DNA of 64,000 nucleotides. Source: Laccaria trichodermophora (Eukaryota > Basidiomycota > Agaricomycetes > Agaricales > Hydnangiaceae). A model generated the notes under the pieces. It was given only the letters and a program-made list of their open reading frames with translations, did no database searches and was not told the DNA's origin. The stretch covers positions 295,953 through 359,952 of the forward strand of contig JACTVC010000041.1 of the NCBI GenBank assembly GCA_018417955.1, written 5' to 3'. Positions 1 to 64,000 of the stretch are shown here, piece by piece (position 1 is the stretch's first letter; each line of letters starts with the position of its first letter). The position numbers and the translations under genes are program-made.

Positions 1-1262
1 GACTCCCCCTCCCTTGACCAAATACACCCTCCTTCTGCGCACAAATGCTTCCGACCAAAAATCATCCCGCGATTTGATTGGACCGTTGCTTATCAAACCC
101 ACCCTTCAAGCGGTGTTTTTTTGTCATTCACGGCGTTGGCAAAGTTCCTTGAGTACATAGGTGGGCGGAACACTGGACGGAGATTGCCCATCAATTGTCG
201 TGGCCAATCAATGTTCGTGATCAATTCAGAAAATGGGGGCAAACATTCCCGCTTGGAAGGAAAAGAATAATTATAATCCAGCACTACAATTCGTGCGTGG
301 CCATGCGGTTCAATTTGAGCGCCTTAAGGCTTGTAAGCCGTGAATAAGGAAAGAAATTGTTCCTACTTTTGAGGGATATCGATCTTCGATACTTACTTAC
401 TTTCCTATTACTTCGCCTAGTAGCCAGCCGTTCCAACCCCCACGGCTCGTTTTCCCCGAGTCATTTCCGAAGATATGCCAACAGCCCGAGGATAAAAGCG
501 GTTGGAAGTCCGCCGCAGCCTGAATCGAAAGACAAATCCAAGTAGTGTAAGAGACCTTGGACGTTGCAGTTGATTCCTTGAGCCATCGAGTATGTGATGT
601 GTGATCAGCCCCCTCCTGAGTCCCGCCACTGAACGAAAAGGCACATCATGATTTATTCTCGGGTCAATGATATCAACTAGTGGGACCACCAATCAGTCGG
701 CGGATCAAAACCTCCATGATCAGCTTCGATCAAAAAATCACGACATGTACCATCGATCGGGTAGTTTGGCGAGATGGGGAGACTCCGGTCCGCATTCGCA
801 GATGCTTGAGGGAAGTGTTGCCAGTACGTGCGGTACTTGTAAGTTGTCCATGTGCAAGGCCAAGCGCAGTACACCAACACGCGGGTGAGAAACATTAGTG
901 CCAATTTTTTTTCATTTATGACTTGATAAGGGTACTAGAGAGGAGGGAGAGGGGTAATAGAAAGAGGGGGAGAGGTAAGTAGAAGACGGGTCGACAAGTC
1001 AATCAATACGGTACAGCTTGGAGCAAGAAAGCAAGTTGAGCAGACACGCGGACCATGAGCAAGATCATTTGTAAGTATGAGAGAAAAAAGAAGGTGAATA
1101 AAGTCGTAAGACCAGCCTCCAAAAATATTTTAGTATAACGACGATGGGATGTAAGTAACGATGCTAAGATGGCTTTCCACGCTTGGGTGACGGTATGGAA
1201 CGTGCCTCGAGAAGAAAGGGAATAATACACGATAAAGAAAGGCATATTTGATGACATACCGT
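1..1262. other. No gene recognised
   Basis: No open frame here shows a recognisable domain or a convincing exon chain on either strand. The part from about 900 to 1260 is purine-rich and lies just downstream of the GATA-factor stop codon, so it probably holds that gene's 3' UTR and terminator. Confidence 0.5.
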
Positions 1263-2736
1263 TCACTCATCATGCGCAGATTCTCTAGAAGCAGCGGAAG
1301 ACGAGGAGGTTTGCTCAAGGGGAGGTGGTGCCCGCGAGGACGAAGCCGACTCCTGGGACGTGTTCCCAGAACGCGACGACAGCGATGGGGGGGTATCATG
1401 GCGAAGAGTCGGGCTAGCATCGATAGTGGGCCTTCTAGAACTCGCACTTGATGGTGGGCCAACATGAGACCCCGTATTCGAGTCACCGCCATTCCCATTT
1501 CCCGCAGCGCTCGGAGGGGCGTGCCAGGCTTGAAGAGCAGGAAGGGTATTTGACTGGTACTCCCGCCTGTCCTGCGTAGTTGAGAGGGGAGCGAGAGGGG
1601 TATGGGTATAGTGGTATGGGGCAGAGATGGGCGGAAGCTGGTTCATGTTGTGGCCTTGGGGCTGGGGGTGATTGGGGTGTGCCATGGAGGGGCTGGATGA
1701 GAGAGAGCCCCCTCCTGGGGGGGTCCGGCCCCGGAGGCTAGCAGTGGCCAGGGGCCCTCGTTTGTGAGGAAACTGATCTGGCCTAGGGCGGGAGTGAGTG
1801 CGTTCAAAGAGACCACACTTGTTGCAGAGCTAAGAGGGGCGGTTAGTGTAATTTTTGGAGGCAAAAAAGGAGAGAACATACCACTTTTCCTGCGGACAGA
1901 TTTGAGCGGCGCCAGGTTGAGGTGTCGGTGGTGCAGCAGTTGAAACAACGTCTGCGAACACGGTCGCTTAATTTGGTCGCGGCGTCATCAGTGTGGATGA
2001 TAGTGACAGGAGCCTGTCCGGGTATGGGGTAAGGGTGGCCGTAGCCGTCACGCATTGGGTTGCCATGTCCGTGAGGCATGGCGGGAACCGCGAACTGATG
2101 GGGAAGCCCCACAGCGGTATGATAGGAGGAGTGAGTTGGATGGTGGTGTTCGTACCGGGGATCGAAGGGAGGTGGAGGCGGATGAGTGTATATGTAGGTT
2201 GGGTGATGCATCGGTTCTGCACGTGCAGAGAAGTGGGATTCCGAATGATGCCTGGTTGATTGCATCATTGACGGGTCATGGTGATAGGTCGAGTATAAAG
2301 GCGGAGGTGCTTGAATGTTGGGAGGTGATCGACGGACGGAAGGTGTGGAAATTGATGAGCGGTCCGCGGACGTCACTGATGGGGAGGGGGAGTGGGAAGC
2401 TGAGAGCGAGGTGACCGGTGGAGGCGACGGGGCTCTATGATTGCTGTCAAAGTGGTGTCTGCGATGCCTAGTGGCGAGTAAGCTAGGGAGAAGGGGGAGA
2501 GTAGAGGAGAGAGCGTACGGTGAGGACATGGATAATGGTTCGACCCTATGTGGCATGGAATTGTCGTCCGACTGTGATTTCTCTTCTGGTGATGGGGGAG
2601 AGTGATTGACAAGAGAAGAGATATCGTTCTGCCTCTTATCTGGGTTGAGGAGAGATGAGAGCTGAGGAGATAGTGAGCCTTGTGGTAGGATTGGATCAAC
2701 ACGGACGTACGGGAGAGTCGTTGCGAAGAGCTGGGT
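1263..2736 (-). CDS. GATA-type zinc-finger transcription factor (5' end unresolved)
   Basis: Nuclear DNA-binding regulator of the fungal GATA family. One intron is clear: 1830-1881 (52 bp, GTATGT...CTTAG) lies inside the zinc finger. Splicing joins the first cysteine pair (CFNC) and the WRR core to CNKCGLFERTHSRPR, giving C-x2-C-x19-C-x2-C with the basic tail typical of Agaricomycete GATA factors. The part before the finger is long and rich in Ser, Pro and His, as in an activation or low-complexity region; the part after it is Ser/Pro-rich and ends at the TGA at 1263. The frame stays open upstream of the ATG at 2556 as far as an in-frame stop at 2737-2739. An AG at 2732-2733 could be the acceptor of an upstream intron, so a further 5' exon is likely. 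The target pathway (nitrogen, iron or light regulation) cannot be told from this sequence. Confidence 0.85.
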
Positions 2737-2739
2737 CTA

Positions 2740-5700
2740 TGGCAAAGTCAGATTTGTTGTCTGGTTGATGTTTTTCTTCTTGCTCTGGAAGATCCTTCGA
2801 GTCCCTTACAAGTGATGGGAGTGTCAGTGAATCAGACAGGTAACTATTTAAGTGTATACCAACCAGCCAAACATGGGCATGCTGAACAATGTGAGCTGTG
2901 CGATTGTGATGTTGATGAAAGAACCACAGGTTCAAAAGTTGGCACAACAACGAGTCTAATACAGCCAGGTCATTCAGCGCTCCCAGAAGACGTCCAAAGG
3001 AGCTACCCACCGAATCAGTTTGCCTGATGAGTCCTTGAGATCCCGCTATTGATTCGTTTGATGGTTCAAGTCGTCACCTGCCAAAGGGAGAAAATTTGCC
3101 TTTCCTCTGTTTTCAATCTCCGACCCGTTTCAATCGCCGACAGGGCCCGAATCTGTGCTTTTTCACAAGGACAACCCTACTAAGTAATTTCCTTTGCTCT
3201 GCATCCTCAAACGGGAACCAAGGTTGGGCTTCGGCTTTTACCTCATTCATTTTTGGCGAGAAAACAAAAAATTATAGCCAAGCTGTGGACACAATCCCAC
3301 CCTTGGATCACGCGGCCATCACAATATTCCACTTCCCCGCTCTTCTTTTCACAGCATGGACAACAAAGCCCATATCTTTTTGCCACCCCACGTAGCCTTT
3401 GATTCATCTTTCTCACTAGGCAAGCAATCTGGATTCAACAGCCAACCATATCAGTCCCATTCCAACCCCGTCGGCGGTTCGAGACCATCACGTCCTGCAA
3501 TAATTTACCATAAAACGTGGTTTCTAGAGACCTTGTTCTTCCAAGGTAGATCCGTGGCCTGCCCGATGGCTGACAGCAGCATCTGATCCCACCTTATCAC
3601 GTCGACCCTGCACCATCACTCTCCCCTCGATCGTTCAATTATCGCACTGCTTTTTGATGCATCTGTTCGTCATGATTAGCTGTTGTTTTAACCAAGGTCA
3701 TCATCGCCAACAAAACATATGGTTTTTGTTTTGTGGGCCCTCTCGGAGTTGTATAAAATGGTGTATCATGCATCTTGAAACGGGTAGTGTGGTCTGTGGC
3801 TCTTCTGCGGCACAAAGTACGTCAGTTTGGTTCGAAATATCCGTTCCAGCTCCCGATAACCCGGTTCAATAGCTATTCTTGGCTATCAGCCATCCTCTAC
3901 TACCCATCTATCGCCATCACGCGCCAATCCGCGCGGTTTATCTCCCCAAGTACGAGCAAGGCATCTAGGTCGCCCGATGAAACTAATGGGCCTCACAGTA
4001 GTCTGGCCCTATCCGCAAGGAGGCAAGGCATCCAGCAAGACAATAATTAACCCCAGTAGGTCGTGAAAAATCTGGGCGTTAGCCAGGTTGTCCATTCCAC
4101 TGACGCCCAGGAGAATAGCCGGGACACTTACTACACGCTACACCATGACGTATAGTCATTTGGAGAGAAGCAAAGATTTTTTGCGACACGGTAACGCGGA
4201 TCGCTTTCGGGTCCGGGCCTCAACAACTGGATGCAATTTCCATCCCTTCGCAACATCACAACATCATTCCAGGTCGGTTTCTTCGTTCGTCGACATCACT
4301 TCAGGATCTGACATCACGGGGGCACTATATTGCACGAACGCTCGTCGCTGAACACAAATAGTGTTGATTTAATCTCGGGCTTATCCATATCATGATGATA
4401 ACCATGTTCTGCATAGAAATCGAACTCGAAGCGCGAGTACGACCGAGCGATCCACGATTCTTCCTCTTCTCTCCTCATCGACGTCTCTAGTGCGCGATTT
4501 GTCTTGAGGGGGGACCTGGATTTGGACTGCCCTTCTCAGTTGCTCTTGCCGTTATCCGAGTCTTCCTGTTTCCCACTACCACGCGACTGCTTTTCTTTTA
4601 CCGCGACCTTCGGGTCCCTACAACTTGGCAACACCTCATATTCCGGCCTGCTTTCTGGAATCCACAATTTGGTATGTTGTGAATGACGCTACTGCTTTTT
4701 TTCTTTATTTCCGTACCTCCTCCTCCTCCCGCTTCCGCTCTCCGAATCGCACCCTGTATAACTGATACCGCTTTGCGCCTCAGGGTCCGTGTAGGCCGCA
4801 ATGGCCCAAACACACCATCGAAGACCGTTTCGATTTTCTAGGGAGGCCTTGAACACCTTTGACAACACGTACAACAATAATCAATGGGACGCCACCGAAC
4901 CTTCTAGTGTCTACACCTCATCGTACATTAAATCCCTCTTTCAAAAAAAAAAGCGCTTAGAAGATAATCGTGACTCCACACAAGATGACTCGACGTGAAC
5001 TTCAGTCCTATTTGATTTGGGCGTCTATCAAGTTTATCCACGTACGCGTGCTTTGAGTTCTTTATACCACAAATCACTATTTAATCTTATTCAGATCGCC
5101 GTTTACTCCTCCCCTCATCACAGACCGGGACTAGAGACCAATCTCCGTCTCTATGGTTCCTTCTCATCGTCGATCTTGTTCCGCCCGGAGCGATGAGGCA
5201 TTTTCTGAACACTCAAGTCCAATGAATATCCCCAGATATCTTACACCTTCTAGCCTGCACAACAGTGCCCCCAACATCCCTTCCATGAGTGTCGGTTTGC
5301 CATTCCGCTCAGAAATGTACATCTTAATTCTACAATTGGTCATAACACCCAGGATTCAGGACTCAAGAAGTCAGGGTTGCGAAGCGCTCGACATAAACGC
5401 TTTCATGTGCCCACCATGTGCATGGAGTCTATACTAATCGCAGATTACTGCTCACCCGTTCCATACACGGAAAAGGAACCTTGAAGGACGAGTCGTCAGT
5501 TCTCCGCCGATGGTTGTAGCTGAACAACTGAACAACTGGGGGGTTGCGATACGGGCTCGCACGAGTCGTTCCTGGGCTTTCTAAACGTATCATTACTCAT
5601 ATTCGCCCCTTCCACGGTTCTATCTCAATAGCTTACTGGGGGTTACCACTGGCAGGCGTTCGTTCGCACCATAACTAGTAGTGCTCGTTGCTTCCCTTTC

Positions 5701-6420
5701 ACATTTTTTAATGAGACCTTTGCAGGGTTTCAGAACGTGCGTAGTAATCGCTCCTAATTCTCTTTAACCCCGCGGACGTGCCCCTCTTCACTCCTTCCTC
5801 CCCAGCGAACTTTTTCCGAGACCCAAATGCTGGGCGCGTTTTCCTTCAGTCTGACTATCTGAGTGGCCATTTTTTCAATGTGACGCCGCGTCCGAAGACA
5901 TACAATAGGTATGTTTTAGTCGTCGTGATGAATTTACTTAATCTCAAAGATTCTCGGAGTCAAGGAGAACGAGGTGTGGACGCGGGTGTGCAGTGGCTTT
6001 TGTGCTGTGGGATTACGGAACCAGAATGCTGCCGAGCCGCCACTCGCGTAGTAAAGAAACAACAACAAAAGAACTTGTGGCGCTCTATTAGGGCCCATAA
6101 CAATCGAACAAGCGTGTCGTTGACTTTCTTTGTGAGTAACCCCTGCTTTCCTTTCAGTATTACTACAAGCATAGTGGGCGGTAATGGACTTGACAGACAA
6201 AGCGCAACAACGTGATGACGCGGACAACGGGAGACAAAGCTCCTCTTCACTACGGCTGATCATCTAATCGACCCAGGGCGCGTATAGTGGCCTAAGTAAC
6301 GCGCTTTGACCTGCCATCGAATTACTTTTAAGAGGACGAGGGGGATAGTTGACGACCAACAATCCTCATAACCGCATCTCAGCTTCTTCCAACCTTATAT
6401 TCAAAGGATCAAAACCTCCA
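2740..6420. other. Long stretch without a recognisable gene
   Basis: About 3.7 kb. All open frames are short, and none shows a domain, a repeat or a splice chain that I recognise. I saw no terminal inverted repeats or LTR pairs. It may be the shared upstream region of the GATA factor (on the minus strand) and the 6431 gene (on the plus strand). Confidence 0.4.
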
Positions 6421-6430
6421 ATCCATAATC

Positions 6431-7081
6431 ATGAACAACGCCCTCTCCATGCGCCAACCTGTTTCCAGGGTGCCGAACTTCTCCTTTTCCACAGCCTCCA
6501 ACTCTGCCTCTGCGGGCACTCTCATCTACCTCCTAAACAACACACGTCCCCTCGACTTCCACGAACAAATCCTCAAGGCTGTCCGAAGCCCGATGGCGTT
6601 CCCGCAAGATATCGACAATCTCCTCCACGCATTGGAGAAAGTCGGCATCATAATTGGGGCCGCGCAAGACGCCGCTAAAGACGCCAGGGTCCGCCACTGT
6701 GTGCGGTGCCACAAGACCTATGTCGAGCGAAACAACGGCTTTCAGGCGTGTCAGGTGGCGCACGACAAGCCGCGCTTGATCAAAACCGGCATACAATCCG
6801 ACGCGAACACTGGGTTATGTGGTTTCAAAAATTATTATCCATGCTGCGACCAGACGGTTGGTACCGATGCGGGCGCGCCTTCGCATTACCATTTTGTGGG
6901 GAGGCACACGACGGTGGAGACGAATGTGAGGTATAATCCCACCAACGTTTTGACTTGTGTGATGAGGAAGTGCCCGGGACAGGGAGCTGCCCGAGATGTG
7001 GCGATCGGCGGCCAAGTTCCTCCGATGCAGTCAGCTGCCCCCCTCCCCCCTAGACCTGCGTCGAGGATGGAGGTGTCCTAG
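6431..7081 (+). CDS. Cys/His-rich hypothetical protein, unnamed fungal family
   Basis: A single-exon frame of 216 residues starting at ATG 6431. The first 85 residues are helical and lack cysteine. A putative metal-binding module follows: HCVRCHKTYVE, then ACQVAHDKP, then YPCCDQT and SHYHFVGRHTT, then a last pair of cysteines near TCVMRKCPG. The spacing (C-x2-CH, C-x3-H, CC, H-x-H) suggests two zinc sites. I recall this arrangement from unnamed Agaricomycete proteins but cannot attach a function. The C-terminus is Pro-rich. There is no signal peptide or membrane segment. The start is supported by the in-frame ATG after a pyrimidine-rich leader. It stands alone, with TE sequence beginning 550 bp downstream. 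Confidence 0.6.
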   Translation: MNNALSMRQPVSRVPNFSFSTASNSASAGTLIYLLNNTRPLDFHEQILKAVRSPMAFPQDIDNLLHALEKVGIIIGAAQDAAKDARVRHCVRCHKTYVERNNGFQACQVAHDKPRLIKTGIQSDANTGLCGFKNYYPCCDQTVGTDAGAPSHYHFVGRHTTVETNVRYNPTNVLTCVMRKCPGQGAARDVAIGGQVPPMQSAAPLPPRPASRMEVS

Positions 7082-7632
7082 AGAGACGTAAGTCTTCTTT
7101 TCTTGTGGCATGCATGTAGGCCTTCTCACAGGCATCTGTTCCAGGCTCATACAGACTGTATAGCGCGTCTCGAACTTCTCCCTTTGTCGATAATCCGTGG
7201 TTAATGAGGAAATCGTCCTGTTTTTGTCTTTACGAGAAGCATAAAATGAATGACTGGATATACCTGCATATTTTAGAAGGGATGGATCTGAATAAATTGG
7301 ATTGGAACAATCTCGTTATCGAGTTCGAACAAAAGTTACACCACGAACTTTCTTAGCGTTCCTCGTTTACGTTGTCCGGATTATATTAGTGATGGGGCTG
7401 AAGCTTCGCTGGCGTCGTTGATCGTGCTGTTCGTCTAAAGAGTTTGGAAACTTCCTCTGTTCATTTATGGAAATAGGCAAATAAGGTCAAAAGTTTGAAC
7501 TTAAAAAAAAAAGCCAACTCGAAAAACAAAACATGCTTTGAAACGTACAGCAGCCATGGTGAAGTATTTGGCAGTTATGTCGGCCTACTCAGCCTGAATG
7601 GCATGTGACACGATGGAAGGCCCTGAGAAAGA

Positions 7633-8142
7633 CAAGGGGGCCCAAGGACCTTAAAAATTACACAGGGTCAGTAAATTTTTTTAAGCCATGGGACGTGACC
7701 ACCCCCCCACCCCTCCTTCCTAAAATGGAAATGTCAGACCGAAAAAGGCAACTACAAAAAAAACATATTGTATTTTTGGTTTTCAAGAGGCAGGAGAAGC
7801 ACAAAAATATATCAGTGTGCCTACATAAGTCACAAAAAGGCATTTCAGTTCTCATTTGGTTAAAATCCAAAGATGCACTATAGTGCAATGGTTGGCCAGT
7901 CATGTGTTATTTGGCATAAATGAAGAAAAGAATTAAGAGATTATTAGTTATGAGTCAGAAATGTGTTTGTAGACTGTGTAAAGCACATTAGAATAGCTGA
8001 AGAGAAACTGAGAGTGAAATTGATGGCCATTTGGCCAGTTTTTGGCCTGAGTAGCAAATTTTTTTAAGAGCTCAAGGACCCACCCCCCTCTTGCCCCCCT
8101 CCCCAACCCCTGGTCTGGCATTCAGATCCCTGGACCCCCTTG
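7633..8142 (+). mobile_element. hAT-like MITE, copy 1 (510 bp)
   Basis: Non-autonomous DNA transposon with terminal inverted repeats beginning CAAGGGGG and ending CCCCCTTG. It is flanked by the 8-bp direct duplication GAGAAAGA (7625-7632 and 8143-8150). Subterminal features are a T-run followed by AAGCC and C- or G-rich runs. A near-identical inverted copy lies at 10104-10614. There is no coding capacity beyond chance frames. The 8-bp target duplication fits the hAT superfamily, but KDZ elements also make 8-bp duplications and cannot be excluded without a transposase. Confidence 0.85.
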
Positions 8143-8150
8143 GAGAAAGA

Positions 8151-9295
8151 ATGGGCTGAGGATTTGAGCTTCTAGATAGCCACCAAAGAGAAAGGGTTGT
8201 GTAATTGCCCACGTGTGTCGTGTAGACCTAGAGAGTTTTCATTTCACTATTGTGGCCATCCAAACATGATTCAAAGCATTACATAGTGTGGGCCAATCAT
8301 GGGCTGCCCTGAGCGTGATCTGCAACAAATCAAGGGATGTGTCAGGTTCACACCAAGCTGAACGTTGTCTTTGATGTTTGATAGTTGTTCACGTGGGCCT
8401 GCTGTCAAAGTACACAAGCCCTTTTTACAACCCAAGGTATCGTGCTGAAATGGATTTGTGGCCCACAGTAGAGAGAAACACCGCTTCAGATGACGCAGGT
8501 GGAGTGGGAGATGTAGACGTCACTTGGAGTGATGGGGATTGGGTAAGAGGGAGGAGGATCGAAAGGACCTGTAGCTGGAGGTGGAACATCAAAAAAAATA
8601 GCCATAACAACGGCAGAGAGGAATATCCATCCGATTCGAGGACTTCAGACACTCATTTGGGCTTTATCTAGAGCTCAACATTATCTCCAGGTGCGAAGGG
8701 CATGCAAGTCTCTTGGTTGAGGTAACATGCATTACCATCCACACAAGTGGGTACCACTTGAAATGAGATGCAAGAGTCTTTGGGATGATGGAACATGCTT
8801 GATGGCAGGAGCTGTGTGTGAGAGAGAAGAGAGCCCAAGTTGAGACGTCATAGACATTTTGCAATAGGGAAAGATTTATGAGAAGGGGTTTTGGGCATTC
8901 AGGTTGGAACATAAATCCGGCAGCTCCATTTATTCGACATACACATTAGAAGGTACCATAACCGAAGGAGGACTTCCAGCAAGATGATAGAGAGTGACGG
9001 AATGATCGGTGGGCTATCCCTTTAATTGGAGAGTAACGCGGTGGGAAGAAGGGGAGTTTGAGAAGGAATTCAAAAGAGACCCAGACAGTGACCTTGCCAT
9101 AGGTGCCTCAAGGTGTGCATCAAACCAGGGTCTCTTCAAGCTTGGCCAGTTCTTTGGGGCATGCTAGGTTTCGTTAGTCTCCTAATGCCACTGGGGAGAT
9201 TGAGGACAGATATAGTTGAGGGGAATTAATGCCTTGAGGCCGCATTCCTTTCATGCGGTGCAGTCTGTGCACCAAGCAGTGGTAAAGGAAGCACA
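8151..9295. other. No gene recognised between MITEs
   Basis: AT-rich sequence with only short open frames. It lies between the first hAT-like MITE and the TA-flanked MITE. No terminal repeats of a larger element were found. Confidence 0.35.
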
Positions 9296-9643
9296 TACTG
9301 TACTAATCCAATCAATTCGTTGATCACATGTCACAAGGGGTCCGAAATCGACGAAATTCTAAGGGGTCACAGGTCACAGGGGCCAGCGACGAAACCACCA
9401 AATCACTCAGAAAAGAAGCAAAATTGGGTTCCTTTCTTGTTAGAAACCAAATTTTTCCCCCTCTGCATATCTCTAGCAAAGTTCTTTAAACTGTCCTAAA
9501 TTATCTATAGACAGAGGGCCACTCCGACATTTTGATGAAATTTTCAGGCAGTCACACCTCCCCTGGTGACACGACAAAACCAAAATTTCGTTGCGTCGGT
9601 CACAGGTCACAGGGTGCGACGAATTGATTGGATTAGTACAGTA
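9296..9643. mobile_element. TA-flanked MITE with 25-bp inverted repeats (348 bp)
   Basis: The two ends carry a perfect 25-bp inverted repeat starting TACTGTACTAATCCAATCAA. The outermost TA may be the target duplication, as for Tc1/mariner/pogo elements. Inside are two directly repeated GGTCACAGGTCACAGG boxes (about 9364 and 9599). There is no coding capacity. The superfamily assignment rests only on the TA dinucleotide. Confidence 0.75.
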
Positions 9644-10089
9644 TACACATCTATGCATGACTGAGCGGTATTGATGGAATTGCTGAGTTATTTTGGTTGG
9701 TCGTTGGGGTTCTATTTAGAAAGACTGTTGGCTTGCAATCAGGCTTAAAAGGAAACAGATGCTACACCACCTCAAAACTTGTCTTCTACATTGCCCCAAG
9801 ATATGTCCTGCCCATTCAACCTCCAAACCCAAGGCTCGCCCCGCCCCCATGGGCCATTATGTTCACAGCAGGAGGTTCAAGCATCAATTTCTTTTTTCAA
9901 TTCGAATGTCTAGTCCTTGCTGATAGCATCCTCATCAGGTAGCACATTTGTCATCAGAAATCCAAGGCCCCACAAGACGACTTCATAGAACTTCCTTCGT
10001 ACTGCATGCTTCTCCCCTCATATCGAACCCTTCCAATTAAGACAAATCGTCATCAACGGGCTTTGCTCCATGATTACAGTGCTCGCCGG

Positions 10090-10785
10090 TGGAGTGTTGG
10101 GCCCAAGGGGGTCCAGGGATCTGAATGCTGGACCAGGGGTTGGGGAGGGGGGCAAGAGGGGGGTGGGTCCTTGAGCTCTTAAAAAAATTTGCTACTCAGG
10201 CCAAAAACTGGCCAAATGGCCATCAATTTCACTCTCAGTTTCTCTTCAGCTATTCTAATGTGCTTTACACAGTCTACAAACACATTTCTGACTCATAACT
10301 AATAATCTCTTAATTCTTTTCTTCATTTATGCCAAATAACACATGACTGGCCAACCATTGCACTATAGTGCATCTTTGGATTTTAACCAAATGAGAACTG
10401 AAATGCCTTTTTGTGACTTATGTAGGCACACTGATATATTTTTGTGCTTCTCCTGCCTCTTGAAAACCAAAAATACAATATGTTTTTTTTTGTAGTTGCC
10501 TTTTTCGGTCTGACATTTCCATTTTAGGAAGGAGGGGTGGGGGGGTGGTCACGTCCCATGGCTTAAAAAAATTTACTGACCCTGTGTAATTTTTAAGGTC
10601 CTTGGGCCCCCTTGGTCGGGCCTTGACACTCCAACACTGTGGGATGCATGTTTGGTTGTGTTTGGCAAGGGCTTCGGAGTAGATACACTGTTTGTAGGCA
10701 GACATTCCCATCATCATCATTCACCTCAAGCATTGCCACCAAGCTCTGAGGAAGCATTCCCATCGGGTCACTTGGCACCTCTCCA
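10090..10785 (+). repeat. 5' LTR, interrupted by a hAT-like MITE
   Basis: LTR sequence occupies 10090-10103 and 10623-10785, plus the target octamer. The central 10104-10614 is the inverted MITE copy, so the MITE arrived after the retroelement. The 3' LTR preserves the empty site. Confidence 0.8.
10104..10614 (-). mobile_element. hAT-like MITE, copy 2 (511 bp, inverted)
   Basis: Inverted, near-identical copy of 7633-8142 with the same CAAGGGGG/CCCCCTTG ends. Target duplication: GTTGGGCC (10096-10103) and GTCGGGCC (10615-10622), one mismatch. The intact 3' LTR at about 12072 carries the uninterrupted GTTGGGCC, which gives a direct empty-site comparison. Confidence 0.85.
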
Positions 10786-10787
10786 GC

Positions 10788-10799
10788 TGGTGATGAGAG
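10788..10799 (+). other. Putative primer-binding site
   Basis: TGGTGATGAGAG two bases after the 5' LTR resembles the TGGT-starting primer sites (initiator tRNA-Met type) of LTR retroelements. Position and resemblance are the only support. Confidence 0.45.
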
Positions 10800-10959
10800 T
10801 GTGATTTGTCCCATCTGTTTCTGTGTCATCTCATGTCTTCTCCTAGTGTCATTTTTGTGTTCTGTGTCTCTGCTGTTGTGTTCTCTACCTGCAGCGACTT
10901 TTCTGTGTTTACCTATGGCGACTTTTCCCTGTGCATTCAGCTAGCAAATTACGTGCACC

Positions 10960-12018
10960 ATGGCACCAGGAAACAGGGCCAATCACAAAAATTCAAAGGC
11001 GAAGAAGAAAGCTACCACTGCCACATCATCACAGCCACCGCCACCATCAGCGCCATCCGCATCACCTGATTTATTGAGTGAACCTGCGAATACCAAATGT
11101 GACCCAGCAGACCCATTTAGCGCAGCAGCTGAAGTATACACTGCCTCGCACAACAAAGCACTCACCTCACATGATTGTGCTCTCGCCTTGTGCATGTTGT
11201 GGGATACTGCACTTGAGGTTGGGAGGAAAGTGGCATTGGGAGGATTAGAGGAGATAAGGGAGGATGCTCTTGCAGAAGGAATGGAGCTGGGAAAGGTGCT
11301 TGGAAAGAGGGAGGGGATGAAGAATTGTAGGGGGGACTTGGAGAAGTCATACAAGTGGGGTTGCATGGTTGGCCAGGAAGTAGGAGTGCATGAGGAGGGG
11401 GAGAAATGGGGGAAGAAGGGTCATTCATGCAATGGCATTTGCTCTCGAGCGGCACCTATTGTGACTACACACAACATCACAATGCAGACGTTACCTGAGA
11501 CTGGCAGGACATCAACATATACAGCCTCGACACAAACACCATCACCACCCTGTTTGCCTGCTCACATCATTGAAGCCTCGGCAGTACCATTGAACATACA
11601 GGAGCCTCCCAAGTTGAACTGGGCAGACAATGTCGATGCAATACTCCCTATTCCGGTTTCACAATCACCACCACCATGTGACCTTTCTGTTCTCTCAACT
11701 GGTGTCACGTGGCCTTTTGGAACCCTACAGCATCGCATCAATCGTTCATGTTCATATTTATGGCAACCACAACAAAGCTACTGTTTTACCTGATCACCAT
11801 CATATGCAAGACTTACGCCAATCGTTACATGGGGTCCTACCATCACACGTTCACATCCTAGTGGTATCGCTTCAGGAAAACTGGTTTTCACTGTACCATT
11901 GTCCATACCAGGAAGAGTTCAAACTCCAACAACTCATTTGGACTGGGATCAAGATCCACAGCTTTTTGACCTCAGCAGCACACTTTGGAGTTTGGGTTGG
12001 ATCAGACCTGTTGGTTAG
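10960..12018 (+). pseudogene. ORF of the LTR element, one nonsense codon; function unknown
   Basis: From ATG 10960 (good context, CACCATGG) a 353-codon frame runs to TAG 12016-12018, broken only by TGA at 11791-11793. The N-terminus is basic and Ser/Thr/Pro-rich. The middle (about residues 85-135) is a Gly/Glu/Lys-rich amphipathic segment of the EGMELGKVLGKREG kind. The end carries LDWDQDPQLFDLSSTLWSLGW. I recall this LDWDxDPxL...LGW ending from many Agaricomycete hypothetical proteins. Lying between LTRs, it may be a Gag-like or other cis-carried protein; that is inference. The TGA reads as a CGA to TGA change. Confidence 0.6.
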
Positions 12019-12051
12019 AGTACTCTTTTGGCAGCGTGGATGTTGCCATAC

Positions 12052-12062
12052 AAAAGGGGGGG
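12052..12062 (+). other. Putative polypurine tract
   Basis: AAAAGGGGGGG lies four bases before the 3' LTR start at 12067, the position expected for the plus-strand primer of an LTR element. Confidence 0.55.
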
Positions 12063-12066
12063 CACA

Positions 12067-12243
12067 TGGAGTGTTGGGCCTCAACACTCCAACACTGTGG
12101 GATGCATGTTTGGTTGTGTTTGGCAAGGGCTTCGGAGTAGATACACTGTTTGTAGGCAGACATTCCCATCATCATCATTCACCTCAAGCATTGCGACCGA
12201 GCTCCAAGAAAGCATTCCCATCAGGTCACTCGGCACCTCCCCA
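12067..12243 (+). repeat. 3' LTR (177 bp, uninterrupted)
   Basis: Runs from TGGAGTGTTGG to CACCTCCCCA. It carries the empty target site of the MITE that sits in the 5' LTR. Its end (GTCACTCGGCACCTC) recurs at 34611-34632. Confidence 0.8.
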
Positions 12244-12639
12244 CCAAAACGGAAGAAAGCTTGAGCTATACTAGATAGCATAGATGTGCAAAGGCATACT
12301 AGAGAGCATAGATGTGCAAAGGCAGTTGGAAAAGAGGGCTACCACTTGTGTAATTGAAATTCACCTGGTCGACAGAGTTGTTGCATGAGCAAAAAGGTAA
12401 CTTGAAGCTCTAGAGATACTTACTGAGCAGGGACTTATGGCAAAAGTAACCCTGACAGAGGGAAATGTGATTCAGGTTTTGAAGGCAAGCTTGCCACTAG
12501 TTGGAAGAGGTGGCTCTGTACTTCAAGACTCGACAACAGTGAACACTGACAAACCAGTTTTGAGATTCCGCCTTGAACTTTAAATATAAAAGGCAGGTGC
12601 TAAGAATAACTTATGTTTGGCAACATGGCACAATCACTC

Positions 12640-12810
12640 TAGTGTTGCTGAAGTTCAGTTCAGTCCAGTTCTTCATCTTTTTTTGAGAACTGAGAACTGA
12701 ACTGATGACCTCCAGGTTGAACTGAGGACTGAACAGGACTGAACTGGTAAGAACTGTTCTTCCCTGTTCAGTTCTGTTCAGTTCTTGGTTTGAACTGCCG
12801 AACTGACAAA
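12640..12810. repeat. GAACT/AGTTC-rich palindromic segment
   Basis: Many copies of GAACTG and CAGTTC in both orientations form an imperfect self-complementary block that begins TAGTGTTGCTG. It looks like one end or the core of a foldback MITE, but I could not find a matching right terminus or a target duplication. Confidence 0.45.
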
Positions 12811-12939
12811 AATTGGACAGGAAGTTGGTATCTGCTCTACTATTCAACAGTGATGGGATTTCTATTGGGTAAAACACAATAGTCTATGTAGATGAATTTC
12901 TGGAAGGCCTAAAATCCCAAAAATGATGAGTATTCATTG

Positions 12940-13403
12940 AGGGTGAACATGCAGGTGTATGGTAGAAAGATATAGAGGATGGATCTCCACCCCCCAGACC
13001 TTGCATGTGCCACTGTTGCCACTGACCCATTTCTGTCAACATCGTCACAGTATCAGAGGTCGTCTTGATAAAGGCATGGGGGAAGGGACCCAGACCTCTC
13101 CAGCCAGAAATGCACACAGTGAACATACACCATATTTGGCCAAACCACACACAGTGACAACCACAGTTTTAAAGATGGATAATGCCAGGTGTGCCAGTGT
13201 GAACAGACATGGCAGAAATCCAATGGGTTCGTGTGAGCATTCTGGTGAGTGGTAATGTGCGAGGATCCATGGAGGGTACTGGAATTGTCGTCCAACACAT
13301 AGTGTCGAAAGATCTCTGCTAGAATCTGGGGCGGAAGTTGATTATTGATGTGCAAAGTATCACTGGACTGGATCGTGGATTGGGACAGCTGATTGGATGG
13401 AGC
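12940..13403 (-). pseudogene. F-box-like protein remnant
   Basis: On the minus strand the frame from about 13403 carries a fungal F-box pattern: NNQLPPQILAEIF, then NPLDFCHVCSHWHTW and SLKLWLSL, followed by FWLERSG, as in Agaricomycete F-box proteins that recruit substrates to SCF ubiquitin ligases. The frame stops at TGA 13053-13055 in QDDL* and continues in the same frame with coding-like sequence. The upstream part is lost at the border of the element starting near 13415. A decayed fragment. Confidence 0.55.
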
Positions 13404-13864
13404 AATACTTATCACTCCCCCACCTATTCCCACTGGACTCCAGGACTCCAGTAGGATTCCTACTGGATTCCTACCGGATTTTAACAAAATTTCCAAAAAG
13501 GCATTTTCACATATTTCTCCATTCCCCCTCCTACTGGACTCCAACTGGACTCCAACTGGACTCCAACTGAACTTAAACAAATTAGATGAAATGCTCCACA
13601 CATTGATGTCCTACTGGATTCCCACTGGAATATCAACTTCAATGTATTACCAAGTCAGAACTTCAAATTTCTATTCAAAATTCACATTTAAACAAATGTT
13701 GTATTGTGAAATGACAACTAAATACAGAAAGATATTTTACTAATGTAATGAGGGAGGGGGAGGGAGTGATGGAGTGATGGAGGGAGTGGTGGAGGGAGAG
13801 AGCTATGGAAGGAGGGGAAGTGAGTGAAGTGAAATGATGGAGGGGGGAGGGGGTGAGAGAGGTG

Positions 13865-13956
13865 GAGAGAGGAAGAGAGGGAGGGAGGGAGGAAGAGAGG
13901 GAGGAAGGGAGGAAGAGAGGGAGGAAGAGAGGGAGGGAGGGAGGAAGAGAGGGAGT
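13865..13956. repeat. Purine minisatellite (GGGAGGGAGGAAGAGA-like), short block
   Basis: Imperfect tandem GGGAGGRAGGAAGAGA units, a shorter and more diverged relative of the block at 14267. Confidence 0.75.
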
Positions 13957-14266
13957 GTGATATAGGATTGGAAGGGAATGCCCAGAGGCCATAGTCAAAC
14001 AGTGGTATATAGCTAGATTTGGATATCTTACATAATATATTGATTGAACCACCACCTTGTCAGCAGTCTTGCCATCCTCTTGCACTACATGTAGTGCTTT
14101 GTATAACTGTACTTCCTACAGTATGCATAATCATGTTGGGCCAGCTGAGTATCTTGTAACTGCTCATTGCTCACTCATGGGTGTTGATCCCAGATCCACC
14201 CATTCTTGCCTCCTCCTTCCCTCTTGGCTTCAGCTATGCAAGAAGTTCAGAGTGAACGCTTCACAG

Positions 14267-14515
14267 GGAGGGAGGAAGAGAGGGAGGGAGGAAGAGAGGG
14301 AGGGAGGAAGAGAGGGAGGGAGGAAGAGAGGGAGGGAGGAAGAGAGGGAGGGAGGAAGAGAGGGAGGGAGGAAGAGAGGGAGGGAGGAAGAGAGGGAGGG
14401 AGGAAGAGAGGGAGGGAGGAAGAGAGGGAGGGAGGAAGAGAGGGAGGGAGGAAGAGAGGGAGGGAGGAAGAGAGGGAGGGAGGAAGAGAGGGAGGGAGGA
14501 AGAGAGGGAGGGAGA
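14267..14515. repeat. 16-bp tandem repeat GGGAGGGAGGAAGAGA, about 15 copies
   Basis: Highly regular purine-only array. Because the unit is not a multiple of three and lacks stop triplets, it stays open in several frames and produces artificial EREGGREGG or SLPPSLPP proteins. No gene is implied. Confidence 0.9.
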
Positions 14516-14589
14516 GAAGGATGGTGGGAGAGAGAGAGGGAGGGAGAGAGGGAGGGAGGGAGAGAGGGGGACAGAGACACATAGGCGGG

Positions 14590-15060
14590 GTGTTTTTCGA
14601 GGGCGGCGGATGTCATTTGTGGGCGGTGGGCGTTTTTCGTGGGCGGCAGATGTCGTTTGGGTGTGCTGGGTGTTTTTTGTGGGCGGCGGTTGTCGTTTGC
14701 ATGGGCGGTGGCTGTCGTTCATGGGTGCTGGGCGTTTTTCGTGGGCGGCGGTTGTCGTTTTCGTGGGTGGCGGGCATCATTTGTGATGGTGGGTGTTACA
14801 GTCGTCGTTGGCGGGTGGGAGCGGGTCGTCGCTGTCCCTCGTCTTTCTTGTTTGTCGTTCGGTGGGCGCTCATGGTTCATGGGTGGTTGTTGTGTCCGTG
14901 AGTGGGGTCGTCGTTGCGTGCCGTGGTCGTTTGTTGTTGTCGTCTGTTGTGGCCGTTGTTGTTGTTGTGGTCGCGTGTTGTGGTCGTCCGTTGTGGTCGT
15001 GGTGGGTGACGTGTTCGTGGTGGGTGAGCAAGAGGGTGGTGATGGTGGTGTTGTCGAGTG
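14590..15060. repeat. Degenerate G/T-rich repeats
   Basis: Repeated GTGGGCGGCGGTTGTCGTTT-like units (about 30 and 60 bp periods) grade into TGTTGTGGTCGT repeats. It is open in several frames but looks like low-complexity DNA inside the 13.4-15.5 kb element. Confidence 0.6.
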
Positions 15061-15165
15061 TTGTTGGGTTTGGGCAAAATTCCCACTCGCGGAATTTGCT
15101 GACGTCCTTTCTAGGAAGGAGGTCAGTACATTGGTATATAGAGCATATAATAATGACCTATAATA

Positions 15166-15265
15166 ATGCCTTCCTAGTGTAACTGGTAAAGTGCCAGTCT
15201 CTATAGTATTGTCCCTATGTTCATGAGGTTGAGAGTTTAATTCTGTCAGGTTGCGCTTTTTTTTA
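15166..15265 (+). other. tRNA-like / SINE-like segment
   Basis: TAGTGTAACTGGTAAAGTGCC resembles a Pol III A box. Some 50 bp later GAGAGTTTAATTCTG resembles a degenerate B box, and a run of T follows (TTTTTTTT at about 15258), like a Pol III terminator. The acceptor arms do not pair well, so a tRNA-derived SINE or tRNA remnant is likelier than a working tRNA. Confidence 0.35.
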
Positions 15266-16276
15266 TATTATATAATAACAACAACAGTGACAAACTGCTG
15301 GTCCTACTGGGCTCCCTGTCCCCGGAAATTCCTACTGGACTCATTCCTTAAAAATCCAGTAGAATTCCACAATTCCTGGTGATTTGGGATCATTCCAGTA
15401 GGAGTTTACTAGGACTCCACTAGGACTAGGATACAAAATTTGTATGGTGATCAGCCAACATAAAATGTGTCCCAGTCCTAGTCCAGTCCAGTAGGATTCC
15501 GGGAATCCAGTAGGAGTCTGGTAGGAATAGGTGGGGGAGAGTAAAGAGCTCGGATGGAGAGGGATATCAAAATTACATGCAAGGAGCTAATGACACAAGA
15601 TCAGTCAAATGAAATGTACGAGGTGTAGTTTTTGGTGGGATGGCCTGAGAGGGGTGGATTTAGGAAGAACCTCAAAAGAAAAGTGCTGTGTTCCTAAAGA
15701 CGAGTGGCCCTAGACAGCCTACACGAGGAGGGCGGGTGTTGATGTTGATGAGGGTTATCAACTCAAGAAAAGTTTGAGGTTGGTGGTTGTACTCACCATG
15801 AAATCCTTGTCCTTTCTATCTTCCACTCCTAGAGTTCCACAGTCTCCACAATTTCACCCCAGCCGTTCACAGCATCGTCGATGTTGGTGTTGTTTTGTTG
15901 TAGTGGAAGGAAGGTTTGCTTGACCAGTGTTGGCCAATAGCCTTTGAAACTCCAAAAGTACAACTCACTGGAAAAGAAGCATCCTGGATGGTCATGAAAG
16001 GTTCCAATGAAAGCTACAGACTGCCCTTGCTCGCTTAAAGTCAAGAAGTACCACAACACCTCTGTAATTCTCGGGAAATATCACAGGAACCACAACCACC
16101 CTATTGGAGCTGATAACCTTCGATTCATGCAGATATCAGACGCGACACGTGATTGGATTGCTGGAATGGTGCAGATGAAAGTAAAAAGCAATCACATTGT
16201 AAGTAATGTCTGGCACACATTAACACCTTAACTAAAACTCAATGAAAAATTCCAGCTTGAAATGGTGCATAAGTTG

Positions 16277-17299
16277 CAAGGGGGTCTTAGGATTCCAAAG
16301 TCTGACTGGGGGTTGGATAGGTAGGTCGGCTGCAGGCCCAGAAAAAAAAAATGGAACCCTCTACAAAAGTATCTCAAAACAGGCCTGGAAGGCCATACCT
16401 TGCAGGTTTGCAGTGCCAGTATGCTCCAGAACATGTAGATCAGTCAGAATTCAATGATATTCAAGTGTTATATAATATTTCTTTAATCTTATCTAATCAT
16501 AAATTGGCATTGCAAGAACTTGAGAATGACTCAGACAAGTGGGGATTGAGTGGCGCTGGCTCTGAAGCAGAAGAACAAACCTCAGAGTTGGAAGAAGGTG
16601 AGATGGGCATGACAGGAAATGCAAAGTTTGCAGATGAACACGACATCGAGGTTGTGAGAGTAGTAATTGAAAGTGGGGAGATTGTGGTAACAGACGTGGC
16701 AACAAATGTCACCACTGACGATGTGGGCTTGAAGAAGGACAGAGTGAGTATGACCTAAACTTAGCTGAATGCGCACTCACATGATATTTAGTGCCCTGTT
16801 CTTGAGCTGCTGTTGGAGACCACTTCAAGCACCTGTGATGTCAGCAACACTGTAATAGCTGCAAATACTACCAACTCAGAAGAAAGTGGCTGTTGTAAAT
16901 GAAAACACATTCCAAGGCAGATGCCAGCCTTGAACATTTGAACAGATGCCTGTGTGGAGTGGTGGTGGACTCACATTCAGATGGGGTTGTTGAATGTAAG
17001 AGGCTTGGCTGTGAAACACAGTGGGTAAGTATATGTTCCATCCAGCTGAGGTTACAAGTTACTCACCTATATACCAGTATCACCTATGTTGCATTTTGTT
17101 GGAAATTGTTCCACAAAACTGGGTTTGCGAGGCTTGTGAGGCATCTGGCACTGGTAGAGGAACAAAGCGATCATGATGATGACATCATATTACCATATAT
17201 AGAAATGTGCCTGATTACATAGGTAGGTAGGTCAAGGTAGTAAGGCTTAAAAAAGAAAATCGACCCCAGGTCCATTTTTTGAATCCTAAGACCCCCTTG
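16277..17299 (+). mobile_element. CAAGGGGG-ended element inside the MULE (1,023 bp)
   Basis: Inverted termini CAAGGGGGTCTTAGGATT and complement; flanks ATAAGTTG (16269-16276) and ATAACCTG (17300-17307), a diverged octamer duplication (6 of 8). Subterminal T-run plus AAGCC as in the other CAAGGGGG elements. Removal restores the MULE reading frame exactly. The interior carries a gene remnant ending in a PHD-like finger, so this is probably an internal-deletion derivative of a larger autonomous transposon. Confidence 0.8.
16899..17176 (+). pseudogene. C-terminal PHD-like finger remnant in the 1.0-kb element
   Basis: Exon 16899-17024 gives CLCGVVVDSHSDGVVECKR and GCETQW. A 53-bp intron (17025-17077) follows, then exon 17078-17176 gives YHLCC, NWVCEACE and a short basic tail ending at TGA 17174-17176. 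The Cys/His spacing (C-x-C ... C-x4-C ... H-x2-C ... C-x2-C) is PHD-finger-like. Upstream at 16351-16758 is an acidic frame that may belong to the same parent protein. It is likely the end of a transposon-encoded protein whose catalytic part is deleted here. Confidence 0.5.
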
Positions 17300-19145
17300 A
17301 TAACCTGTGTGAGCCTTGCTCCCTTTCTGACTCAGACATTCCACAGGGGAGTTCAATCTTAGCACTGCCGCATCACAATGACTTCATCATGTTGGCTGAT
17401 GTTTGTTGCATTGAGAAGGCAATTGAAGCAGAAGCTGTTCGCCTTGAATGCGATGATGGGAAGTCGGTTTTCTTGTGGGCTGAGCGGCTACGCACCATGG
17501 ATAGCCTTCTTGCATTCAAGTCGTGTGTTTGTGCAGTCCCTCCAGAATCAGAATTAGCTGATGATGTGTTTGTACTTGCATTTCAGACTCCATCTCAACA
17601 GGATCAATTCCACCTTTATGGGAACAAGGGTATTGTATTCATAGATGGAACCCACAATACAACAATGTACAAAAATATGACCTTAATGACTATCATTGTA
17701 TGGGATCATTGGGGTCATGGTAGAGAACAATATTTATCATTTGTGTCGAAGTAATGAGAAATTTTTTAGGCTTGCCTGTTGCTTGGATGATAGCCTCATA
17801 TGGGACACAAGAAACCATCGCTTGTTTTCTCTTGCTCCTTCGGAAACGCAACCTGCTCATGATTCCTTGGCGATTCATGTCAGATCATGATCTTGCTCAA
17901 ATAAATGCTATCATTCTGTGCTACCCTGAATCAGAGATCTGGCTTTGCTGGTGGCATGTTCTTCACACTTGGCAACAACATTTTGTGATTTCTCAACATG
18001 AACTCCTGTGGGAAAAGCTGAAAGTGTTGATTCGAATTGAACATCAAGCTGATCTGGAGGCTGCACTGGAGAAAATCAAGGACTTGGCGCCTCCATGGTT
18101 TTGGGATTACCTTGTCAAGTACTGGCTACCTCAGCAATTTCTCTCGATGTGGTCGGCTGTTTACTGCAGGAACCGAGGAGTATACCTACTCAGTGATACG
18201 AACATGCTTGTCGAGGCATGAGCATCTCAAGCCTATTTAAATAACCTTTGATTCAAGCTCTGACTCTCTCAATTCTTTTATGTAAAGTTGGCACCATGTT
18301 TTGAAAGGAAAATTCCTTGAAGGTTGACAAAATTGGTGTCTTGATCACTTGGTGCATATCCTTGTTGATTGCGTACTTCCATATTACCTGCTCAAGGAAC
18401 GCTGCCAAAAGCTTGGTTTTGAAGGCAAGAACCTGGAAAATCAAAAGCAGCTCAACATTATTCATCACAGTCAGTCCATCACCATCAACGATATTGCCAA
18501 ACATCAAGGCCACGAACACACAGATGTCATATACTGGGTCAAGGCTGCTTCCCAACCTGGCCATTGGTATGAGGTCGACGTTGCCGCATACACTTGCACC
18601 TGTAACGACTACCTGGTCATACAGTTTTGTAAACACCTGCATGTGGTTCAAAGCCTTTTTCCTTTGTCCAACCTCGCTTCATCCACACAGGTTGATGATC
18701 TCGCTATTGGCTGCGAACTTCAAGTTACTAACTCAGATACACCATCAAATTGTAATCTCAGTTTTGGACTCCCTGGAATTGAGGATCCTGCCATTGCCCT
18801 CATCGTGGGTTCTGAAGTCAGGTCTTCTGTATTGCGTAGCATCACTGAGAAGCTTGAAAGCTTTGCAGCCTGTTTCTGCTTACAAGGTACACTGGAGCAG
18901 GCAAAGTGGGTTGAAGCATGGATCAATCATGAACTGTCACTTGAAACCCCTACAACACTTTCTTCAAGTTTGCTTCCAAAGAAGCAGAAGCTCTCACCAC
19001 ATCTGAACAGCTGGCCAGAAACTCAAGCAGCAATGATGCCAGCTAAAAAGACATGCCCCAAATGAGCAGGCGATCAAGCGTATGGCACTGGAGAGTCAAG
19101 TGGCAAGAAAGCAAAGCTACTTCCAAAGCTGGTGGCAACACTGTT

Positions 19146-19728
19146 TAGTGTTTGAAAGTCTGGTCTGGTCCAGTTTTTGATGCCCAGGGGCATTAACCGT
19201 AACTGTAACCGGTCTGCCTTTTCCCCAGAAGTCAAAAGACCAGACTGGACTGCAAAAAGACCACAGACCGCGGTTTTTTGCGGTCTATAGACTGGTTTCG
19301 GTCTGCACCGGTTTTAACCGGTTTATGACCGGTCTTTAGGCCAATATTTTCAAATTATGAATCGGTAAATTTATTAACATCTTTATTAGCTTCAAAACGA
19401 GCCCAAGAACGTTAAATTCCGTTAGGAATTGGTGCTTCTATAAAATAAGTCTGGTACATCTATTATTCCCAAAAGTAATTTACATTTTAATTCATATCTC
19501 TCTCGTTTTTTGACCAAATCGTACGTTCTTGGGTGCGTTTTAAAGGGTATTTAAGGGGCTACAAAAGATCGGTCCAAACCGGTCTTGACCGGTTCACGTT
19601 AACCGGTTTTTTTGCGGTCTTTACATCTCAAAAATAAAAAGACTGAACTGCAGGTCTGGTCTTTTGCAGTCTTGGTCTGGTCTGGTTACGGTCTTTTTCC
19701 AGTCATGAGACCAGACTTCCAAACACTA
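19146..19728. mobile_element. hAT-type MITE (583 bp) with perfect 8-bp TSD
   Basis: Inverted termini TAGTGTTTGRAAGTCTGG... (21 bp, one mismatch). A perfect ACACTGTT duplication lies at 19138-19145 and 19729-19736. The interior is a foldback rich in ACCGGT and GGTCT/AGACC motifs. TAG-starting termini plus an 8-bp duplication are classic hAT. It inserted at the very end of the MULE coding region. Confidence 0.85.
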
Positions 19729-19736
19729 ACACTGTT

Positions 19737-22117
19737 AACCATCCAAACCCTGCTCTGCCAGAGACCCTTGTTCTTCCAACTAAGGACCAACACACTCAGC
19801 CCCTCATCCCGTTTCACAGTAATTCTCACCTGCCTCCAAATTCAAACTACTACCATCCAAAAACCCATTTATACTAATCCATTTGTTCATCTGTATCATC
19901 TAATTTCGCTTTGTATGACTCTGAATCATGGTGGATACCCCATAGCACACCTAATATGTACACTTGAGATCATTGCTGTAGCCTCCAGAGCAGAAAATGT
20001 ATCCTTATGTATTCACACTTCCATTGATGCGCATTGATGAGAGAAAATGATATACAAGTTCAACACTCAACTGGAACTGGGCAGTACATAGCAAGAACAC
20101 AATCACGTAGCGAGAACTGAACATGACCAGAATTCTACCAACAGCGCGTCCTGCCTTTAACAAAGGCGCTAATAAACAAAGGTGCATTCCGGAGTTGGAG
20201 AAAATTTATCCAACTCCTGGACCTTCCTTTTATATTTAAAGTTCAAGGCAGAAAGTGAATAACTCTGACAAACAGGGCGTTGTTTTGGTCTGTTTTGGGT
20301 CTATTGTGTTTTGACACTCAGAGTCAACAAGGAGTGTAGCATTCCCATTCTTTGACTACATTTCTCTATATTAAAAGCTTCATGACCACTTCACTTCCAA
20401 TTTTGAGCCCTCATCACATGACACTGGGAATGACACCCATGGTAGACAAGGGAAAACAGTTATGTGCTGACCTGCATAACTTTGAATCAAGGTGGTTGGG
20501 AGTTACATTTATATTTTTGCAGTTTCATGTACTTGAGAACTCATCCCATCACCATCAAGGGGGTAATGGAATGTGGAAAATGTACCAACACTCCCTATTT
20601 TTCTTGTGGATTTGGCTTACCTCCCCTACCCCTCCCACTACATAAGCTATGTTTTTCAAAGTTCCAATGTTTTTATTTTTTATTTTTTTATTGTCATATC
20701 ATCCCAGCTTCTCAAAAATCCTAAAAGCTGGCCTATCTATCAACTGGAAACTCACAAACTTTCAAATCACAGTTGAAAATTCTTTGCATACTCTTGGGAG
20801 GAGCATAAAATGGTGAGTTTTACAAACTATCAACAGCACATTTACATATGAAATTGTGATACAGAAAGTCATTCAAAGGTGAAATATGTTGAGCTCAGCC
20901 ATAGTGGCTTTGTTTCTGCTTTCATTAACAAGAGCCTTTGATAAACTTCCACCTTTCTCAAGAGGTTCATTTGGAGTTTCAAATTCAACACTTTTGGCAA
21001 GTAAGTAAAAGGTCTGGAAGGAAAAAAACATTCCCTTGCTCTGCCTACAACCCATCATGGCCACCAAGGGCATTCTGATGGCCTACACTCCCTTCAGCAT
21101 TGAAAATGTTATAACTACATATCTGGCTCTTGAACAGATGCTTTGTTTTGCTATTGCTTGAGCAATTTGTGACAAAAATGAGTAGACCAGGTTGCTATTT
21201 CTTTTTGGCCTTTGGCCTGATCCATCTTCTACCACCACCTTGATCACCATGACAGAATTCAAAACATTCTAAGCAATAAATAGGAAAAGATCTGCTGGCC
21301 TTGACTCAAACATCTCAGTATTCAAAATCTAGAGTGAAGCTCACATAATAGGTCATCAAAACAATTTATGGTGGGCTAGATTTTACAGTTTATACAATTG
21401 TTAAAGTATACTGGGACAGGGGACTCTTGTAAAAAAGTCTGCCAGAAGCTAAAGGAACTTGCAAGTGATTTTATAAAGAAGAGCAGAAAGTAAAATTTAC
21501 ACTTTACACAATGGTCACAGTATCCTATGTCTGGTATTCACATTCTGATATCCCTAAGATAGAAACATTGTTGTAAGTGGTCTCAAAGTGGGAGTGCTCA
21601 TACAGGTCACTTCAAGGGTCTACCTCCTTGCAACTAACAGTATTCATTCCTACAGTCCCACAGCCATGGGCCAGGATTGAGCCTGCAGCCATAACATCTT
21701 AGTTAATGTGCATCCTATGGACTGCTTACATTATGGGAACTGTAGTCTGTAGTATTCATGCTGTGATTACAATTGTGAAGAATTTACTAGAAACTACAGG
21801 AACCAGCAAATGATCTTAAAAAGATAAAAAATCAGAGAAAGTAAGTTTTACATTTTACACAATTGTTGAAGCATACTGGGACAAGGGACATGAACTAGGA
21901 ATATTGTAAAGAAATTTCCTGGAAATTACATTCTTAAGAAAGAAGAGAAAGTTGGCATACTGAGGCATGTTGGCCTATGAGCTAGTTACACAACAAGTCC
22001 ACAGATATCAGCAAAGAAAAACAGACTAAGATATAACTTTAAATTTCTGTGATTTCAGTTAGCACCCATATTTGGTGTGAGATGTAGAAAGGGAACACAC
22101 TTATTGTCATCTGCTGT
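19737..22117. other. AT-rich stretch without a recognised gene
   Basis: Only short frames. A segment around 20224-20258 (TTTTATATTTAAAGTTCAAG) is an inverted match to 12563-12597, so part of this region is probably TE-derived. The last part lies downstream of the NB-ARC gene's final exon. Confidence 0.4.
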
Positions 22118-25100
22118 TCAGTTGGTAGGCTCATCTACATCTGCACTGCTGTCTGGATTGTTATCTGCATCATTGTCTGCATCAGAGTCATCATCATTGT
22201 CTTCATCTTGGTCTGAGTCATTATCTTCATTGTTGTCCACATTGTGGCCAGAATTTGTCCATTCAGAAAACTTTGATTTGACCCTCAAAAATCCCTTCTT
22301 TACTCCAGATGAAACTTGACCTAAAAAAAAGTAAGTTTGTTACATCAGATAGAGGTAGATTATGAATTACCTTTCACTTGGTTATTAAATTCATCTAAAT
22401 GTCTCTGTGTCTCTTTTGTATGAGGATGCATTGAGCCTAAAATTTTCTGCTGGTGTCGAAGAACCCTCCGAAATAGGATCATTGCTTTAAATTCCATAGA
22501 CTGGCTCTTGAGATTTTTGGCTAGCTCCATCATGCTTTGCATTGAGGATGGGTGTGTCTTTCCAAATATCTTCCTCCTCTCATCAAGCACACACCTCTGA
22601 ATCTTTTCTGCATCTTTATATTTTTTCATGCTGTAGTATGTATTGGCAAGGTCTGCCTGGGCTGTAATAAGTCTGATCGCATTCTCAGCTGGAAGAAGCT
22701 TGACTGCATTTTCAGCTGGAAGAAGCTTAACTGCAATTTTAGTTGGAAGAAGCATTACTGCATCTTCAGCAGGAAGATTTACTGCTGGAAGAAGCTTAAG
22801 TAACTTGATCTGCAACCTTTCTGCCTCTGTATATTTAATCTGGCCATGGTATGTTCTGGCAAGATTTGCCACAACAGTGAGAGTCTGTGGATGCTCCTCT
22901 CCAAAAATTCTCTCTGTCATCTCAAAAGCTTTATTATTGAGCAACTCTGCATCAGTGTACTTCTCCAACATGCAATAAGTGGTAGCAAGATCACCCATGG
23001 CACTAAGTGTTTGTGGATGTTCTTCTCCAAGATTTCTTTTACATACATCCAGTACTTGGCTTTGCAAGTTCTCTGCTGCTGTGTATTTTCCAAGAATGTA
23101 ATGAGTGTTGGCAAGATGTATCATGGCAGTGATTGTATGTGGGTGGTCTTCTCCTAGTATTCTCTTCTTTGTATCAAGTAATTCAGTGTTTAGCTTATCT
23201 GCTTCTTGATATTTTTTCAGATGGTATTTTGTGGTTGAAAGCTCTTCCATAGATAAGATTGTGTTTGGATGATCTTTTCCAAGAACTTTGAGCTTAATAT
23301 CAAGTATTTGGGCACGTAACTTCTTCCCTTCACTATGTTTGCTTAGAAAATGGTAAATGCTGGCAAGATTCTCCATAGCCATAACTGTATATACATGATC
23401 TTTGCCATGAGACTTCATTCTTGCCTCAAGCACTGAAGCCTGCAGCTTCTCTGCTTCAGTATGTTTTCCCAGACTATGATATGTGCTGGCAAGATCTCCC
23501 ATAGCAGTAAATGTATGTAAGTGTTTCTCTCCAAGAACTTTTTTTCTGATATCCAGTACTGTATTCTGTAATTTTTCTGCATCTGCATATTTTTCCAGTT
23601 TGTGATATGTCTTTGCAAGATTTGCCATTGCAGTAACTGTTTGCAGATGATATTCACCAAGAACTCTCCTTCTTACTTCCAGTACATGACTATTCAGTTG
23701 CTTGGCATCAATATATTTTCCCAACTGATATAATGTGTTAGAAAGATGTGTCATGGCAGAAATTGTGTAAGAATGTTCCTTTCCATAAACTCTCTCCCTT
23801 TCATCCAAGACTTGGCTTTTTAGTTGCTCTGCTTTTGTATATTTCCCCAGTATATGGTATGTGCTTGCCAGTTTTACCATGGCAGCAATTGTATGTGGAT
23901 GCTCTTTACCAAGAACCCTTTTTCTCACATCAAGTACCAAAATATTCTGTTCCTCTGCCTTATTATATTTTTTGAGGCTGTTGTAAATGCTAGCAAGATT
24001 TTCCCTTGCAATGATTGTGTGTGAATGTTCTTCTCCAAGAACTTTGATTCTTGCCTTCAGTACTTGGTCAGCTAGCTCCTCTGCATCTTCATATTTTCCC
24101 AAACGCTGGTAGGTGCTAGCAAGATTTCCCATTGCAGTGATTATATATGGATGTTCTTCATTGTGAACTTTCTTCCTTTCTTTAAGTACTTGGAGGTTTA
24201 GCTCATGTGCCTCACTGTATTTCCCTAGACGATAATAGGTATTTGCAAGATGTCCCATTGATGAGATTGTGTCCTCTATGCTCATTTGTCTTTCAATTTG
24301 TACTTTAAACCTCCTTGGCTTGGTATATCTGGCTATGCGTGCATCAAGAACTTGTTTTTGCAATTTCTCTGCCTCTTCATATTTTCCATGACCAGAGTAA
24401 GTAATTGCAAGATCCCTCATGGCCCAGACTGTATCTAGGTGGGCTTCTCCAAGTAATTCCCTTCTTTTTTGAAGTACCTGAATCTGATATGTTTCTGCCT
24501 CAGCATATTTTCCTTGCTCATATAAGATCCAACCAAATTTGGCACATGTATCATCATAGTAAGGGATTTGAACTTTTGCCTTCAGACTATGCTCTTGCAT
24601 GGCTTTCATATGTGTCACCAGAATTTGCCAGAAAGTATAAGACTGATTTTCCAGATGCTTTGAAATGGAGATTGTCAAAATCCCATATCCCTTCAAGCAA
24701 TAGCTCTGCCTTTCTTCAGCAGTCATCCTGTCTCTACTCCAAGCATGGACAAGTGGATGTATAGAGTACAGGCCATTTGAGCTTCGCCTGATCAATGATA
24801 GTGACATCAACAAGCGAACCCCATTCTCAAAGCATAAGGAAGCCCATTTGCCTTCATCATTCACAGAGAGTAGTGTAGAATCTACTGAAGAAATTGCCAT
24901 TGGAAGCATAGAGTCAGAAGTAGTTTCTTTAGATTCCTGATCAAAATTCTCAGCAGCATATTCAAAGATCTCCTTAGTGATGCTATCATAATGATAAAAG
25001 GCCAATATAGACAGGATGAGAGTTGCACTCTGTGCTGCTTGAGCAAATAAACCTCCAGATTCAGCCATAGATTTTATCTGACTGAATGATAACTCCCAAG

Positions 25101-26100
25101 TTCCATAGACATTCTTCTCAGATGCTGATGCACCACGGAACAACAAATCAGATAGCAACTCCTTCCTATGCTGGGAATAAGTCTTCAGAAAATCAAAAAT
25201 ATTGCTGGAATTATTGCTGGAATTGCCTAAGATGTAAGCACCAGCCTGATCAATAGCAATAGGCAGAAATCCAAGCTCAGTCACAATCTGTCTAGCAACA
25301 TCCTTTATATTCTGGTCAGGTTCATCCAGATGACTTGCTTTCAAAAGCAATGAGACTGCCTCCTCTGGCTCCATCTCTATGACTTCTGTAGAGTTCTTTG
25401 GTAAAGTAAGACGCTGCATGTAAGCATTCTGACTAGTTATCAAGATATTCCCTGTCAAGCCAGGTGGAAAGTACTTTTGAAGTTCATCAGGAGCCAGAGA
25501 ATCAGCATTATCAAAGGTCAAAAGATAGTTTTCCTTCAAAGAGCCCAACCACTGGAGAGCAGGCTCAGGTGATGAATTCGCCAGAGAATCATTGCATATG
25601 CCCTTAAGACCCTGGATAATAGTGGTATGGGAGGATGCATCAATCCAGAAGACTTGAGAAAAGCTATAGAAATGAATCTCAAAAAAGGGCACATGAAGTA
25701 GAAAGTTTGTTCACTCACTGACTGGACATCTCCTCAATAAACCTCAGACAAACTTGTGTTTTACCAACGCCCCCCATCCCATAAATGAGGTACTGACGCC
25801 TATGCTGCGAATGTGGATCAATTTGAGAACCAAAGTAAACCTTGAGCTTATCAAGAATTTCCCGTCTGCCAGTGAAGCAAACGTTGGAAGTAGGTCTAAG
25901 TGGAACTGGAACTCTTTCCGACTCCTCAAGCGCCAGTGGTTGAGGCGGTAGAATGAAGTTGTGGTTGTTGATGATCTGTGATGCGTGGATTAGCATCCCA
26001 GCCCGAGATGTAGACAGGCCATAGCCCTTACTGTTTGAGCTGATGTGATTGTACCCCCGCCGATGTGAACATTCTGACTTCCGGAAAGGATTCCAGCCAT
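22118..26100 (-). CDS. NB-ARC/TPR receptor-like (NLR-type STAND) protein
   Basis: Four exons: 26100-26032, 25975-25719, 25663-22371 and 22320-22118, with introns of 56, 55 and 50 bp, all GT-AG. The product is 1,273 residues. The start MAGILSGSQNVHIGGGTI is typical of fungal NLR-type proteins. FTGRREILDKL precedes Walker A GMGGVGKT (about 89-96) and Walker B LLTFDNAD (about 156-163), followed by the GNILITSQN and LGFLPIAIDQAGAYI motifs of NB-ARC. About 16 kinesin-light-chain-type TPRs of 42 residues then follow (LASTYHxLGKYxxAExLxxQVL). The last exon gives a very acidic Asn/Asp/Glu tail (NNEDNDSDQDEDNDDDSD). Such proteins act as nucleotide-switched sensors of non-self or stress; the ligand is unknown. 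One TPR is expanded by a LLPAENAVK minisatellite. No lesion seen. Confidence 0.85.
22680..22790 (-). repeat. 27-bp in-frame minisatellite in the NLR TPR domain
   Basis: Four to five imperfect 27-bp units encode LLPAE(N/D)AVK-like nonapeptides and interrupt TPR 14. The other TPRs have no such insert, so this is a local tandem expansion that kept the frame. Confidence 0.75.
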
Positions 26101-28750
26101 GGTGTAGCAAAGATGCGTAAGAAGAGGGGGAATCAGGGGAGGAAGTGACACAATATATGTGTAGAATCCAAATCCAATCACTGCCCCACGCCGTCAATCC
26201 ATTGACAGTTTGCCGCTCGAACGAATTCTATTATTGGATACCAGCGCCGAAGCCCGTAACATGGAGTGCTTTACACGCAGGAATAGGAAATTTTCACGTT
26301 CGAGGATTGACCAGTCCATGGGCGACCAGAAACCGTATGCAATAGTTGAGCGACGTACGAGTTATAACTCACGTTTTTCGCCTCCCTTCCCATTGTCTGT
26401 CATCAAAGGAACGATTTTGGCGCTTGCTGAGAGGCACCAGCGCTCGAAGGAATGCCGTTTTAACGCCGTTCCCCACCGCACTTTCATGCGATATGACCGT
26501 ATCAAGCTCCCATCCGTTATCACCAATGACTCGCCCCGAAAACCAGCCAGATTGCCACGCGGCGTTCACTAATGCCCCCACCCTCCCCGACTTCAGCTTC
26601 AAAGGACCACCACCATTTATATTAACAGCTACCCCCCAGCGCGGAGCAGGAGTACCACGTTTTACGGAGGAAGGATAGGTAGTGTTAGACGGGAGTGCCC
26701 CTGGGGCATGGCATTTGAGGATAGCTGGGGATGGAGACGAGGGGACAAGGCCAAAGGGGTTCACTCGCATGGACTTGGTTATCTTCCTCACAATCATCTT
26801 CGCCCAACCATTCCACTCATACAATTTAGTGCAGGGCGCCTGGCATCATCTTCGTCATCCAGTTGAACTAGTAGCTTTTGCTTCTGATGAGTAAACTTGA
26901 TGGACTTTCGAATAGTAAGATCGCGTCTGGGGTTCCTACTGTTGGTCGGGTGATTCTTCAACAAAAACCAAAGTTTGGCTATCAAAAACCCATTATCTGG
27001 CAAGACGACCTTATCAAAGGTCCCGCATTGGTTGACTGGAGAGCGGATTACGTTCGTAAGAGCCCACATCATTGTTGACACGGTGGACATGCGCGGATCA
27101 AAGGGTAGCGTGAAAAGACGAATGCCATTGCACTAGCGGTTCATGGCTGAAACCAGAGGAGACGACGTGTTGTGAGGGAGGAAAGGATGGTGTTTCGAAA
27201 GGAAAGGAGGACCTGAGCTTTCCTGCGACATGAAGACTTTGCTGGTTTCGAGACCCTTCGATATCCTCATCGGAGTTGACCCAACTGAGGACAATGCGCG
27301 TTCTCTGCGACAGGACCTAGACATTGATGAGATCAACAACGGTCGTAGAAAGCTGGACGGCAGTAGCATACATTCAGCGCGTTCGGCCTGATGCAGATGG
27401 ATCATGGCTGAGATGCTAATGGGTATGAAGGGCAGGCGTCACGAAGTGACGGCCGCAAACTCCTTGCCCGCCCATCTGAGCAGGCGGGGAGGAAGAAGGG
27501 GGCAGGGTTTGAAGACGATTTACTGCCCCAATTCGAGAGCAACCTCCTTCAAGAGCGGATGGACAATACTAGAGATGCCAACGTGGCAAACCGACCTCTG
27601 CCATTCCCTTCTCCAACCCAGTCCGATATGATCGAACATGCCCCCACTGGCCAAGTTCACCAAGTCTACGCCCGGAAAACAGGCGGCACGGAGGCTGCAA
27701 GCTTAGTCCTCTCTGGAACGTGGGAGGCCTATTCGACCGCCATCGCGCCCTTGCTTATGAGAAGCCACTTGGGTGTGGTCGAAGGTGGGGCGGAGGGGAG
27801 ACTTTCGGGGCCTCAAAGCTTCACAGGCCACATCAGCTAACGGACCTTCTACACTGACATTATATGTCGAGCACAGGTTGAGACGCACATATGCATGATT
27901 GAGAAGCATTGGCGGAGTTGTTGGGGGTGATTTCGTCGGTTGTTGTGGTTCTGTTTCGATCGTCTGTTAGTTTCAAGTGGGCTGAGAAGGAGATAGAGGC
28001 TCACCACTTTAGAGTCAACGTATCAGCTCCTTCTAACTCGAAGTGGTGCATTTGTCATTGTCGAGCGACTGATCTTGAGACAAGAGCAACTTGAAGCACG
28101 TTAGTCCTCAGAAATCCAAGATCTTAGGAAACTCTACCAGGCGCCAAGCTCCAAGTCGCTTCACATTCCATGAGTGATGTGCCTTCCTTCGCAACACCCC
28201 TCATGCCCTCCGTTCGTGTCCAGCCATCGATGGTCTGGCCCTAGTTCCGTGAACGGTATGTGATGCCTATGAATTCGGGGCCTACCTTCTTTTCGGCCGT
28301 CGTCCGTTGGCTCTTTGTCTTCGACGTGTTGATAAAGAATTGGATGTAGGAACTGAGCGTCAAAGAATCCCGACGTCAAGCTCTCCGATTGCGCGCTGTA
28401 GACTGGTTTACCGTAAGTAGTGGTCTCTTCCAATGACGTTGTTGTCATTTGTTGACATCTGTAATTTTGCCATTTCTTCACTTGCACGCACAGTGACGCA
28501 CTGGCAAGCACGACAATGCTTCATTGACGGATATTCACAGGCGAGCAGCTAGCGACTGGCAACACGTTATGGATTACCGATTTTTATCGTCTGGAAATTC
28601 GACGTTCCCCCTCGGTTCCCCCTCATCCTTCTCCTGATCAGCCCGATCACGCCAAGACATCTGGTTGACTCTTGACGGACCTCTACAACCCTGAATTTTG
28701 CTTTTCTCTTTCGTGCAACGAAGTTGACTACCTCGTCCTCTGGACTCGAA
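26101..28750. other. No clear gene; possible degraded ORF at 27.2-27.8 kb
   Basis: The first part is the upstream region of the NB-ARC gene. A coding-like plus-strand stretch (PFDILIGVDPTEDNA near 27.25 kb, continuing in another frame to 27840) may be a decayed gene of unknown family. The minus frame at 26369-26824 (151 residues) shows no domain that I recognise. Confidence 0.3.
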
Positions 28751-30766
28751 ATGTCATTCCCTCAAGACGGGGCTGACGGCCCCCTCAGATTCGAGACGTC
28801 AATCCATCCAGACGGGAACGGCTACTGCCCTTCACAATCCGATGGCGTTAACAAGCCAACATCGACGACCCCCAAATTCGAGATGCCATTCCATCAAGAC
28901 GCATATGGGGACGGGTTCTTTCCCCCCCAACAATTCGGTGGCGTTAATCAGCCTACATCGAATCACGTCGAACCTCCGAGGCCAACTTTCGACAAGAGGA
29001 GTACTGCTAAGCTCCTCCGCAAACTGGACTGGAACCTCATTCCCTTCATTACTCTCTTGTATTTGTGAGTCTTCACTTTGTCAACGTCAAGCTGTCATTA
29101 TATAGCGGTCCTTTAGCCTCGCTGTTTTGGACAGTACCAATATCATTAACGTCCGCGCGGTCACCGTTTTACAGAGAGACCTCAAGATGAAGGGTTTGGA
29201 CTAGTCCGTACGACCATTATTGTCAAGTTTGTTTCTCCTCTCACTTATTGTCACGTCCAATGTTAGGTCGCCCTCGCGCTCTTCTTTCCATTCTACGCCG
29301 CAGCTTTCTTCCAAGCAATCTCATTCTTAGGAGGATCGGCCCATCCCGCTGGCTTTGTATTATCACCATGGCTACAGGTCTTTGTATGTTTGTCCTTTCC
29401 TCGGCTTTCTCTTGGTCAGTCAATTGACGGTCGCTTCAGGTATGACCTTGATAGGCAGAGCGAAAACTTTTGGTACCCTCCTCGTCGCACGCTCCGTTCT
29501 TGGCTTTGCCGAAGGCGGTATTTTCCCTGGTGTAATCTTCTACATCACCCTCTGGTATCGCAGATATGAATGCGGTCTCCGTATGGCCATCATCTTCTCT
29601 GCAGCTACACTTGGTACTTCTTTTGGCGGCCTCCTTGGTCGTCTCATTTCAAACATGGGGGGCATCGCAGGTAGACCTAGCTGGGCATGGATTTTTATTT
29701 TGGAGGGGCTTGCGACGATCCTAGTAGCCTTCTTGGCTAAACTCCTGATCCACGACAGTCCTGAGACGTCAGTCAGCCATACGTTTTTATCCTTCCCCTG
29801 TTGATACTATTCTTTCATACAGCGCAAGTTTTTTGAATGCCGTCGAGCGCATGGAGATGAAAGAGCGCCTTACACGAGACCATTCCTCTTTGGCCAATGA
29901 GTACCACAGAAGGTATATCGGATCCGCTCTCAAAGACTGGAAGATCTACGTTCACATATTGATCGCCATCTGTGAGTGATATCCCCATTCGCCATCAAGT
30001 CAAAGTACAAGGTCGAAAACAACCATTAGGCATTTCTACTCCTTTGTATTCGATCTTCCGGTTCCTCCCCACCATCGTCAAGAACATGGGCTATATCAAT
30101 GATTTTGCCCAGCTCATGACAGTTGCCCCAGCTGTTTTGGGTTGCATCATCACAATCGTTGCTGGTTTCGTTTCGGATAAAATGAAGAGAAGTGGAGTTT
30201 ACATGATGCTCTTCTGCGTCCCCGCTATCCTTGGATATGTCCTAATGGTCTCCACCCGCGATTCCCGCGTGCAATATGCGGGTGCCTTCTTGGTAATCTC
30301 CGGGTCAGTGTACTCCATCATTATTCCTTTTCTCCTGGCTAACTGACTTGTTCGCAGAGTTTATCCCAATGTTCCCATCGGCGTCGCTTGGAACGCCAAC
30401 AACATTGGTGGATCTACGAAGCGCGCGCCATGCAAATCGGTAAGGCCTCTGTTATAATCACTCACAACTGACGAACCTGATTATTTTCTGCGCAGGCTTC
30501 GGTCACCTCGGTCTGCGTTTTTACTGATTTTTGCACAAGGCCACATTGTTTCGATTGGCATGCTAACTTTGAGCTTCTTCTTTTGCCTCTTCATGCACCG
30601 CTACCTCCTGCGTGAAAATTCCCGTAGGGACGCAGAAATGGTGGCGCAAGGCCTCACTCTTGAGTCTTATTCTGAAGAACTGAAATTCCAAGAACACGAA
30701 GAGGGTGATGCTGCTTCGGTTAGTATCATTGTCTCTACCTATGATGCTTCGCTAAGTCATGCCTAG
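28751..30766 (+). pseudogene. MFS transporter, allantoate permease (Dal5)-like, decayed
   Basis: The exon chain reads like an anion:cation symporter of the fungal Dal5 family: KLLRKLDWNLIPFITLLYL, LDSTNI...LQRDLKMKGLD, PSNLILRRIGPSRW, GMTLIGRAKTFGTLLVARSV, GFAEGGIFPGVIFYITLWY, WNANNIGGSTKRA and a last transmembrane segment SFFFCLFMHRYLLRE. GT-AG introns are visible, e.g. from 29759 and from 30351. Lesions: frame change before LDSTNI (about 29120), TAG at 29202-29204 after GLD, a 1-bp insertion near 29305, and loss of several codons near 30425 with further frame changes to 30560. The N-terminal tail contains a duplicated module (FE...H-D...GVN-PTS). Nicotinate or allantoate uptake would be the family role, but this copy cannot encode a full permease. 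Confidence 0.8.
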
Positions 30767-31888
30767 TTCTTCCGTTACGCTGTTTGAGAGTATCGTTATA
30801 GCGCGGGTGTTTGGTGTACACTGTCTGTCCACGTATGCACCTTTTCTCATCATTATCCCCTGTCTTGCAAATGACTTCTTCTGTCGCTTGTAAAATGGCC
30901 AAAATATTTTTTGATTGGTCCCCAGATTGCCCGAATAGGAGTCTCCGTAGGTTTACATCAGCCAGGAGGGTTTTCAGAGAATGGGGCGTACGTTTTTATA
31001 TTTTCACCCGAGACCAATAGTCGATAGTAACCAATCCGGCCAAAGAAGTTCTTTGGAGATCCATGCAGATGGTGACGGTCCCCTCTATGAGCCAGTTACT
31101 TGCCCTAGTCATCCCTGGGAAGGGCTTCATCTTGTCTAGAATATGGCCTACCCCACTTCGTGGGTCCGTTCGCCCACAATAGCCCAAAAGGCCGTTGACG
31201 TGCCTGAACTTCGGGAACGGGATGATGGCGACAGTGCAAGGGTGACATCTCGGCGCCTGGCGAAGCCTGACTGGGACACTGAACTTCTCGCTAGAATCAG
31301 TGTTTCCGGATTAGCTAGCGGGGAAACACACCGGTGGTGATGCGATGGTGGCGGACGCTCCCGTGGACAGATATCATCCCCTTCTGCTGTAAAGACAAAA
31401 AGCGATAGACGCTTGTTGACTGACCTGTATGGACGTGCGATCCTTCTGGTGGCGTTCAGTACGTCTATTTGGAAGTCCGTACTTCAAACGTATCAACCCA
31501 AATTTCCAGAAAGTCGCATCTACAGCACAGCCATCATAATTTGGTCGATCCCAAATCAACCGCTGCGGAATAGTCCGACGTTAAGTCTTCCACTCCCCAA
31601 TGCGTGCTTGTGCTGTGCATGCGGTTGAACCCCCTAACTGCATGCTCGAACATCAAAGTCGTCTTGGATCCTCTAACTTTCTTTCTGGCGCAATGCCAGT
31701 CTCCAGAACTAGTCACAGGCCCGGGCATTCTGAAAAGGTACGCGTTTTACATTAATGAAAGTTATGCGGGTACGTTTTACGTTGGATAGTAGATGGAAAG
31801 AATGTGCAGGGATATAGGGTTCTAGGGAAGCGTTCTATCAGGCTATGCCATCCACTTGCGAAACTCATCTACAGATCTCCGTGACAAT
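30767..31888. other. No gene recognised
   Basis: Short frames only. It holds the 3' flanks of the MFS pseudogene (plus) and the C2H2 gene (minus), which converge here. No TE termini were seen. Confidence 0.35.
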
Positions 31889-32640
31889 TCAGCCGGCTAC
31901 ACCTTTGCCTTTACAGCTTTTACCATGGCGTTTCAGAGACGATTTGGTCGTGAAGCTACCCCCACAGCCATCTGGCTCACAGTGGTGGTTTTTTCTTCGA
32001 TAATGAGAATTGACATGGTCTACTAAATATATCAGTAGCTGCGAGATTTCGAGGGGGCGATATCGGACTGACTTTGGAGGTTGTGCTTTGCAGTAAAAGT
32101 CTGCGAGCACAGATCACAAGGAAATCGGTCTGTATTTGTTTTCCTGCGACTGTTGGAAGCCGCAACCTGCGCCGCCGACGCTACGATCAATCGAGGGTTT
32201 TGCGCCGTCGATGTCTCTCCCCCCATTGCATCAGAGGGGTTGATCCCGTCGATCACTTCGTTGACAGGTGAGGAGGAATTGGGTTCTCCGTGTAGCGCAG
32301 AATCGGTTTCCAAAAAAGTGGTCGAGTCCGTGAGTCGCGTCGGTGATTCTCCCTCATCTGCCTCAAAAGGGTTAGCTCCGTAGTGGAGCGAAGAGGGACC
32401 GGGCTCTCTGTAAGGCGCGGGTTCGGTTTGCGCGAAAATGGTCGAGTCCGGGAGTCGCAGAGTCGATGATTCTCCCCCTGCCTCTAAAGGGTTGATCCCC
32501 CTCGATTCGTTGTAGATCAAGGAGGGATCAGATTCTCTGTATGGCAAAATATTGGGGATATCATGAAGTGGACAGTCTATCAAGGGGGACGTACACCACT
32601 CACAAAGAGTGGGGGGAAAGCCACTAGCTTCTGGTTCCAT
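31889..32640 (-). CDS. C2H2 zinc-finger protein with acidic internal repeats
   Basis: Start MEPEASG at 32640 (the frame is open further upstream). The N-terminal part has a Cys-rich LCEWCTSPLIDC segment, then three to four repeats of about 40 residues of the form EPxPSS...GINPxEAxGGES(S/P)T...DSTxF, rich in Glu, Ser and Pro. A 50-bp intron (32023-32072) splits the first C2H2 finger: FPCDLCSQTFTAKHNLQ joins to IDHVNSHYRRKNHHCEP. A second finger follows (CEPDGCGGSFTTKSSLKRH...C). It is probably a nuclear DNA-binding protein. The repeated acidic part could be an activation region; that is inference. The stop TGA is at 31889-31891. Confidence 0.6.
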
Positions 32641-32764
32641 GGAAAATTTGTGATAGGTCGAAAGGAGAGAGATTCGCTTTCCCTCATCTACTTTTATGGG
32701 AAAGATGGCGAAAAAACAGGACCCCACAGCATGTAAGTACCTAGCCACATAAGCAAAATAACAT

Positions 32765-33103
32765 TCAAAATAAGCTTCTCTTAGGGTTCGAGGAGTGAAA
32801 TGATATCACGTCATACAGTACAGCACTCAGTGGATCATTGGTGGCAGTCCAGCGGGATCGTTTTCGGTAAGATCTGGTGTCCGACTCAGTCGCCGGAGTT
32901 GCCTTCGATAGCGACGGGTTGGCCGTCAACAAATCTTCTAAAAAGAAGCCTGGAGCAGAACAAAAAGCTCTGTCATTGTTGATTGCGCAGTTAAGCTGTT
33001 CTCCCAGCGCTTTAAGAGCAATGCTGAGGTTACGTGGTTTAAATGTCCTGGAAAGTGCGTTGAGATAAAACTCAATGCGGGAGTCGAAGGGCTCAAATTT
33101 CAC
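32765..33103 (-). CDS. Unclassified ORF, possibly an upstream exon of the C2H2 gene
   Basis: A frame of 112 residues, KFEPFDSRIEFYLNALSRTFKPRNL and onward, with coding-like composition but no domain that I recognise. It lies just upstream of the C2H2 gene on the same strand, so it could be an unspliced 5' exon, a separate small gene or a remnant. The start codon is not secured. Confidence 0.3.
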   Translation of the reverse strand: MKFEPFDSRIEFYLNALSRTFKPRNLSIALKALGEQLNCAINNDRAFCSAPGFFLEDLLTANPSLSKATPATESDTRSYRKRSRWTATNDPLSAVLYDVISFHSSNPKRSLF

Positions 33104-34270
33104 CCGCGGAACTAAATCGAATGTCCATTATATGCGAGAATAATGGGTAGGTTTTACCTGGCTTGTTGGGGGACGTGCGGACGCAGAAGAAATTTTTTGA
33201 GGAGGTTTCTCAATGGGCAAAAAAATTCTGCCAGCTTGTTAACTTTGGTGCAACTGGACCGCATGGGGCTATTAATTCAAAGTCTCCCTGTATTAGCCCA
33301 ACAGGGGAATGAGCAACGCGACGAACTTACAACCAATCGGAAACAGTTTTCCCAATGCGGTGACCATTTATGTTCGTTATCCAAGTAGCTGACATCCCAA
33401 GATAATTTGGAGATACGTGCAGAGCTACAATGTGGATAAATCCTTCCAAAGATCAGCCGCGTTGTCGACTAAAAGTTGACGCCGAGACAGAAGTGCGCCC
33501 TCAAGTACCTTTGGTTGATGAGCACCGAGGCTAGATTTAAAATTTCTGACCGGTATTGAGTCGGTGCGCCTCCAATTTTCATGTTTTCGCTATCCAGAAG
33601 ATCCAGCTCCAGTAACCCCTGCGTTGACGCAAAATTTCAAGGCATCGTGGCATCTGAGAATGGTAACAAATATAATTCCCTGTCGCAACCAGAGTGCTCG
33701 TTCAGGATTTGTACGATGGATCAAAAGTCCATGAAAACGAAAAGGATTATATCTCATCTCGCAACCGAAACAGGTCTCCTAGTCCTCCCGGTGTCGTGCT
33801 TGAGGTGCCGACTCTGTTTTAGCACTTCAAGTTGGGATGACTCACACACATGAGTATAATCAAATTCTGTGCTCTCCGCAGTGCTGCCTTTATACCGTTC
33901 AGGATGTTAGTATACAGCCTCGAAAAGGGGGTCATGACTCACTTGGCTGTGCTCCACGGTGCGATGAGCACACGGAGTAGTATGGAGATAAGTATGAGTT
34001 TCGATTGAGTTGGTGACCAAGTTATCACCAGGTTCTATTCTTTAAGCCTCGGTGTGCTCAAGTTCGGAGCTGAGTACTGAAGGGGTGTATGGATTGCAGG
34101 TTAAGTTTCGAGAACTCGATGATGCGCAGGGTATGTGGCCTTGATGTAGCCTGTAAAGCTGTTGAGTGACATTCGTGACCAGCGTCACAAGGTGTGACGC
34201 TCTGAGGCCATCAGATAACGTTTCAAAATTTCACGGTCAATGTTCAAGACTTTGGCGACATCCGATAAAT
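33104..34270. other. No gene recognised
   Basis: Short unsupported frames. From about 34245 the sequence becomes similar to the leader of the APH-like gene at 55.1 kb. Confidence 0.35.
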
Positions 34271-34398
34271 GACAGCCACCTCCGACGACGCATCATCAAC
34301 TTTTTCGTATGAGGGTGAAGGAGTTCCTGACACACTCAGCCTCTCTGGGCTGAGAGGCGTTGTCAACTCCACTTCAACGCAAATTGCCCATCGAGGAA
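34271..34398 (+). pseudogene. 5' fragment of an APH-like gene (partial duplicate of 55157)
   Basis: From the ATG at 34271 and a short stretch of leader, the sequence matches the start of the gene at 55157 closely: MTATSDDASSTFSY, EGVPDT, LRGVVNS. It then drifts out of frame near 34375 and ends at about 34398, where an LTR-like segment begins. Nothing of the kinase core is present. A truncated copy, not a gene. Confidence 0.8.
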
Positions 34399-34632
34399 TG
34401 TGTCACAACCATTCTCCATGAAACATATTTTGCAGTTATGTACATGAAATGGTGGAGTAGTGCATCCTGGTGGATGCATACTCCCTTTCCCTGGTGTTCG
34501 GGGTCTTCCCTAGGTGTTCGAGGGTCATTACTTACATACATATGTGTTGCATCATGTTTGTACGATCTCCAGTCCATACCACCATGTCGTCTGTGTCTAC
34601 GCGTTCCCTCTGAGTCACTCGGCACCTCTCCA
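34399..34632 (+). mobile_element. Solo-LTR-like segment
   Basis: Starts TGTGTCACAACC and ends GTCACTCGGCACCTCTCCA, the same terminal stretch as the 177-bp LTRs at 10.1 and 12.1 kb. It sits exactly where the APH-like fragment stops and the SSP upstream region starts. No target duplication was found, so the solo-LTR reading is tentative. Confidence 0.45.
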
Positions 34633-35309
34633 ATGGGCCTTCTTTTATTTCCGCCCACCTTTGCAGACAAAAATACTCCTTTTATTTGACTTTCAACAGA
34701 AGAGTATTCTCTATCATTTATCCTCCTCGGTCAGATCACACTGCACACGGTGCACATGCCCGCGACTCTCCGTGGACTCGAACTCCGTTCGCCCCATACA
34801 GCTCCGTGCGGGCGCGCCCAAAATTTCTTGGCACTTTCCTACTTTCCTCCGATACACAAAGTGGTCATTTAGGTTCTGCTCAACTCAACAGTTGGGTGAC
34901 TCGGCGTGTGGGCAGCTTCGAGCCGCGATCGGATACTTGCGGTTGATAGCATGTGGAATTCAAGGCTTATTACATTAAGCGCCCTGTTTTTCCTGTCTAA
35001 TGATCTACATTCGCTTTCTTCCAACCCTCGCCGACTCACGCCAATCTTTGTCTGGCTAGATCAGTCAATAATCGATCACGACACATGTTGCCGCGCGATG
35101 CACGCTTTGACGTTTCAAAGAGCGCCTACACAGCCGGTCATTCATTGGGGAAGACCTGCAGATCATCCCAAGATCTGGAATGTGCGGCCATTGTGTATCT
35201 GATGAGACGCTGCAGTCTTCTATCAAAGCGATCCCCGCGCTCACCTCAAATCACTTCCCCTCCCCTGTATTGCTTCAAAGTAACTCCGTTCTCTTCAACT
35301 TCATTGATC

Positions 35310-35759
35310 ATGCGCGTCCTCCTCGCCTTCGCGATCCTCCTCACTGCGTTTCTTACGTTTGCGTTGGCATCTCCCAGCTCATCTCCGTCCGCCATTCCCT
35401 GTGTATACAAATGCCCAACTAAAGATACTGCCAACCACAATCTTGGTGCACATGTTGAAACCAGCAGCCCCATCTACTGCCAATACAGAGAGGGCTACTG
35501 TCTATACGACAAGGTTAGTTGTATACCCTACGAATATATGTGTATAGTCACTCAATTAAATTCAGATCAGATCACGGGATTGATGACCTCTGATCACGAA
35601 TCCGGACACTGCCCTTCGAAAGCCGTCTGCGCAACGGTCAGCCGTCGCGCTGCTGTTGCTCAATCACCTCGTCAGAAGTCCGCTCGCCAGGTTGATACTG
35701 CGGAGATGAAGGTAAGGGATCAACTTGGGTCAGCTAAGCGCGGTAAGAGGTCGGTTTAG
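35310..35759 (+). CDS. Small secreted Cys-rich protein, paralogue 1
   Basis: Two exons (35310-35513, 35571-35759) encode 130 residues. A signal peptide (MRVLLAFAILLTAFLTFALA) is followed by a mature part with CVYKCPTKDTANH, IYCQYREGYCLYDK and, after the intron, SDHESGHCPSKAVCATVS, giving seven cysteines. A basic tail ends in SAKRGKRSV. No known fold was recognised; in a basidiomycete this profile suggests a secreted effector-like or defence protein, which is inference. The 57-bp intron has no stop and is a multiple of three, so retention would add 19 residues. The paralogue at 50289 fixes the acceptor. About 1.3 kb around this gene is duplicated there. Confidence 0.75.
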   Translation: MRVLLAFAILLTAFLTFALASPSSSPSAIPCVYKCPTKDTANHNLGAHVETSSPIYCQYREGYCLYDKVSCIPYEYMCIVTQLNSDQITGLMTSDHESGHCPSKAVCATVSRRAAVAQSPRQKSARQVDTAEMKVRDQLGSAKRGKRSV

Positions 35760-36451
35760 ATGCCGTTGAGGGGATGGTGAGCAGTGTTCTGGGATTGACA
35801 GTGACGCGTAAATCCTGTAGATGTTGGTGCATGGTTTTATGATTCACTATCATGGCTCTCTCACGCTTTATGGACTCCTACGCCCCAACTCCTTATACAT
35901 ACATAGTCATCCAATCATTTCATAAGGGACATGTAATTTTGTTCTATGTCTGGGCTTAAGACTACATTATTTGTATCGTACCCAGAGGACTTAATTAACC
36001 ATTTATTGGGAATTGTCCTTGTTCGAACCAGAGTGAATGAGATCATGAAGTTCGACTTTTTGACAAAACTCTAAATTAGACTGATAAATGTATGCTCGTG
36101 TATGCTTTCAATCTGATTTGAAAAGGATCAAAATTGCACTCTAGTTTGATTTGTGAATTCTAGTTCTAGCCCTTATTGCTTCGGGATCCTGTATGCTAGT
36201 TGTGTATAATCACTCTTGGGTGGCTGATATCCCCTTCTGAGGGGGTTTGTTGAAAGGCACGAAAGTTGAGTTTCATAACGTTGGCAACATTAATTATAAT
36301 TATGGTACACACAAATGAAAGACAAGACAAATGAAGGCAAAAACAAGGGCAGGCATTGCTAGAAAATGTGTAACGATTCCATTCATTCAACCAGTGGCTA
36401 ACCTGGCGAAAGGTGGTGGTCATCAATTTGAATGAGAACAAAGAAATGAAA
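35760..36451. other. Downstream region shared with the second SSP locus
   Basis: To about 36040 the sequence resembles 50747-51080, downstream of SSP paralogue 2. The rest holds no recognisable gene and adjoins the 3' end of the lysozyme gene. Confidence 0.4.
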
Positions 36452-39400
36452 TTACTTCTTCAAGCCAGTTTCCTCACCATTAAAGAGGTCTTGATCACCA
36501 GGGTTTGGCCCAGAATTTGCATACTGCCAGAAAGTTGTGAAGCTTGTCGCACGGCAAGTCAGTCAAGTCAATTTTGGGAAGGCCATGAACAGATGCTCAC
36601 GACCATCCTGCAGGCAAGTCCCCGATGCTATTTGCTACAAGCCAGAGGGGGTTGGTATTGCCAAAGGCGGGACTGTTCCCTGTACATTCTGTCCACCAAT
36701 TGGGTGCTGTATAAATGACAGTTGAAAAATATAAGTTTTAGACATCAAATCAATAAATTCAAGACTCACTTGGGTACCTAAGAAATACAGTATACTCAGG
36801 TGTCATGAAATTTGCCCTTAATTATGGACGTACCGTGCAGTTGCCGCATGGTAGGTGTTGGAGAAGCTTGTAATCCAGGAAACCATTGCATCGTGACTCA
36901 AGCCGTAGCACGTATCCCCCTTGGGATTATCTAAATAATATCCTTGTCAGCTTTGGAAACATCAATGCGAAATCAACTGGAACATACACTCAATATCAAG
37001 AGCACCAGGGAGAGTGATACCTAAGCATGTCAGTGGCGATAACATTCTATGGATGATGTACTTATGTACCATCTTTGGTCCATCCGCCTGTTTGTGGAAA
37101 TGAAAGTGAGATGGACATCATTTGTGTCGTCCATAACACTGACCACCATGCGCAAGAAAGAAATTTGCCTGATCTGCGCCAGTGCTAATGTCTGGATGCG
37201 CAAAGTGGTATGCTCCATGGATCAGTCCAGCATTAGTCACCCCTGTGTAATGATTGGAAAACGTAGGATCAATGAAACCTATGTGGCAGTCATTGTCAGA
37301 CACAGAGAAGATATTAGTGCACTTACCGGTGCCCTCCATTGCCTTGATGAAAGCAAAAGTAAGCCCATTTGCTTTGACAGTCGCCCAGTTGACGTTTGGT
37401 TGATAAAAAGTACTTAAATCCTTTTATTTATCCGATTTCTCAAGCTACGCAGAAAAAAAATGTTAAGAGAATCAATACTTTATCTTATGAAAAGAAAATA
37501 CCCTAATCATAAAGTATATTTACATAACTTTTCTAGATTTGATGCCGTATTTCTTCTAAGTGGGAGGGTTCAAAGGTTTGAAATCTTAAGTAAAGGCATA
37601 AATAGGTGTACACAGAGTCCCCCAGGTGCTGTGCGCCTGGAGAAACTCGCAAGAAAGATGTCCATTGATGGTAGCGTTGTCCTAATCAATACATAACAAA
37701 AGAGGGTGCAGGAGGGTGGGTAAATGCGCAAACGAGAGCTAACCGATAGCAAGCTCAAGTGGAGGTAAGACGAGGGAGTTGTCTTACAACTTGAGGTGAC
37801 TCCCCCCATGGGTGAGTCTCAAGTATACGGCTCGCCCGCACTGGAAATCGCTAGTCTCCAAGACTAGGAGTATCTCAGGGAGAGGAGAATATTTCATCCC
37901 CAGGCACCCGTGTGCCCTGATTAGACTATAGTAAAAATATTTTTAAACTCGACTAATCGTGGGAGGGTTCAAAGGTTTGAAATCTTAAGTAAAGGCATAA
38001 ATAGGTGTACACAGAGTCCCCCAGGCGCTGTGCGCCTGGAGAATCTCACAAGAAAGATGTCCATTGATGGTAGTGTTGTCCTATAATACCTATAATATGT
38101 AGAAAAGGGGAAGAGGAGGGAGGGGAATTGTCTGTTTGTGGAAATAAGAAAATGTCTGTGGGGAAAGAAAAGAAAAATGTCTGTGGGGAAAAGAAAAGTT
38201 GAGTGGAGTAGAACAGAAGGATGTTGTGAGATACCAGAAAATGGGAAAGGAAGTTAATGTCCAGTAGCTTGTTGGTGAGCAGGACGACCAAACAGCATTG
38301 CATGTAGAAGAATGGGATTCTTCTGTATGTATATATGGAAGGTGTTTGATGCCCAACGCCCAGTGGCTTGAATGATGTGAGGTGGTACACCAGCTTTGGC
38401 GAGGGAAGTGGCTCCGCCGGCTCACATGGATTGGCCTGCAATATCTGATGGGAAGAAGTGGCGTAATTTGCGTATGAACCAGGAACGTGTCGGCACAGTG
38501 CCAGATGTACATAACCAAAGTTCTGGTTTGAAGGGGTGGAGTGTATTGCGAGAGGAGATGTATGTTGTGAAGATGTTGTGAGGGTTTGTAGGAAGATTTG
38601 TCTTCTGAATAATGACAATGTTACCTTCAAAGAAGCGGTCGGCCTTATGGCCAGGCAGCAACAATGAGTAGGTGGTTTGAGTAATGTCAACAGTGTCACA
38701 TAGCATGATTTTACGATAGTCACGAGAGGCCACTCTGTCAGGGAAAGTGAGCTCGCCGAGGCGGAAAAGCCCATGGAAACCCGTGAATAGAATAGCGAGA
38801 AACAATTTTTCATCGTGGTGGGGAGTTGATTGCAGTTGAGACAGAACGGTGATAAGGTCATCTGTTGATAAGGGTCGCTTGCGCCGTATTGTTGTCCCAA
38901 AACGTCGACGACAGCCAGCCAAAGTGCGTGATACGAGGATGCTGTTGCGATTTTTTCGAATGTCAGGGAAATATACTTCTAGCTGATTGCAAATTCCTGA
39001 GAGATACAAGTTGACAGAGTCAGGTTTGATGTGGGCGGACATGTAAACAACAAAGAAACTAAGTGTTTGTTGAGTTGGTTCAATGGGAAAATCGTGGATT
39101 TTGCAAAAGGTGAGATATGAGTTCAATGCGGATGTGTATGTGAGATGAGAAGAATTGTCAATGGATAATCCGAGTGCAATAGACCGTTCGTGCGTAAGGT
39201 GGTCTAGTGACCATGGCTCTCTCTGAGGTTGGCGAGAGCCACGTGAGATGCTAATCATTTTTTGGCTGCCCCCAGCGTCAATTGAGGGGGTTGAACGATA
39301 GTGAGGTGGCAAAAAGGCGAATCAGCATACAATGGGCATGAAAGAGCTTCACTTTGGACAGTCATTATTCTTGTGCCCAGATGAAAGGCACTTGCTGCAA

Positions 39401-42400
39401 ACATGAAGCCGGCGACACTGAGTACTCTCAAGCATGCACAACCCTTCATTCCAGCGGTTGCAAGGTTCAGATAGCTTTTTGCGTGAAGTCACTGAGGGTT
39501 TATTTGGGGTAGCAGTGGATGCATGTTGGACGACAGTGGCACCGATTGAATCCATGTGGGTCGATCTAAGGTCGAAGAACTTGTTGAAGTCAGTGAGCTC
39601 CAAGTCTCGACGAGCACCGACACGTCGCTGAACTGCCTTGTCAAAAAGGATAACACGATCATGAAAGTGTACATCAGTTGCAGCGAATAGCCCAATGATG
39701 TACTCAGCATATTGTGCAAGCTTGCCAGCTCTATGTGGGAAAGCGGCGCATGTAGCTTGTGATGACCGATTCCAAGTGATGCTCCACTCTCCTGTGGTAG
39801 ATACAATTTTTGTTGGATTGACTGTTCTGAAGTGAATTTCGAAGTCCCCGATTTCCTCGACTCGTTCGTTGTTATTGGATGTTGAGTAATATCCAGTGAG
39901 GACAGCGTCAAGGTTGATAGCACGTCCTGTGAGAACATTCGTCCACTCCGAATCTGGAAACTCAGGACAGCTGGGAGAATTGATGAGGGATCGTTTAGTT
40001 CCTTTTGGATCAATAGCATAGAGTTTGAGTAACTCAAGGGATTTAGAGAGTGACGGAGAGAGTGTAGCACCATGAATGAAGTCCGAAATTGTCCAGGGGA
40101 ATTTTGAGTCATCGGGTTTTGCTCGTTTAGGAGATGGGATGTCTCCAAGGTCTTCATCATCGGGATTTGCTTCTGGAATAGGTTGGGGACTTTCTGAACG
40201 TCGACGACGTCCACGGTGTTCAGCTTCTGCGAGGTGTCCTTGATGATTCTCAATAATGGTGAGAAAACAGCTGAATGCCTCTTCAACTGTTGCTGAAGTC
40301 GATTCATCATCAGGGACTGCTTCCAATAAAGTCGTGTAAATTCTGCACAGTGCAATCCCTTTGGAGATCCGAGATGAACGATAGTCCTCAAGGATAGCAT
40401 TGCAAGAGGCGAGAGCAGCATTGGCAATTGGGAAATTCCCAGATCTACCGGCAGCAAACTCTTCGTCTCCTGTAGCGCCAGACCTCTCGTTGTCAACAAT
40501 GGGTTCTTGACCTTGATTTGGATTGACTGTTGATGAATTCGAGTCTCGTTCTCCAACTTGAGCATTGGATTGTTGTGTGGAATTTGTCTCAGCAGCAGAA
40601 CCAGAATTAGGAGTAATAACAGCTTCATTGCTCGTAGACATAGAAAGTGTAGTGATTGAAGATGTTGAAAAGATCTGATGCAGCCATAGGTTGAAAGGTA
40701 AACGCACAAACGAGAGCTAACCGATAGCAAGCTCGAGTGGAGGTAAGACGAGGGAGTTGTCTTACAACTTGAGGTGACTCCCCCCGTGGGTGAGTCTCAA
40801 GTATACGGCTCGCCCACACTGGAAATCGCTAGTCTCTGAGACTAGGAGTATCTCAGGGAGAGGAGAATATTTCGTCCCCAGGCACCTGTGTGCCCCGATT
40901 AGACTATAGTAAAAATATTTTTAATCGTGCAAGGGTGGAAGGAGGTCCATAATCTTGAATAGAAATGAAAGATAATAGGCAAAAACAGGGTTGCGTCGAT
41001 GTGAGGGCAACCCGTGAGAAATGTATTTCACGGCCTTGATGTCCTATTACCTATAAATGTGAGTGAGGGAAAGGGAAGGGGGGGAGATTATGTAAGTGTC
41101 TTTTGGAAAAGGAAGAAAGAAGTTGAGTGGAGTGGAGTGGAGTGATGTTTGTAAGAGGCCGGGATAAAAATCTGAGGCAGTACAAGTCAGAGAAAATAGT
41201 CCAATGTTAAATAAATAAAAAAAAGTCAATAGATCAAATGTTTGTAGCTGGTTGGTGGGCAGGGTGCCCAAATAACATAGCTTGGAGAAGAACAGGATTC
41301 TTTCTGATGTAGATCTGAAAGGTATCCGATGCCCATCGTCCAATGGCTTGAATGATGTTGGGAGGTACACCAGCTTCAGCAAGAGAAGTGGCACCTCCAG
41401 CACGCATAGATTGGCCTGCAATATCAGCAGGGAAGAAATGATGGAGTTGTTTCATGAACCAGGAGCAGGTCGGCACACTGCCAGACTCACACAACCAAAG
41501 TTCAGGTTTTAATGGATGAAGGGTGTCTCGTGATTGTAAATATGAGGTGAAAAATGAGTATGGGTTGGTTGGGAGGTTTGTCTTTTTGATGATAATCAAG
41601 TTTCCTTCGTAGAAGCGGTCGGCCTTGTGGCCAGGCAGCCAAAATGAGTAGGATTTCTTGGTGATATCAACAGTGTGCCGGAGGATAACTTTCCGATAAT
41701 TGCGCTGTGCAACTTTGTCTGGGAAGGTAATCTCTCCAAGACGCATGAGGCCATGGAAACCTGTCTCTAGCATTGAGAGGAATAGTTTGTCATCATGACA
41801 AGTGGAAGACCCTATGGCAGAGATGACAGTTTGCAGATCAGTGGTTGACAGTGGGCGTTTTCGTTTTACAGGAGTTCCAAAGCGGCGTTGACATCCTGTC
41901 ATAGTACGTGACACAAGCATAGAGTTGCGGGTTTTCCTCACATCTGGGAAGAAAGGTTCAAGCTGATTGCAGATCCCAGATAGATAAGAGTTGACGGAAG
42001 AGGGTTTGATATGTGATGACATGTAGACAGCATAAAAGCTGAGAGTTTGTTCAGTGGGTGTGATATTGAACTTGTGGATTTTGCAGAATGTGAGATATGA
42101 GTTCAGGGCTGATGTGTATGTGATGTGAGAAGAGTTGTCGATGGACATCCCCAATGCAATTGACTGTTCATGAACTAGACGATCAAGAGTCCATGGTTCA
42201 TGCTGGGGTTGGCGAGAACCATGTGAAATAGAGATCATTTATTAATTACCCCCAGCGTAGGTGATCGAGGGGGCTGCAGATAAAGGTAACAATGCGTAAC
42301 ATCGGAAGTGGTGGGTCGAGACATATTAGGGATGAAATTACTGGGAGGACGGGCACTCAGGTCCTTTGTGTCCACCCTTGGAGCACTTGTTGCAAACATG

Positions 42401-44060
42401 GAGTTGACGACACTGGCTGCCATCAAGCAAGCACAGCCCCTCATTCCATCGGTTGCATGCCTCCTGTTTCTTGCGTGAAGTCGAGGGTACCTTTGAGATA
42501 GGTAAGCGTTGCACAACAGCTGCACCAATGGAATCCATGTGTGCGGTTCTAAGATTGGCAAATTTGTCGAAATGAGTGAGCTCGAGATCACGTCGGCTGC
42601 CGACACGACGGCAAACAGCCTTGTCGAAAAGAATAACTCAGTCATGGAACAGGATATCAGTTGCTGCAAAAAGTGCGATGATGTACTCAGCATAGTCGGC
42701 CAGTTCTCCCGCACGATGAGGGAAAGCCATTGACGTTGCGCAAGATGCTCTATTCCAAGCGATTGTCCACTCCCCTGCACTTGAAACAATTTTGGTTGGG
42801 GCAACGGTTCCAAATTTGATATCGAGATCACCGATTGACTCAACACGCTCGTCGTTATTGGATGTTGAGTAATAACCTGTAAGTACTGTGTCGAGGTTGA
42901 CTGCGCGACCCGCAAGAATGTTCGTCCATTCAGAGTCCGGGAATTCAGGGCATGTGGGTGAGTTGATGAGGGATCACTTTGTGCCCTTAGGGTCAACTGC
43001 ATACAGTTTGAGGAGGTCGAGTGAGGCTGTGAGGGAAGGGGATAAAGTGACCGAATGTATGAAATCTGAGACAACCCATGGGTATTGAGACTCATCAGGT
43101 TTTGCACGTTTCGTTGGGCGAGACAGTTCCTCCTCGTCAAATTGCTCTTCAACAGGTGATTTTGAACGTTGCCTGTTGCCGCGGCGTTCGGCTTCAGAAA
43201 GGTGGTGTTCGTGGTTTTCAAGGATGATGATATAGCACGCAAAGGCCTCTTCAACTCCTGTCGGGTCTGCTGGTAATGCATCGGTGAGTGTGGTGTAGAT
43301 TCGGCTAAGTGCTGTGGCTTTTGAGATGTTTGAGGCACGAAAGTCTTCGATTGGCTTGTTGCAAGCAGCAAGGGCAGCGATAGAAACTGGGGCATTCCCA
43401 AGTGTTCGATCTCGACTTTGCCCAGATTCCGGTGACAAGGATCGGCGATTACCAGAACCTCGTTCGCCGGAAGTTGTTCCTGGATGCTGTTGATCAATTG
43501 CGCCGTTGTTACCACCTTGAGTAGTGTCGTTGTTACCACCAGAAATAGGAGTTTCAAGAGGAGTAGAAGTTGCATCAACGACATTGCCAGTAGACATGAG
43601 ATGAAATAATGAGGATTTGATCCGATGCAACTAAGAGTTGTAATGTGAATGCAAGATACCGCTACCTCAGAAGGATGGGGTAGGAGGAAGAGAGAGGAAA
43701 GTTCGACTCTGCTCAACCTGAAACGCTGGTCTCAGAGACCAGGAATATCTCGGGGAGAGGAGATGTGTTACGTCCCCTAGGCACCCGTGCGCCCGATTAG
43801 ACTACAGTAAAAATAATTCTAAACTCGATTAAACTCGATTAACCACTATAACTGAAATATGTGATAATGTGAAACCTATTAAGAGAGATGCCAATTTTAT
43901 TAATATAAAATTAATATTTGCAAATAAATATTGCTTATTTTAGAGATCTTGATACGTCGATGCCCATGGGCTGGGCACGTTCATTGATTGTGAGTGGGTT
44001 GGTGCTCACGAAGATGAGAGGAGCGGATACAGTCAGAGCTGCTAGGAATTTGAACTTCAT
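36452..44060 (-). CDS. GH25 lysozyme-type muramidase, first intron filled by a 6.3-kb TE array
   Basis: Exon 1 (44060 to about 43948) encodes a signal peptide (MKFKFLAALTVSAPLIFVST), a short propeptide and GIDVS with the first catalytic Asp of GH25. After the TE array the gene resumes near 37413: FYQPNVNWATVKANGLTF, AFIKAMEGT, DPTFSNHYTGVTNAG, GAYHFAHPD, GALDIEYNP (catalytic Asp-x-Glu), CYGLSHDAMVSW, NWWTECTGNS and FTTFWQYANSG, stop at 36452. Introns: 37279-37326, 37088-37143, 37021-37069, 36931-36987, 36778-36833, one starting 36769, and 36543-36600. The acceptor of the 36769 intron is odd: CAACTG stands where CAACAG would fit, and the next AG drops four residues (IIYT). The exon 1 donor is weak. 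A secreted enzyme cutting bacterial peptidoglycan; whether this allele is still spliced through is unknown. Confidence 0.75.
37560..37684 (-). repeat. Split direct repeat 'a', outer copy
   Basis: 125 bp beginning GTGGGAGGGTTCAAAGG and ending GTTGTCCTA; nearly identical to 37959-38083. Contains a hairpin CCAGGYGCTGTGCGCCTGG. Confidence 0.85.
37719..37958 (-). repeat. Split direct repeat 'b', outer copy
   Basis: 240 bp matching 40697-40926, from GGTAAATGCGCAAACGAGAG to the AAACTCGACTAATC end. Contains the stem CTAGTCTCCAAGACTAG. Confidence 0.85.
37959..38083 (-). repeat. Split direct repeat 'a', inner copy
   Basis: Adjoins the YR1 end of element 1. Copy of 37560-37684, directly following repeat b. 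Confidence 0.85.
38254..39258 (-). pseudogene. Tyrosine recombinase of element 1, one nonsense codon
   Basis: 335 codons from ATG 39258 (MISISRGSRQPQ) to TAA 38254, the same length as copy 2. An N-terminal SAM-like core-binding part (NSYLTFCKIHDF...VNLYLSGICNQL) is followed by the catalytic domain with HGLFRLGELTFPD (first catalytic Arg), LPGHKADRF, and the GQSM-x-AGGA, GRWASNTF and YIQKNP segments (final Tyr). The only break is TGA at about 38419-38421, exactly at the second catalytic Arg (box II), where copy 2 has CGT. The change fits CGA to TGA. Would catalyse DNA strand exchange for integration; inactive as written. Confidence 0.85.
39349..40641 (-). CDS. Gag-like protein of element 1 (intact)
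   Basis: 430 residues from MSTSNEAV at 40641. A low-complexity Ser/Asn/Gln N-terminus precedes a helical central region (ANAALASCNAILEDYR ... EEAFSCFLTIIENHQGH), an Arg/Ser/Pro-rich linker (RRRRSESPQP...SPKRAKP) and a conserved block (WTNVLTGRAINLD, YYSTSNNNERVE, AFPHRAGKLAQYAEYI). The end has a C-x7-C-x6-C-x3-H cluster and a CCHC knuckle (C-x2-C-x4-H-x4-C, CSKCLSSGHKNNDC). The knuckle and position suggest a Gag-type RNA-binding protein. Stop 90 bp before the YR1 start. No lesion. Confidence 0.8.
   Translation of the reverse strand: MSTSNEAVITPNSGSAAETNSTQQSNAQVGERDSNSSTVNPNQGQEPIVDNERSGATGDEEFAAGRSGNFPIANAALASCNAILEDYRSSRISKGIALCRIYTTLLEAVPDDESTSATVEEAFSCFLTIIENHQGHLAEAEHRGRRRRSESPQPIPEANPDDEDLGDIPSPKRAKPDDSKFPWTISDFIHGATLSPSLSKSLELLKLYAIDPKGTKRSLINSPSCPEFPDSEWTNVLTGRAINLDAVLTGYYSTSNNNERVEEIGDFEIHFRTVNPTKIVSTTGEWSITWNRSSQATCAAFPHRAGKLAQYAEYIIGLFAATDVHFHDRVILFDKAVQRRVGARRDLELTDFNKFFDLRSTHMDSIGATVVQHASTATPNKPSVTSRKKLSEPCNRWNEGLCMLESTQCRRLHVCSKCLSSGHKNNDCPK
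40697..40926 (-). repeat. Repeat 'b' at the 5' end of element 1
   Basis: Copy of 37719-37958; on the coding strand it is the leader region upstream of gag1. Abuts repeat a' of element 2 at TTAATC/GTGCAAGG. Confidence 0.85.
40927..41045 (-). repeat. Repeat a' of element 2
   Basis: Starts GTGCAAGGGTGGAAGG and ends GATGTCCTA, so the ends match repeat a (GTGGGAGGGT..., ...GTCCTA) while the middle is diverged. It marks a related but distinct subfamily. Confidence 0.65.
41234..42238 (-). CDS. Tyrosine recombinase of element 2 (intact)
   Basis: 334 residues from MISISHGSRQPQ at ATG 42238. N-terminal core-binding region (NSYLTFCKIHKF, VNSYLSGICNQL), then the catalytic domain: GLMRLGEITFPDK (Arg I), LPGHKADRFYEG (candidate Lys hairpin), GQSMRAGGATSLAEAG (box II with Arg; Gln replaces the usual His), QAIGRWASDTFQIYIRKN (Trp in the His/Trp position, then the nucleophilic Tyr). 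All core residues are present, so it may be active. Family: DIRS/Ngaro/Crypton-type fungal YRs; the split direct repeats favour a PAT/Ngaro relationship. 99 bp downstream of gag2. Confidence 0.85.
   Translation of the reverse strand: MISISHGSRQPQHEPWTLDRLVHEQSIALGMSIDNSSHITYTSALNSYLTFCKIHKFNITPTEQTLSFYAVYMSSHIKPSSVNSYLSGICNQLEPFFPDVRKTRNSMLVSRTMTGCQRRFGTPVKRKRPLSTTDLQTVISAIGSSTCHDDKLFLSMLETGFHGLMRLGEITFPDKVAQRNYRKVILRHTVDITKKSYSFWLPGHKADRFYEGNLIIIKKTNLPTNPYSFFTSYLQSRDTLHPLKPELWLCESGSVPTCSWFMKQLHHFFPADIAGQSMRAGGATSLAEAGVPPNIIQAIGRWASDTFQIYIRKNPVLLQAMLFGHPAHQPATNI
42338..43597 (-). pseudogene. Gag-like protein of element 2, two nonsense codons
   Basis: 420-codon frame from MSTGNVVD at 43597, collinear with gag1 and ending in the same C-x7-C-x6-C-x3-H plus CCHC knuckle (CNKCSKGGHKGPEC). 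Broken by TGA at 42974-42976 (after DPKGTK, where gag1 has CGA Arg) and by a second TGA near 42640 (in FHD*VILF, where gag1 has Arg). Both fit CGA to TGA. The rest of the frame is open, so decay is slight and recent. Confidence 0.8.
43640..43840 (-). repeat. Repeat b' at the outer end of element 2
   Basis: Shares with b the CTGGTCTCAGAGACCAG-type stem, the GGGGAGAGGAG block, CGATTAGACTA and the TAAAAATA...AAACTCGATTAA end. It ends near 43840, where AT-rich lysozyme intron sequence resumes. Confidence 0.65.
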
Positions 44061-46566
44061 CGTTCTGGGGGAGAAAGTCACAATGAAAACTTCCCTGCCC
44101 AAGCAAAGCTTTTAAACTATTCCAATGACTCACAGATGAGAATCCCTGAGCGTGTCTTGCATTTCACCTTAATAATATTTGCCTCAGCGTCAAGATAAAC
44201 ATATAGCAGCTGACCATATGTAAAGCAATGTTCCTGTGTGTCGAGCTACAGGTACACCTGTTTGTTCAGCGTTAGAAAAGTTTGGGGGCCATGTCGCACA
44301 TAAGTTCATAGCTATGTCAGACCCTGTCTGGACTTTTTTTTCAATGTGGGTGGGTCACGCTTGCGATGAATCGAATGGGGATGCCGAGATTAAATGTTGC
44401 TGCTATGAAATTCCCTTTCCTTGCAAATAGGCGACACGTTTTGACGCGTCTCTCCAATCGATTGATGTACAACTGGCGCGCGCTTATATCTATTCAATTC
44501 AGCAAACATGTGGGAGGGCTTACAAGGATTTAACTTGTGTAGAGTGATCCATTCGAACTCCGGCAAGTCGTTTCGTGGTTGAGAGCACAGAATGGAGCTA
44601 CGAGACCAAGCAAGTAATTCCAAACCAATCTTTAGAGGGATTATCATGAACAAGCCGCCTGAAGATAAGTATTTGTTGAACAGGCGAAATTTGCTTCTCA
44701 CGTTGGGTTTAAGTGGAGGAGATAAGATGGGTGGATTCCTCTTCATAGACCTAGGAGATGATGTAGGATCACTTCCACACCAGGGCCCTGGAGATAAAAT
44801 GTGCGTCAATTCGATCATCAGCACGCACTGGCGAGGTTGTCTCAAGGACCCGTCCTGACCGACACATCTGCAGTCTCTTCTCTGAGACAACAAACCGCGA
44901 TAAATCGAGAGTCCTGTTGAGATCTTGGGCTGTGGGGTCGTAAACAAACGGCACTCAGTTTTACAGAGCGAAGCACCTAATCATTGCCTTTGGCCGAAAA
45001 AGCGCCGGGTGGTGTTACATCTAAGCCCAAGCGTGGATACGGTCTGAAGGCTGATGGAATCATGTTAGCTATCTAACACAGTCTCAGTTTCATTTTATAG
45101 GATAGTAATTACCTGGTCGACAAAGAGAAGCGATGTTATTTCGCAAGTGCCTATGTAGTATAACAAAGTTGGACCCATAGAGCCGAGGATGGGCAGCAAT
45201 GTGACCCACCTTCTATACACGTTAGCGTCTTCAAGGCGTGGGCATGATCTAGAATTTTTGTATTCAGCCCCTGATCATGGGACGATATCGGCGTCTAGCA
45301 TCTATGAGCGCCAATGGCCTCAGAAGGACGTGTGTAGAAGGCAATTACTACTGTCACTGTTTCAGATCCAGGCTCTAAGTAGGTTCGGATTTCGGCCCTG
45401 AGAGCGACGTATAATCCACGCTTAGATGTGAGATGAACCTAGTGGTAGTGGCGTAAGTTGGGCGGAGGCCGTCCGATGCCCTGAAACTGAAAATACTCAC
45501 TAGATAATCGTTGCGTAGAGAGAGACAGTACGTGTAAGACGGCAAGAAGATGGCAACTAGGTGGGAAAGGCTAGGGAGAAGGAAGGAAATTTGCTGACAG
45601 GAATGACATTGGGAGCCAGATCTCGTCAATTATCATGAGACCGGGGAACGGACGCATCCACCGTCATTCTCGCCGTTTCCCTTTCGGCAAGGTCAAAGTA
45701 TTCTTGCATGTTTCTTTTGGCGGTCCATTGTACGGTTCACAAGTACGACAAGATAGACGAAGCGTGTTGGCGGTGAGATTGAGCGTTCATTTTCGGAGAT
45801 ACAAATCCCGCAGCGGACTAAAATCAAAATACGTGGGTAAGACAGACCCTTTGAGAAAAAATTCCTCTTTGTCAGTTATGTGGAAATCCATAACTCAATA
45901 TGTCACTCCTGACGAACCATGGTTTCCCCGTCGGCCAACAAGCCCAATCGTTTCGATTTGAGGCATGATGCATGTGAAGGTTCGTCAGCGTGCGTCGAAG
46001 TGATGATTGAGCCGACGGTACAGCCACTGGGTATACGGAAAAAGGAAAGGGTCGACATGTGCAATAAGCAGAGTGAGAAAGCTATTGAGGGAAGGAGAGA
46101 ACACCTGACGGACATGCTTGAACGTTGGCGGCTAGTAGAAAAGCGGCTAGACACAATGACGACTGAGGTAGTTCGGAATTTGTCGGTTTTGGGAAAGGCT
46201 GAGGTCAGATAGATGGCCGAGTGAAGAGGATTAAAATTTTGAAGGGCGACGATATCAGGACACTGGGAGCACTAGTTGGTAAAATGATTGAGGAAACGGC
46301 GAATTGCCTGGTAACGTGCTCACTGCAGTCGAGTGAGCACCTGCATTTCCATAGCGTTGAAGTTTTCAGATGGATTATCTTTCAAGGGTATGAAGAGAGG
46401 ATCATGGCGCAGCAGTCGAATGGCCTCTAAGTGGAAAGAAGAACACGACTTGCAAACTTCCGAGTCACATGTGATTCAACAAAAATCAACAACCATCAAC
46501 ATTGTGATGACAAATTTAAAATACTCGCACCCCACCTCAGGCCTGACGCTTCTGAGTGACAGAAGG
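44061..46566. other. No recognised gene; unclassified short ORFs
   Basis: Upstream of the lysozyme start. Minus frame 44390-44947 (185 residues) and plus frame 45919-46212 (97 residues, charged and helical, KKERVDMCNKQSEKAIEGRR) are open but show no domain that I recognise. Neither is called as a gene. Confidence 0.35.
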
Positions 46567-46610
46567 CCTCAGAGGCCGATTCTTTTGATGGTAGCAATTG
46601 GCCTCTGAGG
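46567..46610. repeat. Inverted repeat CCTCAGAGGCC...GGCCTCTGAGG
   Basis: An 11-bp inverted repeat (extending imperfectly to 15) around a 22-bp loop. The same arms recur at 49335-49378. Confidence 0.7.
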
Positions 46611-49334
46611 GGTATGGTCACTCTATCACTGGCGTGCAAATCCAAATCAAGCAAGCTTCTTTTGACGTCTAAAAATAGCTGGAGCGTCAAGGTGACAGCG
46701 CGCGGTGGCTGCACCGCTAGCCCACTATCCATTGCCGGCATTTAGGCCTCCTCGTAGCTTTCTCAGAATATGGGCACTCTATCAAATCTTGAAACCTTCT
46801 TTATTATACATTCACTCAGGATACAGATCATAGAGGATAAAAATTTATGCCAAAAGTGCATCGGAAGCCTCTTTGCGGGGCCGGCAGGAGCGCGACATCC
46901 TCCCCCGCTCCCATACAATAATGGCTACTGCTTGCATTGTGCAGCTGTGGTTCTGCTTTAAACAGCGGCGCCTGCATCTTTAGGTTTGGGGCTGACTGTT
47001 TCATGGGCCACGACTCGGACGTTCACCCACCTTAAGCAGGCTTGAAAAACAAACACAAAACAAAAACATTGTTCATAAAATTAGAAAAACATGTTAGTCA
47101 CTCCACCACATATCACGCTGTTTGTCCATAGATTATTTGACCATATGGCGTCCTTAAAATAGTATAACAGTTGCTCTTAGACTATTCTGATGCTCTGAAA
47201 ATGTGCCGCTACCTGCCTTTCAACAGGAAATCAGAACTTCATGTTGGTGCATTCTATGACATATTGAATACAGCTGAGAAATGACGTGTAGCTCATAGGC
47301 ATATTAGTTGCATATTAGCTTGCATTTAAACATCCAAACAACAAATTCTGCTCAATGGATGGTTTATTTCCTGGGACCGCTCTCAATTGCAGACAGCCAG
47401 AATAGATTAACATATACATCCGAGCACTGCTATAATTCATGACTGGTTTAGTTGGGAAGAGCAAAATAGCTTGGCGAGGTTCTTAAGCCGTGAATTATCG
47501 TTGGAGTTTCAATGAAGCCCCCCTGAGTTAATCACCGCATTTTTTCGCATTTAAATTATTTCTCGACGAGCACCTGTGACTTTTATTTTCTGAGGGACAT
47601 ACCACCAGGTACTATACAACAACTTCTACAATAACATGTACTCAAAACTGATGCGTGGGGAAAGGACACTGTTAGCTGTTTACCGAAACAGTGCCGTGAA
47701 ATTTACTTTACCTCTAGGCTATCTGCTTCAACCCTTATAGAAATAATATCGATATTGGCCATCGCATAGCCCGGTGCATGAAGAACAGTTTTATCGAGCT
47801 AGTATTGAGGAGGGAGGTAGAAGCGAGCCTCAAATTATATTTTTTTGGAGTAAAGGTCAGACGGCATATGCTACATCAAAGATTGGCAAAGATTATCGTC
47901 TTAAGGATTGTAGCAGCATTTACGGCCTACAATAGCTCCCTCCCCATGAATTTCGTCCTATGCCAAGCCAATTCAAGTACAAAAGAGTAATACTATATTT
48001 CTACGAATGCATGGCTGCCGTAGGATAGAACGAGTGCCTCCAATGTTGTTTTTCATATGTCGCACTGGCAGTCTCCACATCAGAATCTTGTCATTTTTTT
48101 ATTCTACGGCGAATTGGCAGCAAGGATAAAATACGTGTATTACAAGAAACAATATGGTAAGATCCCCTGATAATGTAACCTACACTCAAATAAAATGTAG
48201 TACCTGACCGACAGAGAGGGATAGGATGTCGGCAGAGATTGACATGTTGATAGAATTTGAGAAATAAGAATCGGGAAGCACCTCAATGCCTAGCTCGAAT
48301 ATGTTATGGTCGGAATACATTCCAAACAGAGGAGAGAACTGAAACTCACCGAATAGAAGGGGGCGAACGTCGTATGTCTTGTCAACAAGGGATCATCAAA
48401 AAAAGACGGAAATATAAATGCAAACAGTACTCACTCGCGGATCACTATCCACCTGTTTCTTCCATTCTTTCCTATCGCTGAAAACCTGGCAATGAGTTCT
48501 TTCTCTTCAGAGTAGATGTTTGGGTAGGAGGACGAACGTCGTGACAAAGAGATTTGATGAATGCGCGACGCATCAAGGTCTCAGCAGCGGCTGTAATCGG
48601 GACTCGGTTGGTGAAAGCACTCGAACCGTGATACCAATATGAGCGCAGAGATAGACGACAGGGAAGATTCGGAGTTGAGGAATATCTCAAACGTCGAAAG
48701 GTTCAACTGTCCATGTGTGAACGTCCTGCGCATTGGCCTCCTGAAGTCCGGTCACCCAGGAGGTTGAATTATAATAGACATACCTATCTGGATGGCACAA
48801 AGTCAACCGTCTCCCATAACCCCTTCCACAGCAGCCATAACGCCGCACAGTTGTTTAACGTATGATGTGTCGAGCCATCTCGCAGTGATATCTGGATGTT
48901 AGCAGCGGCGTGAATCCCTGTTTGGTGACAGAGAATGCTGGGCAAGGAGAGTAGGCGGGGTGTGTGGTTGGTGCGCAAACATGTTACTAGGGCGGAGGTC
49001 GTTCGTTGTTGGATTCGTCGCTAGCTAGTCGCCGTAGTAGAAAGCGAGCGCTCTGACTCTGAGTGCTCAAGCGCTCAGCGCTCAACGTTCAACGCTCGCT
49101 GTTTGGTGACGTAGGATTCTGTGCAAGAGACGTAGGCGGAGAAAGTGGTTGGTGGGCAATATGTCACTGAAGGGGGTGGAGGTCGTTCGTCATCGGAAGG
49201 GGTTCGTCGCTGGAAGCGAGCGCAAGCGCTCAAGCGCTCATGTGTAGCGTGTGTCCGGACACCGGCAACCATCAGCCGGAGCTATTTTTGGAACGACAGC
49301 GTGGGCATTGCGTGCGATGTGACAGGATTACCCC
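46611..49334. other. No gene recognised
   Basis: AT-rich in the first half with short frames only. From 48917 to 49243 there is a diverged tandem duplication. The interval is bounded by the two copies of the CCTCAGAGGCC inverted repeat. Confidence 0.35.
48917..49243. repeat. Diverged tandem duplication (about 180 and 145 bp)
   Basis: TGTTTGGTGAC...GTAGGCGG...GGTTGGTG...GGAGGTCGTTCGT occurs at 48917 and again at 49099. Each copy ends in clustered AGCGCTCAAGCGCTCA octamers. Confidence 0.6.
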
Positions 49335-49378
49335 CCTCAGAGGCCAATTACCCCCAGACAAAAAATTGGCCTCTGAGG
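49335..49378. repeat. Perfect 15-bp inverted repeat (CCTCAGAGGCCAATT)
   Basis: Arms 49335-49349 and 49364-49378 with a 14-bp spacer would form a stable hairpin; it is followed closely by CCCCTAG. The same arms occur at 46567-46610. Confidence 0.8.
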
Positions 49379-50203
49379 CCCCCTAGCGCTTAAGAAGCGC
49401 CAGGCCCGAGGTGTCGCACCCAACTCGCACCCAACAAAAACCAGGTCGCTCTCACTGGCTTCCCTCTTAAGACCGACAAAACGTCTTCAATTTCCTTAAG
49501 CGTTGTGTATGACACTTAAGGGTGCTCACAGATTTGCCAGTGCCAATCGCTATCACCCCCGGAACTTGGAAGTTGTGTTCAAGCTGCGCACAGCTAAAGT
49601 GGGTTCTCCGCTATTGGAATTTTCCCCGCCCACCTGACAGACAGAAATACTCTGACTTCAACAGAAGGCTGTCCTCCTAGGCCAGGTCAATCTGCAAACG
49701 CGAACCCGATTCTTCGTTGACTGTAAGTTCCAAGTTCACCGATTTAATACCGTGCAGACGCGCCTGAAACCTCTTGGCAGTTGTTTATCTAGGTCCTCCT
49801 GAAGTCACCAGTTGAAAGATTCGGCCCATGTCAGCAGCTAATTATATCGAGCCGCAATAGGATGCCTGCGGTTGACAGCGTGACATCATTATGCATACAT
49901 GCACAAAGCCCGGAATTCAAGCTTACTTCAAGACTCTAACGGTAAGCGTCCCTCTTTAATGATATCCTTTCGCTTGTGCTTTCCTTTTTTTCAGCCCTCC
50001 CTCGACTGGCACCTACCTCAGTGAGTATAGCTTACTAAAACGATTTACAATCGAAAACCTCCCCACTTGCTCTCCACCCTCAAAGTATTGACCCCTGACA
50101 CATGTTGCCGCACGATGCACGTTTTGGGGCAGCGCTCACACAGCCAGAGGGGATCGTCCAAAGATCTGGAATGTCGTGTATCTAATTAATGGCCGCAGTC
50201 TCC

Positions 50204-50210
50204 TATATAA
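50204..50210 (+). promoter_or_regulatory. TATA box of SSP paralogue 2
   Basis: TATATAA, 79 bp upstream of the ATG, in a promoter segment otherwise conserved with SSP paralogue 1, which lacks this exact motif. Confidence 0.5.
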
Positions 50211-50288
50211 ACAATCTCTGCGCCCACCTATCATTCTCTCCCCCTTCACTCATTCACTCCAACTCCATTCTCTCCACCTTTCCCGATC

Positions 50289-50746
50289 ATGCGCTACCTC
50301 CTCACTTTCTTTACGATCCTCTTCAGTGCGTTGCTTACATCTGCGTCGGCATCTCTTAGTCCATCACCGTCCCCTGTTCCCTGTGTATACAAATGCCCAA
50401 CGAAAGATACCGCCAACCATGCTCTCGCTACGCATGTTGAATCCAGCAACCCCATCTACTGCCAATATGGAGAGGGTTATTGTTTATACGTCAAGGTTTG
50501 CCGTATACCCTACCAAATTATTATGTATATCATCACTGACAAGTAAATTCCGATCAGACCACGGGAGTGTTGAGCTCTGATCACGACTCCGGACACTGCC
50601 CTTCGAAGGCCATCTGTGCAACGGTCAGCCGTCGCGCTGCTCTTCCTCAATCTCCCCGTCAGAAGTTCGCTCGCCAAGCCGATACTGCGGAGTTGAAGGT
50701 AAGGGATCGACTTGGATCAGCTAAGCGCGGGAAGAGGGCGGTTTAG
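50289..50746 (+). CDS. Small secreted Cys-rich protein, paralogue 2
   Basis: Two exons (50289-50495, 50558-50746; 62-bp intron GTTTGC...GATCAG) encode 131 residues. Signal peptide MRYLLTFFTILFSALLTSAS, then the same core as paralogue 1: CVYKCPTKDTANHALATHVE, IYCQYGEGYCLYVK, SDHDSGHCPSKAICATVS, basic tail ending SAKRGKRAV. Seven cysteines in conserved positions. Unlike paralogue 1, the intron contains stops, so splicing is required. Upstream (from about 49615) and downstream (to about 51080) sequences also match the 34.6-36.0 kb locus, showing a segmental duplication. Function unknown; secreted effector-like by profile only. Confidence 0.75.
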
Positions 50747-51080
50747 ACGCCGTCAGTGAGTGAATGGTGAGTAGTGTCATCTTGTCAGCTGGGACTCGTG
50801 GTGACGCATAAATGCTGTAGATGTTGACGCATGGTTTCACGATTTAACACTACTTTCACGGCTCACTCACGCTTTACGGACTCCTACGCCCCGATTCCTC
50901 ATACATACATCATCATCCAATCTTTCAGCGGACATGTAAATTTCTTCTACTTTTGGACTTGTTCTGGATATTTTGGACTCAAGACTGTATTGTTCGTATT
51001 GTACCTTACCTGTACATAGCGGGGACTCCTTGATTAGGCATACATTGGGTAGCCTTCCTTACTCAGGCCAGAGTGAGTCT

Positions 51081-51905
51081 GCAGATTGAAATGGTCTTAT
51101 CAATGGGCACGACGGCAGAAAAACATAACTAAATTTCCACTGGAACAAACCATGTCCTCTGAGCGCGTTTTCAAATCTCTTCTCATCCGAGGTGAGCAGA
51201 TACTAGCATGATCATTGATTTACAGCGTTTAGAGGAAGCACATGTGGGTATGCGCAGTGCGGCCTGGGGTGTATTCTTGGGCGGGGTCTGGGTATGGCGT
51301 GATATCATAATGGGTTTGAGAGTCGCGCAGAAGCAACTGCAGGGCCAAAACCAAGCCAAGACCACCGTGACGCGGCTACCTTCGGCTACGGTGTTTTTGA
51401 CTGTCCGGATGGATGGTTAGTTACTGGAACACCATACCCCCACCTTTTCCAAGCGCGTTATGGCGTCTCATCTGCTCCGTGCCACGTCTAGAGATAACCA
51501 AATTTTCAACTTCCCAATGATCGCACTCTCTCATTGTGTCACCCTACTAGTCGACCTATCGTTGACTCGCATCGGAATTCTTGCGGTGGAAAGTTACGAC
51601 GGGGATCCTTCCGCTTCTGTGAGAAGCATCCCACAGCTTTGATCTTTCGCTTTCCGTTTCCAGAGTAGTCACTACTCGATGCGACTTCTACAGGTTAGGC
51701 GTCCCAATAATGCCCCAGTGCTGGATTTCGTGTCTCACCCATCATGTCAGTGACCAACGCATGTGCAGGTCTCGCCGAGTCGGCAAGTGGACCCAAAGTG
51801 GACCCCGACTGACAACATTGAAGAACTTGTCCTTTCAAATCGAGCTCATCTATGGAGCCGAGGATCCCTTCTGCGGACTGTGTGCAGAACTGGAAATTTT
51901 ATCAG
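51081..51905. other. No gene recognised
   Basis: One 70-residue plus frame at 51208-51420 (MIIDLQRLEEAHVGMRSAAW) with a hydrophobic segment is open but unsupported. Confidence 0.3.
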
Positions 51906-51913
51906 GTTCCAAT

Positions 51914-54639
51914 CAAGGGGGTGGCGGAACGTGGATCCCGCATATAGGGTTAGGGGGGGGGGATCTGCTAGGGGGTCGAATTTTTTTTGGGACCTACTGT
52001 ATAAAGTCGTTCATCAGGAAACAGTAAATATATAGGTAGTTAATCAGCAAAATCCGTTGCGTGGGTACTTTTTGGTTCTTCGCCATAGCACGCAGTAGCC
52101 ACGGTTTGACTGGGTAGTTCGTGTTGCATGTACGTATACCTAGTAGCTTTCTGGCAAATGTCAGTGACCCCAGTATCCTTTCACCTGAGGCCTGTAGTTC
52201 TGGTAGAAAAGATAGTCCACACCAATGAGCAGTAGTAGTTAGATGAAGGTTCCGGAAAAAGATGATTATTTTGTGCGACGAAGTGACTTCCAAAATACAT
52301 AAAGATGAAGTAAATAATGTAGAAGGAAGAAGTTGTGGTGGCGAAGGTAGGGATTGAGAAAAAAATTGGGGTGCGTTGCAGGGGTGTGTACCAATAAATG
52401 TAGGCAAGGGGGTGGTTGTATTGGCCGAATTCAGCTGGCAAGTCGAAGATGAGCCTGCGCAACGCGGAGTCCTAGCGAGAGAACGGTTGGTGAGATGAAG
52501 GAGCGACACTTGAACATTTCGGGCTTACCACTTAAAGGGACCTCCGAGTAAACGATGAACAGGCAGAGCAGGGCTGCTATGAACGCCGCAACGGCGGTGA
52601 CATTAATAACTCCTCGCTATGAGACCGAGCCGCCTTCCTTCCATTTCCTTGCATCATGGATGTTGTCCCCTCAATGACATCGTTGGTTGAAAGGTCGCAC
52701 GCATACGCCACGTATGCGGTTGATATGTGTGCTGGCTCTGGAACCCGATGGGCGAAACGGGGATTGGAAGGCGGGAGAGTGGAAGGGGAGAGCGAGCTAT
52801 TACAATAGTTGTGTTGGGTGCATCGGAAGAGGGAAATAGAGAAGAGTCGGAGTCAGAGAGGTTTTACGCTAGTCGGCTGTGAGATGAGCAAGCACTGACT
52901 TCGCAGGTGGATCTGTCAGTGTGAAAAGAGGGTGGCCATGTGACAACTGATGAGGCAAGGCATCTGCTGGTGGGGCTGCTGATGGCAAGGCTCCAGCGAT
53001 GATGCTGAGGTTCCGGTGACGAAGTGGTCGATGTGTTGAATTGCAGTGAACAACATCCGCAATTCGTCCAAGTCCGTTGAAACTCCGACACCATGTGACA
53101 TTGTTGATTCTTGAATTTCCCAACAGGGAACTTCATTGTTCTTCCTTCCCCCACCACATTGCCCACTCGGAGTCTTAAGTCTTTCCTCTTCATTTTTCGT
53201 TAGTGCGTCCTTTCCTTCTTCCTCCACGTTCTCCGCATTCACAGTACTCACTGCCCTCTTTGTCTGCTCATCTCTAGTCTGCCCGTGCATTGATCTTCCT
53301 CATCTGTGTTGGCCGTACTCACACTCACCCTTCCTCGTTTCCAGTTTGTGCGTGCTTTCATCTGTCTTTGTCCACATTCGCCGTACTCACACCTCATTTG
53401 CTTCCTCGTCTCCACGCAGTGCTGACCAACTACCCTGATGCATGTGTAGCATGTGGTACGTATTTCCACCCTCCTCATCTGTGTTTGCCGTATTCACCCC
53501 CCCTTTCTCCCCTCATCTCCAGGCAGTGCGTATTTTTTTGTCTGTTATTGGTGTCTGTCGTACTCCCTCCTCCCCTTTCCTGCTTCACCTCAAGGCCCTG
53601 CAGACTTTTCTTGTCTCTTATCGGCGTTTGTCATACTCGCCCCCTTGCTCCCCTCGTCCCTAGATAGTAGAGCTCATGATTACTTTAGTAGCTTTGAATG
53701 TGTATATATTTTGTCTCTTGATACATAATACCAACTAATGCACTACTGCCATTTTGATTCCAAAAAATGACCAGCCACCCATTGTGTACTGTGGACCAGT
53801 AGCCTTCATAGATCAGAAACAATGCAAACGAGTCACGACCGTTTGAAACAACATATGACTGGACTTGGCTACAGAGCCCTGGTTGACGCAGTAGCTTCTG
53901 TAGATGCAGAACAACAGACACAATCAAGAGCTACCTACCGTGTTCAGAAAACTACTCATGCTACTGAGATTAATAGGAGAACTACCGCAAACTATGGATT
54001 AGGGGACTTGTCTACCTGGATATTCAGGCTACCAAGGTTATTGGTAACTACTGACTCAAGTCAGTTCCTCCTGATGTTCCAATTAGCCTTAATAACGCTC
54101 ACAAAGAAGTTGAAGCGTTCAAGTGTACACCAAATAGCTAATCTACAACTGAGAGCCAAGGCAAACCTTTTGTAACACCTGGATGCCGCGTTCACGCTGC
54201 ATTCAGTACGTACTACCCCGTGTCCAGGCCCTTTCAGGCTGCAAGCGCTCACGCGCTCACGATCCATTTGGGCTTCTCAGCTCTGGCTGCCGTATCATGT
54301 TTGTGCGCCCTGTGCTCGGCGTCCCGCTGTTCGCTACCCCAATGTACAACAAGTTCGGTAGTATGGGAAGCTGGAAGGGAGGGGCAACAAAACCAAATAA
54401 AAACGCAAGGCTAGCCGTTGTTAGACTTGTGTGGATATGGGAGTGAAGCGTCGTCGCGTGTAGAAACTCAAAAATGTGAGATGTTTTTAACATAGGAACT
54501 TGAAAAATATATGTTTTCGACATAGGAACTTGGAAAATTTCCTTTTTTGGGGGGGTCAAGGGGAGGGGGGGGTACGTCAAAGGTGCCCTAATTTTTTTTG
54601 GGACTGTATATGCAAAATCCACGTTCCGCCACCCCCTTG
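51914..54639. mobile_element. CAAGGGGG-ended element, 2,726 bp, perfect 8-bp TSD
   Basis: Inverted termini start CAAGGGGGTGGCGGAACGTG, with GTTCCAAT duplicated perfectly at 51906-51913 and 54640-54647. Subterminal G-runs and T-runs resemble the other CAAGGGGG elements. No transposase is present. A minus frame near 52380-52462 reads FDLPAEFGQYNHPLAYIYW, a segment I associate with large fungal transposon proteins, so the interior is probably a deletion derivative. The plus frame 53822-54175 (117 residues) is unclassified. Confidence 0.85.
53130..53665 (+). repeat. Degenerate pyrimidine-rich tandem repeats
   Basis: Five to six imperfect units of roughly 85 bp built around TCTGTSTTTGYCGTACTCAC and CTCGTCTCCAGGCAGTGCG, inside the 2.7-kb element. 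They keep several frames open by chance. Confidence 0.6.
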
Positions 54640-55156
54640 GTTCCAATGTGATTGAGACCTTCGCCTCGGATGCTCAATTACCAGTTACTGGTTTAGTAGA
54701 CGACTGGGGATAAATGGGCGAGGCTCGACTCTATACTTGCAAATGAATTTCTAGTGCTACGCTGCGTTCTTCGAACCCCCATTTCTTTATCACCATCCGT
54801 GTTGGATGAGCTTTCGGAGAAGTACCTTCCCCGGCTATCTGAGAATGTTGTGGTGACACATTTGTCCAAATGATCCTTCTAAAAACCATACAGCCTGAGG
54901 TATGCTTCTGTTTCGAAAAACTCGGAGTCCTAATTGACGGAGTACAGGGGGATGGATCTGTGGGAGTGAACCGCTGGATTTGCAACGCCTACCTCTTGAG
55001 GTATGATTCGAGGACGAGTCTCAAACATTTCTGCGTCAAATAGGGGTTGAATAGGGGTGCTTAGGTCCGGAAGTTTAACTTCAATTAGGAGTCTCCACGG
55101 TCTCTTTCGGTCAATTACACTTTGATTCACACATCACCTTCTACAACATCCGATAA

Positions 55157-57083
55157 ATGACAGCCACCTCCGACGACGCATCATCAACCTTTTCATATCA
55201 CGGCGAAGGAGTTCCTGACACATTCAGCCTCACTGAGCTGAGAGGCGTTGTCAACTCCCACTTCAACGCAATTTGCACTATCGAGAAATTAGAACAAGGA
55301 GGTTATCACAAGGTATGATACCCATCCTTACTCTTTTGTTGTCACGAGCATTGAAAGTTCTCAGGTCTACGATATCTTCAAAGACGATGGAACTTCCGTT
55401 GGAGTCGTCCGCGTTGCGGCTCCTGCATTCCCAAGAGATAAGTTGGAGTCAGAGGTTTGCCGTGGCTATGTAGTTTGCGTTTGTGTTTTTCTAATATTAT
55501 GAACTTCAGGTCGCGACCCTCAAATACTTGGCTACGCACACGAACATCCCGGTTCCCAAAGTTTTCGCATGGGATTCGGACGCGGCTAATCCAGTCGGTG
55601 CGGAATACATGATCATGGAAAAGGTGAGTTCTAGAGGTGTAGACAATCTCATTATTAACATTTTTTACCTCAAAGCTCTCAGGAATTTCTGCTAGCAACG
55701 TATGGGACAATCTTCCGATGAAAGCGAAGGAACGCGTAGTTCTCGAAGTCGCCGAACATCTCATGGCCATTTTTGCCCTTCGTTTCGAAACCGCGGGCTC
55801 CCTCTATATTTCTTCGGATGAAATTGTCGTTGGTCCTATCGTCAGCACTCCATTTTACCGCGCCCTCGACGGTGTCGTTCGCTTGCCCCAGGCCTTTTCA
55901 CCCGACGCTACATCAAGGGGGCCCCGGGATGTCGACCCGTGACCCGAGGTAGGTGGGGGGGGACCTCTGGCAGGCCTTAAAAAAATTTGATATATAAGCT
56001 TCGAAAATCTATATTCGGGGCCCTGTAGCAATGCTAGATGCATGAGCGGCACCTCCAATGCAGTTGAATGGTTGATAACTTACAATGGAAGTCGGTGTGT
56101 AAGGGAAATGAAAAATCTGTCGTCCCTCCCAGTTTTCTTGCTCAGCTCGGACTTGAATGGCAAAAGTAAATGTAAAAAAAAAGCTGGATTTGTACACCTG
56201 AAAAGGGAGCAGTGATTCATTTTAAGGTTCACGCGTTCACGGCCCACCAGCCGGAAATTTCTTCAAAGGAGCGGTGGGAAAAACATACCCTTTTTGGACG
56301 AAAACATACCTTATTTAGAAGGAGCGATGGGGGGGGGACGTCACGGACGGCTTACAAAAAAAAATCTACCCCGTGTTGTTTCTGAAATCCCGGGGCCCCC
56401 TTGCGCTACATACCGTGGCCCCTTCTCGACTACTACCGAATATCTCCAGAGTTCCGTCCACGCGGAGCTACAATTTATCTCTCAGCACCGCTCTATTGCA
56501 CTACATGAATTTAATGAAGATATACACCGCCTTGAAGATGGACAACGTATTCTGCGGAAGACTCTGGATCTGTGTGCCGTGTATCCAGGAAACGTTGAAA
56601 TAGACGACCCGGAAAATTTATCCCCCAAGCCCTTTTCGCTGCGACTTGACGATTTTCGACTTTCAAACATCATGGTATGTCCACGTCTCTCCCTTTGGAG
56701 CCTACTCTTGATCATGATAACAGATCGACGAAACCACTGGTCACGTAATCGGATTGATTGACTTCGAAGGAACCACGATCGCGCCTTTGTGGGAATGCGC
56801 GCTTCTTCCACGGTGGTTACTACAGCATCCTGAAGATCCAGAGGCGACGTATGAAGGAGGCGACGAGGCGACAAGACAAGCCTTACGTTCGATTTTTATG
56901 GATAAAGTCGGCAATGAGCAATGGAATGTGCTATATGAGCTTGGAAAGCCTTTCAGGGAGCTAAGCGATCGGCTGTGTTTTAGGGTTGGCAACTGGGCTT
57001 CGGAAGGTATGGAATCATGGGTTGAAGAGACGCTTGCTTGGGCAAAAGATCATCCAGGCATTGGGTATACTGAAGTGCCTTGA
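55157..57083 (+). pseudogene. APH-like phosphotransferase, exon 4 interrupted by a MITE
   Basis: Exons 55157-55312, 55365-55454, 55510-55623, 55676-55913 plus 56412-56674, and 56724-57083; introns 52, 55, 52 and 49 bp. Without the element the product is 406 residues and free of lesions. Kinase-like features: QGGYHKVYDIF (glycine-rich region), VGVVRVAAPAFP, VATLKYLATHTNIPVPKVF, AEYMIMEKLSGISASNVW, the catalytic-loop segment LRLDDFRLSNIM (Asp present, the usual His absent) and VIGLIDFEGTTIAPLW (metal-binding Asp). Related fungal aminoglycoside-phosphotransferase-family proteins phosphorylate unknown small molecules. The 490-bp element at 55914-56403 falls after FSPDAT; the target octamer and frame are exactly preserved, so the insertion is recent. 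Confidence 0.8.
55914..56403. mobile_element. CAAGGGGG-ended MITE (490 bp) inside an exon
   Basis: Inverted termini CAAGGGGGCCCCGGGAT (17 bp perfect) and perfect target duplication CGCTACAT (55906-55913, 56404-56411). Subterminal G9 and T-run/AAGCC features as in the 510-bp MITEs. It introduces stops into the APH-like exon. Confidence 0.9.
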
Positions 57084-57544
57084 TCTTTCTTTCTCACTTG
57101 CTGGTCCTATGTATCTCTTTTATTTGAGCGTTTTAGCGCCAGTGGTTTGCAAACGGATTCCCGATGCCCCGTGCCATACACCTCAAGACGCGAGCCTTCG
57201 ACTTGTCACGCTCTGCCCGAACGAGTTTAGAGTCCCAATCTTGGTCCTTGGATGCTTCCGAGATGTCGAAAGGTGTAAATTCACTGTTTTGTAGAGCTTT
57301 TTGCCAATAAAAAAGCAAACCGTTTATTAAGATTAATCTCTAGCCTAGATTCTCCAAGTATCGGGGTTGAGCGGCCGAGTGCTCAGGATTGACGATTGAT
57401 CGCAATCAAGGGGATCTGATGTTCAACGGAACTTGGAAAGGATTCAGGAAAGGAAACTAAACGATAACTTGCGATTGGGCCGTCAACGGGTGTGGCAGCA
57501 GGAGACACTGAAGAAGGCTACAAGCAAAGGGGTAAGAAAACACT

Positions 57545-57811
57545 TCAATAAGAAAATATTCGATCCATATGTACCAATCTGCGTGGGGCGTCAGGTTGAG
57601 GTGAGGAAGGTAGGTATTTCAGGGGTTCTCTGGAAAAGTTCGGTGCAGGAACCTCCTGCGGGGGTTGGGTGGGTTGTGGACCATAGTAATAATCGGCATC
57701 TATAACGAAAGGGACTTCGGACGGAAGAGGGAGAGAGGGTTTTACGGGGACGCAATTAGCAAGTTGGGTAGCTGCCAAGGCAAATATGACGACCGTGCGA
57801 TGAATGTTCAT
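57545..57811 (-). CDS. Small Pro-rich secreted protein (88 aa)
   Basis: ATG chosen at 57811 (MNIHRTVVIFALAATQLANC, a good signal peptide); upstream in-frame Met codons would put non-hydrophobic sequence first. The mature part is Pro-rich (PVKPSLPLPSEVPF, YYYGPQPTQPPQEVP) and lacks cysteine. No known domain. A TATA box lies 70 bp upstream. Function unknown. Confidence 0.5.
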   Translation of the reverse strand: MNIHRTVVIFALAATQLANCVPVKPSLPLPSEVPFVIDADYYYGPQPTQPPQEVPAPNFSREPLKYLPSSPQPDAPRRLVHMDRIFSY

Positions 57812-57880
57812 TGGTCTGGGTTTTGACGAGCGAGGGGACATTGAGCCTTGATGAGTTGGTGATGGGGGATACCTGGGCCA

Positions 57881-57887
57881 TTTTATA
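57881..57887 (-). promoter_or_regulatory. TATA box upstream of the 57811 gene
   Basis: TATAAAA on the minus strand, 70 bp before the chosen ATG, which supports that start. Confidence 0.45.
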
Positions 57888-57889
57888 AC

Positions 57890-59487
57890 ATCTGTCCGTT
57901 GGGTGATGCAACTCTGAGAGGTTTGGAGCAATTAGGGTTTAAAAGGGACGATAACACTAATGAAGCGCGGGGTTCAAAGGCCTGTATTGTACTACTGAGG
58001 CTCAACGTTCAGATAAAGCTCCAAATCACAACTTACCTCGGAGGATCGATCGATATCAAAGTCTGTAACATCCAATATTGATGCCAAGACTGTAAATGTG
58101 AGTGTGCAGATATATAGGTATCTCCGTGCATTTATAGCTCACTTTGTCTGGTATAATCCTTCTCAAATTCAACTGCCTTCCGACGGAACTTTCGAGATGA
58201 CGTCATAAACACTTCCACAGTCGTTCACGAATAGCAGGACTTGAGCATGTAGAATTGGAGAAGCGTCATCTCAGCACATCATTTTAGCTTGGTCGGGTCC
58301 GCACCTGTCCGCAGTCATCGATGAGAGTGGAGACCTGTTGACCCTTGATCAGCGCAATCATCGATCTGAGAACTCTGTAACTTACTGAGAAAATGAACAG
58401 GAAATTTGTTAAAACCCAATCTAGAATCCAAAATGAAGTTCACGAATTCGTGAATGGTGGAACACGGATTTCTATTCCTTGATTTTCCTGCTGAAGTTGA
58501 GACTTGGTTGAGACGGGATCTTGGAACGCTAGGACTGCCGCACTCTAGTAATCTGAAGAAAAAGAAGGTTAGAAGATGCTCACGGTGGTGGGTAAGAATC
58601 GCCGTGTGTCGCTCCATACCGTGAGTACGAAGTAACTACCCTTTTGTCCTTAGAAAAATCAATGCAAAAGGTTGGTCATGATTTTCGAGACATTGAACTC
58701 ACCTAAGGCTTGCTCGTAGAACGGTCCAATTTATGTTATAATAACTTGATTGTTTGCATTCACGACGTGACAAAAGTTTGGGGTGGGTAACTTGGACAGG
58801 GTTGAAGCAAAGCAAAAGTATAATACGTACGGCGAACATGCCACAAAACGTGAGACGTGGACCTTGAGAAAGCTGAGGTCCAAGAAGTCGTTCCGAATTT
58901 ATGTCAACAACGTCTTTGGTCATGAAGAAGAAGATACATCCGGTCCGTAGCCGGGAAAGCCTAACAGGAACTTGTGGGGTGAGATAGATGATTTCGCAAT
59001 GTCGCGCTTCGAGGTGATGCAGTTTTAAGCGGCCTTAACCGTTGCGACCCATCATTGTGACGAAGCATCAAGGAACTCGAAACGCCCGTCAGCTCGTGGT
59101 CTCCGTATGTCTCTTGGTCGAATGGAATTGTCGCCACAATGTATGCTCACGAATCTTCGTTGAGAATCGACTGTGGCTTGCAAGCAACCTTTCCGGTACT
59201 TGAAGTTGACTTGAAGCCATTACCGTGAGCAATGAACGAACTAGACCTGCAAGGTAGAGAGTCCGAGAGCTTACCTTCTTTTAGTGCCAATGCATGCTGT
59301 AACTCAAATAACCCTGCAAAAGGAGAGATTGCGTTGGATCCAGGTTGGTCGGAGGAAGAACGGTCAGGTTCTCACGCTTGAGTAGTACTTAGGGTCCGTG
59401 GGGAAATATCATGCATGAGCCCTGGTGACGTACATGGTACAGGGTTTTTGAATGGACATGACGAGTTTTGAGCAATGTGGAAGTCTG
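57890..59487. other. No gene recognised
   Basis: Several minus-strand frames (for example 58315-58617) are open but show no domain or splice chain that I can support. Confidence 0.3.
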
Positions 59488-59592
59488 TCCGTTAAACTCC
59501 AAGTGTAACGGTTAACATTGCCGCCTCTCATGATTTCCCCTCTCATAATTTCTTGTGCGCGGCAGCTCGGGGTTCGATTCCCCGTACCCGAA
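59488..59592 (+). tRNA. tRNA-Glu(CTC)-like with intron, probable pseudogene
   Basis: D-arm GTGTAACGGTTAACA, anticodon stem GCCGC/GCGGC with loop CTCTCA(intron about 27 bp)C, and a perfect T-arm CGGGGTTCGATTCCCCG are all visible. An intron one base 3' of the anticodon is the usual position. The 3' acceptor strand TACCCGA does not pair properly with any 5' strand at the right distance (best TCCGTTA, 5 of 7, with extra bases before the D-arm). It is probably a decayed gene or a tRNA-derived repeat. Confidence 0.45.
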
Positions 59593-59805
59593 TTAACTTG
59601 GATAAGCCTTTTGATCCATCTTTTTCCTCGTTCCTTGGATAGAAGCTGATTTGGTATTGTGTATGCGAGACCTCTTCACTTCGCGAAGTCTGTATTCAGC
59701 ACATTTTGATCTTGTCAACCAAGTTTCTTCATAAAGGTAACAAAACTCTATATTCATTCAAGTCGTGGTATTCAACCTATCGGTAAGAGACGCGGATCTA
59801 CTGCG

Positions 59806-60624
59806 ATGGGCACTATTACCAAGAATTCATCGTTCTCTTTCAAATTCCCCAGCCTCCAACATCCCTCCGCTCTTTCTGCTTTTCTTGTCAAGGCCAGAAA
59901 AGACTCTATCGACAAAAAGGGCCGCTTCACAATCGCCCTCTCCGGCGGGTCGCTTCCAAAGATGCTGAGGGGCCTCATTGGCAACCCAGCAGTTAAATGG
60001 AATAAATGGTCTGTTTGACGTCAGCCTTAACCTCTGCTCTTTCTGAATGCTCTTTAGGCAGGTCTTTTACGTCGACGAACGTGTCGTATCGCTTGATCAC
60101 CCAGACTCCAACCATCGGGCATGCGTGGAGCACTTATTCCCAAGGTCTCTATCCCAGAGGAAAACATCCACCACATCGACACGTCTCTGCTCGATGACCT
60201 GGAAGAACTCTCTGATGTATGAGAAAGATCTCATTCGAGAATTCGCCCAGAAAGACTCTGCCCCGTTTCCCTGTCTTCGACGTCATTCTCTTGGGCATGG
60301 GTCCGGATGGCCACACCGCTTCTCTCTTTCCAGGTCATGAGCTACCTTTTGGAGGAGGACCGTTGGGTTGCATACGTAAATGACTCCCCCAAGCCGCCGC
60401 CGAAGCGCATCACTTTCACATACCCATGATCAATCACGCCGCGAGGATCGTGTTCGTTGCGGCTGGGAAAGAAAAGGCGACGACCCTTAGGTCAGTTTTG
60501 GATGTCCCTGAGGAAGGACTTCCCTCGGCAAAAGTAAAGCCCGTGTACCCCGGCAGCTGTATTGGTTGTGGACGATGCTGCTGCAGCCAATGTTGCATAC
60601 CCCCGAACGCCGTTCAAACTTTGA
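59806..60624 (+). pseudogene. 6-phosphogluconolactonase, frameshifted copy
   Basis: The enzyme hydrolyses 6-phosphogluconolactone in the oxidative pentose phosphate pathway. Start MGTITKNSSF at 59806; FTIALSGGSLPKML, a 49-bp intron (60009-60057), then QVFYVDERVVSLDHPDSNHR. After that the homology continues only by changing frame at least five times: [91 protein letters not shown], and AYPRTPFKL with a stop at 60622-60624. Each shift looks like a 1-bp indel. All key family motifs are still readable, so decay (or a sequencing problem) is recent. Confidence 0.85.
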
Positions 60625-61030
60625 ATGTTGTTTAGTGATACACGAAATGTTGAGATTTTTTTTTTTACAAAACAACGGAGGCAGTCGTGTTTGGCTATGA
60701 CAATCGTGCGCGCTAGGGCAATAATGCTTTTTATAACTAAGTTCTACTCAAGGATCGCTGAAGGTATTCTGAAAGAAGTGGGGTTTCCCCCGCTAACGTC
60801 ACGTGTCCGAGCATGATTCCATGCACTGTCATACATGCGAAAGATACAACGGATCCGAATTCACATGAGTTATCCAGGACCCAGAGTCCCTTCCCCTGTT
60901 CTCGATCGAGATATCAATGACTGGACCGTCCATAATTAAGGCCTTGTTGTGAAAAATCGTCCTTGAAATCGAAATTGGACAAAGATATCCACTCGAGCTG
61001 GAGAAATAAATATGAGCATTGGCCACTTAG
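60625..61030. other. Short intergenic region
   Basis: 3' flanks of the convergent 6PGL copy and the 61031 gene. No feature seen. Confidence 0.4.
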
Positions 61031-64000
61031 TTACGAAACACGTACTCCTTGCGGGCTTATCTTGACACTTTGGCTTTCGTATTTTAAGATCACAAAACGG
61101 CGATAATCCCGCATGATAGCTGGTTGCAGCTGCATAATTGACAAGTCTTGGGCGATCTCTTCATCCATTTTTGAACGTAGATCACTTTCAGGAACGTTTG
61201 AAAACTTGGAAGTGAAGGTGTTCAAACTGATCTCGAGGGCCTTACGACTAGACAAGGAGCCAAAGGTTAAATGGCTCCAGAGCCAGTCCTGAGATGCAGA
61301 TTGGGGGGGTTTCGACTGCAAGAAGGTGCATGCAGCAATGCAAGCTCCCCCCTCGATTGCGTCCAAATATACTTGTATGGAAATTTGGCCCTGTTGTTGA
61401 CATCAGTGGTTTCGTAACGCTAACAGCTCTTCTTAAAGGAACTAACTGGTTAAGGGCAACGACTGGATCTTCAGCCAGACATGCCGATCTCGCCAGCATT
61501 CCAAGAACAGATGGCATGACGTAGCAAGTCCAAAGTGGGTGCTTGCTGATCTGTTTAATTGTGCGAATGACGGAGGAGGATCCATGGACAGGGCACTTGG
61601 AGTAAAGGTAACAACTCCCCCTGAAATGAAGTGAGATTAAATCTACTAGTTTTAGATTATGTCATACCACATGGATAAATTTCGCGTATTCCCCAGACAG
61701 TGCGGGGAACACGTTCATGAGTACCATATGTATAAAAGTGTATGGCCGTTCTTGCCCTCCATTCCGGAAATTTCGGGAGTTTGTAGAGGGTATTAAGAGC
61801 CCCAACATGAACAAAAACCACCCGTGGGGTGCCATTGGAGCCGACATATTTGGCACCCGTTTGTGCCATGATGTTGTGGAGAAATGCTGTCTCCAGTCCC
61901 TGCTTTTTGAATGGCGGGTATCAGTCCGTCCAAGCCATGCGTAGTATCCTCGATCACTGGATCCAGAAGTGAGAAATTCATGAAGCAGGTGCGGGAAGGA
62001 CAGAACGCGAAGGGCATGATGATAAGACACCATGGAACGAAGTGAACGGTTCCATGTAGACTTTTCTGCCCTAGGAGGCATTTTCGCATTCCGGGCCAGG
62101 AATGTGCTGCACGGTCTGTCTACTCGACACGAAAGCTGGGCTGGACGAAGAGACCAAGAAATGAGTGCAGCAACTAAACCACCTGACTGCCGGAGGTCCG
62201 GTGGGACTTTGAGATGTTTGACCAGATGGTCCATCGTCGGGTGGGAAAAGAAGAATGTGACCGATCAGTTGCTCGTCGAGATATATCGGCGATAGAGCGA
62301 CCTGTTAAGTGTTCACCAGGTAGGAAGCTGTGAATGCTTGTTATTTACCTTGCGACTTTTGCTCATGAATTGAGCGATCGTTCTTAAAGGGCCAGCATCT
62401 TCCTCTCCCTGTGGTCCGAGCCGCGCGAGCGATGAGGGAAGCTGGCATGCGTACAAAATGTATTTCAGATCATCGGCGTCGTGAAGACTGGGAACTAGAA
62501 GAGTCTGGTTAGCTGCCAAAGCGACCGAAAAACGCATTGAATCTTGTTTGGATTCCATGGCGTCTTGCAGGGTTACAGATAACCCCTTTCCCGAACCCAT
62601 CGAAAGCGTCCCCGACCATCGCCATTTTTTGGAAATTCTGAGCTCAATGAGATGTGGGTTGTTGTGACTTCATTCCGGAAACCTACCGGGCAGGCAACGC
62701 AGGCTTACGATATAGAGAAGGGGGAGGAACAGGTTCAACTCTAATGTCGGCAGTGGGCCTTGAGTTGACGTGAGATCTTTCCAAGACATGTAATTTGAAG
62801 ACTACTAACCGTAAGGGAGCAATAATTCTGTAATAACAACGTTAATGCGCCGCAAACTTAGAAAGAAGTTCGGCATACTGGGGTGGCATGATTCCTTCCA
62901 GAAAATTGTTGGCCATAACCATGAGCGGATCTGTCGGGGTTGGGGGGAAAACGGATGTCCTGTTGAGCCCATTTTCTGTCAATAAGAAGTGATGGTAATT
63001 CTAAAGATAAATACTGTGAGTGGTCTATGCTATCATCAGCAAAAGGATCATTGAAAGATGGCGCCCATTCATGTGCATTGTTGACCTGAGAGGGGCCAGC
63101 GACAGGAGTGTCATCCAAAAGGGGGGAATACGGGGAAGCATTCAGGGAAGCCAAGGTTGGTTCTTGGATCTGATGCAGTGTTGGGCTAGAGGCATGATTA
63201 ATGTCGTCGTGGCTGAGTGTTGGAGTCGTGTTGACGCTTAAAGCGCAGGTTTTTTCTTGAAACTGAGAGACTTCATCACGGTGGCCGACACAGTCTTACT
63301 GGGCAAGGGAGCATTTGCTTTAGGTTTGGAGAGATATGGTGCATTCGGCCGTTTTGGTTTCCAGTGCTCCTTGGGCGAGGCGTTGCTTAGTTGAAAGTCC
63401 ACTTCCAGATGAAGCCACATCTAGTGCTGAACTAGTCACTTTTGTGAGTGTGTGTGAGGGACGACGTGGGATCGTTATAGAGTTGCCGCTACTTGAAAAC
63501 TTTTTGACAGGAAGAGCTGGCGCTGAGGAAATAGGGAGGGGCCGAGGTTGTGCGGAAATTATTGGTTCCTCGGGAGAAGAGGGTTCCGAAAAAAGTGACG
63601 TTGGTGAAGCTGGTGCAGCATGACCGTCCACACCCTTTTTGTCCTGAAAGCGTAATTGGATGCTGCATCGGTAAATGTTGGCAGTACGCACCTTCTCAGT
63701 GACTGGGATGCGACTGGAGTCATTCAATTTAAACGATTTCCGGGCTGGTGTGTACTCTCCATCTTTCAACATGGAGTCCTGGAGATTCTTAACTGTCAAT
63801 ACGGTGCTCAGTACTGGAGCGAACCTTACCTCGACATCGTCACTGTGAACTATGGCATGCCGCTTCCTTTTTTGGAAATGGCTGACAATGGTATGTCGTC
63901 CTCCGAGTCCGTGCTCGGCTGATGAGGCTTATGTTTCTAAGTGGTGCGTTGGTTATTCAAGTGATATTTCACCCCGCTTACGTCTTTTTTTGTGCCAATC
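61031..64000 (-). pseudogene. Large conserved Agaricomycete protein of unknown function, decayed; 5' end beyond the window
   Basis: A minus-strand chain matches a protein layout that I recall from many mushroom genomes but cannot name. N-terminal basic/acidic region (SEDDIPLSAISKK, then HAIVHSDDVE near 63850), Ser/Pro-rich linker, TDPLMVMANNFLEGIMPP near 62900, KWRWSGTLSMGSGKG near 62610, YILYACQLPSSLARLGPQG, then after a 47-bp intron (62302-62348) YLDEQLIGHILLFPPDD, GGLVAALISWSLRPAQLS, FVHVGALNTLYKLP, FYTYGTHERVP, and VPESDLR...QLQPAIMRDYRRFVIL to the stop at 61031. Further introns: about 63640-63687 and a 40-bp one near 62970-63009. The frame changes at several points without splice sites (near 63860, 63370, 63240, 62080, 61800), so it is probably a pseudogene. 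Confidence 0.55.

What the first reader, a model, noticed from the sequence alone, without database searches (positions are those of the whole stretch)
37560..43840. Two diverged YR elements with Gag and tyrosine recombinase but no reverse transcriptase
Both elements have the same compact plan: repeat b, a gag-like ORF ending in a CCHC knuckle, a 334-residue tyrosine recombinase, repeat a. Only 90 and 99 bp separate the two ORFs, so no RT/RNase H was ever squeezed in between. The two copies differ strongly in repeats and proteins yet share the plan, which argues for an established RT-less lineage and not a single deletion. Split direct repeats are known from PAT/Ngaro retrotransposons, which normally encode RT. 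This could be a stable parasite using RT in trans, or a YR element moving as a DNA circle while keeping a Gag.
Basis: partly seen in the sequence, partly recalled or inferred. Interest (0 to 1): 0.78.

Follow-up and report, generated by a model that had tools for sequence, protein, structure and literature searches.

The report
Mushroom retrotransposons lacking reverse transcriptase
In a mushroom genome, a whole family of jumping genes lost its copying enzyme long ago yet kept its packaging protein, its DNA-joining enzyme and an emptied shell of the lost gene, which suggests it lives off the copying enzyme of related elements.

Summary
In detail: 37560-43832 (minus strand) carries two tandem RT-less elements, Gag + tyrosine recombinase (YR), with PAT/Ngaro-type split direct repeats. 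Each window copy has one broken ORF: gag2 has two TGA, YR1 one.

They belong to a clade ("alpha") of 24 distinct loci in this genome. 0 of 26 classed alpha YR hits have RT upstream; RT lies upstream in 24 of 24 beta, 18 of 18 gamma and 1 of 1 intermediate hits. Alpha subfamilies are mostly saturated at synonymous sites, yet gag and YR stay constrained (dN/dS 0.04-0.17). Seven of 21 loci read have both frames open. Terminal repeats are 90-100% alike within elements, at most 81% between subfamilies.

"No RT was ever there" is wrong: alpha keeps the last codons of ORF2 (RT), ending at the ATGA that starts YR, and a hairpin shared with RT-bearing relatives; the +1 ORF2 frame over gag is still open in intact copies.

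Best reading: a long-lived non-autonomous Ngaro-type lineage using RT in trans, with an RT-emptied ORF2 shell perhaps kept to deliver ribosomes to YR. Trans-use of RT and the translation model are inferred; spread beyond this genome is weakly tested.

The parts
43645..43832 (-). element 2 A repeat (left/5' end)
   Evidence: 96% to the A repeat of L012; D6/D7 families
42339..43597 (-). gag2, CCHC at C-terminus, two in-frame TGA (42976-42974, 42640-42638)
42235..43584 (-). element 2 ORF2 shell (+1 frame over gag2, open, 449 codons) ending in the TGA of the ATGA overlap with YR2
42235..42276 (-). relic of the RT C-terminus (PPRSPTLGVINK*) with CCCCC/GGGGG hairpin, overlapping the YR2 start
41234..42238 (-). 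YR2 tyrosine recombinase, 334 aa, open
40927..41051 (-). element 2 B repeat (approximate ends), fused to element 1 near the GATTA core
   Evidence: ends by analogy with L013
40697..40924 (-). element 1 A1 repeat
   Evidence: 95.6% to A2
39349..40641 (-). gag1, 430 aa from its first in-frame ATG, open; CCHC motif at the C-terminus, a further conserved Cys/His cluster before it
39255..40628 (-). element 1 ORF2 shell (+1 frame, 457 codons, one TGA at about 39491) ending in the TGA of the ATGA overlap with YR1
39255..39293 (-). relic of the RT C-terminus (PPQLTLGAAKK*) with CCCCC/GGGGG hairpin
38254..39258 (-). YR1 tyrosine recombinase, one in-frame TGA at 38424-38422
37959..38083 (-). element 1 B1 repeat
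   Evidence: 96.8% to B2
37719..37946 (-). element 1 A2 repeat
37560..37684 (-). element 1 B2 repeat (right/3' end)

Best explanation
The two elements are members of a long-established, RT-less lineage of Ngaro-type YR retrotransposons. An ancestor with gag, ORF2 (RT/RNase H) and YR lost the RT/RNase H core from inside ORF2, in frame. The lineage then diversified while keeping Gag, YR, the split direct repeats A1-[ORFs]-B1A2B2 and an open ORF2 shell. Shown: absence of RT, the relic, selection on gag and YR, homogenised repeats, an open shell in intact copies. Inferred: the RNA is packaged by its own Gag, copied by RT supplied in trans by RT-bearing relatives in the same genome (beta or gamma), circularised and integrated by its own YR. 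Also inferred: ORF2 is reached by leaky scanning past the weak gag AUG, and YR by termination-reinitiation at the AUGA where ORF2 ends, which would explain why the emptied ORF2 frame is kept open.
For: 26 of 26 classed alpha YR hits (24 loci plus 2 in a duplicated stretch) have gag 91-115 bp upstream (one 702 bp) and no RT upstream; 24 of 24 beta, 18 of 18 gamma and 1 of 1 intermediate hits have RT upstream, 0-355 bp away. Against all 72 RT hits, only two alpha hits have any RT hit within 20 kb, both distant (about 25% identity) and downstream. Between alpha subfamilies YR dN/dS is 0.04-0.12 where dS could be estimated, with dS mostly 1-3 (one pair with dS 25.7 gives 0.01), gag 0.09-0.17; alpha pairs at dS 0.17-0.72 give 0.11-0.21. 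Repeat identity within alpha elements: A 89.9-100% (15 elements), B 93.3-100% (11); best to another of the 5 subfamilies: A 65.9-81.3%, B 61.8-79.6%. 160 of 168 within-element differences (alpha and beta together) are transitions, 95 CpG-type. RT tail PP[QR]..LG..K* and CCCCCTC / GCTGGGGG / AAATGAT shared with beta. +1 frame over gag: 2 stops in all against 64.5 expected, summed over the 10 alpha copies tested; YR control 74 against 102.4 over 10 ORFs. A +1 ATG at +10/+13 in 17 of 17; gag ATG has a pyrimidine at -3 and the +1 ATG a purine in 17 of 17. A beta copy with all three frames open and 99.7-100% repeats exists in the genome.
Against: No direct evidence of reverse transcription of alpha RNA or of which RT serves it. 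Homogenised repeats could in part come from gene conversion. Split repeats were not detected in 6 of 21 alpha loci read (el2, L014, L022, L028, L038, L039), and only the A pair in 4. The shuffle null is biased: 4 of 10 YR control ORFs are depleted of +1 stops at 5/400 or less. In 6 of 14 alpha copies with an assigned gag start the shell holds 1-3 TGA, and in most copies without one a stop lies 26-851 bases before YR. Overlapping-frame identity is low (34-41% where gag is 65-70%), so a function of the shell's protein is not supported. 'Gag' rests on position and zinc motifs; its predicted fold matched no solved structure. RT identity of beta/gamma rests on weak Pfam matches below the curated cut-offs. 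Only one genome could be read with context.
Confidence: 0.75

Rival explanations
1. The elements move as DNA circles by YR alone, Crypton-like, and Gag is a leftover or has another role.
For: YR is conserved and the elements carry a shared core-like junction at their ends; five A-B solo copies without a YR hit nearby were seen, as excision of an A1-ORFs-B1 circle would leave.
Against: gag is under purifying selection; the A and B repeat pairs stay homogenised per element although the subfamilies compared differ by at least 18.7% in A and are mostly saturated at synonymous sites, which template copying explains and cut-and-paste does not. Solo copies also arise by plain homologous recombination.
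Confidence: 0.12
2. Several unrelated recent deletion derivatives of RT-bearing elements, dead on arrival.
For: Many copies carry TGA stops.
Against: Alpha is one clade with deep splits (100/97 against beta and gamma, 96/88 with six metagenome proteins inside), RT-less in 26 of 26 classed hits, constrained, with the same linker relic; 7 of 21 loci read have both ORFs open and three have 100% identical A repeats.
Confidence: 0.03
3. Same RT-less lineage, but the ORF2 shell encodes a functional protein of its own, which is why the frame is kept.
For: The shell frame spans 425-457 codons in the 14 alpha copies with an assigned gag start, free of stops in 8 of them, with a start of better context.
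Against: Gag dS is not lower than YR dS in 6 of 6 unsaturated alpha pairs and 1 of 1 beta pair, and overlapping-frame identity falls to 34-41%, so the residues seem hardly constrained.
Confidence: 0.1

Closest known systems
Ngaro YR retrotransposons of Agaricomycotina (Muszewska et al. 2013, PMC3783388)
   Same: Gag-YR order, split direct repeats A1-[ORFs]-B1A2B2, no methyltransferase; beta and gamma relatives here have the gag-RT/RH-YR plan.
   Different: Alpha lacks RT and RNase H. That survey says all four fungal Ngaro groups hold members with RT, RH and YR and built its trees on the concatenated domains; the parts I saw (passages, parts 2 and 3 of 5) report no RT-less lineage.
SIRE, truncated non-autonomous form of VIPER (PMC6681497, passages seen)
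   Same: Non-autonomous derivative of a YR retrotransposon that keeps the terminal regions.
   Different: SIRE keeps only about 185 bp of the 5' and 220 bp of the 3' part of VIPER; alpha keeps gag and YR under selection.
TR-GAG elements of plants (features recalled; only a search listing seen)
   Same: As recalled, non-autonomous LTR elements that keep a Gag ORF without pol.
   Different: As recalled, LTR elements without YR; a different order of elements.
Crypton (PMC3212892, passages seen)
   Same: YR transposon without RT.
   Different: Cryptons have neither terminal inverted repeats nor long direct repeats; alpha has split direct repeats and Gag.

Membership tests
Ngaro | tyrosine recombinase ORF | tested here: met
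   YR2 predicted fold matches Cre, E 2e-9; Pfam PF00589 below 0.01 in 10 of 30 aligned proteins, not in YR2 itself
Ngaro | split direct repeats A1-[ORFs]-B1A2B2 | tested here: met
   both repeat pairs in el1 and 10 further alpha loci, A pair only in 4, none detected in 6, of 21 read; both pairs in 4 of 6 beta or intermediate loci
Ngaro | reverse transcriptase and RNase H between gag and YR | tested here: not met
   0 of 26 classed alpha YR hits; 43 of 43 beta, gamma and intermediate hits have it. RT/RH identity of beta by weak Pfam RVT_thumb and RT_RNaseH matches
Ngaro | no methyltransferase (unlike DIRS) | tested here: met
   no MT match in the Pfam scans of the alpha, beta and gamma ORFs given; RT runs directly into YR in beta
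Ngaro | YR/RT phylogeny with named Ngaro references | not tested
   no named reference proteins were fetched
Crypton | no long terminal repeats | tested here: not met
DIRS1-like | inverted terminal repeats and MT domain | tested here: not met
   repeats are direct; no MT match

The most novel reading that the evidence does not exclude
A stable satellite lineage of YR retrotransposons that lives on the RT of its relatives and keeps an RT-emptied ORF2 whose only remaining task is to ferry ribosomes (leaky scanning in, termination-reinitiation out at AUGA) to the recombinase: an open frame selected for being open, not for its protein.
Probability: 0.4. Interest if true: 0.78.

Novelty: new variant of a known kind. 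Interest (0 to 1): 0.62.

Why it matters
Non-autonomous elements often lose their coding capacity; this lineage lost the central enzyme and kept Gag and YR under selection through near-saturating divergence. That makes RT sharing between YR retrotransposons testable, and the retained ORF2 shell gives a natural deletion experiment on how the three proteins of a Ngaro element are translated from one RNA. I found no account of either in the searches listed, in a library that lacks most subscription papers.

Tried and rejected
Considered and rejected: independent recent deletions; Crypton membership (repeats); gag stop readthrough giving a Gag-YR fusion (further stops in the gag frame of the el1 and el2 linkers, read). 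The C44 copy was first taken as a second copy, but 12.4 kb including flanks match at 99.98%, so it was not counted as independent. Viral contigs gave no relative. Fold of Gag: low confidence (pLDDT 61), no match. PDB by sequence: no useful match for YR or RT.

Equal contig lengths of metagenome proteins (119 of 120 listed YRs, 65 of 81 gags): 7 matches against 0.64 expected. At least two fail on inspection (P0080/P0122 do not fit on one contig; P0003 and P0146 are of different subfamilies), P0107 competes with P0012 for P0131, and P0006/P0147 looks doubtful. Only P0012/P0131 and P0046/P0132 look sound and leave no room for an RT; in a subset chosen after seeing them they are 2 against a mean of 0.001 in offset controls. 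YR-RT on part of the lists: 2 against 0.77, uninformative. The RT status of the large 60-65% metagenome group is unknown. Searches failed on input rules; 21, 47 and 67 repeated them correctly.

Rows dropped before the count: distant YR hits (about 25% and many short ones), split pieces of one gene (merged or one piece kept), and short fragments, among them C33:134209-134418 (69% over 66 residues; no RT hit within 20 kb; no gag hit near) and C33:45858-46034 (51%). The RT list left out 13 of 72 short or distant hits; one search repeated the alpha side with all 72. Searches score only the best candidates (120 of 144 for YR, 72 of 84 for RT), so counts are lower bounds.

Full report
Observation. 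On the minus strand of 37560-43832 lie two tandem elements. Both encode a gag-like protein with a C-terminal CCHC motif and a 334-codon tyrosine recombinase, 90 and 99 bp apart. gag1 and YR2 are open; gag2 has two TGA and YR1 one. Element 1 has the full set A1-[ORFs]-B1-A2-B2. Element 2 shows one A and one B and is fused to element 1 near the conserved GATTA core.

Genome context. The host genome (59.0 Mb, 77 contigs, unnamed) was searched with YR2, gag1 and a relative's RT. Pairing the hits gives three groups. Alpha: 26 YR hits at 68-100% identity, all with gag upstream (91-115 bp, one 702 bp), none with RT within 6 kb upstream. Beta: 24 hits at 53-60%, all with RT upstream. Gamma: 18 hits at 31-35%, all with RT. 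One intermediate (46%) has RT too. With all 72 RT hits and both strands, two alpha hits have an RT hit within 20 kb; both are distant matches (about 25%) downstream of the element. The C44 stretch with two alpha hits is a 99.98% duplicate of the window including flanks, so alpha has 24 distinct loci, 21 of which were read. Dropped rows are told under Tried and rejected.

Nature of beta and gamma. Between gag and YR they carry an ORF with weak Pfam matches, below the curated cut-offs: RVT_thumb in 3 of 3 long ORFs scanned, RT_RNaseH in the 2 beta ORFs, none in two decayed C33 pieces; no PDB match by sequence. One search found 1,314 related proteins; among the 120 listed, one is named by a source as a reverse transcriptase domain protein. 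RT identity rests on these and on the Ngaro plan.

Lineage. In the YR tree alpha (19 rows) is one clade against beta and gamma (100/97), with six metagenome proteins inside (96/88), and el1 and el2 fall on the two sides of its deepest split. In the gag tree alpha and beta are likewise separate, but a group with Galerina and metagenome gags joins alpha at an unresolved fork. Between alpha subfamilies YR dS is mostly 1-3 (several pairs saturated beyond estimate) with dN about 0.1-0.2 and dN/dS 0.04-0.12. Gag dN/dS is 0.09-0.17. Alpha pairs at dS 0.17-0.72 give 0.11-0.21. Very close pairs give 0.27-0.75, as expected for decaying copies. Seven of the 21 loci read (L011, L012, L014, L015, L017, L022, L024) have gag and YR both open.

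Repeats. The same self-comparison finds split direct repeats in alpha and beta: both pairs in el1 and 10 further alpha loci, the A pair alone in 4, none in 6. In L011, L012 and L015 the A repeats are identical (184, 184 and 229 bases). Over five subfamilies, within-element identity is 89.9-100% for A and 93.3-100% for B, and the best match to another subfamily is 65.9-81.3% for A and 61.8-79.6% for B. In multi-copy subfamilies a repeat can be a little closer to a sister copy than to its own partner. Differences are decay-like: 160 of 168 transitions, 95 CpG-type, alpha and beta together. Repeats alike within an element while subfamilies diverge point to template copying at each transposition, hence RT in trans; gene conversion is not excluded. 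An end motif of the form TCGAGTTTAAA...TTTACT..AGTC.AAT, with variants, links alpha and beta ends. Five A-B solos without a YR hit near were seen (C26, C76, C4, C67, C12).

The relic. In beta the RT ORF ends PP[QR]LPLGAP[KQ]K* with its TGA overlapping the YR ATG (ATGA). Alpha keeps PP[QR]..LG..K*TGA at the same place; four copies (L013, L020, L025, L027) have a stop in place of the Arg/Gln codon, and L028 and the duplicated el1 on C44 do not keep the frame. CCCCCTC, GCTGGGGG and AAATGAT are invariant in 8 alpha and 3 beta sequences, while the rest of the linker does not align well. The decayed intermediate differs. So RT was once there.

The shell. The +1 frame over gag, which in beta and gamma runs on into RT, was tested in 10 of the alpha copies whose gag frame is open. 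It has no stop in 8 and one stop in 2, against 4.8-8.5 expected per copy from synonymous shuffles; at most 1 of 1000 shuffles was as low in 9 of 10, 12 of 1000 in el1, and 8 and 16 of 1000 in two beta copies. The copies are related, so these are not independent. The shuffle null is biased: in the YR control 4 of 10 ORFs are depleted of +1 stops at 5/400 or less and 3 of 10 of +2 stops at 8/400 or less. Summed, the control has 74 stops against 102.4 expected, gag +1 has 2 against 64.5, so the contrast stands. The shell runs 425-457 codons to the ATGA in 14 alpha copies with an assigned gag start; 8 have no stop, 6 have 1-3, all TGA. Of the alpha copies without an assigned start L039 is open over 1.4 kb, while the el1-like and other decayed ones have a stop 26-851 bases before YR. 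Two of three beta copies are free of inner stops; one has a TGA and a TAG. Gag-stop to YR-ATG distances are 78, 90, 93, 96, 99 and 102, all multiples of three, in 20 of 21 alpha rows measured; the exception, 89, is the C44 duplicate of el1. L028 (YR start lost) is not counted. The +1 ATG stands 10 or 13 bases after the first gag ATG in 17 of 17 elements; the gag ATG has a pyrimidine at -3 and the +1 ATG a purine in 17 of 17 (14 alpha and 3 beta, related copies). Gag dS is not reduced, so residues of the shell look unconstrained.

Elsewhere. Metagenome protein P0006 fuses a Gag C-terminus with CCHC in frame to YR without RT, so the plan occurs outside this assembly. Gag relatives come from Laccaria bicolor, L. 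amethystina, Galerina, Mycena and Crucibulum; the L. bicolor P0127 is close to gag2, so the host is probably a Laccaria (inference). Two equal-length contig pairs suggest RT-less members in the sister group, an inference from lengths only, on a subset picked after the fact.

Known work. The fungal survey PMC3783388 says all four Ngaro groups have RT, RH and YR members. I found no RT-less Ngaro lineage in searches. Leaky scanning and termination-reinitiation are known mechanisms of viruses (search listing only); their use here is my inference.

Noticed in passing
window 40920-40940: Element 2's B repeat is joined to element 1's A1 near the GATTA core with no A2-B2 of element 2 seen, as if YR (or recombination) had joined two subfamilies at their cores.
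   Followed up: partly
G000:C44:147516-159900 against window 36252-48638: 12.4 kb duplicate, 99.98% identical with two 1-base gaps, including flanks: haplotype, assembly duplicate or segmental duplication.
   Followed up: partly
L036 (G000:C67:621300-631299): Two RT-bearing gamma elements lie head to head; the parts of their ORFs printed look identical.
   Followed up: no
G000 C26:330252-330529, C76:726076-726516, C4:348192-348540, C67:835249-835642, C12:32449-32824: Solo A-B repeats of alpha type without a YR hit nearby.
   Followed up: partly
window 22363-25710 (-): A 1116-codon open frame with internal repeats (self-matches at about 65%, shortest offset 126 bp).
   Followed up: no
window 7633-8143 and 10103-10614: Inverted repeat of 512 bases, 99.4% identical.
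   Followed up: no
window 35161-35957 and 50152-50960: Direct repeat of 0.8 kb, 79% identical.
   Followed up: no
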